A stretch of DNA of 64,000 bases, from NCBI GenBank assembly GCA_963855995.1, contig OY979718.1, positions 36,781,059 through 36,845,058 of the forward strand, in the 5' to 3' direction. The stretch's first letter is position 1, and every line of letters begins with the position of its first letter. A program made the translations under genes and the position numbers. The notes below the pieces were generated by a model. The model did no database searches. It saw only the letters and a list, made by a program, of their open reading frames with translations, and was not told where the DNA came from. This document shows, piece after piece, positions 1 to 64,000 of the stretch. The DNA comes from Muricea muricata (Eukaryota > Cnidaria > Anthozoa > Malacalcyonacea > Plexauridae).

Positions 1-640
1 CATTGAACTATAAGTAAACTGGAACAATAAGTCATGGGGAGGGGGGGGATTGAAGACAATTTGATTCAGTTTTTCTGCGTTTTGAGTTGAAATACTAAAC
101 GTCACAAAATGTACCGTATACCAAATGAAAGCTATTAAAAAGTTGTATTTGGTGTAAACATTTCAAGGCTTCAGGTGAAAGACAAACCTTGAACTTTGAA
201 GGGAAATTTGCCGTATTTTTCAAAATTGCAGTTGTTTTCGTATTTTTTAGGCATTTCTTTTTTGTCTGAAGTCTTTAATTTTTTATATTAAATGTAAGTT
301 TTTAATAGCTTCAATTTGATATATGGTCTGGTCTTTGGCGTTAAGTGTTTGGTCTCAAAACGCAGAGAAACTAACTTGGCTTCACCCATTAACTGAACTT
401 TTGTATTGAGTTAGCGTTCTAGTTGTATTACAGTTCACTGGAGCCCACCACTTTTAAACGGTGTCCTTTCTCCTGTCGTCACTTTTCTTGTCGTGCACAT
501 CATGTCAATTTTAACACAATGCATGTCACGTAAAGTACACAGTCTTGTTGTTATCTGTGCTTGGGTCTGCCCACCTCGGGTCCTGTCCTCTGCTTACCTG
601 ACTTAATCTGAACGTAATTTCGGTCGTAAAGATATCGTAC
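1..640. other. Left edge, SEC24 intron
   Basis: After the last visible SEC24 exon no further exon was recognised. A weak inverted repeat pairs 114-138 with 302-326 (AAGCTATTAA and TTAATAGCTT). Confidence 0.5.
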
Positions 641-3600
641 CTGTTTCAGTAAGGAAAGAATGTACAGAGGCAAATGTTTCAGCGAATTGGGCGCTATCAT
701 TTCACCACTGCGAGCTGATACGCATGTTTTATATACTCCCAGGCAATCCACAACTGCGTTCATCAATGCCTGTAATTTAAGTAAAATATTTATAACAAAC
801 ACAATTATAAAACTATGTGGGGCAATTACACCTATTTTATAGCTTTTAATATTAAAAAACATGTATTCAGAACCTTTGGATTAAAAGTAACTCAAGGACT
901 TTCAAAGAGCTCATTTATAAAAAGAAACAAATTCCAAAAAATAAAGTCATCTTGTAATTTAAGATATGAATAAAAACAAGACAAACAATTGGAATTACAA
1001 GATGACTTTATTTTTCGGAACTTGTTTCTATTTATGTTTTCTTAAATTGTCGGCTGACCGTGGTTTTTGAGCTGATTTATATTCAAGGACTTTATAGCTT
1101 TTTAATTTTTGTTTTCAGATTCAATAAACCGGTATCCTACCTCTCGTGCATCTCCTAGCGAAGCTGTCAGCGTTCTGTCTACAGCTGAAATAGAGAAGAA
1201 AAAGAAATTCCAACCTTATTCGGTATTCTTCGACATAACAGTACCATAAGTACGTTTTTGATTAGATAAGAAAAGCGCAAGTAAAAGTCCTAATGTAATA
1301 GCTTCAATTTGATATACCGCTTAATCTTTGGGGTTGGGTATGTTTAACTAAAAACTCAAAAAAGACAGTTCGTTCCAGTTTTCTTCTAAACTTCGATGTT
1401 GCGAACCCAGATCTCTTCTTAAAGATGACTGACTTGAATACAGCTCACAAAAGAAACGATAGATGTAGACTACAACGTATCGTCGAACATGACTTTGCTC
1501 TACACTTGCAACATCATGAAGCTACCTCCTCTTATTGCTCGTTCAAACTTTTTCCTACAATGCCTTTGCAAAGGTAGCCTTACATTATACAGAATTCGCT
1601 TAATCAAATCAGCCAGAAGACGCCATATCCAATTGTTACGACAGGTGTGAAAGCCTATACGATTTAGATGTGTGAATGCTATGAATCTTTTCGCACTTCG
1701 TATATGTAGGTCGATATGGTAGCTTGTGGTATTACATAAGGCCTAGACCATTCGGCACAGATTATACCTACCCATCTTAGACAGCATCAAGGCTATTGCA
1801 CTTGCATTAGCTCCAGCATATATGTCACTCATCTTCTTCGAGACAGGCAATGCCAAGTTGTGCACTCTGATCCGCCGTTCACCTGTAACAATCCATAGCA
1901 TTCCATAGGTTTATCATTGTTTTTCAAATTTCATACGCTATACAACTTACGTGGTGTTTCCACAAATCTAAAATTAGTACCATAGGTATGCAGCCAAACC
2001 GAACGTTGCAATCTAATAAGATTATTGATAACAACATTCAAAAATTCCATTATACTTATTGGAATTGTAATTTCATGCTATAAAATGAACCCTGACCAAA
2101 GACCCCAACACTAACCACAATACCTATAACTTATTGGATAGGATAACCTTATTGGGTTACAACGTCCGGATCAGGTGTGGTATATAGCTGAAATAAAAAT
2201 GTTACGATCGCCATTGCGCTACTAACTAGCTTATTCACTCACGACAAATCCATAATTATAATACTAAGCACTGTGTATCTAATAATTTTTAGATTAAATA
2301 CTCAAGACTAAATAGAGTAGGTACATCATTTGTGAGTTATAGAGCTAAAGTTTGGAACAATATTTCTACTGATGTGCGTGAATTGGGTAGAATTAAATTT
2401 AATAAAATAATCAAAAAATCTCTTTTGACAATACTTGAGGTTGAGGACGATTATGTCGATGAAAAGTTGCCAGCTCGACAAATGGCTAAACAACGGAAAT
2501 AATTTCTCTCTGGCATGGAGTTTATGCTAATTTCTTCACGGAGTTTATGCTATGATTTGTTCGAATCTCTTGTTTGATTTGAATGTGTTATGATGCTTGT
2601 TGATTACTCAGACAGAATACGAATTCTAATTCAGGTTTAGTGTGTACACATCTTTATCTTTACCGTCTTTAATTTGTATTATTATTTGTCTTTTACTGTA
2701 TGCCTCGATTAGCTGTGCTACATTGCATACAGTATTATCTTCGTGAATTTTCAAAATTTGATTAACTTTAATAAATCGTAAAATAAAAATCGTAGTAATG
2801 TTTAACGCTTCGACAAGGCTAATGTCTTCATCGTGGGTGATTTGATGATGCATCGCTATTCCTTGTATACTCGACGGATGACGTTTTTGCACAAAGGTGG
2901 AGGAGATACATATGTGTTCAAATGATGGCGTTTGTCAATCCTTTTATCTATTAATTATCATACTCATCCAATAAATATAGGATATTTCAGTAGTGGGGAA
3001 ACATGGATTTTATGCTTGACTAAAAAGAAAGATATCTTTCTTGCCACGGGATTGATTTATTAAAGTCACGAGAGAAAAAAAAACATCCAGCTATAATAGA
3101 ACCTTCAATAAAGAAAATGGCTTTAAAAGTAGCACATAGCTATCAAAGTGTTCAATCCGAAAAATCATGAACTTGAAGCCATTTGCAAAACATTGAAAAG
3201 GGCAGGAACTGTTATGTCACTCTCAAATGTGACATACGGAAAATACGGCACTCAAGTCCCGGATACAGTGGCGTACAAGTGTCACGAGTGTTTCAGTTTC
3301 CACTAATCATTATATAACAAATTGATTTATACTTATACTGAACTTCTACCTTTCTATTATTGTCTCAACTCAAAATTGACGCAAAAAACTACCATATAAA
3401 ACCGTCCTACATGTCTTACTAATGCTAATCTTTAATTACAGTCTCCAGCATGTAATTCTAAGCTATATACAACTAGTTTATTCTAGCAAACAGCCATATA
3501 GGCTTTGCTACCAGAAGGCCGGGTGCTTACAGAGGCGTCAACCAGGAACAGCTAGTTCGTCTATTACAGCCGGAAGTAGAATAAAAATAATTGGAATACT

Positions 3601-6600
3601 CGTTTGAATAGAGAGTTTAAGTTCGACTTCCAATACCGATGCCAACAGCAGATCGTGCACATGCACTGTGCTCGAAAAAGCACGATTTCGTAACATCATA
3701 AGTTAACACTTTAAAATTCTCGCTACCAAAATGAGAACGGAAGTGGAAACATCGGTATCGGTATTGGTATTGGAAGTCGAACTTAAACTCTCTATTATTT
3801 ACCTTTTGAACTTGTATAAAGCAGCGCTGACTGAAAACAAGCGAGGCTCACATCGGTGAGATTGTCCTCTATAGATATCTGCATACCAAACGCTGAATCT
3901 GGATTAACGTTTGGCAGTGAAAGCAGGTCCGTCGAGCGAACAAAGAAGTTACCGTGGAAAGTGTGAATACTTAGACCTACAAATACAAAAGAACACAATT
4001 AATGATACTTCGGTAGTAATTTGGTAGGTAAGGAAATGCTGGTCGATCCTGCATGCTAGCCTTACGTAAGGGAATGGGGGATGAGTGCAAGATACCCGTG
4101 TTGGTCTTTGTCAACAGGGGCCAGTTGTTCAAAAAGCAGGCTAACCCTGGGTTAAGGTAAAATTCAAAAGAAAAGTCCCAGTTGCATGCTTTTTTGAAAG
4201 CTTCGGAATGTTTCCGAGCAAGCCTTGTCTGAATCAACGGTAGTTTTAAAAGACAAACACTAAAACTGTGGGCCAAACTCTAATCCAGCTTTGAACAACC
4301 GCGATTTGGGTGCAAGTGGGTTCTACTTGTTACAGTATAATAGCTAAAATCCTAATATTCAGCATATTTGTATGAACACCCATCATAAAGTTCGCTGGTT
4401 TCATATACTCGCGACTGCTCATGTACCATCCATCTTTTGGCAGTGCACACCGACGTAGTTTGCATTTCGCGAATACCTGCTAGGTTTGCTGCTGGTTAAG
4501 ACGGCTGAAACGTTCTCCTAGCAAGTGCACATCTTTATGCCGGGGTTTTAAACACGGTCCGGTTGTAGGTGAGTAGCGCCATCCACCGGATAGCGACTTT
4601 TCAACTGCAGCAGAAAGGCATAAAAAGCAACGACACTAGGGATAATGAGCACGCAAAAGGTAACTAGCGATCCCAAGGATAGTTGCTATGACTATGTCTA
4701 GTTGCTATGGCTAGGATGCAAAGTTGATATGACAGAAACAGTCGACCTGATACACACAAGCAATTTTGGCATGCTTTTTTTATCCAACTACTGTAGCTAA
4801 TACGGTAACATGTCGCAGTTGGCGAAGTCTATAGCTGCTATATGCTCGCCTGCTTTACATGTTAAGTTGCTTTTCAATTAACAATTATTTGGCATTATAC
4901 AGTAGACAGCAAGATAGAGAAAATACACAGAGAGATATTTTTTCATATCTTCACATATCTTAATGAACAACTGAAAATGATCTTGAATGAAATTTCCATA
5001 AAAATTACTGTGAAATATGATTGCATTACCGTTAAAATGTTGTGGCAACTGTGTACATAACATAAATGACTTACTCCATTAGAAAACAAAGATCTCAAAT
5101 AAAACATTTAAAACCAATACAAGCGATGTTTGTTCAATAATTTACAATAACATTTCTACACTAAATCATGCACATTTTCATATTGAGTGAAACTCATTTA
5201 CATAAATTGCGCGATCTTTTCAAACGCTCTAGACCGTCATTACTACATGAACATGAAAATTTCAAACGAGTCAATAATAACTACAATTAAATTATATGAT
5301 ATTAGTTATAGTAAAGTCAAAATACTGAAATCATGCACATATAATATTTACCACGGTAGTAAATGTTAAAAGTAATAGTCAAAACTAACATTTACCAATA
5401 TTATATACGAGATATATCATATACGAGAAATTGCCAGCGATGATCAGCGATCCGTATTTTATTTTATCAAGCTTTGCCGCAAGGGCAGGATCACCCTAAC
5501 AACATGCACCAACTATTGCGGGCCCGCACTGCATAGATATTTTGATTTTGGAGAGGTAGGAAAATCGGAGTGCGCAGAAAAAACCTTCCAAGCACAGGAG
5601 AGATGAACTACAGGAATCCAACTAACATGAAGTACACTACCAATACCAGACTTGGTTTCAGTGGTTTCAGCGCGATAACCGCTTGCGTTTTTCGTGAATC
5701 CGGGCTTCCATAATTTATTTGCATATAGCTGTCCCAGTGGGATTGCACAAGAGAGAGACAAAAAATTTTCTAATGTATTCTCTCCCCCCCCCCCCTAGCA
5801 ATAGAACAAAATTTTCCTTCACCTTGTCGTGATGATTGGGAGAAGAAATATCGCAGACAAATTGTAATGAATGACAAGTACACTTATGTACATCATTTTT
5901 GTACATCATTTTGTGTTTAAATGCGTTTACCAATACTACAGACTACTGACAGCGTTGTTACTTCAGTCCACACGTCACAGATGAAATTTGAACTTGTTAA
6001 AGTTAGTCATTTCTCATTGGCCGCAACTCTATCATTGTAGGTCGTTGCTGTGTAAACGATCTTGTGCGACACACTATTTTCTGAGACAGATATTTGAAAG
6101 CTTCTCTGTAGGTTTTTGTCCAGACAGGCATAAATTATTGGATTGTACACAGTGTTAGATATGGCTAGTACGGGAAGTAAAGATTGAAATATATTCCCAC
6201 TAGTGAAATCTGGATAGTACATTGATAACAACTGAAAAACACCGATGGGAAGCCAACAAAAACAAAGAACTCCGACAACAATCAACAACATTTGGGCAAT
6301 CTTTAGATCATGACGTAGGGCACTTCTTTGATTTTGACCAGTGCTTGTTTCACCCAGTTCGCCATTTCGCACCATTTTCTGCCGTTGATGGGCAAGAACA
6401 AAAATACGAGCGTACATAACCAGCATGATTATGATGGAAATAAACAACATCATTACGGCACACGTATAGACTGCGTCACGTCTGCTTTCATCATCATGCA
6501 GATGGCAAAGACCTTCAACACCCGTGTAGCCCGAGTCAGGAGCGACGGCGTATGTGGCGAATACAATTGGGGAATCAACCAAATGATAAAGATGATTTTC

Positions 6601-9600
6601 AATGATTTCGAAGTTGTCATTCTTGATCTATAATGAAGTGGTTTGCTGATTTTAAGATATCGGTCAAAACTAATGAACGACAGAGAACATATAGATGCTG
6701 AGAACACCAAGTTATCGATCCACAGTATGAAGCGACAAAGGTGAATGTTACGCAGCGATCCATGACCCACACTCTGTCCATACGCCCTCACTGGTCCTAT
6801 GAAAATTCCAACCAAAATATCAGCGACAGCCAGACAAGCAATGAAATATTTATTTGGTTGATGAAGACGTCTTTCTCTCCAGGTCGCCAGCAAGATCAAA
6901 GTATTTCCCGTGATACTCGCAGTGCTGATTAAAATGAATACTAAGTCATTTTGTGCATGAAACTCGATGATTGTTCCATTATGTGAAAAAATTGACCCCG
7001 ACATTGCAAAACCTGAACCCGAGGAAAAATATATAATATTAATGAGGCAAATTTTAGAACGGCCATGGCGTTGTTTTATTCAGGGAGAAAGGCCTGGGCG
7101 TTGTACAAGCAGCTCACTAGCTTGTTGTGCATTACATTTAGACCACAACCTGTTTCGTAAGTTATATGTTGATAATTTCGAAAGATTTTACCAAGCTCAA
7201 TTTTATAAAAAGTTCCCAGAACCATCAATGTTTCATGTAGATATATTCAATATGGAAACATCATTACCTCTATTATTCGTTCTTAAAATTTGAAAAATTC
7301 TTTGTTGCTAATCTTCCTTTGTGTTAATCTCCTCCTTCCAACTCTGACATGCAGCTGACAGGCGTGAAAACACCACGTGATATTCTTCACTTGACTATTG
7401 AGTCGAGTGTACATTGCAGCTTGCGCGCACCAATGAGAAGACAGTAACGTCAACACGTGCTCATACATATAATGTTCTCTCTTACATCACAAGTAAAAAG
7501 TTTATGTAAACTGATCGAAAACACAAGGGTATGAAAAGCATCTCCTACAACACACACATAAATGACTAAACCCAAGTTATACAAACTATCTAGTTCAACA
7601 AGAACAAAACCCCTTTACTTTAACATAACGTCTTCACGCAGTAAGAACGATAAAAGTGTTTTCAGAAAGAATATTCGACTACACCATCTGTTTATCATAG
7701 CTCGTTTAAAATCAGTCTAAAGCGATGTCCTTAGCTCAACAAACACGGTCACATTTTTATCATATATTACCTTTTTGCATATATTACCTACACTTACTGC
7801 TGAATTATACAATCTTATAATTAGTGCATAATAACGTAGCTTGTTCCTGTCAAACTTTTCAGAAATCAACCTGCGTCCGTCGACATTGCTGATCTGTACA
7901 AATTCTACTGTACGTGCCCGAATGTGATTTGTTCTTATTAGGCAATTGTACAAATAATATAACTATAAAAACAAAAATTGCAGTAAGAATGTCCATCTTC
8001 GCAAAAATAATTGTGTAAACATGAAATAGAAGCCAAACTGACGAATGAAAGGCCATATTTTAAAGTTCTGCTTCGTCCGACAACACTTGACTAAAAACAC
8101 GTAAGCATCGCGGTCACATCATACTACCCACTTTTGTACTGTTCGAATATTTTGACACCTCTTTTCAAAAACACTTGTTGAGTGCAGGTGGCTTCCATTG
8201 CTATTGGAAATGTAAAAAGTTGTTTCGAAATCGTTTCCAAAATTGTTTCCGGATTTTAGTGCCTAATGTCCTGTAAGCACCAACCTCTGTAGAAAACGTT
8301 AAAGCATTTTCCAACTTGTTAATTATTTTGACTGGATCGGTGTTTTTGATGTACCTTTTGAATATATGTTAGTTATAGATTCCGGGGGTGTTTGACAATA
8401 CTGTTTATATACATATTACGAAATACAACTATTAGGTAAATTGGTTGCCATTGTGCTCATTTAAATACCTTTTTCACATTTACGAAAACCGCCCCACAGG
8501 GCAAATTAGCCTAACTACAATATTGAAGCAGCACGTTCGAGATTTACATCATCCCCCCTGGAGTTTACACCATGATTGAATGTCCAACCGATCCGAACGT
8601 TGTATTCCAATAAAATTACTGGTTACAACGTTTGATAATTCCAATAGTTACTGGAATTGTCATTTCATGCACATAAAATGAACCCTGACCCAAACCCAAA
8701 CCCTGACCCTAACCCTGACAATCCCAATAATTTATTGGAGACAATAATTTTATTGGGATACAACGTTCGGATCGGGTGGAATATCTGACTGACGAACTGA
8801 CGGATGATGTGAGTTTTCGCCACTCATCACAATACAGCAAAGTCTCAAGAAACTTTTCACTAAAAGTGACTTTAACTCGAAAATACAGAACTTCAATATG
8901 GATTTTACTAGTTATTGGTGAGGTTTACCTTTCGTACAACCTAACCAGAAAACTATTTCTAAGCGCATACTACAGATTCGATCTCATGCTAGGGGTATTT
9001 CCAGTGCTCTATACCAGTATTACATGCAACATAACTAATTACCTTTGGTGCATCTTACTCGCATGACAGCTTCAAATCCAATTTTTCTCGTTATGTACCG
9101 GCTAAGCACGAAAGGAAACAAAGCGTTAGTAAATAATCAAAAAGTTTATACTAGTGTTTTGGTTGTCAAGCTCTACAAGGACTGAAATTTGCTCATTTAC
9201 TTACAGAAGATCATTTTCAAATTTCTCGACCATAGCCCGATTTTTGGAAACGTGGAAGTTCGGTAAATACGAGAAACATCCTCCAGAGTACTTTGAAGCA
9301 CACACTACACATGAAACGCACTACGGTTAGCATATATATACATACATCTAGGCTGCTTGCTTGGCCTTAAAAAAACGTCATTCGAGATAGTGTTTGCTCA
9401 TGATTGTCATTGCTGACCACCATTTTAACTCTCATCTCGTATTACTTGCTCGAATTACTCCCATATTCGTCAGGTTTCGCGACTTTCAATCGATAACGCA
9501 AGCCTCAAGTTAAAAATCATACGAGCTAGCAAGCAGTCTTTTCCTTCGCAAGTCCTTAAAAATATTGTTTTGCACGATAACAAAGCAAAATGTCGAAGCC

Positions 9601-12600
9601 ATAAAATGTCGCATAATAAGACTGTCAATTTAACTTTCACGTTTTTAAAACCACATTTATTCAAGTTTGTCTATACATGACTGATGCTCTTGCGAGTGAC
9701 CAGTGGCTCACAGGTTTATATATCATTGCACAAGTTTGCAAGAAAACTCTCACGTACCATATTGAGTCGTCACGAACCTATACTATCAGAGTATCAGGCT
9801 TTGTGAGTGGTTGGTTACAACAATGAAAGGCAAACTATAAAAACTGGTTTTCTTAACAACGAATCACAAACAACGATGGCTTTTGTTTCAAAAAGCCATT
9901 CACAAAGCCTGACGATTTTTGGTTGGTATTATATTAGATTGGAAAATATCACTCCAGGTTAATTATAAGGTCAGAAAAGTTAGAGTTGACAGCTAACGGC
10001 AAACTTAGCAGCCGTAATCACCGTTGCAATTCTCTGACCACTAAGCTACGGTGGATGCTGGTGTCGATTCTTTTATTCTCGAATGCTGTCAGAGGCTTGA
10101 GTAACGGCATGTGTATGATTTTCACTCCAGATTGAGACACATTTACCCTTCAGGATTTAGCCAACCGTTTAAGTCAGTGTTGGTAGATTTTCAAAACCCG
10201 CTTCGCCCGCGCGGGTAGATTGACCGTAATGAAAAAAAAACCCTTTAGACAATTACTTATGCCTGAGCTTACGCACAGCCGTACTTACTAAGAGATGAAC
10301 AGTCGGCATACTGACTGGAGAGTTGGAATATGTCTACAGACACTTGATCTGCTGCACAGTCTAGAGCTAGTTTCTTGTAGAAGTCTGTAGCTGGATTCAA
10401 TCTTGCATTATCCTAAAAGAGTAGTGTATATGTAGACTCAGAGATGAGTAGAGACGTTATTTTCAGGTAAAATAAACGATTTGCTTATACACTATTTTTT
10501 TAGTAAGGCAAAGATGCAAAATTTGGTTGCAAAACGTTGAAAGTGCGACAGATACAGACCAAAACCGTAACATGAACAGTTTTCGTACTTAATACAAATA
10601 CAGGCAAAATTTGCAAACTTTGAATGGCTATATAATTATTTTCCATACTTACTAGCATCTCCCAAACCAACTAAGTAATTTTACTATGTTCTTTCTAGTT
10701 GTGGTGATGGATTTATTTACTATTTAGATTTTTATGCAAATTTTCCATTCTCGTTGAGGGGAGGTTTGGTAGAGCGTACTCTTTGTCAATATTGTTTTGT
10801 TACTCCTTTAAACGTACCTTTGGGCTTGATTTAACTCCTGGTTCGTCGCGGTTTTCCAATGCGCCAGGGCCAACGGATGGTAACGTGGTTTGAAATACTG
10901 TTATACGTCCACCTGTGGGCGCCTAAAAAATCACATTGGTTTACACTGCATGTCGTCATCTTATTACATGCCCATACCACAGTATAGGGCATAAACAGTA
11001 GGGCCACTCAGCATGCAACATGTTCCCCTATTTTTATGCAATTGACTGGCCAGAATAATGGCGGAACGGCCAGTTCAGCGTTCCTATTGGCCAGAAAAGG
11101 CAATTGACTGGCCAGAACCTGCATAATGAACATGCGTAATGCGACATGCGTGGAGACACAAACTTCAAAGGTTCCGACTCGAGTGGCCTTTCTGTTTATT
11201 TCTATACTGTGTTCATACCTCAGGGCCAGTTGTTCAGAGCAATAGGTCAGCTTTAACACTGGGTTAAAATTTATTCCGCTGTTGAAGTAGTCTACACGTC
11301 CATTTACTTCAAATCGTCGGAAACAAAAACTACTACAGTATTGATCCAGACAAGATTTCCTAAGAAATATTTCCATGCTTACGAGAAAAGCTTTCTCAGC
11401 TGCTTAGAAATCTCCTTTGGATTTTACATTAACAAGGGTTACAGTTAGCAGGGGTGGAAGTACTTTTCGTTCTGGGACCATGGATTCAGAATAAACAATT
11501 TTCTGCAAACTGAAATTGTTTAAAAAAGAGACAATGATCACTTTTAGCAGCCATTTAACCAACTTTTTGCGTCAGAAACTAGTGCAGTACAATGTAAAAT
11601 ATTGTCAGGAAACCCCGCGTGTACAAATTGACCTGAGTGTTTTACAAATGTGAGCTTGAAATATTTTATGGGAACCTCAAAATTTTCTGAAACCGATAGT
11701 CCAATGGTCCGATACATTTCCCGCCCATGACAGTAAGCTAACCAGCTTTTAAACCACCGGCTTGAGGGGTATTTTGCGATGCAAGGGCATGCCAACTCCC
11801 AAAAATACTAAATTCCCACCCAGATCTAAAGAGTTGAAAATCGCCCGTGAATTTAAATCTGACATTGGATTATGAGGCGTAAAGGGGTGGTGGGAAGGGG
11901 GGGAGGGTAATTCCCTCTCACTAGTGGGGATAGGGGTAAGTTGGGATCTTGAGGTGAGAGAGGATAGAGGAACCTCTTTCCCGTAAATATTTAAAGCGCT
12001 CACCGAATATTTAATACCTATAACAAGATAGACTAAAAATAACACGGGAACATGGCAACTTTTGTGACTCACTGGGCTCTTGTAAACGACAACAAAACTC
12101 ATTGAGTAACGTCACTGTTTGATTTCCACGTGAGCATAATATTATGTTTCTGTAAAACTGGCGCTATCTTGGGTTACAACAAAGCAATCCTATTTCCCAG
12201 TCGGGGTATTGAAGCGAATTATTTTTAGTTTCTAAAAGAATCAGAATGTCATCAATAACAGAGGCACACGATACAATAGTGTGACAGTAATCATTTAGCG
12301 ACCGACATCTGAATACACAGCACTGGCAGCAAAGACGTCAAAGTCATACAACAATCATGTATTGTAAAATGTGCATGCGATAGTAAATAACGTACCAAGA
12401 GTTTTAAGGCAGCCTGCATTGCCGCTCCAGTGGCGCATTGAATATCACGAGTCGACGCGAAGGTCTCTGGTAAACTATCTAGGAATTGTATAATCATCTA
12501 GAATGGAAGAAACGAAATTATGATGCAACTTTAGAGAAAACTGGCCTAATTCACACGTGAATTTCAAGTGTGCACGGGCCATGAATAAATCCCACCTCTT

Positions 12601-15600
12601 TGTTTTCTTTTAAATTAACCAATAAATCTTCTGGCGCGGGTAGAAAAATATCTGGAAGAAAACAGAGAACGAATTTCAGAGACGATTGTCTTAAAGTGGT
12701 AGTACAGCGATAGCTCAAACGTTACAGTTACCCGTACATTCAACACGGAAATCAAATTTTTACCAAGCGGCGTCGCTAGTTTAAAAACCGTAGACGGTCG
12801 ATAGCACCTTTGCTGGTCGATGGCACCTATTAACCGTACCTTTGCTTTAATTACTAGGTTAAACAGATTTTAAAACGGCAAATTTTGAGAGACTTACAGC
12901 GTAGGGTGCGATCGTACGCTCGTTAAACAGGCGGTTGCTGGTTCGAATGCCGGCTGTGGCATTTCTTTCTATTTTTCAAAGTTTTTATTTTCAAGGTTTT
13001 TCTTCAGGATCTTCAAAGTTTTTCTTCTGCCTCGCTTTTTAAACATTTACCTTTTAAACTCAAATCACATGCTGATGCACATGAAAAGTGCAATAAGTGA
13101 TGCGACCGACCAGCAAAGATGTCGCCTACCGTCTACGATTTCTAATTATGCAGCGGCGACTCGGCCGGGCGAAACGAGTTATTGGCCGAATTTATATTAG
13201 ACGAAGGATTTCCATCTACGACGGAAAACCATAAGACGGATAAATGCGAAAACCCTCATGTCTTCATTTGTTGACTACGGCAAATTAAAGCGAAAAGTTT
13301 GTTATTCAGGGCCAGAAGCAGATGGTACAAATTGCAAAAAACTAGGATGCTCAATCATCGAAGACGAAGTGCAATTTGAAAAGTTCACTGCTGCCCTTGT
13401 TTGTTGTTTTTCCGGAGAGAAGACCCAAAAGATCCAAAGAATTAAGAAACAGCCAATGTTAGGGCTATGGGAAAATGCAGATGAGAACAGTCCTTTAATT
13501 GGCTGTATAATAATTAGTCTTTCGTCTTAAAAAATTAGCGCGATTTTAATTACTCAAGAAGCAAAGCTGAACCTAAACATCTACATTTCGACCCCGATCG
13601 GAATGAGAGATGTCACAGTGACAAGAGTGCTATATAAGCGAATTTTAGTTTACAAAGTAATATAGGGATCATGAATCATTAATATGTACAGATTAACCAA
13701 TAATAACAAAGGCATCTTATAGTTGCTTTGTTTTAGTATTATTCAGATAATGGAGCAGTCAAAAAACGTGGAACCAAAATCTAATTAGGCCACAGGTACG
13801 TCCTGTACACTAATCAAGGGGATATAAAACAAATGTTCATTTTTCAAGCTTATGCCATTTTCAACACTTCAAATATTGCGCGCCTGCCTAGTGTACTGCA
13901 TGGATCCGATAGTAATGGTAATGTTTAGCGAATTCCGTGCATTCTTTTGGGCATTTTCCTATAGCCTAACTCCTCATATAGAGGATCGCGGGCTCTGGCT
14001 ACGAGAATGCCCTGGAACCATAAAAATTCACTTTAAAAATATAGTCAAGGACTTTGTATTTACATAATATTTAAAACAAGATCGGAAAGGATACAAACTT
14101 TCCAGGGATTAAACCAGGCCGAAAATCGCAATTAAATATTTTAAAATTCTCACAGCTAACCATACAATGGCAATATTTCTGCTGTCAAAAATAACGCAAA
14201 CATCCTGATCAGTATTTGCTCTTAGCTTTCTAGTGTCAAAAAGGAATTTCAAAAGTGAACAGTTGCAAAAATATTTTTGTTAAACACCGTTCATGGTTAA
14301 AACTAAAACAGTTACAAACTAAAGCTACAGGGTTCCAAGCTATAAAGCGTATCAGGCCGTGTCCTGGATGTAACATCAGGACCATTTGAGCTTTAGTCTC
14401 ATCTTCAATCCATTCCTTTGGCTGTCTATGTTATAATAGAGCACGAATTGCGAGAGTTGTTGTTTACTAACCATCTATATCTGAAACTATTAACATATGA
14501 GGTTGACTTTGATCATTCTGAAAATTAAGGAAAAAAAAATAGTTTCACAATGAATATGGAGCACTGAGCATACATATGGGAGATTGAGCATAGTGAACTT
14601 CCAGCTTTCCGACGAAAGGGCTTTGCTGAAAAAGTCAAATTCCGTTATATCGCTTCAGGTAGCAAAAGATCCTATGTTTTTGTGTTTCTAGATATGATAC
14701 GGTCAACTCCCATATTACCTAACTGGGAATTGTCGGTTGTATAAACTGCCATTTTACATTGTCGCAAAGAATACAGGGTCCAGAAACAGTGGGTAACTCG
14801 GGCCCCTACCAAATTGGGCAACATACTGCCTGTTGGGTATATCCGCTCAACCACGAATCAGAGGAACACGATAATTGCTTTAAATAACCACTAAATAACC
14901 ACTTTTAGTTTTAGTCGCTTTTTGAAACACGCTTTTTTAACTCAAGTTTGTAGTACAAAATAAACATACTTACTCTTAGATTATAAAAATTGACAGATTT
15001 ATTGAATGTCAAAAATCCTATTAGAGCTCTGCTATCACCAGGCATCTTGTCCAGGTTGTTTTTTATTATTTCACAAGCCATTTTTAGGTAGCCTAAAACG
15101 TAAAAACGCCGCTTAGAGTGGAGTGTATCAAAGATTGGAGGTAGATGCAATTGGCAGCATATAAATTTTATCAGAATACATTGTGGACATCAAGCAAAAA
15201 CATTAAAAAAAACTTCCTTTAAGGGCGGGGGGGGGGCGAGGTGCTGGGTGAGGAGCCGAAAACCAAACCAGGAAAATAAATACTGCTCAGCATTATACTG
15301 TCATGAAAGTGCAGTTAGTTGCATTTTAGTTAATACGATTTAGTACAAATATCTTTATATCGATAATAAATTAGGAAATTGGCTATTTTGAAACTCTGCC
15401 ATAAATTTCATACGATAAGTTGGTTAAAAGTGAAACGAATCCCCTCTCTAGCAAACCTCCTATAGATGCAGGCTTGCACACCCCTGTACACCCCCATGAT
15501 AAATCCACCACTGTCTCTTACGCTCATCCTTCAACAGACGCCTATTCGCTTTTTTGAAAACGATGTCCGATCGCAATGCATTCCAGTAAAATGTACATCC

Positions 15601-18600
15601 GCCATCTTTTTCGTTGCGGTCAATTAGTTTGATTTATTTTGAAAACGACCTTATGCCTTCATTTACTTCGCTTAGCATTTGATCTCATGAACTGATCGAA
15701 CTCTTGTTTATCCACACTGACTCAGTCCATCATCAAGGCGTTGTTACGCGCTGCAATTGTTCGTGCAACCTGCAAAGTAATTCTGTCTTAGGCAGGTGTT
15801 TTTTCAAATGATGTGCTGAAACATTTGTTGGTCTGGTTTTCATTCTGCCTTCATAAAAGACCGTTTTTAGAAGCTGAATTAGGTACAAGCGGAAGAAATC
15901 CTGTAAGAGAGGACTGCCCGCTTCTACAAAACATCAGCCTGAGTCGGAATTACTAACACATTGCAAGTTGCAGCAAGAAAAATTGCAGCGTATACTGACA
16001 AAGCACTGCATTTCAACAACATCAAATCATGCAAGAAGGCCACATTCTTAAAGATCCACAGGAAACTACATACTGTAGTATACAGTCTGTCTTCTAGCTT
16101 TATCGCGGAAAGACCTGCACGTAAATCAATCATACCTGTTTCTATAGCATTGAACGACACATCAAACGCGAAGATATATGCTGCTGGTTGAGGAGCTCGT
16201 AGCTAAATGTAAAATTATATAGAATCAAATGCCAAATGGTAATGTATCCTAAATGTCGCTTATGATAGTGTAATTTTCGACAATACGCCTTTTTATTCAT
16301 TAATTTATGAAAGTGTCAACTTTTGAGACGAAATTTTGTGCAACATTTTGGTTATTTCCATTACAAAGATCAGTAAAATGACCATAGATTGACCTTAAAA
16401 TGACCTTTGGTACAATTTTTGTAAATCTCTTCCTGTCGAGATAAATTTTATTTGATATGCAAATAACACACCACCGACGTCATACAGTATGAGTACATAA
16501 CTACATATCTATATGAGATTGCTTGTACAGGGCGAGTAAAAAAAAACTGATGCTCTTTCAAATTCAAATTAGCTGCGAATTTCATTACGGTGTATTCCCA
16601 TGGGTATACAGAGAACAGATCGTGATTTAGTACACAGTACGTAAACCAATTCAACTAATGATGCCAGCTCGTTAGTATCAGTTTTTTTTAAGCCTGGTCC
16701 TCACTAGCGACATAAGCATAAGCAAAATAACAAAGAATAAATTTTCCTTTGAGGTTTGCGAAGACAACGCAAAACGAATTTTCTATTGAATTTGCTTTTG
16801 TTCTGCCATAGCTTATGTTCGTAGTCTTATGCTTGTGCTTATGCTCATGTCGATGTCTGTTCTCTGTATACCTATGGGAATACTTAAAGTTCCATAATGA
16901 AATTCGCGGCTAATTTGAATTTGAAAGAGCATCAGTTTTTTTTACTCACCCTGTATATCGTAACATATAAGAATGTAAAAAAAAACTAAAGCTATGTGTG
17001 TATGCTAACGCAGATTCACATCCCGGCTGGTAACGTATATGTGATATTTCAACAACTTTTTAAATAAATGAAGGTCTTAATATATATACAGAGCACAGCA
17101 ATGACTTACCATGTATTCTGAAGGAGCTATAAATTCGTACGTCGCTGACTTCACTTCAGGCCTTCTCGTCGGTTCTCCATACGATTTCGTCGTTGGATCA
17201 TAACAAAATTCCTCGGGAACTAAAGTCAAAGAAAACGCGTTCTTGCAGGTCAAAAAGAATATGATTCATGGACGTTTCAAGGCATTTCAAGACCATTTAC
17301 CAGAAAATTAAGCGCCTTTTTAAGGCATTTCAAGACTATTTGACCATGTAAACGAGGAATTGGTGACAAATTCGCCAAACACTCCTCATTTACACGGTGA
17401 GAAACCATTTGACACATGAAATTTCTGAAAGAAAAATTAGTCGGGTAAAGGAGGCTTGAAAGGAACAAAAATAGTGGTTAAGTCTTGTTCAATTATTTGC
17501 AATTTCATTGAATGTGAAATAACTTCTAGTAGACGTCTGCGCTGCACCAATGAATTTGAAAAAGATTGATTGCAATTTCGAAAATAGAATGAGGTAGTCA
17601 ATGACAGGTATGTCGTTTTGACCAAAGGCATTTCGTTGAGGCCTGCAATGTAAATGAACACACGATATTTTCAAATTTCATGAATTCTACACACTAACCT
17701 TCGTTGACTCGGTAACACATATTACATCTCCACCGCCTCGATTCAGTGAATGTTACAAAAGGATTTATATACGTTCTACAGGACCGACATCGCACTATCG
17801 TGCTGGACTGAATCACTGCGAGATTCTAAAGTAAAAGTTGGAATTGCTCATTAGTATCCACAATTCTGATAAGCTTGAAAACAACTCTAAACATGAGAAT
17901 GATTTTTGCGGTGTCACTCTGGTCAAAGAGTAGAGCCTAGAAAGAGGGGCAAGTTCAGTCAAAAAAGCGTAAAATGCTTGCGTGATGATTCGTCATGGGC
18001 GCCATGTTCCTAGCCAGTGCCCTAAACAGAAACATTTCCCCCGGTATTAGTAACCATTTTTAATATTTCCGGGGGGATAACTCCTCTGTTTAGGGCACTG
18101 GCTAGGAACATGGCGCCCATGATGAATATTGCATGCTCGTTTCCTCCGGAAATATTAAAATTGGTTACTAATACCGGGGGGGGAATGCTACTGTTTAGGG
18201 CACTGGCTAGGAACATGGCGTCCATGACGAATCATCACGACAGCACCTTACGCTTTTTTTACTGAACCTGCACCTCTTTGTAGTCTCCACTCTTTGCTCC
18301 GGTGTTATCCACACCTAGGACCTTTGCAGGTAATCTTTCAGCTTGCCTGATGTGGATATAAATTCGAGTAACATCACTTTCACCTGAGTACATATAACCA
18401 AAACACCGAAAAATCATTTATAAAGAAGGAACTAGGAACCAGTTCCTAAATATCAAATACTTGAACCGCCTGCATGCTTCAGTTGGCACAGCATTAGGCT
18501 GACATTCCAAAGGTCGTACTGCAGGTTCGATTCTGGTCGTTCTCAGGTATATATCAAATATCGCAGAGCATCTACAGTTCAAATAATCGCATATCCCCAC

Positions 18601-21600
18601 CGTGGGGGGTTAAGGGTCACGAGTAAAAGAGCAAAGCCCACGTGATGGACATGTTTATCACTTACAAGCTATTGCGCGAACAAAAGGGATCTGTTTATGA
18701 ATTTTTTTCCTACAGTGCGGCAGCACTTGATTAGAATTTCAATACCAGCGATTTATAACATTGAAAGGAAAATTGATTACATATTTCCGACGAAAGGAAC
18801 TGGCTGAGCGTAGCGAGGGCAACATAAATACCTACTGAAAATTACTCTAATTCGCGAATGAAAATTTGAGGTTAGGTCATAGTTGTAATACTTACGAATG
18901 TTATTACTAAAGTTAAATGTTGCTCAGACTTGAGAGATGAGTGATTAATGGAAATTTCTTTTCATATTTGCTTATTTAATAATACTTTGAGGTGGATTTA
19001 TTATGCACTTTCGACCCGCAATTTTCATTTAACTTGTACGTACTCTATTTTTTTTTCATGTTTTAATAATTCAAAAACGGCGATATTAAAAAGTTAATAG
19101 TCCGGTCTATCAAACAGTGAAAGAATTATTCCCGCAGATCAAATATATTGAGCTGCGTTAGAGTACTCCAAAGTTCGACTGTCTTTTTTTAAATAAAGAT
19201 ATTCGTAAAAATTCTGCCAATGATGGCGCTAAGGGGGTAGGGTTGGCGAGCTGAATAATAGAGGCTACGAAATACTTATTGTGTACATAAATGTGTCCAA
19301 ATATTTTTAGTTCATTTTTGAGTCATTTTTCTTTGATGAACCGCAGTAAGCAACTCAGATTAGTTACCTTGCATGGATAAATTATTGGATAAAACTTGCT
19401 TAGAAATCCTAAAATCTTTAAAGTCGATCGATTGTTGCTGGAAAAGCTCCTCAAAAAGGTGAGATGGATACCACGAAAGTGGGGATCTAGGCCATATAAA
19501 ACCCTCGGACGCTGCCCGTCCACGAAATCTTTATATGACATAAATCCCCGGCCTCCCTCTGGATATTAAAATTACAAAGATATTAAAAGGACATTTCTGA
19601 TACTGCTGTCAAGATGATTAAAGATAAGGTCAAGTTAGCCTTCGCGCAATCACTTGTACATCGCACAGGAGACGGTCGGGCTTGTGCATGCTCAATGTGA
19701 AGGCGTCCGATATGAAAAATTAAATTTATACTTGTTTTCATACATCTTCCAGTATACTCCAATTTACGTCAATTCAATATAAATTGGGGGTCAAAGCGAC
19801 GTTGAATGAATTGTATGATGTGTAATTCCGCCAAACGAACTTGACCGCAATGATTTCAAAATGTATTAACGAATGTGTAAGCATCTGTTTTTGGTATTTA
19901 TAACAATTGACTATAACTATACGGGAGAAACCAATATTACTGCAAACGCTGGCATGGAATTCACGTACATTCATGTACCATATCATATTATCTGCATTTT
20001 CGGAACAGTTTCAAATGTATTACTTCTGGTTGTGTTTATCAAAGATCCCCTGAAATGCTTCAGAAATTCAGGAACATATCTTGTCATAAGCCTTTCAGTT
20101 TCCGATTTGCTGACGAATGTATTTGGTTCGTTTCCACATATCACATCAAGAACTGGTTTTTATTTGTTTTTACTCACTTATTGGTTTGGGAGTGTCTCGC
20201 TTGCATCGCTGAGTTCCGTATCGATTGATCGCTTTATAATAGTGACTTATCCGATAAAGTACCGTACTTTAGTCAAGGGAAAAGCTATGGTTTTGTGGCT
20301 AGCAACTATTTGGATAGTGACCTGTGCCATCCCGCTATGCATGTTTTTCTCAGACAGTCACGAGGCAAGCACCAAAAGCGCACTCCACATTTTCAACGTA
20401 ACCGTTGCCATAATAACAGCAGTGATATACGCATCTACATATCACAAGTTAAAGGAACAGTCGAGGAACATAGCATTGACAAATTCAAATGAAAGTCGTG
20501 CACAAACAATACGTATCCTTAAAGAAAGACGATTTTTGAACACAATCATTATTCTGGCATGTATTGCTTTCGTTTGTACAGTGCCACCTCTGATAATTTC
20601 TGCGATCTACATTTTTCTAGATCTCGAGAGGTCAAAAATTCATGACAGAATTTTTGTTTCAGTTTTACAAATAAACTTTGCAGTGAATCCATTGATATAT
20701 ATTATACGTTTGCCAAACTATCGCAAAACATTTTATTTGATTTACTGTAGAAAACGAACATCTTCAAGTTGAGTTAATTCTGTATTTATATTAAACATAT
20801 TTTAATTAGGTTTTAGTTGAAAACTGATTTGCTAAAACTGTCTTAAAAAAAGTCAACTCTTACACCAAGTAATAGCTTTATTGTTGAACGTGCTTTTCCA
20901 ACGAAAATTCTTAGAAACTCATACAGGTTGATATACTTTATAATCAAATATTCTTGCATGAAATTCCGTATGATCATATTAATACAGTTTATTAGATGAC
21001 AAGTACCACTTCCGGTGAAATGACGCACGCTGATTGGCTGAAAAGCACTTTCACCGGCCATTACATAAATTCAAAATGGCCGCCAATGAAAGTTTTCTAA
21101 TTATTCATACTTTTGATGAAATTAAACGAATGAAGGACGCATTACAAAAAAGTACAAATACGCATTAAATACACATTACAAAAAAGTAAATACGCATTAC
21201 AAAAAAGTACAAATATACAGGAGCAAACTTTGTTAAACTATTTAAAGGTAGCCAACCGTTTGGAACTAATTTAAAAATAACTAAGCACGTAAATTCAAAG
21301 TAACTTGTAAATTATTTGTAAAATATTGCAATAGTTTCTAGACCAGAATTTACATAGTATATCTAAGAATGTCAATATCACTGGTTAAATTAATGATTTG
21401 AAACACTTGTAGGGTGTCATGCTATGTATAGAAGTGTTATCCTATAGATCTTATGCATAAATTGTGATTGGGGCCGTGTATCCTAGGAAACAGGAATTTA
21501 CGCATTGTTATTGGTCACTCCTTGCAAACAGTGACCAATAGCAGCTGGGAAATTTGTCTGAGCATGCGCCAGATAAGCCTGCGTGAACGCGTGGAAATTG

Positions 21601-24600
21601 CGTGATTTACGCGTGATATTTAAAAATCATATAACAAACATGGATCACAAGCATTTTCAGTGGACTAAACGACCTTGTAGCGTAATTTTTGAGAGCACGC
21701 TAACAAATCAGGTGAGTAGATATAAACATGAAGGCCAAGTTCCAGCTAAAATCATGTTGGAGCAAAAGGCTGATTTTTTAAAATTCGACTCAAACTAGTC
21801 AACGCTCGTACTCGAACAACAATACAAAAATGTCACTGAAATCGATCGACTAAACGCATTAGTCAATTGAAAAATATCTTTATTTGTACGAAAACATTTA
21901 TACAGTATCAAAGACATCATTGCACTGACGGCCCACGTGATTGTGGATGTTTTATCACTTTCACGACCATTTCAACAACAACCGTAATTTAAAGTACTTT
22001 TCCGGTAGCGAGTCTCACAACAAACTATTGGCCATGAGCGGAATTTATAAAACAAAAAAATTGGTTTCGAAAGGAACATAAACATATTGGAAGTAACAGG
22101 AAACAAATATCTTTTTGGAGCAAAAGCTAAATTTTTCAGTATTAAGTCAAACGTAAATCCAACATCGCGCTTAATTCTTGGCAATCCACTCCACAATTGT
22201 ATAAAATTTGCTTCAACAGACGATGTCATCACTTCAAAATATGATTAACTGACAGCTATATCAGTCCTTTACTGAAATCAATGAAAAATTGTAAACACAA
22301 TTATAACTGGTTCGTCAAAGAAACTAAATTCCGAGCACCTCTGAAATCTATCTGTATTTCGCAAATAATATATGCTAATTACATTTTGTGTTCAGCCGCA
22401 ACAATATTTTTGCACAGCGGTGGCAAATTTCTCAGCTGCTGTGACCAATAACAATGCATAAATTCCCGTTTCCTAGGATAACCGGTCGGATCACGATTTA
22501 TGTATGAGGTCTATTGTTAAGATAATATCTTAGTAGTTAATTAACAAAATTGTGTTCTAAACTCTAATCTATACGTGAATTTAAAACCATTTGGCCGTTA
22601 GATATTAACTAACGACATCAACACTTTAACATGAAAAAAAATTTCGCCAAGTAAACTCTGTACCGCATCCTAGCTCAATTCAATGATAATGTCTTACTAA
22701 ATGTAGCAAGAATATTCTGTGATAGCTATATTCATGGCCGTAAGAACCACGGGGGCAAGGGGGGCTCGAGCCCCCCTAACTTCAAAGGCACGGGGGCTGA
22801 GCCCCCTAAAAATCATCGTTGAGTCTAGAAGTAAATGAACGTTTTTAATGGTTTACAGTCTTACACATGTCTTAATCCAATAATTATGGTAAAACTAACC
22901 TCAAAAGTGCAAAAAAACATGTTTAAGCGTGCTAAAAAGAGGAAAAAATTCTGGGGGGCGTGTCCCCGGACCCCCCAGCAGCACTTGTGCCTTCAGCGGT
23001 CGAAGAGCCCCCCTAACTTTTTTCATCTTCCTACGGCCTTGGCTATATTTTAATGCTTTGTGGATTAACTTTAGATTCAAATGTATTCAAATCGTTGTTC
23101 TATTACAGATATTCGAAAATGCTCCGAAAATTCAGAAACGTAACGTAATAAACCGTTCAGACTATGCGCACATAAAGTCGTTTCCCAGCGCCTTCACAAC
23201 AGTCAAAATGAAGACGAGATCAACTATAAAAATTCTCAGGGCATAAAGTCTTTCTCCAGAGAGTTTTTGTAGCGTTTAATTTACACGGATAACCTTGTCA
23301 ATGTTTACTATCTAAATAAAGGGCAATGTTCTGATATCGCAACAAGTGTTCAGATAGTGAATTGCATTATTCGTACACTTACAGTGTTCTAGATATTTGT
23401 GGCAGAAACAGCACTCCACCTTTCATAGTGCGATCGTCTGCATACACTACAGTAACATTATAGCAAAGCGACAGATATGGTTCAACTATTCATTTTCGAC
23501 AAACGGCATTTTGTTTATACTAATAAAGAGCACCCAAAAATGTATGGAGTGTGGACAATAGTCATTTTTGGTCCATATTTTGAACCTTTTAGCATGCAGT
23601 CTTTTTAATTCAAATAACGGTTGTAAAAAGCGAGGTCATCGGAAGATCGTGATATCTTCTCAAGAATTTCCCTGTAGTTTACAATATTTACAAAAGACTT
23701 ACCGAAAGGTCCTTAAAAGGATGAACCAATATCCCGAAAGGTAGCTTGCATTTCTTTAGAAGCGAATCATTCTCGGGGATGTTGCTCAACGTGCAGCATA
23801 GAATACTACAGAAAAAAAAATTTTTATCGCACATAGACACGCCACGAATCCTCGCTTCGATTGTAGGGGGTCAACCCCGTAATATTTACAAGTTGTTCAA
23901 TCGCGGGTTAACGTAAAATTCGGAAAAAAGCAGCTTGTTTATAAGCTTGCAAATATTTCTTCACAAATTTTGTCTGGATCACTAGTAGTTTTAGTTTCTG
24001 AAGATACATGGGTAGAAATACAGTAACTAAACAGTGCGTTAAACTTTAACCATGAGTTATCGCTAACCTAGCTTCGAACTACTGGCTCCAGAGCTGTTGG
24101 AAATGGCCCAAGATGGAGCTGAGCAATTAAAAAGAGGAACGCCCCCCCCTCCAAAAAAAAAAGTTTCGACTAATGAAATGACAGAACGATGATATATCAG
24201 CAAGCTCACGCATATCATGGCACGACTTTGTTTATCGCCTAAAGTTGTTTACCTTTCGTACACACGTAAACAATTCGATTTGTAGTTAGTCTGCAAACAT
24301 TAAGCCGCCGACAGGTTGTGCTGGTAGTGCTTGTTACAAGTAATTGTTCACAATTTAATTGCGAACAAGTTATTAAAGTGTTTATGAAACGAAATTTTGT
24401 CCAACATTTTGTTGGTTGCATTGGGAAGATCAGACAAAATAACAATATAACTTCTTTGGTAGAATTTTTGTTACTCCGTTACTTGTCAAGATATTCAACT
24501 TTATCGGATATGCAAATAACACAACCACCGAGTCATACTGTATAATGAGTGTCTATTAGATTGCTTATTTTGTAGCATATAATAGTGAAAAATAACTAAA

Positions 24601-27600
24601 ACTACACTTGCATGTGTGCAGGCCATGTTTAACAACCAGGCCTGAGTATTTAAGTGTTATATGTTGAGTACTTTTTAAATTAACGAAGCTTTTTTGAAAA
24701 GTAATTTATGCACAATGACTTCATTGGTTGTGTTACTTTCATATCAATTAAAATTGAATATGTTAAAAAGTAAGGCAGTTACAAAAATTCTATTAAAGAA
24801 TTCATACTATGATTTAAACTGATCTTTCCAATGCAATCAAACAATTGTGAGAGATATTTCGTTTTATAAACACTTCAACAGTTACCTTGTGGCATCATCA
24901 GACTTGTTGCAAGGTTGTTCCAACAAGGCCGGTATGGTCATGATGTAACAATTCTGTTACAACCTTGTGTCGTCCGCCTTGTAATATTTTTGTTATCGGA
25001 TTTCGGACAACCTTGTACAACAAGTGCGATAATGCCCTCGAGCTTGTTACAATTTGTTAAAGAAAGACATGTTAAGCAGATTTTACATTTAAGAATAAAC
25101 TATTTTAATAGATATTTTTACATACTGTAGTTCCTTAACCATTTATTAAAGTGCATATGACACGAAATGTTATATTTCAGAATCATAGAATACATTGTAA
25201 AGTGATTATCACAGTGTAATTTATTTTTCAAAAACATGATGTTAAGGCGACTATTTAAACGTTTTAATAAATGACCGTGAGGCAAAAACTATCCCATGCA
25301 TGGGAACGAGTTTGCACCAAAATGACATCATAATGACGTTAGTGGTTTTACCCAGAGTCAAATTGAGTCAATGAACAGAAAATACATCTCATCAGTGACG
25401 TCATTTTGGTGCAATTTCGTTCCCAGTCATAGGACAGTTTTTTGCCTCACGGCCACGCATAAAAACGTTCAAATAATTCCCTTGGCATCATGTTTTTTAA
25501 AAATAAATTACTCTGCGTAAATCACCGCAGTAAGAAGTCTGTAATTCTAAACCATAAAATTTCGTGTCATATGCAGTTTAATAAACCTCTGCCTTGTAAT
25601 AATTTAATACTTATATTAACTTCTGTTAATCCATGTAAAATGGTGTCGAAAAGCCTCCTTGAGGAACACAATAAAATTTGTGACTGCAATGACGTCTTCT
25701 GTGATATATTACAGTACAGAAGCACAAAAAATGAAATCTGTTTGTTTTATACAATAAAAAAGCTTAACTAAACGAGAAAAATCCCTCGCGAAAACATTTT
25801 GCTTAAGGCATCACGCCATCAGATGACGTCAACTGTGCGTGTGTAGCATAATAACAAATGACTTACTAACTTTTCGGCCTAAACTCAGACGAATTTCATA
25901 TTTTTTTCTAAATCAAATGTCCGAGACTTTGTCTAAACATGTTTTGTTAAAGTTTCAAGAAAGTTGTAATATTTTTTATCATGTTTTCTCATGACCTGCC
26001 ATGCCAATATGGAATAATCATTGGCACATTTCCTACACAAAACTGGGGGCGTTTTGAGGGTTGCAGTACTTTATCGAAAATTTTTTACTGTAAATAAGTT
26101 ATTTATCAATAAGCGATATAACTTGGTGTTGTTCATAATATATTGTATGTATGGTCATTATAATGTTAAATGGATGAGAAAATGTTAAACCAAAAACGAG
26201 TATCTATATTTGTCCATGGTATCATTTATACCCAGAAATCTCTAAACAAGCACAGAAAACAAATACAGGTAGGTGAATATTAAAAATACCACCGACCGAC
26301 CCGTCGTAAACGATAAAGCACTTACTTCGGTTTAGCATTTTTCTTCCGCAAATCCTGAAAATATTAACAAAATAATTACACTATTGTAAGTATAGGTAAT
26401 AGCATGGTTTCGAGTGCAATTTGGAAATAACATTCACGAGTGAGTTTTTAATGACGCCCATAACGTCGTGATAAATACGTGTGAATTAGTCTGAACTTCC
26501 CAATGGTGATGTATTTTATTTAAATAAATACAGTTCGTTAAAAACCCAGCCAAATTTGACCGCAATCACTCTTAAATTTCACCCGCCATGTTTGTTTTTT
26601 TTTGTTAAGAAAATTTGCACTCCCGTTTTCCTACGTCAAATTTGATAGGTTCTTCTGTTGTTACAGATTTTTGCACTGCTATTACAGATTTTGCACTGTT
26701 GTTACAGAAACAGAACAATCACAATCCAGATACCTGTCTTTGTATATTATTAACACTGTAACATAATTGGCGCCGATTCTTGGCATGGGACGATAGGTAA
26801 CAATAGAGCAGACATAGACCGCACATTTCTTTTCTCAGTAAAAAATCGATCTCCCCAAAACGGCGGATTTAGAAGGGCATTAATTTGGCCCGTTCCATAT
26901 TGTAAGCGCGTACGATAAGAGTACAAGTGTTGTGCTTACCGGGGGCAGTGAGATATTAACGTCGTCCTTCACAGGAGGAAAGAAATTACGTCCATCAAGA
27001 AGATTAACAGGTTGACTGTCAAATTGCTGAAAAGTATTTGCACGGACACTTAAGCAAGCATAATGCAAAATTTTGATAGATTGTGAGTAAGAACCTGATA
27101 TTACCTGAAGTGATAATTTTCCCATTTGACCTTGAAGTTGATTATTTTGTTTGCTTCCATATTGATTGTTCATATATGGTGTTGCATTCGGGCTCTACAA
27201 ACAAATACAAAATCCGCATGTCAATACAATCTCGTACACAGAGCATTCGAATACACTGCTGCGTGCCAGGTTGATGTGAATATTCGAAAAATTATTCCAG
27301 GACAGGCACTGTTTGTCTAAAGAAATCCATTTTTTCGTCTATTAATTTTTTGTTTAAATATATTGCTTCGTTCTCAAATTTAGGGTATAGATTTATAAAC
27401 ATACTGTGTAATCACAATAGGAGATTCAGAGAGTAAAAACAAAGATATAAATGACTAAAACAGCAAAATGGATTTCTATTCTGTTGATATAGTTTTTAAT
27501 CTTTTTTCTCAGTCATATTTTTTTCGTCTACTAATTTTACGTTTAAATATACTTTACTTTGTTCTCAAATTTAGGGCAGATTTATAAACATATTGTGTAA

Positions 27601-30600
27601 TCACAATAGGTGTTTCAGAGAGTAAAAACAAAAATATAAATGACTTAAAACATCAAAATGGATTTCTATTCTGTTGATATAGTTTTTAATCTTTTTTCTC
27701 AGTTATATTTTTTTCGTCTACTAATTTTACGTTTAAATATACTTTACTTTGTTCTCAAATTTAGGGCAGATTTATAAACATATTGTGTAATCACAATAGG
27801 TGTTTCAGAGAGTAAAAACAAAAATATAAATGACTTAAAACATCAAAATGGATTTCTATTCTGTTGATATAGTTTTTAATCTTTTTTCTCGGTCATATTT
27901 TTTTCGTCTACTAATTTTACGTTTAAATATACTTTACTTTGTTCTCAAATTTAGGGCAGATTTATAAACATATTGTGTGTAATCACAATAGGTGTTTCAG
28001 AGAGTAAAAACAAAAATATAAATGACTTAAAACATCAAAACGGATTTCTATTCTGTTAAAATAGTTTTTAATCTTTTTTTCTCAGTCATATCACAGAAAG
28101 CCCATGTAGACTTTGCCCTCATCCAGCAACCATCATCTATTGTCGATTTGTGGCTTTAAACGCATTTCGTTTGAATAAAATCGGCACAACCGTCAAGAAT
28201 AGACATGTATAACAAAATACAAAACATAAATATATCATAGAGAGTAAATTTTGCAAAAATATATAACGCCCAAGGCTTTAAAGTGCTTTATTCATTACAT
28301 CACGTTTTCACCTGGAATGCAATGCTATATCCAGTACACCGAGTGATTTTTTTTTCAAACACTCTAAACATGTTCAGTATCTGGTAAAACCCATATTAAG
28401 GTTCAGCATTTTCGAGTTCAAGTCAGTTTTTATCCCTTGCGAGTAAAATATCCCTGTTATCGTCGCTTTCAATGTTTTTTTTTTTGCGGCAGCTGAAAGA
28501 AGTACTATCTCTCGTACAACTGACCCTAGCCTTACAGTCTAAATGAATTTCGACACAAAATTCAAGGCAGGATTTTCGAGAAAATGTAAGGGCATTGGAT
28601 ACTATGATCTCCCCAAGTCGACAAAGGGTAGAAATAAAAAATACTTTACTTTCATACATTTTACAATATAATAATGTCTGCTTGTTTAATAATAATAAAC
28701 AATTATTGAATGGGGTTGAGCATGATATCGTGAATTATCAAGGACGAGGTTGGCGTTATCTACCGAAGCCAAAGGTTGAGTTGGATAACACAAACCGAGG
28801 CCTAGATAATTGTCGATATCATGCGAAAACCGAATTCAATAATTGTTTTATTTTGTATTCACAACAAAAAAAAAAGAACTATGCAAATGGAACACACGAA
28901 AATTTCATGCCAAGTTAATTCGTACAACATTTTTTTAATGTTCTCTCAATGCAGCAATGTTTTTAAAACAATTAACTGGTAGTAATCAATCATTTAAACT
29001 AACGAAAATCAATATTTCTAGTACAACTTGCTGTTCTGTTTTGTCGCTTCTGCGTAGAACAACTTTAAATTCGCTACCTGCTAAGTAATGTCTCCCGATA
29101 TTTTATTGCTTGAAAATACAGTTATACAGTTTTATTTCTCTCTGTGTGCTTTTACACAATCTTTCTTTGAGAACAACGTCAAATATCTCTCTTGCCTAAC
29201 GACAGAAAGTAATTTAAAGCCAGATAAAAGCCATTCTTACTCTCAAAAAATATTTAGTTTTTGGCGGGAATTTAAGCAAGCTACCGACCGTGCTAGGGGC
29301 TTGGGTTCGACAGCGTGCAATAATACTTTGTTTCAGACCGAACTTCAATCCAAAACAAGGTATTATTGCACGCTTATCACGTCAGCAGCTAAAATAACGC
29401 GTCATCTTGCTGATACGGTAAATTATCCGTTGCGCTTTAACCAATCACGAACAAGAATAAAATTTGAATACATAATAAGAAATATTATTTATTGAAAATA
29501 TTTTAGGAGTTTTGATTGGTTAAGAGCTAAAGGTGAAATCCTCATATCCGCTTGGTAGTTACCCAAATTTGAAGTTGAAAATAAATATACGACATTATGA
29601 CTTATTTCGTCGTATATTGAAAACAAATATACGACATTATGACTCATTTCGACGTATATTGACTGGCCTTTGTTAATCGACCTTTCGCTTTAATTGGCTT
29701 ATTAAAGTTTTCGAACAATTTCATGCTGTTCTATCATTAGCAGCTTGTGTAGTCTTACTTACAAAGCAAGCGTTTAAACTGAGTTTAAAATATTTTCAAA
29801 AAATAATAAAACAATTATTGAATTCGGTTCTCGGTGGATACGAGGATTTATTAAGGCCTCGGTTTGTGTTATCTGCCTCAGCCGAACTCTGCCTTAATAA
29901 TTCCTCATATCCTGCTCGTTCTCATTCAATAATTGTTTATTAATATTTGCTAAAGGAGACATTAATTAGGTGGGTGCAAAACTTCTTAGGGGACGAGCTG
30001 AAAATTTCAGGAGAGGTGTGAAGTGACAAAATCATACCGCGTTCCATTCTATACATGTTTTTCAACTTACTGCCATATTGGGAGCCATTATTTCTGTCCC
30101 TGGCGCCTGCGATCCCGTTTGAGAGCCATACGCTCCAGGAGTAGTGGCCTGGCTAGGCGAAAGTGTACCAGGAATGCCCTGGTTTGGGTACGCGCTGCCA
30201 TATGACTAAAAAAAACAAACAATAAACATTCTAGCATACGCTGTCTACAAAGGAAATCATTGAGCTGCGGGTGGGACAGGGGGTGGAAGACGAGTGTCAT
30301 TGAAGTCCATAGCCAGAAACACACAAGCTACATCTATGCTCCTGCTTGCTGGTCGTTCAAAGCTGGGTTAGCGCTGGTCCAGAGTGAAAATTTATTAGCT
30401 TCAGTATTTCTACACATCCGCTTCTTTCAAAGTTCAGAAACCAAAACTACTAGAATGATCTAGAGAAGAGTTCTGAGAAATATTTCCAAGATGAAAGACA
30501 AACTGCCGAGAAATTTTACGTTATCCCATGGGATTAAGCTAAACGGCTTTTGAACAACTGAAGCTTGCAGACTTGCTGTAAGTTGTGATCGTCGAGCCGA

Positions 30601-33600
30601 TATCAGAATGCATGTGTTCGGATGGCAAATCTGCTGCACGTTGTTGAACGGCAGACTTGCTGCACGTTTTGAACGGCGGTTTTGAATGGTTGCTCCAAAA
30701 TACTTCTCAAGACTTGTTCTCCACAAGCTGGATGCAAGTTGTTTCAACAGCTTGAAGAAAGTTCGCAACTGTATCAGGTTGCAACAATTCTGATTTTCGC
30801 ACACTTGATACAATTTTTGACGTCAACAGACTTGCTTCAATTTGTTTTCAACATGTAGCAGGCCGATAAAATCGTGCGACAGGTCCAAGGACTATGGCGC
30901 TTTTGGTTACGTAGCCCTAAAACAACGACCATGCTTCGAAGGATCAATCTCAGTCTGTGACCTATCTTTGAAGGTCTTCCTCGGACTCGAGTTGAGCTTA
31001 GAGTCTAGCGCTTCCTTGGTTGATGCCTTTATTGCCCTATATACGCTGTACGGAAACAGTTATCTGTATGCCTGTATCATAACTGTAATACCTGAGTTGG
31101 ATAGACTCTTCTTTTCGATCCAGGCAACGATGCAGTTTGACTGGACGGCGTAGTTGGTCCAGCTATAAGCAACGAAAAAAATATGATTGACACAATGAAT
31201 CTACAGAAGCAGCAGTCTCGAGAATACAAGAATCGCCTTAACTCTCACAGGAAAAATTGCAAATGAAGTCCGGCTATCTATGTATATTTTTAGTAGAATT
31301 TTTTTAGTAAATAATAGTTTTCAAGCATTTTGATTGATTGATTGCCTGACCAGTAAATATGAGGCATTATTTACTAGTTGGCGTTTTTTTAAAAATGGCC
31401 GCTAATGAAATTCGTTTTGATGTTTTATACTTTTGCCTTTTGCCAAAGTTAACACATAGAGAAAAATTGCATTATTAATACAAACGTATGCATATAAATT
31501 ATGTTTATTACATATATGACATTGAGCACTGTTTTGTATTTCGCAAACCAATACCATATAAATATACAAATATATAAATACATATATATATATATATATA
31601 TATATAAATATCACGTATAATATTACTCTCGATTTCAGCTCGCTTTTGAAAAATCACTTCGAATGTTCGTTTGTAAGTTCGGAATATTCGTTGCAAAGTT
31701 CCAATGTTTGTTTTGAAGTTCGTTCCGAGTATTTACGATGATTGAACAGTGAGCAATTTCATTGGCTGACTTATTATGGCAGCCAATCAGGACTTGCAAA
31801 GCTGGCTCATCGTAAATTGTCGGAACGAACTTCAAAAAAAACATTGGAGCTTTGCAACGAACATTCCGAACTTAAAAACAAATATTCGAAGTGATTTTTC
31901 AAAAGCGAGCTGAAATCGAGAGTGATATTATGTAATTTTTTTTCTACAAAATAGCAACTTCATGTGTCTTAAAGTTGAATATCTCCAAAAGAGATATTCC
32001 ACATTAAGACACATGAAGTTGCTATTTTAACCTTTAAAGTGCTTACAGTAAGTCACGGCAGTGTCCAACAATAAATTGCAATGCAATCTGGGAAACATGC
32101 TGAGCTAAATTATCGATTAAAGGGAAATGGCAACAAAAGTTTTTATTGTCTCATTTGAGACTCTAAAAATAATGTATAGAAGTCTTTTACAAAATTTTTA
32201 TATCTGTTTTGCTTTGGGAGATATTGCCACATGAATAATCGAACTGTCCGCCATCTTGGATTAATTTTTAACCTCATTAACAATATTTTGGTGACGTCAC
32301 AACAGGGATAAGCCATTCAAAGCTTCTCCTAAATACTTGCCACCAACAAAATATTTGTGAAACCTTTTCAGTCCGTGCTGAAATCCGAAACACTTACCAT
32401 GTGTGTGGTCATTGTGTCGTAAGAAAAAAAAATTGCATGACCCCAGTTGTGACGTATCATGCATATCTACAAATATCCAAGATGACAACTAAAGATATCA
32501 AGTCAAAATATCTCACCAAATAAGGCAGATATAAAAATTGAGTAATAGACTTCTATATATAGTTTTGGAGTCTCTTTCAAATAAGACGATAAAAATTTTT
32601 ACTGTCATTTCCCTTTAATTTACGGAGACAACATTTTCTTTTCACTGGTACGTATCATTAAAAATAGGAACTTATATACGAAGAATTTATTTAATAGGGA
32701 TATGTAGGAAGCACATTATCATATCCTACCTTGACTAACAGAAGGGGACAGAGGAATTGGAGGCATCAATGGTTGACCAGTTGAGCCCATCATTTGACCA
32801 GTTGGAGTAGTTGAGGAAGGTCTTATTTGGGGAGGAGTCAAACTGGTAGGTGGCCCAGTCAAACTGGTTGGTGCTCCAGTCAAACTAGTTGGTGGTCCAG
32901 TAAAACGATTTGGTGGACCTGTCAAACTAGTTGGAGGTCTAGTCAAACTAGTTTGTAGTTCCGTCAAATTAGCTGTTGGTCTTGCCAAACTGCTTGGGGG
33001 ACCCGTTAAATTAGTCGGTGGTCTTGTCAAACTAGTCTGTGGTACTGTAAAACCAGTCAAGGGACTGGCCAAACCAGATTGATTAGCCATTGGAGTCTGC
33101 CATGGTGGTCTAACAGACGAAGCTGTTCCCGTCATTGGCGATCTTGATGTCGCACTAAAGTCTTGGGTACCTCTATTTGGTGGTTGCGTGGTTAGTGGTG
33201 CACGCAGGTTGACTGGTTGCATTAAATGTCCTGAAAGAGGATGCTGTCCACCAGTCATGTTCGGTGGCATACCACCACTTGGTGTTGATGGTGATGAATG
33301 AATACCAAAAGGCTGAGATGGTGGATACGTTGGACTAGATAAATGAGGACCAGTTGTTGGCGGTGGGGCTGAGCCTGGTCGAGAAGGTTGATTAACCATT
33401 GATGATAATGGGGGTGTTGAACTAGCAGATCTCGAATGTACTGAACTCATTAGCCTGGGCTGTTGGTTGGTCTGAAATGATGGTTGACCAGGTAAGCCAT
33501 TTGAAGGACCATTTGGAAACCCACCATAAGCTGGAGAATGCGTCCGCCCTGAAAAAAATATTGATCCTGATCATTTCAGTTATTAATAACGGCTCGTACT

Positions 33601-36600
33601 ACCCAGTGATATTTCAACATGTTTAAAAATATGATACAAGAAAAAACACACTCCGAAAAACAACATTGTGTAAACTCAAGATTCGAGCTTTTAAAAACAA
33701 GACAACAACTTGTTTTTAAAAGCTCGAATCTTGAGTTTACAAGATGTTGTTTTTCGGAGTGTGTTTTTTTCTTGTATTTTATTAAATTATCTGCTGCATT
33801 TAAAAAATATGGCATTCACAAGTGTGCCAGTGCTGGTGGATAAGGAAGCATTTTAATTTGTACAACATTACAGAATTAATAACAATAATAACAATAATAA
33901 GAACAACGAAAACTTTACTGCATTTTTTAGATTATACATACAGTTATAAATCTCACTAACTAATAGGTAATTTAATTATAACCGGCTACTTGAATCAGCT
34001 TAAAGGACTATATTCACAAAAAATATTAATAAGATAAAAGATCAGAGTTTTCCATTCTTTGTTTCTGCTACAAAATATATAATAAGCTGTTCGGATTGCG
34101 ATCGTGGTCATACGTTTTACACAGAAATCTTGCTCTTTTTGTCGAAACCCAGCTTATCAAACATAGATAGTAAGGATATACTGTCATTAGCAAAAACACC
34201 TAAACAACTCATAGATATATTGACAAAAATAACTGATTTATAATTCTTTCAGTTCCTTTACAAGATTGCAGTACTTAATTTTGTTTTTTGTGGTTACTGT
34301 TATTTTCCAGATTAGATTCGTGCCCAACAGTTAATTCAGCCACATACAAAGTGTTCTGCGAAGTCAAGAGGAGCAAGTCTGGTCGATATTCATCTCCAGT
34401 AATTATTGATGGACTCTTATAGCCAGGGAGATCAGCATAGACTTTTGCATCATTCACAGACAAGAGGGGTTTTGATAGAAAATTTAGGACAGAGCTGCCC
34501 TGCACGTTAGGAGTGGGTTTGAGTTTAGATGTAAGAAGGCTTTCGTGAGTCATTAATTCACTGGTTTGGAAGCTAGAGGAGAAAATTTCGAAATCGTCAA
34601 AGTTGCCAGAGTGACGGTAGAGTTTAAGTGAGAGAAAATACTAGTCATGACTGGACTGAATTATGGTCTTACTGTCATAGGAGAGACCAAGTGTTCTGAT
34701 ACTCGGGTGTGTAAATGGCGCGTTGTTTGACCCACATACGACACGGGACATCATCGACACTTAAATACGTATACAACACCAGAACTCATAAACTTAGGGT
34801 TTAATCATTAAAAGGAAAAAAAAGAAAAGATGCGTGTCGAGAAGCGAAAGACAACTCGCATGTTAAGACGTGGATAAGCAGCATTGCAAAATCGGGTGAT
34901 TTAATTGCGAATTTGTAGAGAGTGTGAGCAAGTGAAGGGAAGGCAGAAATAGACAGAAACTGTGTCAACAATGGGCTTAAGTTTGAAGATATTATTAAAG
35001 AAGGCGACGAACAAGATGACCGAGCATGTGAGAAGACAGCAATTTAAACAGCTTCCGGACAACTTCAAGTCGAGCGTGAAAGTTTTCATAGCTGGAGATG
35101 AGGTTAGATATTTGGTGTAGTGAGCAAGAAACTAAAGAGCTGGAGCTGAGGTTAATAACAATTTGGTGTAGTGAGCAAGAAACTAAAAAGCGTTTGTAGG
35201 CAAGGGGAATAAAGCTGTGGAAATTGGTGAAAAGACCAGTGAAAGTGCGTTTACGATAAGCAGAGGTGGAAAACTTATCATTTGAGCAACATATTTCAAC
35301 ATCGAGAAAAGAAATCTTTCCGCCTTTTTCCAGTTCGGATGTAAGTGATGTTAGGATGTTGGCGGTTAAGATACTGTAGTTAAGAAAAAGAGGTACATGG
35401 TTCAAGGATTTGAAAAGAAGATAACAGTTACCAACGGAACATCGATACAGACGAGGTTTGAAGACAGAACGGCAGTTGTGAAGCCACGATTTTTCATAGA
35501 AAGAGATGAAGATATTAGCAAAGAGAGGGCCAAGAGGGCTACCCATAGCCACGACATCAATTTGCTGGTAAATACGATTGTTGAAAGTAAAGTGACACTT
35601 TTTTACAGCAAGAGATAGATGTTTGGTGAACTGTGAGCGGTCAAAGCCTTCGAAATACACGCAATTGGCAAATATTTGATTATTTGAATTGTTTCATCAA
35701 CAGGAATGCTGGTGAACAATGAGGTAACATCAAAGCTGGCCATAACCACACCATCTGAATTGATGTCACTGTTCAAACGTTGTTGAACAAAAGAAAAAGA
35801 GCCCTTAATAACGAAAAGCCCTTAATAGCTGGTAAAGATTGGAGTGAGGAAGGGAATGAAGAGTCCAGCTATCTTATACGAATATTGATTAATAGAGGAT
35901 AGAATAGGTCTTAGAGGAATAGAAGATCTTTGAATTTTGGGAAATCCGCGTATACGCATTTCTTTTTTTATGAGATCTGTCAATGCTGTTCCGCTTCGTA
36001 TGTGGGTCAAACCACGCGCCATTTACACACCAGAGTATCAGAACACTTGGGAATCTCTCCTTTAACAGGAAGACCATCATACAATCCAGTCATGTCCAGC
36101 ATTTCCTCTCACTTAAACTCCACCGGTTACTCTGCCAACTTTGACGACTTCCAAATTCTCTCCTTTAGCTCTGACACTTACTTGAAATAATGATTCACGA
36201 AAGCCTTCTTACATCTAAGCTCAAACACTCTCCTGACGTGCAGGGCAGCTTGATTCCGCTCATAATTTTGCTGTTTTGTGTTTATCCTTAATCATCCTTA
36301 AGACCTTGAAAGTTGTAACATTACACCATGTAAATAACTAACTTATATATTCATGGTCTCATGTAGTTCTGTAATATTAGTCTTAACATGTCTTAAATTG
36401 AAGATGAAACGTTACAAATAAATTTTAAATTCTTACTGGCAATGCTTAAATGCCTTTATTAACACTTCTAACTAGATCTCAAACTCGTCTATTTATCTAT
36501 CTAAATATCGGCGCAAAAACTTGTAAACACGATTGTAATCACTACAACAGCACAGTAAGTGTAGTGACCACTCAGTAGTGCAAGGTGCGACCCTATTTTT

Positions 36601-39329
36601 ATGCAGTTTACTGGCTCTGAGACCAATCAGTTTACTAATCTTAATAAACGTCAATTGAGTGGTCCTATATACTGACCATTCCATGCACTATGGTAAAGAT
36701 TATCATTGTAAAGAAAAAAAATTAACATCAAACATTTATCAATCCAGGGAGGTGACTGCTTCTGTCTAGGGCACTTTATGAGTGTCGAACCGATAACAAG
36801 TAGTACAAAAATGAGTATAATATTCACGCATTTTTGTCTACTACCGTTTTTGGAAGAAGACCAAGTTTTTTTAGGAGATAGAATTCCCTTTAGGTCTGCA
36901 TTTTTGTATGAGTAGCCCTTGATTTAACAATGAGAATAGTAAATGTGTTAAATGCACATATTTATATAGTTAAGAACATATGAAACATTAAAATTAATAA
37001 ACTATCACAGCAGTTGGCTAATGCATCTCCTTATCTTTTTCTTCCCTTACCCTAAACTTGCACATGCAATACAAATACTAATAAATACAGTTCCTAACAT
37101 TGTCAATATTGTTAGTGCAGTCAAAAGAACACAAAAAACATACTCGGATCTTTCACTGCCCAAAACAATATAGGTGGAATTCAACCAAAGGTCGTTTTGA
37201 GTGAAGGTCCTAATATATGAAGGCTTTTGAATTCTGTTTTATCATATCTGGTAGTGAAAAATCTTATGCTTTTGCATGCTTCTGATTCACTAGGTTTACT
37301 TGCATCACTTGGGAACATGCAAATTTTGAAGTGATATCTCAAACTAACATAAATTGCAAATGTCAGCAGTGCACTTAAAGCCAAGTCTCCAATTGATCTC
37401 AACTGTCATAGAAAAATCATTCTTAACAATGTGATCTAGTATTCTCTTTGTCAGCTGTATGCAAATTATTCATATTAATTAAAGATTGGTGTACATATGT
37501 ACTCTATCATATCAGTAAATTTGATATATTCATGACGCTTACAACTACATAAAAACTAGGCTGAAAAGTACAGAAAACCATGGGATTCTTCACTACTTAG
37601 TTTAAATGAGGAAAGGTCCTTTGCCAGGAAGTTCAGAGAGGTGAGAAGGAAAGCATGCAAGCCATGCACTTATGCAAGTGAAGTCTTCAAGTACCAAATC
37701 TGTATAAAAACTGGCTAAATTGCATACGAGTTCCACCAAACTTTGCCAAGAGAACTTTCTATCATTCATGATTAATTTGACTCTACCCCCCCCCCTGCAC
37801 ATGGGGTAGCCAGTGGCATAGTCAGCCAGACAATTTAGTCCCACCATGCAAATTTCAAGTTATCAGCATTATTCACATCTTTAGAAATTGATTGTTTTCG
37901 CAGTCAATGAACGTGAAAATATTTGCATAGCGGGACTAAATCATCGGGCTGGCTACTACTAATAGCCAATCAGACATTTAAAGACATTCTTAAAATATAA
38001 CTTAGTTTGGTACATACAATAATTTGAGATATCATAGGACAAAATGTGCTATTATCTAAACTCAATATGAAATGCTATGAGTGTCCATCACTCTCCCACT
38101 ATTTCAATTTGGTGTGGTTCAAATTAGACTTCCACCCTAACAATACCTTAATCTATGTCTAATCTATAACACTACCAATCAGATGTGCTGGACCTATTAC
38201 CTGACTGACCAATCAGGTTCTCTTAAAAATTAATAGTACCAGTGGTAGCCTGAGTATCAGGCTCTATTTTATTAAATAGAGCTTGAGATAAACCTTAGTC
38301 TGATTACTTTCTCATGCTACAGTAGTTGGAAATGGTAGCAGAAGTCAAATCATCAAATCAGAACATTTCTATTGGCAACAGAAGCCAAATGGGCAGACTT
38401 GAAAAAAGTTTAAAGGCCAACCTAATTAAAATACAGACTATGGTATAATGTGACAGTAACAGTATTTAAGGTAATGTACATTGTATACTACACTTACTAT
38501 ACATTGTTGCCCTTGACTTTATATCAAATCTCAATTTTGATTGGCTTAGTTGCATTATATTATCATGTAATCATTATCATGTTTCATTAAATTACACTTG
38601 AAATTAAATTTCATGGAAATGAGATTCTATTTAATTGATTACATGACAATTACATCCTATTCAATCATGTAAACAGCTAAACTAAAGTTTAAGTATTAAA
38701 TTTAATATTTATCGTTTTAACAAATTCATCAAACAAATAAATAGCTTCGTTATATCTATTAAATTCCTCATACGTGTCATCGTGGTAAATATTCTACTCA
38801 AGTACTATTGAACACGTATAAAGCTTACAAACTTGCGTTTTTTTCTTTTTTAAACTGTTTAGATGTCGTATGGACATTAAATGACGATTAGAATACGGAA
38901 TAAACAATCCTCGTTGAAAAAGGAAATCATTAAAGTAAGAAAATACAAAATGTACGCAAGCAATCCGAACTTTACCCTGCCCACACACATGCAATATTTT
39001 TTCCATCTCATCATAGACCACAGATTTTTTATGCAATCTGTATTTGTTGTCATTACGATGCTCGAGAATTTATATTGTACGAAACTCTCCAACAAAATTA
39101 CAAATAGCCTCGAAAATGCTTTAATATCAAGCTGGTTACATACGCTACCTTGCGGTGGACCTTTTGTGTTCGTAGGAGGTGGAGTATTGCTTTGATTCGC
39201 AGGAGAACTTTGCCCCGTACCAGTCTGATTTTGTTCCTGAAGTATAGGAGAGTCGCGACGTTTACCTTGCATCGTATCGTACGTTTGAGGCGGTGACAAA
39301 TTCTGCGATGGGAATCCAGCCCTCGACAT
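641..39329 (-). CDS. SEC24: SEC24A/B-type COPII cargo-adaptor subunit, 23 coding exons, 3' end missing
   Basis: Sec24 pairs with Sec23 in the inner COPII coat at ER exit sites and binds cargo sorting signals. Exons (minus strand, in order): 39329-39149, 33548-32730, 31162-31092, 30205-30071, 27194-27105, 27026-26940, 26354-26326, 23805-23703, 17825-17699, 17219-17110, 16202-16136, 15092-14974, 14517-14472, 12651-12596, 12497-12396, 10922-10818, 10412-10289, 9304-9205, 9101-9043, 3976-3803, 1882-1772, 1184-1141, 769-641. Every junction is AG/GT and all phases join into 996 codons. Residues 1 to about 480 are Pro/Ser/Thr/Gln-rich and disordered; then come PVNLL, a CxxC...CxxC zinc finger ([14 protein letters not shown]), a vWA-like trunk ([25 protein letters not shown]), a beta-sandwich ([28 protein letters not shown]-like) and part of the helical domain ([14 protein letters not shown]). 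The match is to SEC24A/B rather than C/D, judged by remembered family motifs. The remaining helical and gelsolin-like parts lie off the left edge. The start is the first ATG of the frame, at 39329. Confidence 0.95.
921..1036. repeat. Short foldback
   Basis: Arms of about 40 bp (AAATAAAGTCATCTTGTAAT and its complement ATTACAAGATGACTTTATTT) flank a 30-bp loop. It lies between two SEC24 exons. Confidence 0.65.
1991..2180. mobile_element. MITE family 1, copy 1
   Basis: The inverted ends are close to CCGAACGTTGCAATCTAATA and its complement. The centre has GAATTGTAATTTCATGC followed by AAAATGAACCCTGACC. It shares both ends and centre with the element at 8587-8779. Confidence 0.6.
2293..2502 (+). 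mobile_element. C-terminal fragment of a non-LTR retrotransposon ORF2
   Basis: The frame reads [20 protein letters not shown] and ends at TAA (2500-2502). This is the kind of sequence found at the end of LINE reverse transcriptases of the CR1/L2/RTE groups. There is no RT core upstream, so it is a 5'-truncated relic within a SEC24 intron. Confidence 0.5.
3607..3796. mobile_element. Palindromic MITE beside a SEC24 splice donor
   Basis: The left arm AATAGAGAGTTTAAGTTCGA and about 15 further bases are repeated inverted at the right end. The right edge is four bases from the donor GT of the SEC24 exon ending at 3803. No coding potential. Confidence 0.75.
3977..6006. other. SEC24 intron before the nested GPCR
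   Basis: No gene recognised. It contains a C homopolymer near 5786 and otherwise AT-rich unique-looking sequence. Confidence 0.5.
6007..7004 (-). pseudogene. Class A (rhodopsin-like) GPCR, one frameshift; nested in a SEC24 intron
   Basis: An intronless seven-helix receptor on the same strand as its host gene. The first frame starts at an ATG at 7004 and covers an N-glycosylation site (NGT) and TM1 to TM4, with TM2 [11 protein letters not shown] and a TM3 end [14 protein letters not shown] (DRY box intact). At the end of TM4 the frame shifts at a run of four G (6569-6572, plus strand). The other frame continues with ECL2, TM5, TM6 (FCWLP) and TM7 ([18 protein letters not shown], the NPxxY box), to a stop at 6007. 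One base missing from the C-run would explain it. Ligand class is not clear: amine- or adenosine-like receptors have similar motifs. It may be a recent pseudogene or a sequencing error in an intact gene. Confidence 0.85.
7005..9042. other. SEC24 intron after the nested GPCR
   Basis: No coding content recognised apart from the MITE at 8587. It includes the likely 5' flank of the GPCR gene, where no promoter motif could be named. Confidence 0.5.
8587..8779. mobile_element. MITE family 1, copy 2
   Basis: It starts CCGATCCGAACGTTGTATTC and ends with the inverted complement TACAACGTTCGGATCGG. The interior has GAATTGTCATTTCATGCACA and a short CCCTAA-like stretch that belongs to the element. It is the better preserved of the two copies. 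Confidence 0.7.
9043..9304 (-). CDS. SEC24: SEC24 exons 18 and 19 with a 103-bp intron
   Basis: Two short exons, 9304-9205 and 9101-9043, encode the end of the trunk and the start of the beta-sandwich ([26 protein letters not shown]). They are separated by one of the shortest introns of this gene, while most of the others run from about 80 bp to several kb. Phases are 1 to 2 to 1 and join neighbouring exons without a stop. Confidence 0.9.
9305..16135. other. SEC24 intron sequence between the middle exons
   Basis: Between the listed exons I see only the tRNA-like foldback at 12766 and a few GA- or G-rich runs (11890, 15224). The open frame at 13258-13530 could not be tied to any family. Confidence 0.5.
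12766..13150. mobile_element. Foldback enclosing a tRNA-like sequence
   Basis: The outer arms share GTAGACGGT and TTTGCTGGTCG in inverted order (12770-12826 and 13095-13150). Between them, 12925-12975 has GGTTCGAATGCCGGC, a B-box/T-arm-like stretch preceded by TACGCTCGTTAAACAGGCGG, as in tRNA-derived SINEs. No clean cloverleaf can be drawn, so it is not called a tRNA. Confidence 0.4.
16306..16500 (+). repeat. Dispersed repeat, copy 1
   Basis: ACGAAATTTTGTGCAACATT and, 120 bases on, GATATGCAAATAACACACCA match in order with 24385-24550. The unit has no clear ends. Confidence 0.55.
16526..16955. mobile_element. Tc1/mariner-type MITE with ~90-bp inverted repeats
   Basis: It begins TACAGGGCGAGTAAAA and ends TTTTACTCACCCTGTA, flanked by TA. 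The arms stay complementary for about 90 bp, through AGTTTTTTTT, GATGCTCTTTCAAATT and the TATACAGAGAACAG stretch. A second palindromic segment built on GACATAAGCATAAGC lies in the centre (about 16690-16850) and may be a nested insertion. Confidence 0.7.
17699..17825 (-). CDS. SEC24: SEC24 zinc-finger exon
   Basis: This exon encodes the four-cysteine zinc ribbon of SEC24: CRSC, then about 18 residues, then CNMC, with the conserved YINPF between them. It begins in phase 0 and ends in phase 1 (GTTAGT donor). All four metal ligands are present, so the fold that packs against Sec23 should be intact. A foldback element begins about 100 bp away on the 5' side of the exon. Confidence 0.93.
17930..18292. 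mobile_element. Foldback with repeated internal arms
   Basis: The ends are inverted around AAAAAAGCGTAA and CGTGATGATTCGTCATGG. The motif CTGTTTAGGGCACTGGCTAG with GAACATGGCG appears three times (once inverted), separated by stretches with CCGGAAATATTAAAA in both orientations. It lies about 100 bp from the SEC24 zinc-finger exon. Confidence 0.7.
18453..18545 (+). mobile_element. tRNA-derived SINE-like fragment
   Basis: An A-box-like stretch (CAGTTGGCACAGCATTAGG) is followed about 33 bp later by a B-box-like GCAGGTTCGATTC. The spacing fits a tRNA-derived SINE head. No cloverleaf with a normal anticodon arm was confirmed. Confidence 0.35.
19873..20772 (+). CDS. Class A GPCR, intronless, nested antisense in a SEC24 intron
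   Basis: A 299-residue uninterrupted receptor with seven hydrophobic segments. A short N-terminal tail has two NxT/S glycosylation sites (NYTGET and NITANA). TM1 is [12 protein letters not shown] (the conserved Asn), TM2 ISLSVSDLL (the conserved Asp), the TM3 end is [14 protein letters not shown] (DRF in place of DRY), TM4 has a Trp-rich LWLATIW, and TM7 is [18 protein letters not shown] (NPxxY intact). TM6 lacks the usual CWxP and has VCTVPP instead. I see no Cys at the start of TM3, so the common ECL2 disulfide may be absent. The C-tail is very short. A second ATG (MEFTYIHV) 26 codons downstream is a possible start. The ligand is unknown. Confidence 0.88.
   Translation: MCKHLFLVFITIDYNYTGETNITANAGMEFTYIHVPYHIICIFGTVSNVLLLVVFIKDPLKCFRNSGTYLVISLSVSDLLTNVFGSFPHITSRTGFYLFLLTYWFGSVSLASLSSVSIDRFIIVTYPIKYRTLVKGKAMVLWLATIWIVTCAIPLCMFFSDSHEASTKSALHIFNVTVAIITAVIYASTYHKLKEQSRNIALTNSNESRAQTIRILKERRFLNTIIILACIAFVCTVPPLIISAIYIFLDLERSKIHDRIFVSVLQINFAVNPLIYIIRLPNYRKTFYLIYCRKRTSSS
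21245..22610. mobile_element. Long inverted-repeat element of about 1.4 kb
   Basis: The left arm near 21455-21530 (ATCCTAGGAAACAGGAATTT then ATTGTTATTGGTCAC) is inverted at 22436-22500. Weaker similarity extends outward to about 21245 and 22610. The interior has no convincing coding frame. Confidence 0.6.
22732..23046. mobile_element. G/C-rich MITE-like element
   Basis: The left end GGCCGTAAGAACCACGGGGG and the inverted right end CTACGGCC enclose runs such as GGGGGGCTCGAGCCCCCC and CCCCGGACCCCCC. The composition contrasts sharply with the AT-rich surroundings. Confidence 0.55.
24385..24550 (+). repeat. Dispersed repeat, copy 2
   Basis: ACGAAATTTTGTCCAACATT and GATATGCAAATAACACAACC correspond to the segment at 16306-16500, diverged with small indels. 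Confidence 0.55.
24890..25060. repeat. Degenerate TTGTTACAA-type low-complexity repeat
   Basis: Variants of CTTGTTGCAAGGTTGTTCC and ACAACCTTG recur in both orientations. A related pattern is at 30540-30840 (GACTTGCTGCACGTT, AACAGCTTGAAG). Confidence 0.5.
25145..25585. mobile_element. Foldback element of about 440 bp
   Basis: Arms of about 150-190 bp match inverted. Landmarks are TTATTAAAGTGCATATGACA with CGAAAT at the outside, ACATGATG in the middle, and CCGTGAGGCAAAAA with TTTGCACCAAAATGAC towards the centre. Confidence 0.7.
27331..28091. repeat. Tandem array, four copies of a ~190-bp unit
   Basis: The landmark CGTCTA recurs at 27336, 27525, 27715 and 27905. Copies two to four are almost identical and the first is more diverged. 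Each unit contains AATCACAATAGG and AAAATGGATTTCTATTCTG. It lies in the intron upstream of the SEC24 exon at 27105-27194. Confidence 0.93.
28685..28850. mobile_element. Foldback family 2, partial copy
   Basis: Only the terminal palindrome is present (AACAATTATTGAATGGGGTT to CGAATTCAATAATTG, with ACACAAACCGAGGCC between). It is more diverged than the two full copies. Confidence 0.6.
29313..29372. repeat. Hairpin GCGTGCAATAATAC
   Basis: GCGTGCAATAATACTTTGTT is inverted 20 bases later as AACAAGGTATTATTGCACGC. One arm with the preceding GGCTTGGGTTCGACA is present again at 57380-57410, so this is part of a dispersed repeat. Confidence 0.6.
29488..29940 (+). mobile_element. Foldback family 2, copy 1
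   Basis: Starts TTATTGAAAATATTTTAGGA, includes a paired ATATACGACATTATGACT-type repeat, and ends in a palindrome with AATTATTGAATTCGG, GGCCTCGGTTTGTGTTATCT and ATTCAATAATTGTTT. The same order, inverted, is found at 40321-40747. Confidence 0.75.
31575..31612. repeat. AT dinucleotide microsatellite
   Basis: About 13 uninterrupted TA units lie directly beside the MITE at 31618. Confidence 0.9.
31618..31930. mobile_element. MITE with ~120-bp inverted repeats
   Basis: The outer arms TATTACTCTCGATTTCAGCT and its complement continue through AAAATCACTTCGAA, GTTCGGAAT and GAAGTTCGTTCC. A similar but diverged pattern is found at 62640-62870. Confidence 0.75.
31948..32029. repeat. Near-perfect hairpin
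   Basis: Arms of about 38 bp (AAAATAGCAACTTCATGTGT with CTTAA onward) face each other across a five-base loop. Very few mismatches. Confidence 0.85.
32117..32618. mobile_element. TTAA-flanked MITE
   Basis: It begins TTAAAGGGAAATGGCA and ends TGTCATTTCCCTTTAA. The inverted arms extend at least 60 bp (TTTGAGACTC, AGAAGTCT). TTAA at both ends fits piggyBac-type insertion, though TTAA is also part of the inverted repeat. Confidence 0.65.
32827..33036 (-). repeat. Ten in-frame 21-bp repeats in SEC24 exon 2
   Basis: Seventy residues of the Pro-rich SEC24 N-terminal region are ten tandem copies of a seven-residue unit close to TSLTGPP. Examples are [21 protein letters not shown] and TSLTGAP. At DNA level each unit is 21 bp, so the array is a coding minisatellite that can change length without breaking the frame. 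It is Thr/Ser/Pro-rich and probably disordered. Confidence 0.9.
33634..33778. repeat. Near-perfect hairpin, ~65-bp arms
   Basis: ATACAAGAAAAAACACACTC through TTTTAAAAACAAG is repeated inverted after a seven-base loop, with only one to three differences. Both strands are open as short frames purely because of this symmetry. It is about 85 bp from SEC24 exon 2. Confidence 0.9.
34275..36290. mobile_element. Decayed Penelope-like element with RT and two opposed GIY-YIG segments
   Basis: On the minus strand, from about 35990 down to 34995, a reverse transcriptase is readable: [79 protein letters not shown]. The usual YVDD-type catalytic block reads YRCSVGN, so the enzyme is dead. A GIY-YIG endonuclease end follows on the same strand at about 34760-34500 ([18 protein letters not shown]). 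A second copy of that GIY-YIG segment lies on the plus strand at 35970-36190, joined back to back with the start of the RT. Frames are broken in several places. It sits in SEC24 intron 1. Confidence 0.85.
36291..39148. other. SEC24 intron 1, proximal part
   Basis: Nothing recognised beyond AT-rich sequence and a C-run near 37790. No exon candidates with good splice sites were found. Confidence 0.5.
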
Positions 39330-39694
39330 TTTGCTACAGTTGTTTACAAGGATACTATCATCCAAGGAGAATGTTTAAGAGCAAAACATTCCCCATATTC
39401 AAGGCTTTCTTACACGAGAAATAGTCAAACACTCAAACATTGAAATAAAAAGATTGCTAAACTTGTGGAAATATGGTGGGCTCGTCTTTCGCGCTTGGCC
39501 ATGCGCCCTAAGCATCAAAATGAAAATCCAAGCAACGTGGCATACCACAGCTAACCCAAGAACGCGATTGATTCACTTATCGTGTCTTATGATATGATTT
39601 TATCCGAAAGGCTTGAAAAATTATTAGACCAGGCAGCGACAACTTGAATATTACTGCGGTAACGTTACTCGGGAAAAAGCAAATTCCGATACGG

Positions 39695-39862
39695 GCATCT
39701 TGAGAATGCAAGATATGCTTCAAAAACAAGACGCTGGTTGAAACTGTAAATTCAAGTTTGACTATATTTCAAAGCCATTCTTTCTGACGATGACTTTGAA
39801 GTAAAAATGAAAATTTACAGTTTCAACCTGTTTTGAAGCATACCTTGCATTCTCAAGATGTC
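39695..39862. mobile_element. Foldback family 3, full copy
   Basis: CATCTTGAGAATGCAAGATA, then TGCTTCAAAA and GGTTGAAACTGTAAATT, is inverted with 60 bases between the arms. It lies about 370 bp upstream of the SEC24 start codon. Confidence 0.75.
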
Positions 39863-40320
39863 TTTTTTAGCATTTACTTTTTACTTTACTTTTTCAAATT
39901 GTCGGCTGGTCATGGTTACAGGGGGAGACCCACCTCCCCGGCGTTAATTGGGAGGAGGCAGTCCCCAACAATTGTTATATATTTTCGCTGGCATTGCAGG
40001 TGCACAAATCCCATAGTCCTGGTGCCTAACTTGCTCAAATCTGGCCACTGGGTCAGTCACAGTGCATGGAGCCCGATTTCCCAGCAAAAATAGGCAATTC
40101 CTAGCTCCCATTTAGCCCGTCAATAAGGAGTTGATGTCTCTTAAGTCAATGCCTTAAAAACTGTGCGGGTCTGAATAAACATTCCAAAAAACATCACTTT
40201 GCAAAACCCAAGATCTTCCTTGGTTATTAATTTATAACTCCCAATGTTCAGTAAAACACATTAAGTGGGTCCACTACTAAAAAAATTTTTTCGTTTCTAA
40301 TGGCTAATGCTATTAATTAC

Positions 40321-40747
40321 ACAATTATTGAATTCGATTCTCACAGGATATGAGGAATTATTAAGGCAGAGGTTTGTTGAAGCAGATAACACAAACCGAC
40401 GCCTTGATAATTCCTCATATCCTGTGAGAACCGAATTCAATAATTGTTTTATTGTTTTTTGAAAATATTTTAAACTCAGTTTAACGCTTGTAAATAAGAC
40501 ATTACAAGCTGCTAATAATGAAACAGCATGCGAGTCGACTTGTAGCAAGTCTAATGCCAGTCAATCTGTCAATATACGACCGGAAATGAGTCATAATGTC
40601 GTATATTTGTTTTCAATATACGACGAAATGACTCATGAATGTCGTATATTTATTTTCAACCCCAAGCGGCAACAACCAAGCGGATATGAGGATTTCACCT
40701 TTAGCTCTTAACCAATCACAACTCCTAAAATATTTTCAATAAACAAT
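40321..40747 (-). mobile_element. Foldback family 2, copy 2 (opposite orientation)
   Basis: The inverted counterpart of the element at 29488. It has the palindrome ACAATTATTGAATTCG to CGAATTCAATAATTGT, then the ATATACGAC repeats, then CCTAAAATATTTTCAATAA. It lies in the spacer between SEC24 and the HEPN-dsRBD gene. Confidence 0.75.
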
Positions 40748-41585
40748 AATAGACGTAGTTTAACTACGTTGTTACCTCTGCTTCCGTCACTTGAAAAATA
40801 TGATTTTAAGTGTTATTGTTGCTATACTTACCAAACTAGATTGCCTGCTCGACTTAAATATGCCGAAATAAATACGCTTAAATTCATATATTGATAAATT
40901 AAACAAAACAATGCAACAGAACAATAAAGCGCTCAACAAAACCAATGAAAGGCTTCCTTTTGTTCAGGGTAAAATCATGGCTTTACCCTAACAAGATATA
41001 CATTTTGTTCAATTTTTACGTTTATGAATATTTTTTGTGTTTCAAATTCTGGAAATACTTAGAGAACATCGTGAACAAGATCTTCTGCAAATTTTGAAAA
41101 TTGATAAGTTTTAAGCAATTTTGTATGCATGATTTCGACAGAAATATAGATGATGGAAACTCGAAACAACTTTTTGTTTACTACCAAAGATAATTTCTAG
41201 GAACCTAAATTATTTCAAAGCAATGGATATAACATAATAACACCTCTGGAATCGAGGATCATATTTTTGAATGTTAAAACTTTAGTTTTCAGTACAAAGT
41301 ACTTAATTTTTACTGAAAGTGTGACCTGAAAATTTTGCTCAAGTAAAAGAAATTAAAAGCATTGGAAAAATATTCTTCTGAAAGAGGCAGACCAACTCTT
41401 AACACCGTTAATGGTTTCGGGCTTTTCCTTTTCTTTTTTTTGAAACGTGATCCCTCACTACAGGTTTGACTTACAGTTCTTTCACTTCTTTGACCCATCC
41501 AATGGATAACCGAGGACAACGTGTGATATTAGGGTACACAGAGGAAATGGGCGGATAGGAATTTAAGTAATTCCAGGAACAAAGC

Positions 41586-41602
41586 GAAAGTGAAAGATGA
41601 AA
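41586..41602 (+). promoter_or_regulatory. IRF/ISRE-like element upstream of the HEPN-dsRBD gene
   Basis: GAAAGTGAAAGATGAAA contains GAAAnnGAAA followed by a third GAAA-like half at regular spacing, the form bound by IRF proteins. It is about 120 bp before the ATG at 41721, inside a stretch that otherwise aligns with the promoter of the tandem copy. In that copy the same place reads roughly CAAAGCTGCGAAGTTATA and the motif is lost. Function is inferred only. Confidence 0.5.
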
Positions 41603-41720
41603 TACAATATCGTTGTTACCTGTAAAACTTTCGTTTTGTTGTTGTTAAACGCACAGTTTGTGCTTGAACATCGAACAAATATCATATTTCCGAGCGAGAT
41701 AAACTAGGCCTTAATTAAGT

Positions 41721-44700
41721 ATGGCCGACGAGGAATGGAAGAAACGTTTGGATGACCCGGAATATAAAAATTGGATCAAGGTTTCTCTTGCACTGATTCA
41801 TTCAAAGGAAGCGCTTCACGACTTCACTAAAAACGTGATTGATGATCTCCATCGTGATATTAAAACCAGGGTAGGCACTGGAATATGCACTGGTACTTCT
41901 GCTTGTAACACTAACAGGAAAGGTGGAAAACCACCGAGTTGTCCAAGTTGTGATCTGTGGGTGAAAGAAATCAAATCACAGAATAAAGGACAGCTACAAT
42001 GGAAGAATGCAGACCCAACGAAATGGGACAAGGATCCTTGGGAAATCGCTAAATGCTTTATGAATGTCCAGGGAGGCAAAGCCTCCTCAGCTGCGGTTAC
42101 AGGACCTGATAAAACAGACCTCTCAGGAATGTTGAATGTTCTTATTAATTGCAAGAAATTCCGGAATGATCATATAAGTGACATAAAATTGGCTGAGAAT
42201 GTTCGGAAAGTTAGGAATGATCTAATGCACTGTGCAGCAATGGCCTTCAATGATGCTGACATGAAGGGCATGATTGACCAGGTTATTGCACTTCTTGAAG
42301 ATGGAAAGAAATTGAAGGGAATCTGTCAAAAAACAGTCAAGACTGTTAAATCATTAAGAGATAATGAATTTGAGTTGAAGGAAACAGACGAGCATGAATG
42401 CATCAAGTCTGCATTGGCAGCTGCTTCAGGAGAAGATGATCTTGCTAATGACATGATGTTGAAGCTTTGTGAATTAATCAAAGGAAACAAGGACCTGGAA
42501 ATGAAGTTTGAAGGTAAATTAAACAAGCTTGATGAAAAAGTTATGCGTATAAAAGAAGAAAATGATGCTAAGTTTTCAACAATGGACTTGACTATTGGTG
42601 AGCTCAGAGGACAAATAAACAATCTTACAAGGATGGTTACAAGCGGACCAAGTTTTTCAAGCAATCCAACCAGTTCAGTGATAGAAAATGAAATCAAGTC
42701 GTATTACAAAAGTATCCTTCAAAGTTATGCTCAAAAGAAGAATCTTGCAAAACCAGAATATGACTGCCATCCATTTGAAAATGGGTTTCGTGGCACAGTT
42801 CGTTTTAATGGAAAGGTATTCGAATCAAGTGGAGCAAAGCCAACAAAGAAAGAAGCAGAACAATGTGCAGCAGAGGAGGCATTAAATGTGTTAGGAAATG
42901 ATGGTTCAGAAGAGTGTGATGAAAAAAATGAATTGCCATCAACTAAGCTTCAGGAGTCAACCCAACGAGAAACCGGAACTAAAAACTTTAAAGGTGTATT
43001 ACAAGAAAAAGCACAGAAGCAGAAGTTCAATAAACCTATATACATCAGTACAAAGACAGATGATGGGTTGTTTTTGTCTGAAGTGATGTATAATGGTGTG
43101 TGGTACTCACCGGATAAGAGCCTCAGGCAGACTAAGAAGATTGATGCAGAACAGAAAGCTGCTGAGTTTGCCCTGGCTGCCCTAAACAGGTATTGCACAA
43201 TAATATATTTAGATACAGAGTGAAAAGTTTTAATTTTGATTCGAAAATATCATAAATTATGTACAATCATATAATATTAACCATAATTGTGCCCCTAGTT
43301 TGTTATAATTCTGCTTGGAGCTTACTGCTTCAACACCAGATTATAGTCAAGCCAAGAGACCAGTCTTGCCTGCAATGATGGTACAGTAACTAGGCTTTAA
43401 AAGGTCCTTAAAAGTCCTAAATTTATAAGCTATAATCATGCTATATTTCTGGGGAGCCTGACTTGCATAAACTAGTTTTCCGCTATACTGTAGTAACTTG
43501 GTTGGTACCTAGTATCAAGTCTTTAGAGTCACAACTGAAGAAAGCTCATTTGTCTCTGACAGCAATGGTGGACCCTAGGGGGGAGAGGGGAGGGGAGTGT
43601 GAGTCCCCCAGACAAAAAAGGAAGTACATAAAGTAAAAATCTTGCATGTACCAAATAAACACAAATCACAGCAATTACAAAATTTTTAATGAATATATGA
43701 CTATTTCATAAAACATTCAGCTAAAATGTAAGCATTATTAAGTAGAGATGCGCGATCATGAAAATAGCTGATTAACATTTACGATTAGTTGGTGGCCGAT
43801 TATTTCATATAATCGACTGATTAATTGGCATAAACCGATTACTGAAACAGCGTGCTTTGTCACGTTGTGCTTTCTGTTTAGCATTCACGAATTCTCATTC
43901 ACTTAGCTCTGTGTTTTTTTTTATTCAGGCTTCAAAATTCCATTGTCAATTAAATTAAAATAACAAGTCTTATAGAACTTTTACTACAAAGATATTCAAG
44001 AAAATATTTGCGCTCATAATTTGAAACAAGAACGACTGACGCCATCTATAACGGCCCCATTTAATTTACTTTCGGATGTCGTTCGTGTTGACAAGATGTG
44101 CGCGCTGCTTTCACTGGGTGTCATGTTCATAAACATAAGTAGTTTCTTGGAACGCGCTGTTTCTTGGATTTTCAAGTAATTTTAGCGTGCTAAAGCAGTA
44201 AAGAACCTCGTCCTTTTCCATTTAAAATAATCAAATCTATTTCCGATTATTCTACAATAATCGGCCGATTACCGATTATTTAAAAATTGGCCGATTAATC
44301 GACTTTTCCGATTAATCGGCGCATCTCTACAGTTAAGCATACCAAATAATACTGTATAATAATATTTGTTTCTGCACTGTACATGTCACAACTTGCATTT
44401 TAAGTGAGGTTTAGAAATTGTTTGAGTTGCGTTGTTCCAATAGAAATTTGATGTCGAAAATGGGAACACCGCGGAAAAACGTCTGCGCATGCGCAAGTAC
44501 TTGAAAATATTGTGGGGAATTTAAATTCCGTTTCCTTCCCGTTTCCTGAAGCAAAATCATTCCTTTTAATGGCTGAAGATAAGTGAAACAAACAAAACAA
44601 CATTAGGACGAATAGTTTGGCTATTAATTAGTAGTTTTCTAAGGTTAAGAACACAAAATTTAATATAAAAATTGACGTTTGAGTCCGGAGAGGCGTCCGA

Positions 44701-47700
44701 GTACTTCTTGAAAAATTCTCGAACACCGGATTAAAACACAAGAGTTTTGCAAACTGTGAAAGAGTTTTGCATTTGCATATGCTTAAGTTGTATAGCAGGT
44801 CATTACCTTTAAATACAGTCAACGCAAAATTTTTTCATTCTACGCAAAAAAAGTTATTGGCAAAAATGTGGATAAAATTACCCTATGTAAAATTTCCTTG
44901 TTCATTCGGTCGAGTAGCTTTCGCAAACAATAATTTTTTCATTACTCACCTTTGGCCAGCATCTAAAATAATATTATTTTCTAGGAATGTAAACTACAAT
45001 TATTTCTTGTTTTTAAGTTCATACGTTCGCTGGTTAGCTAATAATTTTACTCCAATGGCACATATGTGAGGTACTTCTTTTCACCGCCATATTGCGAAAT
45101 AAACAAGCTCAAAACACCCGATTCATCAAGCCAATCTCAGTAAAATTGACGCATGCGCAGACGTTTTTCCGCGGTGTTGAAAATGGGCCTCATGCATTCT
45201 TTTTAACTTTCGTTTTGTGTGGGGTTCCTTGCAAGCAGTTAAGTGTCACTGCCTGACAGCTCCCCCCCCCCTACCTGCAAGCAGGGATTACTGGCGGTTT
45301 AACACCGCCTATTTGGCCTCTGACGGCCGATTTTTTTTTTATCAAACAACAAATAAATTATAGTAATGATAGTTGACCGTTTTTCAATTATGAACAGTTT
45401 TGGACGTAGTTGTCTATTGACGAGATGGAGCCTGAAATGATGACTGTTATTGGAACCCCTGCTTGCAAGGTGACAATCATACAAATTTTCACACCACCCT
45501 TTAAATGAACACCATGCACATATTAATTCACGCCTGGCATTTTGCATGCAAAATCGGTCATTTCGCCTGTATTCAAATACAGCGGTTGCTCCACAAAAAG
45601 TATTCGATAAAGCTATCTTACACGAAGTACACCTAATCATTGATGCAAAATGGCGGACAAATTTTTATTTACACAAATCACAATAAGGACAACAAGAAGC
45701 AAAACTGGTGAGGAAAATGAGGAGATTTAAGTTTTTGAGGGATGCTTGTGCAAGAATCTAACCTGGACATTGTGCGACGCAACGTTTTGCTTTTGGTAAA
45801 GGCTGGTTCGATTGCATTAAACTGAAGTGAGTTGGACAGTTGCAGTGAATATTTGCGAATATTGGCAAAGTCTGCTTGTCAAGCTACGGTATACAAACGA
45901 AAATGTGTTGTTTACAAGGTTTATATGTCGGGAAGTCATGACAAGAAACTATGAAAACAAATTTCTTGCTATAAACTGCATTGAAGACATAAAACCAAAT
46001 TGAAATTACATGTATGAATTTGTAAACAATATTTGTCCATAATTGCCTTATTAAAAGGGCATTCTGCCATTCAGACAATAAGGCACAAAGATTTAAGAAA
46101 ATAGATGTGTACAACAAGACATTCTCGATATGTAGTTTTCAACAGTTTGGTCATCCAACAACTGATGCAGTGATGCTTTGTTAATTAGTGTATTAAAATT
46201 GTACTGTAAATTACACTAGCCAAAGATGAAATTTCTATCAAATTATGTAAAGCAAAAGTGTTGTAGGGAACGTAAACCTGAGTGAATGGGATTCCAACCT
46301 CACTCGCTTAATTTCTGTTTGTCACAACAAGGGTCGGGGACCAAGCTACTATGTAATTCTGGTTCTTAGCATTCCTTATGTATTCTAAGCTTTCAAAAAT
46401 TACCCTATCCACCCCAACCATTGTCAGCAGGAACAAATGTATGTAGAAAATTTTATTATAGTTTATTAATGTAAATATTTACACAGTGGTTATAATTTTT
46501 GTAAAATTAAAATTACTGAATATATTTTCTTTTATTGTTATATTTTTTGGGGGGCTCTTGATGGTACCATGGTCTTCCTTTGACAATTAAAGTCAACTGT
46601 CCATAATAAATTCATTATGTGTAGAACATAGTGGGAACAGGTGTAGTATACCTATTATGATGCCAATTTTAGTTGCCATGGGGAGTTTGTTGCTAAATGG
46701 TTACACTAGGTAAATAAAAGTTGGACCTGAACTAATGCAATATATTAATAACACATGTACACAGAAGTCTAATTAACCCACTGATGTGCAAGACCTTGAT
46801 TTTCCTGTGACAACTCAACTTGTTTTGTATAATGAACCTAAAATAAAAAGGTAGGCATTTACCTACACCATGCATTTACTACCAAAAATATGCTGGGGGG
46901 AAGACTACACAAAGCTTGCCCTAAAGCCTGGGGAGCTGATATGGGCATGTGGAGATAATCTGAAGAACATAAGCACAATGTCAGTTTGGTCTGATCATGA
47001 ATATTTATAGCATATATTTGATATGCTAATATGTAAAAAAATCTATCAATACATCCATCCTGTTTTTGAGGTTTGATTCAACTCGATGGTTGAAGACGAC
47101 AAGACAGATATACCAATAGCCATATCAATGTTCATGATCAGCAATTAAAATTGTTTTTGAACATGTCAACAATGCCTGCACTACTAATGCCAAACTCTAT
47201 TATATATTTGGGATGTAGTTTGCAGTTACAATTCCTCTTGAATATTAGTTATTAATAGCAATGTAATGCATGATTTCTTTATAAATAATGACATACAAAA
47301 CAACAACACTTGATGGTGCTAGCATAGTTGAAGTCAAATATACTTTACACCATCTCATTAGGCATTAAGGCAGCCTTAATTGCTAGATGGATAGAAAACT
47401 TTTTTTAACAGGGTAGCTCAATCAGCACAAAGGCTGGTATCCTTGGGGCCCCTGCATAATGAATATGAAAAGGTGATTTATGTAGGGTTGTGTCAAAACA
47501 AGTGTACTATATTGGCTATATATAATAGCCCATACCAATCACTATTGACAACATTAACCCTCCCAGGCCATCACCAAGTATTATTTTCTCCCAGGCAATA
47601 ATCAAGTACCAATTTTTAAAAAATTCATTGCTTTGGGTTGGGACTTCTTCAAACTACCATTATTGCTTGACTGTTAACCAGTGACTAGTGAAAATGTTTA

Positions 47701-50700
47701 AGCCGTAATCATTACTACCAGCAGTCGGCAAGCATATTCATATACTGGTACTACATGGCTTTTCATGGTGCTTTGTAGGTGTTCATTAAGTACTTGTTTG
47801 CAAGAATTTTTTAATGAGTACTGATCTTGGCCATTTGGGCTAACTTAGTGTAGTGCATTAATAAACATGAGTGAATAAATGAGCAATATATAAAATACAG
47901 TAATAAATCTGGGATAGTATATTTGCAAAATTGTAAACAAACATAAGCACTTTAGAATTGATCATCACAAAATGACAAAAATAAACGCGAGTTCTTGTTG
48001 CATCATGGTGGTTAAGTTGATATATATATATAAAATTTGAAACAGTGCAAAATACCCATGAATTAGAAACGCGATAACAAGAAATACAAAGTCTATAATA
48101 GGTTTCCTACCTTCTAGTCCGATCCATCAGGCTTTGGAGTTGCATTTTTTGCTTTTGGCCGTTGTCTTCAACCGCTAACGTGTCAAACCTTGTTTTCTTT
48201 CGCGTATACTCACAAACTTCGGATATCTCAGATTCTCGCCTTTTTTAAAGGAACAATTTGATCCTTTATACCACATTTATTAAAAAATAAAAAACATACG
48301 AACTTTAACACATGTCTGAACTTCTATAGGAACCAAAAATTAAATGAAAAGAAGCCTGAACGAAGGAACCTATACAAGCCGAAGTTGTCACATTTTAACA
48401 ACTTCGAACAAAAATACGCCATTGCGCAAAATGCCTCGAAGAAGAAGCTTTGCAGTGGAAAAACATCGCGCGTAACCATGGCGATATTGATATCATTTTA
48501 ATCCTCTAGAAACCCTCTTTCTCCCTATTGCCCTCAAATACCCACCAAGGAAAACGCGCACCAGGAATAGCTTGACGAATTTAAAGAATTTTTCAATAAT
48601 TAAATTCCCTACCAGGCTCCAAAAATATGCGCGCGGTTGCGAAAAAAATTGTCTCACTTAGAATGATCGTTTTCGCGTGCAAAATGCCAGGCGTGATTAA
48701 ATGAACATCTATCACACTGGTGATTGACCGACTTGACAAATATGATTGATGCCAAGAATTAACCTCTCCGCGGAAAGAGCCACCGTCACACAGAAAACGT
48801 GAAGAGGAGTTAGACACTACGAAAAGCTTGCCAGATAGGTCTAATCCCCCCCCCCCCCCAAAAAAAAACATGGGACTCGATGCTTATCAATAAAAGTCCA
48901 GCTACGAAGCCCATGCGCGTGATGAGGATAAAATCAAGCCCGACGAGGGGATGCTGTGGCAATTGACAACATTAGCCATTAAGACATTAGAAAACAACAC
49001 GAGGCAAAGCTAGCAATTTGCAAGAGCTAAACTTTAGTGGGTGAGTGGGTTGAAAAGGTGAGGCATACAGTGTGAAACCTGAAACCCAGCTAGCACGTGT
49101 GCATATCATACTGCCAACCCTACCAGGCAATCATTGGCCCAAAAGCCCGCGAAAATGCTCCATAATTATACATATAATCAGCACACAGCAGACCTCGTAT
49201 TTGATGTTAACTATTTTTATTGTATGAACCGATTTCACGCATTTCGAAAATGATGTAATTTTGTTTTTCTTTTTGAACTATTATTTTCCACTAACATTTC
49301 CATCAAATTTCGAAGAATGGAATTTGTAATAAAATTAATTCTAATTCGTCTATCCAGCGACGTGTCTACTTCACAGCTAGATGGTGTAAGAAATGCAGAA
49401 GCAAGAAATGAAGTGAAGTCCGGAAAAAATGTTGTTAAGCCATTCAAAATGATCCTGAATGAACACGTGCAGAAGATCACGAAGGGTATCAAATTGCCCA
49501 ACTATCAAGTCAATCCGATAGATGGGAAGTTTATTTGTACTGTGACGGTATTTGACGAACTTTACAAAAGTCCTTCGGGCGAAAACAGCAAACAAGATGC
49601 AAAAGAATCAGCAGCGAAAGAAGCCTGCAAAGCTCTTGACTTGGTAGAATCTACAGCTGAAAATGCAACAAGGTAAAGAGGGACCAGTGTGGCAACGCAG
49701 TGTCGATGTATAAGAATACGGTTTTTAGAATTTGCTTACCGTGTGATAACCGTTTATGAAGTTTGCTTTCGGGACATGCGTGTCCCTCCAAGATTTCGTC
49801 CCTCAGAAACTTCGCTGGCAATTCCTTTCTCTGAGCAAAGGACCCTCATTAGTTAGTTAGTTCTACCCTCAGGTTTACCTGCTCAAACCCATTATAGTTA
49901 GCTCCTGTTGTAAATAACACTTCAAGTGCGTGGTAATGCTTAGTGGTGCCTTAATTGTTATCAGAGTGACTACACGTTTGAGAATAGAGTCCTAATGGCA
50001 CAAAGATCATTATTCATGGTTGTTGTCTTGTTCATGTATTTCTGCTGCTGCCAATTGTCCCGATTTCAACCAACTACCCTATCTAGGTGATCTAAGAACA
50101 CGGAAAAGAACTGGCACTAGTTGTCAATTAGAAATCCATTTTTCGAGCCAAACTAGCAAAAGTATAATTTACGTCGGTTCCAAATTTCTGGTAGACTTAT
50201 AATTTTCTTTACTGAACAGGATTACAAAATTTTAACAAGTTTCATAAAGGAAAATAAAAGATACAAGCGATTAAAAACATCAAAATGGATTTTTATTCGA
50301 TGGCTTGTTCCAGGCCTTTTACTCACGGTTAGATTAGCTGGATTATTTTAAAAGAAATTCTGCTATATTTTCGTGTTCCTATTACTCGATGCTTTTTCAT
50401 TTCATTTACAGAGCAGGAGATTTATCTGCAGAAAAAGAAGAAATACCAACCATAGAGCCTGCATCCGATGAAACTGATTTTGCTACACCTCAGAAAGGTT
50501 CGACAGACATAGTACTTGATGCAACAATTGATCAAGGTAAAACATATAATGCTGTAAGCAAGCTTAATGAATATGCTCAGAGAAAGGGGGTGAAACTTGT
50601 TTACGAAGATATTCCAGTTCCAGACGACGCTGGAGGCTTTCGATGTAAGGTCACAGTACAGGACATAACATTCGAATGCAAGGGATCGTATCCGAGCAAA

Positions 50701-51654
50701 AAAGTATCAAAACAAATGGCAGCGAAGGAAGCAATCGAACATTTATGTGGATTATCTGACGACAATACATCTGCGACAAATTCTCCTGCAGTACCCTCGC
50801 TAGATTCTAAAAAACGAGACGCCGAGAGCGCATCAACTGCATCAAACTCAGAAGAAATATCATCAGGGATTGCTGAACGTACCCTTGAACAGACAACCGG
50901 CTTTGAAATAGCGAAACCACCAAGTGAAACCACAGTTTCCGAGAGTCCTCATGGACAACAGATATCGACACCAAAAACCCAGCTAAATCATAAAAATGCC
51001 CTCAAGGAGTATGTTGAAAAAAGAAAGTTAGGCCAAGCCGTATATGAGCAAATGCCGCAAGACCCAACAACGAAGATGTTTTTGAGTAAAGTTTTTATAG
51101 GAAGACGATGCTTTAAGGGAAAGGATCCCAAAACAAAATTGAAAGAAGCGGATAAACATGTTGCTCAAGTCGCACTAGACATTCTCGAGGGACGCAGTCG
51201 TACATCTGAATGCAATTTTGAAGAAGTGTTGAAGGAATACCATGACAGTATTGGTTCCCCAACGTTTCCGAAGTATGAAGAAGCTTCTTGTGAAAATGAC
51301 GGGCAGTTCAATATTAAAGTCAAGGTGAAAAAGAGATACAAATTTGTATGTGAAGATGGAAGACAAAAAAAGAAAGATGCGGAAGTTTGGTTGGCAGAAC
51401 AAGCTGTGAGAGCCTTGGAAAAAGAAAACAAGATAAGTCCATCTGAAGGGAATCCGAAAAGTAGGCTTAACGTTTTCCTTCAATCACAAGGTTGTGATCC
51501 AGAGTATGATATCCAAGGAGTTCTAGCCAAGTTCACTGGTTCTCTATGTTTTTATGTTGTCGATGTTTACGAAAGTTTGACTCCGCAGAAAACGAAAAAG
51601 GAAGCTAAAATATTTGCTGCTATGTCAGCCTGTAATGGCATGGACTTGATTTGA
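41721..51654 (+). CDS. CXorf38-like HEPN protein with seven dsRNA-binding domains (1008 aa)
   Basis: Three coding exons: 41721-43189, 49358-49672 and 50412-51654. Both introns are phase 2 (AG/C joins Ser, AG/A joins Arg), giving 1008 residues. Residues 1 to about 195 resemble human CXorf38 (DUF4559-type) as I remember it: EYKNWIKVSL near the N-terminus, a Cys4 cluster (C56, C62, C74, C77), a Trp-rich DPWEIAKCFM and the HEPN motif R165-NDLM-H170. Residues 200-310 are charged and helical, probably coiled coil. Then come dsRBDs at about 322-392, 421-489, 517-587, 641-707, 787-853, 863-931 and 943-1008. Each ends in a KKxA-type RNA-contact helix such as TKKEAEQCAAEEAL or SKQDAKESAAKEAC; the fifth and sixth are the most diverged. 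The 1.5-kb first exon carries the whole N-terminus and two dsRBDs. An ISRE-like site lies about 120 bp upstream. Role unproven: dsRNA recognition coupled to a HEPN module is inferred. Confidence 0.9.
43743..44329. mobile_element. hAT-like MITE
   Basis: The ends TAGAGATGCGC and GCGCATCTCTA are inverted, and sub-terminal repeats of the type CCGATTAATCGGC extend inward on both sides. TAGAGATGCGC termini are typical of hAT non-autonomous elements. I could not define an 8-bp target duplication with certainty. Confidence 0.65.
44465..45178. mobile_element. Non-autonomous DNA transposon, 714 bp, with a perfect 9-bp target duplication
   Basis: The ends are inverted copies of AACACCGCGGAAAAACGTCT continuing to GCGCATGCG, 29 bp identical. 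The element is flanked by the direct repeat GAAAATGGG at 44456-44464 and 45179-45187. A 9-bp duplication is typical of Mutator-like transposons. No transposase frame is present. It is inserted in intron 1 of the HEPN-dsRBD gene. Confidence 0.85.
45188..49357. other. Distal part of intron 1 of the HEPN-dsRBD gene
   Basis: From 45.9 to 48.0 kb the sequence is AT-rich and free of obvious repeats. The weak exon candidate at 48111-48239 and a pyrimidine/C-rich stretch near 48845 are the only landmarks. Confidence 0.45.
48111..48239 (-). CDS. Possible internal exon of an unknown minus-strand gene
   Basis: Inside the first intron of the HEPN-dsRBD gene a 129-bp stretch is open between an acceptor-like TTTAAAAAAG and a donor AGAAG/GTAGGA, phase 2 to 2. 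It encodes a charged helical peptide (SEISEVCEYTRKK, then KQKMQLQSLMDRTRR). I do not recognise the family and found no clear partner exons. It could be a chance open frame. Confidence 0.25.
49358..49672 (+). CDS. Exon 2 of the HEPN-dsRBD gene (third dsRBD)
   Basis: The acceptor TATCCAG joins in phase 2 to exon 1 (AACAG/GTATTG), completing a Ser codon, and the donor ACAAG/GTAAAG is again phase 2. The exon encodes a linker then one dsRBD: the start helix is PFKMILNEHVQK, the beta part is CTVTVFDELYKSPSGE, and the RNA-contact helix is SKQDAKESAAKEACKAL. Matching phases at both ends mean it can be skipped or duplicated without changing frame. Confidence 0.87.
50412..51654 (+). CDS. Exon 3 of the HEPN-dsRBD gene (dsRBDs 4 to 7)
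   Basis: Begins after TTTACAG in phase 2 and runs to a TGA. It holds four dsRBDs. The first (SKLNEYAQRKGVKLVYE; SKKVSKQMAAKEAI) follows a 45-residue acidic linker and is the type that is triplicated in the downstream paralogue. A Ser/Thr/Glu-rich 80-residue linker precedes the fifth, and the last three are closely spaced. The final one ends three residues before the stop. Confidence 0.88.
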
Positions 51655-53115
51655 GTTGACGTTTCAGGATTATATTAATATAAACTATATTTATTTACTT
51701 TTAGACACCATAATGGTTAGATTTATAAACTATACTAATTTGAGACACCATGACTATTAGATTAATGAGCTATATTAATTTTAGAATTTTTACAATTTAT
51801 TCTTTTTAAAGTACATGATAGTATTATAGATTTTGAATTTTATGCATTTGTATTGGTCGAGATTGCGTGACACGACGTCTCTATAAAAAGATTGTAGTCG
51901 CTTAAAAGCGTCTAAAAAAGAATATGAAGACGAGGAATATGAAATCAGATCAAAGTTAATCTATAGATATGGTTTGGAGACTCGGCCAATGTCTTTGTTT
52001 TATCTTTTTGTTCGTGTTTATGCTGACTTTGCACGATGAAGAAAATGAATTTTTGGTATAATGAAGCAATCCTCCAATAGCGTTGCCTCTCTGAAGCACT
52101 CAACCGTTCTGATAAAATATTAATAGGCAAAATTTCAATAGATTTGTGCACGGCGAAGGCAACACAACAGAAAATAGTAGCTCATTATAAACGCTTTGAA
52201 GTTTGCTGGGTGTCCATGCAGACCATGCCTTCATTGACTATGATCAGATGAATATGAAAATTAATTTAGCAAAGCCAGTACTTGAAACTGAAAATTAAAT
52301 TTAAAGTAGATTTTTAAATTGGATATTTTGTTAAAGTAAAGCAGTCTTCAAAAAGGTGGTTTTTTTAATTGGCATGTTTTCTGATTTAAAATTTCAGCTA
52401 AGTCGTGATCAAAGATTTATTGTAAGTAGATGAAATAAGAGACTTTAGTTTAAAAATATAATAACATCGATAGTGGATAGCACTGCTTGTTTATGACTGC
52501 TTGTAGAAATGCGTAAAATTTAGTAGCCGTGCAACAATGTCTTGCAAAAAAATTCTTTTTAATTTGTTTTTAAAGTATATTAATGATTACAAACTAAGTA
52601 ATAATTACGATGCAGTAGTTACATAAATCTGGCAATTGGCAGAAGCACCTGAAACTAATACTTTGTGGAGAATGGGACAGATGATAGTCTTACCTCCATT
52701 TGCAATTGAGCGTGCACTTTGGCGGTGCGTTTTTTACGTGTGTGTTTCGTATTGTGAAACTTGATGTTTATCGTTTAAAACTTTCATGTTGGTATGGACG
52801 GAACCAATGTTACTAAAGTAAAAAGCAAATTCCGAAAAAAAAAACATCTTGAGAATGCAAGATATGCTTCAAAACAAGACGCAGGTTGAAACTGTAAATT
52901 TTCGACTTTATTTCAATAATATTTATGTTTGAAAATGGAAATACATCCATGCTTTACCTCGTTACCTGTATTTTCTGAAATTTCACAATCTTTGTTTTTA
53001 TACCTATTGCGCAATGAACAAACATCCGATCGAGTTAAACTTGAAAATCAAGTTTCTGCTGCCCATATACAGCTCATGCAGAGAGACTGGAACGAAACCA
53101 AAGCGTCGACTGTAA
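51655..53115. other. Spacer between the two HEPN-dsRBD genes
   Basis: It has two units of the 3'-flank repeat, the truncated foldback at 52811 and AT-rich sequence, with no coding frame of note. Confidence 0.55.
52811..52912 (+). mobile_element. Foldback family 3, single arm
   Basis: The left arm of the element at 39695 recurs here, with the same upstream AAAAGCAAATTCCGA, without the inverted partner. It is a truncated copy between the two HEPN-dsRBD genes. Confidence 0.65.
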
Positions 53116-53587
53116 ATAATTCCCAACCTCGTCCTCATCTTTGTGGGCGCGGTGAGGAAATAGATGACCCTGGTAAAGGCTGTCCTAATCTCCTTGTTCA
53201 TTGGTTAACACATTCGACCAGTCAGGGTTTGTGACAATAAGTGTGATTGGTTTAACGAAATGATATTTTCTGCACATTTATTAGATTGGGGCTTTTATAT
53301 ACAACTTGTGGTTGGTTTGAATTGTTTTTTAATATTGAGTATCACACCTTAAAAAACATTCTTTTAAATATTGTTTTTATGTGAGCGTAAATTTCTGTAT
53401 ACATTGTGAAAATTTGCACGCCAATGCTCTGTGCCAGTGGTAACTTGAGTCAGCCCCACATTATTAACTGACGGCGCATGCTCGAAAATCTCCAGAAATC
53501 TTGGAGATTTTTACAGCCTTTACCAGGGTCATCTATTTCCTCACCGCGCCCACAAAGATGACCCTGGGGACGAGGTTGAATAATTCC
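53116..53587. mobile_element. Foldback element at the promoter of the tandem HEPN copy
   Basis: The ends are inverted: AACCTCGTCC, then TCTTTGTGGGCGCGGTGAGG and AAATAGATGACCCTGG with TAAAGGCTG. Its right edge coincides with the point (TAATTCCAGGAA) where sequence similarity to the upstream region of the intact gene starts. Confidence 0.75.
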
Positions 53588-53745
53588 AGGAATCAGCCAA
53601 AGCTGCGAAGTTATATTACCAACACTGCAATACAGTCACTCTAAAACTCTTTCGTTTTGTCCTTTTTAAAAGCACAGTTTGTGCTTGAATATGGAGGAAA
53701 TTATGGATATCAAAGTGTGATTAATCAGCCGCTAATAATAATAGT

Positions 53746-54771
53746 ATGGCCGACGAGGAATGGAAGAAACGTTTGAATGACCCGGGATATAAAAATTGGA
53801 TCAAGGTTTCTCTTGCACTGATTCAATCAAAGGAAGCGCTTCGCGACTTCACAAAAAACGTGATTGACGATCTCCATGATGATATTAAGACCAAGGTAGG
53901 CTCTGGAACATGCGATGGTACTTGCAATACGCCAAAATGTAGCGCTAAAGAACCAAGCTGTCCAAGTTGTGTTAAGTGGGTGAAAGAGGTAAAAGCACAA
54001 ACCAAGGGAACACAGATTTTTTGGAGGAACGTAGACAAATCAAAATGGCACGATGATCCCTGGGAAATGGCCAAGTGTTGGATGAACCCTCAGGGTGACA
54101 AAGCCTCAGCAGCTGCGGTTACAGGACCTGATAAAACGGATCTCTCTGGAATGTTGAATGTTCTAATTAATTGTAAAGAATTCAATGGTAATCATATAAA
54201 GGAGATAAAATTGGCTGGAAATGTCCGGACAGTTAGGAATCACCTAATGCATTGTGCAACAATGTCCTTTGAAGAAGCTAAGATGAAGGACATGATTGAC
54301 CAGATCATTGCACTTCTTGAAGATGACAAGGAATTGAAGCATTTGGTAATCTGTCAAAAAACAGTCGAGAGTATTGAATTATTAAAAGATCACGAGTTTG
54401 AGCTGAAGAAAACTGATGAACATGCATGCATAGAGACAGCATTGGAAAGCCATGTGTTGGATGCTGAAACAGCCGAATCTGAAGAGGAAATTGATAAGGA
54501 TATGATATTAAAGCTTAGTCAATTAATCATGGAAAATAACGACCTGGGAAACAAGTTTGAACATAAATGTAACAAACTTGATGCAAAGATTATGAAGTTG
54601 AAGCAAGAATATGATGCTAGATTTTCTAGAGTTGATGAAACTATTTTTAAGTTTGGAGGTCGGATAGAACTCATTGAGAAGCAACTTCAGAGTGTGCAAA
54701 ATTTGCCAAACAATTCTGCAAGCTCACTATTAGGAGATGAAGTAAAGTTTTTTTACAAAAATGTTTTGTAA
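53746..54771 (+). CDS. Truncated HEPN-helical ORF of the tandem copy (341 aa)
   Basis: This open part covers the CXorf38-like HEPN domain and the predicted coiled coil, stopping just as the first dsRBD starts. Residues 1-50 are almost the same as in the intact gene (MADEEWKKRL, NWIKVSLALI). The CPSC pair and the R-x4-H motif are kept, while many positions between residues 55 and 110 differ. If transcribed it would give a HEPN protein lacking RNA-binding domains, which could act as a partner or a decoy. That is speculation. Confidence 0.65.
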   Translation: MADEEWKKRLNDPGYKNWIKVSLALIQSKEALRDFTKNVIDDLHDDIKTKVGSGTCDGTCNTPKCSAKEPSCPSCVKWVKEVKAQTKGTQIFWRNVDKSKWHDDPWEMAKCWMNPQGDKASAAAVTGPDKTDLSGMLNVLINCKEFNGNHIKEIKLAGNVRTVRNHLMHCATMSFEEAKMKDMIDQIIALLEDDKELKHLVICQKTVESIELLKDHEFELKKTDEHACIETALESHVLDAETAESEEEIDKDMILKLSQLIMENNDLGNKFEHKCNKLDAKIMKLKQEYDARFSRVDETIFKFGGRIELIEKQLQSVQNLPNNSASSLLGDEVKFFYKNVL

Positions 54772-55930
54772 AGTTGTGCCCTTAAGAAGAATATTGAGCT
54801 ACCAAAATATGATTCCAAACGAAATGAAAGTGAGCTGTTTGTCAGCACTGTTTTTTTTTTGATGGAAAAGAATTCATATCCAGTGAACCAAAGCCAACTA
54901 AGAAAGAGGCTGAACAAAGTGCAGCAGAGCAGGCATTGAAGTCTTTAAGGAATGAAGAATCAGACATGTTGCATGAAGAAAATGAATTACCGTCAATCGA
55001 ACCTCATGTCATGGATACTAGGTTAACCCAACAAGACAGTAAAAACTTCAAAGGTTTGTTAAAAGAAAAAGCAGATAAGCAGAAGGTTCTTCTTATATAC
55101 AACACCACAGCGAAAGATAATGGGTTTTTATCTGAAGTGATGTATGATGACAGGTGGTACTCACCAGATATCAGCCCACAGAAAAAGAGAAAAGATGCTG
55201 AGCAGAAAGCTGCCCAGTTTGCCCTGGATGTCTTAAACAGGTATTAAAATAAATATTATATGCGTAAAAATTTGATTTATTGAATGTGTTTAGATTGTTG
55301 GCAGCATTTAGAATTAATGAAAAATTAGCTACCAACTACACTTTAGCATGTGCTCAATTTTATTATTGACCCACCCTTAGCTTACTGTGTCACACAAATG
55401 TTTTCATGTATTGTTTAGAAATTAAAGAGATCAATACCCCTCTGTGGACATCCTATACAGTCAGTGCAAATTTAGGACATTCTTTAGACAACCCCCCAAC
55501 TCTCAGGAAAGTGGAAATTTCCTCTGTGGGTTTTGTCATGGATCTTTTCTAAAATGACCCAATTAATGTTGATATGCATTGGTCTAATTATCCTGGATTA
55601 CTAAATCCAATTTTCAAATTGGACAGTATTCAACTAAACCAATATATGGTTGCTAGATGTAAATATACCATTTAATGACTGGTCCAAATAAAACTGGAGG
55701 GGGAGCATGTATATCTGAATAATACTATACATGATTTTTTTTAAATTTGTCTTTATGGTTTCCTCCTCTTTTCTTCCTCTTATCTTCTGGGTCACAAACT
55801 TAAACTGTCTATTTTTAATCACTAAAATTGACATAAATTTCCTTAAGTTTCAAAATGCAAAAAATAGTACAGCAATCACCCTCACACCCTGCCAGATATC
55901 ACCAGGTACCTAGGCGTTGGTCTTTCATAG

Positions 55931-56029
55931 CCTGTGTATAGCAGGTAGTATTTGCAGGCACAAGAGAAATGGATGGGTGGCCCACCAACCCATTTCTCTT
56001 GTGCCTGCAAATACTACCTGCTACACAGG
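55931..56029. repeat. Almost loop-free hairpin, ~49-bp arms
   Basis: GCAGGTAGTATTTGCAGGCA through CCCATTTCTCTTGTGC forms two arms meeting directly at 55980/55981 with about three mismatches. Such symmetry suggests a recent palindromic duplication or a tiny foldback element. Confidence 0.85.
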
Positions 56030-57277
56030 GTGGGGGCTTGAAATTTACACTGCCTGTCCAAAAACTAGGCATTTTGAGTTTTCCCGCAGCTAGGTAATGG
56101 AGCTCTCTGATTGGTTAGAATATCTGATTTGAATTTATGACTGACAGGAAAGTGTTAGTTGTATTATTTTATTTACGAAATTAGAATCGATTCGTTCATG
56201 TATTGACACTCTTAAAGGTAAAAGCCTTTGAAATCGAGCTGGACTTGATGTTAAAGACTACTGGCACGTCGCAAGTCCGCATTTTGACGGCCACATGGTC
56301 TAACATACACGCGAAGATAATTTTTGCGACACAGCACATTTCTGCCAATATTGCCCCGCCAAAAAATTCTTTATTTGTCGAATGTATATAAAGATTTTTC
56401 TTTTAATTTTATCGTTATTTCCATGGGGATCTGAATGAGCATGAAAATACTCTACAAAAGTCGTCTGCATTCTCCGTTGTCATTCCACATGGATTTTGTA
56501 GGAATTGCTTTGCTCGCTATGACAGAAAATTGCAAAACAGTTACTAAATTGACAACTTTTGCTACATTGCAAACCCGTTAAAATCACTGTTATTAACTCG
56601 CGTTCTGATTCATTTGGTTTTCATAAGCAAACACATTAGTATGGACGGAACCAGCTTACCAGCGCTCGGTTGGCGGAATTCAAAATTTATTATTTTATTA
56701 TTATTAAAGGCTTTTTAACGAGGCTAACACTTCACAGTAGTAAATTAAATCGCACTGATAACTTCGTGGCCCTCACTATATACTAAGCTATAATTTAGAA
56801 TGTAAAATTATACTATATAGTATATACTAAACTAGTTAAAAATTAAAAATAGTTACAATCTCATAATCGTAGTGGCTTTTTGATCATCTAAAATGACTTG
56901 TATAGATTGTATTTAAAGCTGGCCACTGAGTTCTTTTTTCTAATGTCCATATCAATTCTGTTCCATTTAATAGAGGGTCTGACCGTAAAAGTAGGACGCC
57001 CTTCAGTTTTCCGGAGTTTTTGAGCGGGTGGTATTTCAAGCTTCCCGCGTTTCTCATGTGCTCGCGAATATCGCCAGCTTCGCAGGGTGGGTCTTTCATT
57101 TCAGCTTTCGTCTAACTTGATAAGGAGAAGTGCTTTATGTATCTGTGGTCCCGTAAACAAACATTTTCTCACGCTTCAAGCTTGCAATGCAAATGGGAGC
57201 ACGTGAAGTTTATATTCTAAACTCACCTCGCGCAGAAGGATTACGCTGGCGGCAGGATAACCCTGTTTGCGGTTTCC

Positions 57278-57316
57278 GCTGAAGAAAACTGATGAACATG
57301 CATGCATAGAGACAGC
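57278..57316 (+). pseudogene. 39-base copy of a HEPN-gene exon fragment
   Basis: These bases equal 54402-54440, inside exon 1 of the tandem copy (GCTGAAGAAAACTGATGAAC and on to GACAGC), without any change that I can see. The flanks are unrelated. Confidence 0.85.
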
Positions 57317-57665
57317 TTTTCGTGCTTTTACTATTTTTCTCTAAGAACAACATCGAATTTCTAAAACCCATTTTGTGGTGGCTTGGGTTCGACAGCGTGC
57401 AATAATACCTTCTTTTGGATCCAAATGCAGCTTAAATAACGTGTCAGCTTGAACATATGCAGAACTAGCAGGCGCTGTTTGACCATCATGCACGAATGTT
57501 TGAATACATATTAACTACGGCTAGCGCATAGACACCTGCAGATGGTTGAGCGCAGTGCTGTTATTCCTGCTTTCGCACATTATTTCAGGATTCAAACAAA
57601 TATCTTACTATTTTAAAAGAAATGTTATGTGCTTGTCGATACACTCAACGATTTTTGTTCAATAG

Positions 57666-58241
57666 GCCAACAGATTTAAATTCAAATAAAGAAAGAAGAC
57701 CAACGAATGAACCGGCATCTGATGAAACTGACACTGGCACACTTGGAAATGAATCGGCAGAGATAAGTGAGGGTGCGACAGGTGGTGATGGAAAAACATG
57801 CAATGCTAAAAGTGAGCTTAATGAATATGCCCAGAGACAAGGAACAAAACCTAGTTACGAGCCGATCAAAGTTTCAGACAACAGCTTTCCGACAAGCTTT
57901 CGAAGTAAGGTCACAGTATTGGGCAAAACATTCGAGTGTGTAGGATCGTATTCGACCAAAAGAATGTCCGAGCAAATGGCTGCAGCTGAAGCCATGAAAT
58001 ATTTTAATGCTTTGTTGTATGAAGACAATTCGTCTGCGACAACATCTGCAACGAATTTCTCTAAAATATTTCCTGTTGATTGTGCTAAAAGAGACGATTC
58101 AACTAGAACAAACGTTGCAGAAGGGAATATGACTTGTGAAATTTCATCTAAAGTCTTGTTCACGAACAACACGCAAGATACAAAGGAATCGACAGAACGA
58201 GAAGCGTGCAAAGGTTCAAAAGCTACACCTAAGGATTTAAG
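57666..58241 (+). CDS. dsRBD exon of the tandem copy, possible chimeric exon
   Basis: The acceptor TTCAATAG and the donor TTTAAG/GTAATG are both phase 2, matching the exon ending at 55240. The N-terminal part (PTDLNSNKE, EPASDETD, then SELNEYAQRQGTKPSYE) matches the fourth dsRBD of the intact gene, including its preceding linker. The last 25 residues (QDTKESTEREACK) instead resemble the end of the intact gene's third-dsRBD exon (QDAKESAAKEACK). This suggests fusion of the two exon types during unequal exchange. Confidence 0.65.
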
Positions 58242-59562
58242 GTAATGGAAGACTTAAGTGGTATAACATGCAACACAGAGCAAAATTCACATGCAGTTTA
58301 TGAGGACTGCTTTTCAAACGCGTTTTTTAAAGTGCACATGCAGCTTTTGGAAATTTGACATATTTGTGATGTTTAGGAGACGTAAGTTTTTTTCCTAGAG
58401 AGAAAAGCCATCTTCGTGGTCGTTTTGGCTCTTTAAGTTACCGGATCTGATGTCATTTAAGTTAATGCAAATAAGCTTTTCGTTGTTTCGTGCTTCAAAA
58501 ATGACTTAAATGACGTCAGCTCCTCTAACTTAAGAAGCAAAAAAAACCCATGAAGGTGAAGTTTTACTATAAAATAATATATTGCATTCCGTGTTAAAAT
58601 GTACTAAATTTTGCAAATATATTAAATCTCAAATGTACGTTTCAAACTTATACGTACAAGAACATAAAAGTTATGCTTTAAGGCACACCAGCATAAACCT
58701 CGTCTAAGGGCCAAAAAACTTCATGCCATCAGAGTTTTTGTATTTCATATCGTTTTCATTTTGACTGTTGTGAAAACCCTCGGAAACTACTTCGTGTGCA
58801 CAAAGTCGTAATCTCATACACACAGCTTTCGCGCATTATTTCTGGTTTCAAACTAACATCTTACTATTTTGAAAGAAAATTTATGTGCGTGTCGATATGA
58901 TGATTTTTATTCAATAGGGCAGCAGATTTAAATTCAAATAAAGAAAGAAGACCAACGAATGAACATCCACCTGATGAAACCGACTAGTGAGGGTGCGACA
59001 AGTGGTGATGAAAAAACATACAATGCTAAAAGTGAGCTTAACGAATATGCCCAGAGACAAGGAACAACACCTAGTTACGAGCCGATCAAAGTTTCAGGCA
59101 ACAGCTTTCCAACAAGCTTTCGAAGTAAGGTCACAGTATTGGGCAAAACATTCGAATGTGTAGGATCGTATTCGACCAAAAGAATGTCCGAGCAAATGGC
59201 TGCAGCTGAAGCCATGAAATATTTTAATGCTATGTTGTATGAGGAAAGAAGACCAACGAATGAACCTGCATCTGATGAAACTGACACTGGCACACTTGGA
59301 AACGATTCGGCAGAGTTAAGTGGTGGTGCGACAGGTGGTGATGGAAAAACATGCAATGCTAAAAGTGAGCTTAATGAATATGCCCAGGGACAAGGAACAA
59401 AACCTAATTACGAGCCGATCCAAGTTTCAGACGACAGCTTTCCGACAAGCTTTCGAAGTAAGGTCACAGTATTGGGCAAAACATTCGAGTGTGTAGGATC
59501 GTATTCGACCAAAAGAATGTCCGAGCAAATGGCTGCAGCTGAAGCCATGAAATATTTTAATG
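57691..59562 (+). repeat. Three near-identical dsRBD-coding units
   Basis: Units at 57691-58017, 58943-59228 and 59244-59562 all begin GAAAGAAGACCAACGAATGA and end in AAATATTTTAATG. The second and third are fused head to tail by 15 bases. They differ by few substitutions and by one deletion in the second, so the amplification looks recent. Confidence 0.85.
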
Positions 59563-59612
59563 GGGTGCAAGAGGGCAATTCGTTTGCAGCGCATAGACAT
59601 CACCACTTTTAG
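58918..59612 (+). pseudogene. Last exon of the tandem copy with two near-identical dsRBDs, frameshifted at its start
   Basis: The exon starts after TTCAATAG in phase 2. Read in that phase it meets TAG at 58985-58987, because roughly 35 bases present in the sister exon (the segment for TGTLGNESAEIS) are missing. Past that point the frame is open to 59612 and encodes two dsRBDs of the fourth-dsRBD type, one directly after the other. The final few residues are His-rich (HRHHHF). Only a different start or splice could restore the reading frame. Confidence 0.6.
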
Positions 59613-59870
59613 ATTTATAAAGTTTGTTAATTTTAGACATCGAAACTATTAGATTTATAGACTGTGTTAGTTTTAGACACCGTAACTATTAAATTTATAA
59701 GGTGTGTTGATTTTAGACACCGTTATAGTTACACCGTTTAGACAACTATTATACTTATATAAACTTTTTAAATTAATTTTAGACACACAACTATATTTGC
59801 CGTATAAATTATTAGGGACACCGTTACTATTAGATTTATAATCTATATTACTGTAATTATAGAATTTTTA
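59608..59870 (+). repeat. 3'-flank minisatellite of the tandem copy
   Basis: Units of about 52-55 bp containing TTTTAGACACCGTAACTATT and AGATTTATA repeat four or five times after the stop. Two units of the same sequence follow the stop of the intact gene (51697-51780), so the repeat was part of the duplicated segment and later expanded. Confidence 0.7.
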
Positions 59871-61038
59871 AATAATTCCTTTTTAATTAGTTTTTAAAGT
59901 ATTAATTCTTACATAGTAATAATAATGATCGTGATGTAAAACTCGCAAAAAGAAAAGTTTTCTCTCCTTACCTATTCTCCTACTATAAAATTGGAAACAA
60001 ATAAGTCAGTAAAAAACCACCTGGCACTAACACTGTGGTGTGGGACCAATGCTTGAAAGAGTTGCTAATAACCTGTAGTTTACTACGAAGTACGAAAATA
60101 CCCAATTGCATGCCATGTTAGGATTATAAATTGTAATAATATAAATTGTACTCGTTTCCAAAGGGATTTTTTAGAGCTAGATGATTTCAAAGTTTTTAAT
60201 ATCTCAAATACTATTATAGTAATAACATAAAAGGAATAAATATGGTTTTCTTTATCATCTTAAAGCTCCGTTTCAATCATTACTGACATAATTGTATTAA
60301 GGCCTGGTTCTTATAACGCAATCGTGAGGGAGGTCTTTTCGTAATTACTGATGGGAGAAATGCTATAGAGTGTTTGCACTCAATCCCCTGGCGCCGGTTG
60401 AATAAAAAAGTGATTGAGGTTAACTATGACTAGTGGAAACGTTAACCAGAACTACGTATTTCGTATACTTACTTAATCACTGTTTACAAAACAGTGATTA
60501 AGAGTTTTATACTACTAGCGACAAAGAAAATTGGTGGTCATATTGGTGATTTGGTGTACCTTTCCAAAAAATATATTTTTAATTCTTTTGTCCTGGTACA
60601 CCAACATGGCGGCCATGACGTAAATATCTCAATAATCACGAACGAAAAGTCACTGACTTTAAGATAAAAAGGGCATCTTAAAATTACTGCAATGTTTCGT
60701 GGTGGAATGTTGTAAAGTACGGAAAATATAGCAAAGTATACTTGTCTTACCCACGGGAAAGCATGCATGTCGCATTTGAGACGAGAGTTGTATAGGCTTT
60801 CCCCGTCGTAATACAGATATGATACAAAATTCTCAAACGTCCACTAAACTTAGCAACTTCACTACTTGCTGTAGTGAATGTGTTGTCTGGATCAAAATTT
60901 AGTCTACCGTGCGAATTGTCTATTGGGAAAGGACTAATTGTTTCTAATAGTTTATTTTATTACTTATTTAGTTTTATGTGATTGTATTGTAAATTTCATC
61001 CTCTATTAAATGCATGGTGCAAGTGATTTACAAGGCGT
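59871..61038. other. Spacer between the tandem copy and the SGNH hydrolase gene
   Basis: The two genes converge here. No features seen except AT-rich sequence. Confidence 0.5.
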
Positions 61039-63649
61039 TCATGTATACTTCATTAATCTTATTAGGGCCTCGTAAATTTTCGTGCAGAATTTCTCATAGG
61101 CAGCATTAGTCAAATGTAAGTAGTCGAGCATGTCCTTCGCAGATATCTTTCCTTCTTCATCTACAAAGCCAGGATCTGCATTAAGAAATGTCGCATTTGG
61201 AATGATGTTTATCGACGTTTCCAGCAAGCTGTTAATATCCATGATTTTAGTTCGCAGAGGATTCGGATTTTCTCCTCGTGGTAACAGACCCTTTAGAGAA
61301 AATTGAGGGCATATAAGAAGTTTAGTACAATAAAATTATTGCAAAGTAAGATACTGAAAATAAACAGTGATATATTGTAGTGAAGACACTGTACTGATCA
61401 CGTGATCATATTTCTTGCCGAATTCAATGATTCTGAAAACAATTTTAACGTCAAGCTAAAGAGCCAAACTACATAAACGTTTTAAGAATTATTTTATTGT
61501 TGGGCAATATTTAATTCTGGAAGTTCTTCTTGAGTAGAACTGATTCGCAGAACGAAGGTTCATAAATTCAATCGTTATTGTGAAGTTTTAACGCAATTCA
61601 GCCGTAACCTGTAAAGTTTAAACGGAGTAAAGGATCTTAAATTTATCTCTCTTTGCCAACAAAAATGACAGATTTCAAAGCCTGGTCGCATAGCGTGATA
61701 AAGGCAAGTTCAAATCATTGGTAACTATTGTATTCATAAATATTCGTATTCTAAATATTTATGTTACCAACTATAAAATAACTCGTAAAACGATCAGTTT
61801 GGCTCTTAAGCTTGGTGCTTAAAAATTTGTTTCAAAATCATTGAATGTCACTGAATAATTCGTAATAATTCATGCATGAGGAACACTAACGAAATCGTGA
61901 AGGAGTCTTTATATGTGATAAAGATCCATGGTGATTTACGCCGGAGCGGTAACAGGGTTGGGGCAGCGAAAAAAGCATGCAGTTGACTAAAGCTTTTGCA
62001 GCCACGACCTCTAAATTTAATTAGCATAAATGTATACCAAAGGGCACCTTTCCCCCCATTGAAAAAGGGGAGGAGGCACCCAACCCCCTTTCCAAAGACG
62101 CTGGCATTGACTTTCTTAATTTATATGAACAACATTTATGTTTCAAATATCTTCGTAAATAAAATCCGCTGTTAAATTTTACGAACAGTTCGCGGGTTTT
62201 AATCCTACAGGTACCGCCGTCAATTAGCTGTTTTAAGCTTGAGACACTCGGGTAATATAATTCTTCGGCCTTAAGACGCCCGCCTGGACATGCAATTGAT
62301 TAAAGTATGACATAGTAGTAAATGTTCTTACATACCAAAACTAGGACTTTAATACTTGAATCGATTCCATTGATAAACCACGCGATTGATTCAATTCCCT
62401 CTACGATGTTAGCAGCTGTATGTGATGGCGTGTGAGCAGTATTGTTTGTACCCACTAACAGAACAACTACCTTGAAATTGAAAAGGTTTGTTGAAAAAAC
62501 ACAGTTCCATATTAGATATCTAAATTAGGTTGTGTAGATTTACATGACAAAAATCACTCTTCCAAGAAAACAAAGCTGAATTTTCCTGTCAGAAAGCAAG
62601 AAAACATTCTAATTAAAATAAGAAATAAATCCGATATTTCAGTAGATTTCACAAAACTTTTGCCAAAATATTCCGAATTTTGTTCCAAAGTTCGCAAGTT
62701 CGTTGCCAAGTTCAGAAGTAGCATTGAAATTCACAAGCCAGTTTGTAAACAAAGCCTCTGATTGGATTTTAAAATAATATCAAATCAAATGCTTCGTTTA
62801 AAAACCGTTTTAAGAATTGGGCAATATTTTGGCAAAAGTTTTCCGAAATCGACTGTAACTAATCAGCGCATTTCTTTGCATTAATTTTTGCTATGACCAA
62901 TATTGTAAGCAGAATAAGAGAAACGCCTTCGAACGCGACGATAGGAATCGAGGTGGAAGATGCTGTAAAGCTTCTGCGCATCGATTGTGGTCATAGCATG
63001 TGGTCCCTATACAGGTATAGAAACATTGTACAAATTCCTTTGGCACATTTCTGATTGACTATTGGAAAACTTCTTTAAATTCATAGCAAAACCAAAACAG
63101 TTCGTAAGTATATATGAGTTCAAAATGTAAACATTACGTCAACTCTGTTATACTACGTGGACACTCAAGAATTATATCATTACTTTTGGGGAAATGTGTT
63201 CCAGTTCACCATGTTGAATTCTCCAAAGAACGTGTTGAGTGCTGTCTCCTCCAATGCCAAAATTAAGTGAACCCAAAGGCTCGAAAAGTGTGGCCCAGAT
63301 CTGTATGAAACATAATATAAATTCACAATAAGCTTGTAAAGTGAATACTCCCACTATATACTAGTTAGTTAGCACGAGCTATCACGCACTTTTCGAAATT
63401 AATTAATGCATGATAAAATGTACAAATTTTGCATGAGATAAAGTACAATACAAAAGTCAAAGAAACGGACTTCGAATTAGACATAGGTGCCTGGCTAAAA
63501 ATTTTCAACATAATTCATTGCAATTTTTCAACATAATACATTATATATATTACCTCTTTATCCAACATTTGATGGATTATTGAATCTCCAATGAATAACA
63601 AATTACATTTTGAAGACATATTCTTTGCTTGGTTGATAAATCTATTATG
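61039..63649 (-). CDS. PAFAH1B2: PAFAH1B2/3-type SGNH hydrolase, 5' end not found
   Basis: Four phase-0 exons on the minus strand (63649-63554, 63300-63184, 62470-62336, 61290-61039) encode 199 residues, most of a platelet-activating-factor acetylhydrolase 1B catalytic subunit. All SGNH blocks are visible: LFIGDSIIHQM (nucleophile Ser), NFGIGGDSTQHVLWR (oxyanion Gly), LLVGTNNTAHTP (oxyanion Asn) and DMLDYLHLT (Asp-x-x-His). LLPRGENPNPLR is also characteristic. In mammals this subunit forms dimers that bind LIS1. The family usually has about 230 residues; the missing N-terminal 30 or so and the start codon lie in 63650-64000 unseen, or beyond the edge. The alpha-1 and alpha-2 types cannot be told apart here, so the symbol is approximate. 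Confidence 0.92.
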
Positions 63650-64000
63650 CTAAAAAAGAAAACTGATTAATGTATGCGAAAAGCAAAATAATGCCTAATA
63701 CTAATGCTAATAGTATAATATACTAATTTAAGGTGCTTGATTGGGTACATGATTTGGTGGCAATGGATAAACACTAGGTAATTCTAGGAAAGCTAGGTAA
63801 TTCAAAATTGGAAGCGTTTGTTCCTAAGAAAGAAACTGACGAAACTATGCCTAAACGGTCTGAAGTAAATTATATGTGCCGACCACAAAAGTCAATAGTT
63901 ATGAGCCCGAGTCACAATTACATGACGAAAAAAAAAACAACGAAAAGGTCAAAACTCCAACGAAATTCAAATCGAAAGTAATATTACAATACCAATTGTC

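Follow-up and report, generated by a model that had tools for sequence, protein, structure and literature searches.

Proteins that join a CXorf38-type HEPN domain to double-stranded RNA-binding domains (dsRBDs) were reported by Anantharaman et al. in 2013 from vertebrates, cephalochordates and hemichordates; in the parts of that survey available to us, the fusions were predicted to act on dsRNA, the CXorf38-type HEPN was listed as active and as bearing a zinc-ribbon insert, and the partners given for cnidarian members were NACHT and DEATH domains (PMC3710099). The same text describes the motif of the HEPN superfamily as an RNase site, and RNase L, RloC and PrrC each require its histidine (PMC3710099). 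An earlier note on the DNA analysed here had stated that no characterised protein with this layout was known. As to the class, this does not stand. The 2013 survey already contains CXorf38-HEPN–dsRBD fusions together with the same prediction of function (PMC3710099); the layout therefore has a precedent, and a class unknown to the literature is ruled out. As to characterisation it stands, in that the accessible literature yielded no experimental study of such a protein. The words HEPN, RNase, RNA-binding and domain were all absent from the one study of human CXorf38 that was searched, and a literature search on seven-dsRBD proteins and variants returned nothing related.

Here we analysed a 64,000-nt stretch of the Muricea muricata genome (the window), which carries a gene, termed copy A, of three exons (41721-43189, 49358-49672 and 50412-51654, + strand). 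Joined at GT–AG junctions, the exons give 3,027 nt encoding 1,008 amino acids and a stop, with no internal stop codon; the introns measure 6,168 and 739 nt, and the exon lengths place both in phase 2. The earlier observation that the exons can be joined in phase to 1,008 residues is thereby confirmed. The features of copy A are:

41721..43189, +, exon 1: HEPN (DUF4559), helical linker, dsRBD1 and dsRBD2 (frame open up to the GT donor; Pfam)
41745..42371, +, CXorf38-type HEPN domain (DUF4559), amino acids 9-217 (PF15112, 1.5e-37)
41886..41951, +, Cys4 insert C56, C62, C74, C77, a putative zinc ribbon (17-copy alignment)
42213..42230, +, HEPN active-site motif R165-N-D-L-M-H170 (R, N and H in 17/17 aligned copies)
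42570..42635, +, heptad-like stretch at the linker end, amino acids 284-305, a possible dimer helix (weak; simple a/d hydrophobicity scan run without a control)
42696..42893, +, dsRBD1 (dsrm 51.2 bits)
42981..43187, +, dsRBD2 (dsrm 24.4 bits, cut-off 23)
49358..49672, +, exon 2, symmetric, phase 2-2, containing dsRBD3 (splice sites)
49446-49637, +, dsRBD3, within exon 2 (dsrm 41.9 bits)
50412..51654, +, exon 3: dsRBD4-7 and stop (frame and splice sites, Pfam, leave-out profile)
50551..50745, +, dsRBD4 (dsrm 47.5 bits)
50992..51177, +, dsRBD5, diverged (leave-out profile 30.4 bits; weak PDB matches; no Pfam match)
51214..51417, +, dsRBD6, diverged (leave-out profile 23.8 bits; DSRM_2 16.8 bits, under cut-off 27)
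51454..51636, +, dsRBD7, diverged (dsrm 19.8 bits, E 0.0012, under cut-off 23; leave-out profile 17.0 bits)

The whole protein scored 124.1 bits against DUF4559 (PF15112; curated cut-off 27, E 1e-35), which places it in the CXorf38 family; this match and the residue numbers upheld the earlier description of a CXorf38-like HEPN with R165-x4-H170 and a Cys4 cluster. Judged by its residues, the motif conforms to the predicted active form, Rx4-6H in which a polar residue follows the arginine (R165-N166-x3-H170), and the cysteines at 56, 62, 74 and 77 fit a zinc-ribbon insert with putative zinc binding. In an alignment of 17 HEPN copies from the same genome, with two broken loci excluded, C56, C62 and C77 were kept in every copy and C74 in 12. 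The R, N and H of RN-x3-H were conserved throughout, at an identity of just 22-30% between copy A and the 15 members that remain once its tandem paralogue, copy B, is set aside. All 17 copies also matched the HEPN_Swt1 profile at E ≤ 0.1 (best 1.2e-6), copy A itself scoring 20 bits, under the 27.5-bit cut-off. A PDB search with the HEPN part returned three chains, all unrelated, and one with the 17-row HEPN profile returned two unrelated chains, no HEPN among them.

Over the whole protein the Pfam dsrm score was 151 bits, and four of the seven dsRBDs (d1-d4) passed the Pfam cut-off, with d5-d7 falling short. The latter were scored with a leave-out profile built from d1-d4 and five other dsRBDs of the same genome, against 5,000 shuffles each. 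The best shuffles reached 12.2 (d5), 10.9 (d6) and 16.5 bits (d7), and no shuffle attained the true score, the margin being narrow for d7 (17.0 versus 16.5); scores were reported for 4,927, 4,967 and 4,655 shuffles, respectively. Searched alone against the PDB, d5 matched 10 distinct sequences with E values up to 10, the best being 0.026, of which seven were named HYL1, DRB4 or DUS2-type and one (GERE) was not a dsRBD; matches 3adg and 1whn we take to be dsRBDs. In the same search d6 matched no chain and d7 a single unrelated one. NCBIfam gave two matches below cut-off, one to RNase III across the dsRBD end of that model and one to a dsRNA-binding model from a seadornavirus. By these profiles the earlier count of seven dsRBDs is right, with d1-d4 borne out by Pfam and d5-d7 by the leave-out profile, d7 and d6 being the least secure. 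An inflated count was considered and is ruled out by the leave-out scores of d5-d7.

Canonical dsRBDs contact RNA through a GPxH loop and a KKxAK helix. The GPxH motif was found in none of the seven dsRBDs of copy A versus two of five control dsRBDs of the same genome; KKx[AS]K occurred in d4 and d7 only, d3 having KQDAK, and KKxAK in four of the five controls. The full set of canonical contact motifs is thus not carried by the seven domains. With GPxH missing throughout and the basic helix motif kept by few, seven domains need not equal seven binding sites, and RNA binding may depend on two or three of them. Such divergence would also suit a dsRNA-binding scaffold or signalling protein, in which the HEPN domain self-associates without cutting and the array has structured RNA or fellow dsRBD proteins as its ligands. 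Staufen offers parallels in the sections available to us: earlier data placed its mRNA binding in dsRBDs 3-4, with dsRBDs 1-2 then shown to bind too, and Staufen1 is cited as dimerising through a degenerate dsRBD (PMC6477676). The catalytic R, N and H of all 17 aligned copies would, however, be needless in a mere dimer module, and we consider a non-cutting scaffold unlikely.

The proposed fusion of HEPN and seven dsRBDs presupposes that exon 1 and exons 2-3 are spliced together. They could instead represent two genes or transcripts, exon 1 encoding HEPN and two dsRBDs, and exons 2-3 a separate five-dsRBD protein or a part used in a single isoform. The 6.2-kb intron 1 would leave room for this, with a terminal-inverted-repeat insert, 25 AATAAA/ATTAAA words and a donor, GTATTG, that in our judgement looks weak. 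Unspliced, exon 1 stays open for just 11 codons past its last full codon, which would give a 500-aa HEPN-2xdsRBD protein, and an in-frame ATG precedes the acceptor of exon 2. Set against these points, the phases agree at both junctions, and a genome search with exon 3 gave four matches at E ≤ 0.001 (nine candidates scored), exon 3 itself and three within copy B, each lying 3' of a HEPN copy. Identity between copies A and B showed no fall at the splice sites: it was 0.82 over the last 90 nt of exon 1 versus 0.79 over the first 90 nt of the intron (shuffled control mean 0.69, maximum 0.81), and 0.69 on either side of the exon 3 acceptor, a pattern that counts neither for nor against the sites. 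We infer from the sequence that exon 1 and exons 2-3 probably form one gene with a single transcript, and regard separate genes or transcripts as improbable.

Copy B lies downstream of copy A in the window and comprises:

53746..55240, +, exon-1 counterpart: HEPN, linker, broken dsRBD1, dsRBD2 (64% identical to copy A over the first 320 amino acids)
57666..58245, +, exon-3 counterpart with one dsRBD4-like domain (dsrm 40.6 bits; start set by eye at AG)
58995..59612, +, two further dsRBD4-like domains (dsrm 82.1 bits, two stretches)

Neither this paralogue nor the missing GPxH loops had been mentioned in the earlier note. The exon 1 and exon 3 counterparts stand in the same order as in copy A. 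In copy B, an in-frame stop interrupts dsRBD1, which also shifts frame at a T run, no clear exon 2 or dsRBD5-7 is present, and dsRBD4 is amplified, the first domain of 58995..59612 sharing 97% identity across 66 codons with its counterpart at 57.8 kb. Such damage would suit a reading of the locus as the decaying remnant of an expanded immune family, now functionless; for copy A, whose frame is open across 1,008 codons, pairwise dN/dS against copy B is below 1 (0.38 for HEPN and linker, 0.41 for dsRBD2 and the rest of dsRBD1, 0.65 for dsRBD4; the last two dsRBD4-unit comparisons carry no dN/dS), and we regard a relic as very improbable.

In a tree of the HEPN family, three groups within this one genome sorted by partner, dsRBD, NB-ARC (loci on C1, C5 and C11) or solo, each forming one side of a supported branch; the solo group has a hydrophobic tail, judged by eye. 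A constant HEPN with changing partners is the pattern expected of an output domain coupled to various sensors or switches. Ankyrin-kinase-KEN frames are also present in this genome. So is a single GFP-family match; its fragment matched 44 PDB sequences, the best being 2rh7, a Renilla GFP, which points to an anthozoan, perhaps an octocoral. Searches for relatives in viral and other genome contigs gave 5 and 25 pattern matches, respectively, none confirmed.

The domain content of copy A, its intact motif and its pairwise dN/dS below 1 against copy B are established; we infer dsRNA binding, dimerisation, RNase activity and an antiviral role. We give about an even chance to copy A encoding an innate-immunity RNase that acts as a HEPN dimer gathered on dsRNA, a CXorf38-family member with a seven-dsRBD C-terminal array. 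Bound through their dsRBDs, several molecules would collect on long dsRNA, either replication intermediates of viruses or duplexes of transposons, and their HEPN domains would so be brought together, possibly with help from the linker helix; the HEPN dimers would then cut RNA through R165/H170, independently of metal, in effect combining PKR-like sensing and RNase L-like action in one chain. RN-x3-H and the HEPN_Swt1 match in all 17 copies, partner swapping, dN/dS below 1, fitting phases and the shared exon order of copy B speak for such an RNase; the absence of GPxH and the scarcity of the basic helix motif, the 500-aa unspliced frame, the broken dsRBD1 of copy B, the lack of any such wording in the human CXorf38 study and the profile search that found no HEPN in the PDB speak against it. 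The earlier idea of an RNase acting on dsRNA is reasonable. More tentatively, copy A might be a self-contained dsRNA-triggered RNase that needs no second messenger: multivalent dsRBDs would clamp long dsRNA, and HEPN domains paired along it would destroy RNA. It would operate next to OAS and an enlarged RNase-L-like set, and its dsRBDs would be interchangeable with two other partner types, NB-ARC and solo or membrane, on one HEPN nuclease family. The CXorf38 family has a human member. A cnidarian protein that pairs an extended dsRBD array with an undamaged motif is well suited to tests of the family as a dsRNA-triggered nuclease, and the three forms side by side in one genome make partner swapping on one nuclease directly testable.

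Among known systems, PKR has two dsRBDs that gather molecules on dsRNA and so activate its effector, a kinase; the gathering is the likeness proposed for copy A. RNase L acts as a dimer downstream of dsRNA, sensed indirectly through 2-5A and ankyrins, and has a kinase-like domain plus KEN; no ankyrin, kinase-like or KEN family was among the eight Pfam families matching copy A at E ≤ 1. Staufen is a dsRBD protein with no known HEPN or other effector domain, whereas copy A has a HEPN; the two are alike in a tandem dsRBD array with a diverged member. The available text on Staufen counts three to four dsRBDs and, besides them, one dsRBD-like domain (PMC6477676), and that on the HEPN superfamily gives RNase L, through KEN, the same RNase site (PMC3710099). 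Cnidarian CXorf38 HEPN-NACHT/NB-ARC proteins have the HEPN family and motif in common with copy A, with a STAND NTPase in place of the dsRBDs and a separate group in the tree. Closest are the published CXorf38-HEPN–dsRBD proteins, which share the HEPN type, zinc-ribbon insert and dsRBD fusion; those come from vertebrates, cephalochordates and hemichordates, with no dsRBD count in the text available (PMC3710099), and copy A is cnidarian with seven. What looks new is a dsRBD form in a cnidarian, its seven-domain array, the damaged paralogue in tandem with it, and the presence in one genome of three HEPN groups that track their partner.

Joining three plus-strand segments at GT-AG sites yielded a 3027-nt frame of 1008 residues plus stop, consistent with the single in-phase protein that the earlier note had predicted for this gene, here termed copy A. 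The two introns, 6168 nt and 739 nt long, are both in phase 2, so that exon 2 is symmetric.

Exons of copy A and an insert in its first intron
41721-43189 (+), exon 1
44465-45178, MITE-like insert within intron 1, its perfect 29-nt terminal inverted repeats 656 nt apart
49358-49672 (+), exon 2
50412-51654 (+), exon 3

Matching phases at both junctions, together with counterparts of exon 1 and then exon 3 in the same order in copy B, a damaged tandem paralogue downstream, argue against a reading in which exon 1 and exons 2-3 belong to separate genes; that reading nevertheless stays a less probable alternative given the in-frame ATG upstream of exon 2, the 25 AATAAA/ATTAAA words within intron 1, the mere 11 codons for which unspliced exon 1 stays open beyond its last full codon, and an identity between copies A and B that, judged against a shuffled control, does not fall across the splice sites.

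Taken as one gene, copy A encodes a protein matching DUF4559 (PF15112) at 1e-35 and dsrm at 1.3e-44 in Pfam. Its N-terminal domain contains the motif R165-N-D-L-M-H170 and cysteines 56, 62, 74 and 77, the two residue sets on which a CXorf38-like HEPN domain had been proposed, and that assignment appears sound. Alignment of 17 HEPN copies from the host genome revealed 17 invariant columns among 179 fully occupied ones, including R165, N166, H170, C56, C62 and C77; C74 was kept in 12 copies. A Swt1-like HEPN profile matched all 17 copies at E<=0.1 (best 1.2e-6), with copy A at 20 bits, below the 27.5-bit cut-off. Profile search of the PDB found no HEPN structure, and the predicted HEPN fold is based on the profiles and motif.

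When the protein was scanned in pieces, dsRBD1-4 exceeded the dsrm cut-off (51.2, 24.4, 41.9 and 47.5 bits), dsRBD7 fell below it (19.8 bits), dsRBD6 gave only a sub-threshold DSRM_2 match and dsRBD5 had no Pfam match. Because the count of seven depends on dsRBD5-7, we scored these against a leave-out profile trained on dsRBD1-4 plus five further dsRBDs from this genome, with 5000 shuffles per domain. None of the shuffles scored as high as dsRBD5 (30.4 bits; best shuffle 12.2), dsRBD6 (23.8; 10.9) or dsRBD7 (17.0; 16.5). Alone, dsRBD5 weakly matched ten PDB sequences (best E 0.026), seven named HYL1, DRB4 or DUS2-type, two that we take to be dsRBDs and one that is not; PDB searches with dsRBD6 and dsRBD7 found no dsRBD. 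Judged by these profiles, the seven dsRBDs of the earlier note are the right count, dsRBD7 and dsRBD6 being least secure.

Copy B, which begins at 53746, shares 64% identity with copy A across the initial 320 residues; its dsRBD1 is interrupted by an in-frame stop and shifts frame at a ten-T run (54851-54860). Exon 2 and dsRBD5-7 lack a clear counterpart in copy B: besides a short piece near 58165 that resembles the end of dsRBD3, the matches are at the level of dsRBD-to-dsRBD likeness. A dsRBD4-like unit occurs three times.

Very similar dsRBD4-like units of copy B
57805-58002, unit 1
59025-59222, unit 2, 97% identical to unit 1 over 66 codons
59358-59555, unit 3, alike by eye

These units suggest recent duplication of single domains. 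Pairwise dN/dS between the copies (HEPN and linker 0.38; remaining part of dsRBD1 together with dsRBD2 0.41; dsRBD4 0.65) fits purifying selection on the HEPN and dsRBD parts through most of their history. Elsewhere in the window, rhodopsin-type GPCR sequences lie at 6007-7079 (-), spread over two overlapping minus-strand frames, and 19870-20772 (+).

The 74 contigs of the host genome total 453 Mb, and a single GFP-like locus marks the host as probably an anthozoan. A search of these contigs revealed 20 DUF4559 matches, all above cut-off (28 candidates scored), counted as 19 loci because two adjacent pieces on contig C2 look like one. In a HEPN tree of 17 loci, leaving out two broken ones, a branch separates each of three partner groups from the remaining rows, with a program warning that long branches meet.

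Partner groups in the HEPN tree
dsRBD, 2 rows, support 100/100
NB-ARC, 10 rows, support 100/99
solo, 5 rows, support 95/90

Label shuffling reached the observed clustering in 21 of 500 trials for the dsRBD group with its two rows, and in 1 and 0 of 500 for the others. Domain scans of six of the 15 non-window loci found NB-ARC in three and DUF4559 or HEPN_Swt1 only in three; the other labels reflect sequence likeness and frame length, and hydrophobic tails of solo forms were judged by eye. The genome has at least 22 dsrm matches (30 candidates scored), seven inside the window, and among the matches listed none lies within 100 kb of a DUF4559 locus outside it. At E<=0.001, exon 3 of copy A matched four places in the genome: its own position and three within copy B.

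Since the nuclease motif is the constant part of the family and the partner varies, an economical reading would make HEPN the output and the partner a sensor or switch. In the dsRBD form, dsRNA would be the trigger or the target; several molecules might assemble on it, whereupon HEPN dimers could cut RNA; HEPN RNases are described as acting metal-free through Rx4-6H (PMC3710099). GPxH occurs in none of the seven dsRBDs and in two of five control dsRBDs of the genome, where this loop is thus frequently absent. The basic helix motif, found in dsRBD4 (KKVSK), dsRBD7 (KKEAK) and partly dsRBD3 (KQDAK) and in no other dsRBD of copy A, is sparser than in the controls (KKxAK in four of five). With GPxH missing and the helix motif thin, two or three dsRBDs may account for RNA binding, and the remainder may serve spacing or protein contacts.

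The earlier note knew of no characterised protein with this layout. As a class it is not new: PMC3710099, in the part available to us, names the CXorf38 family with its zinc-ribbon insert, lists fusions to dsRBD, NACHT, ankyrin, CARD and DEATH domains, and suggests action on viral dsRNA. A literature search on seven dsRBDs and variants found nothing related, and the array of copy A is unusually long. New here is the dsRBD form in a cnidarian-type genome, unreported for cnidarians in the literature examined: the available text of a survey of cnidarian pattern-recognition receptors discusses DZIP3-type HEPN-NACHT without the term DUF4559 (PMC8260672), and that of PMC8195603 reports HEPN with TRADD-N domains in cnidaria.

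Cnidarians respond to dsRNA: according to the available part of PMC13319465, Nematostella answers it with an interferon-like response via RLRb, OAS1 being one of the genes upregulated in RLRb-positive cells. Alongside OAS and RIG-I C-terminal domains, the host genome carries numerous KEN domains, the KEN nuclease of RNase L/IRE1 type (PF06479) giving 59 matches, all above cut-off and many arrayed.

KEN, OAS1_C and RIG-I C-terminal domains on host contigs
C9 4.3-5.1 Mb and 8.5-9.3 Mb, C7 11.70-11.72 Mb, C12 7.1-9.9 Mb, KEN arrays (L058, L059, L060, L061)
C11 2.72-2.81 Mb, OAS1_C (PF10421), three loci, six matches
C5 17763160-17763504 and C8 13627062-13627409, RIG-I C-terminal domain, two matches

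The OAS1_C loci lie about 0.4-0.6 Mb from a CXorf38-HEPN array at C11 2.23-2.34 Mb. One of four sampled KEN frames comprised a kinase end and KEN. The other three, of 968 to 2479 aa, each combine ankyrins, a kinase domain and KEN within a single frame, the layout of RNase L. An RNase-L-like expansion in a cnidarian merits separate study.
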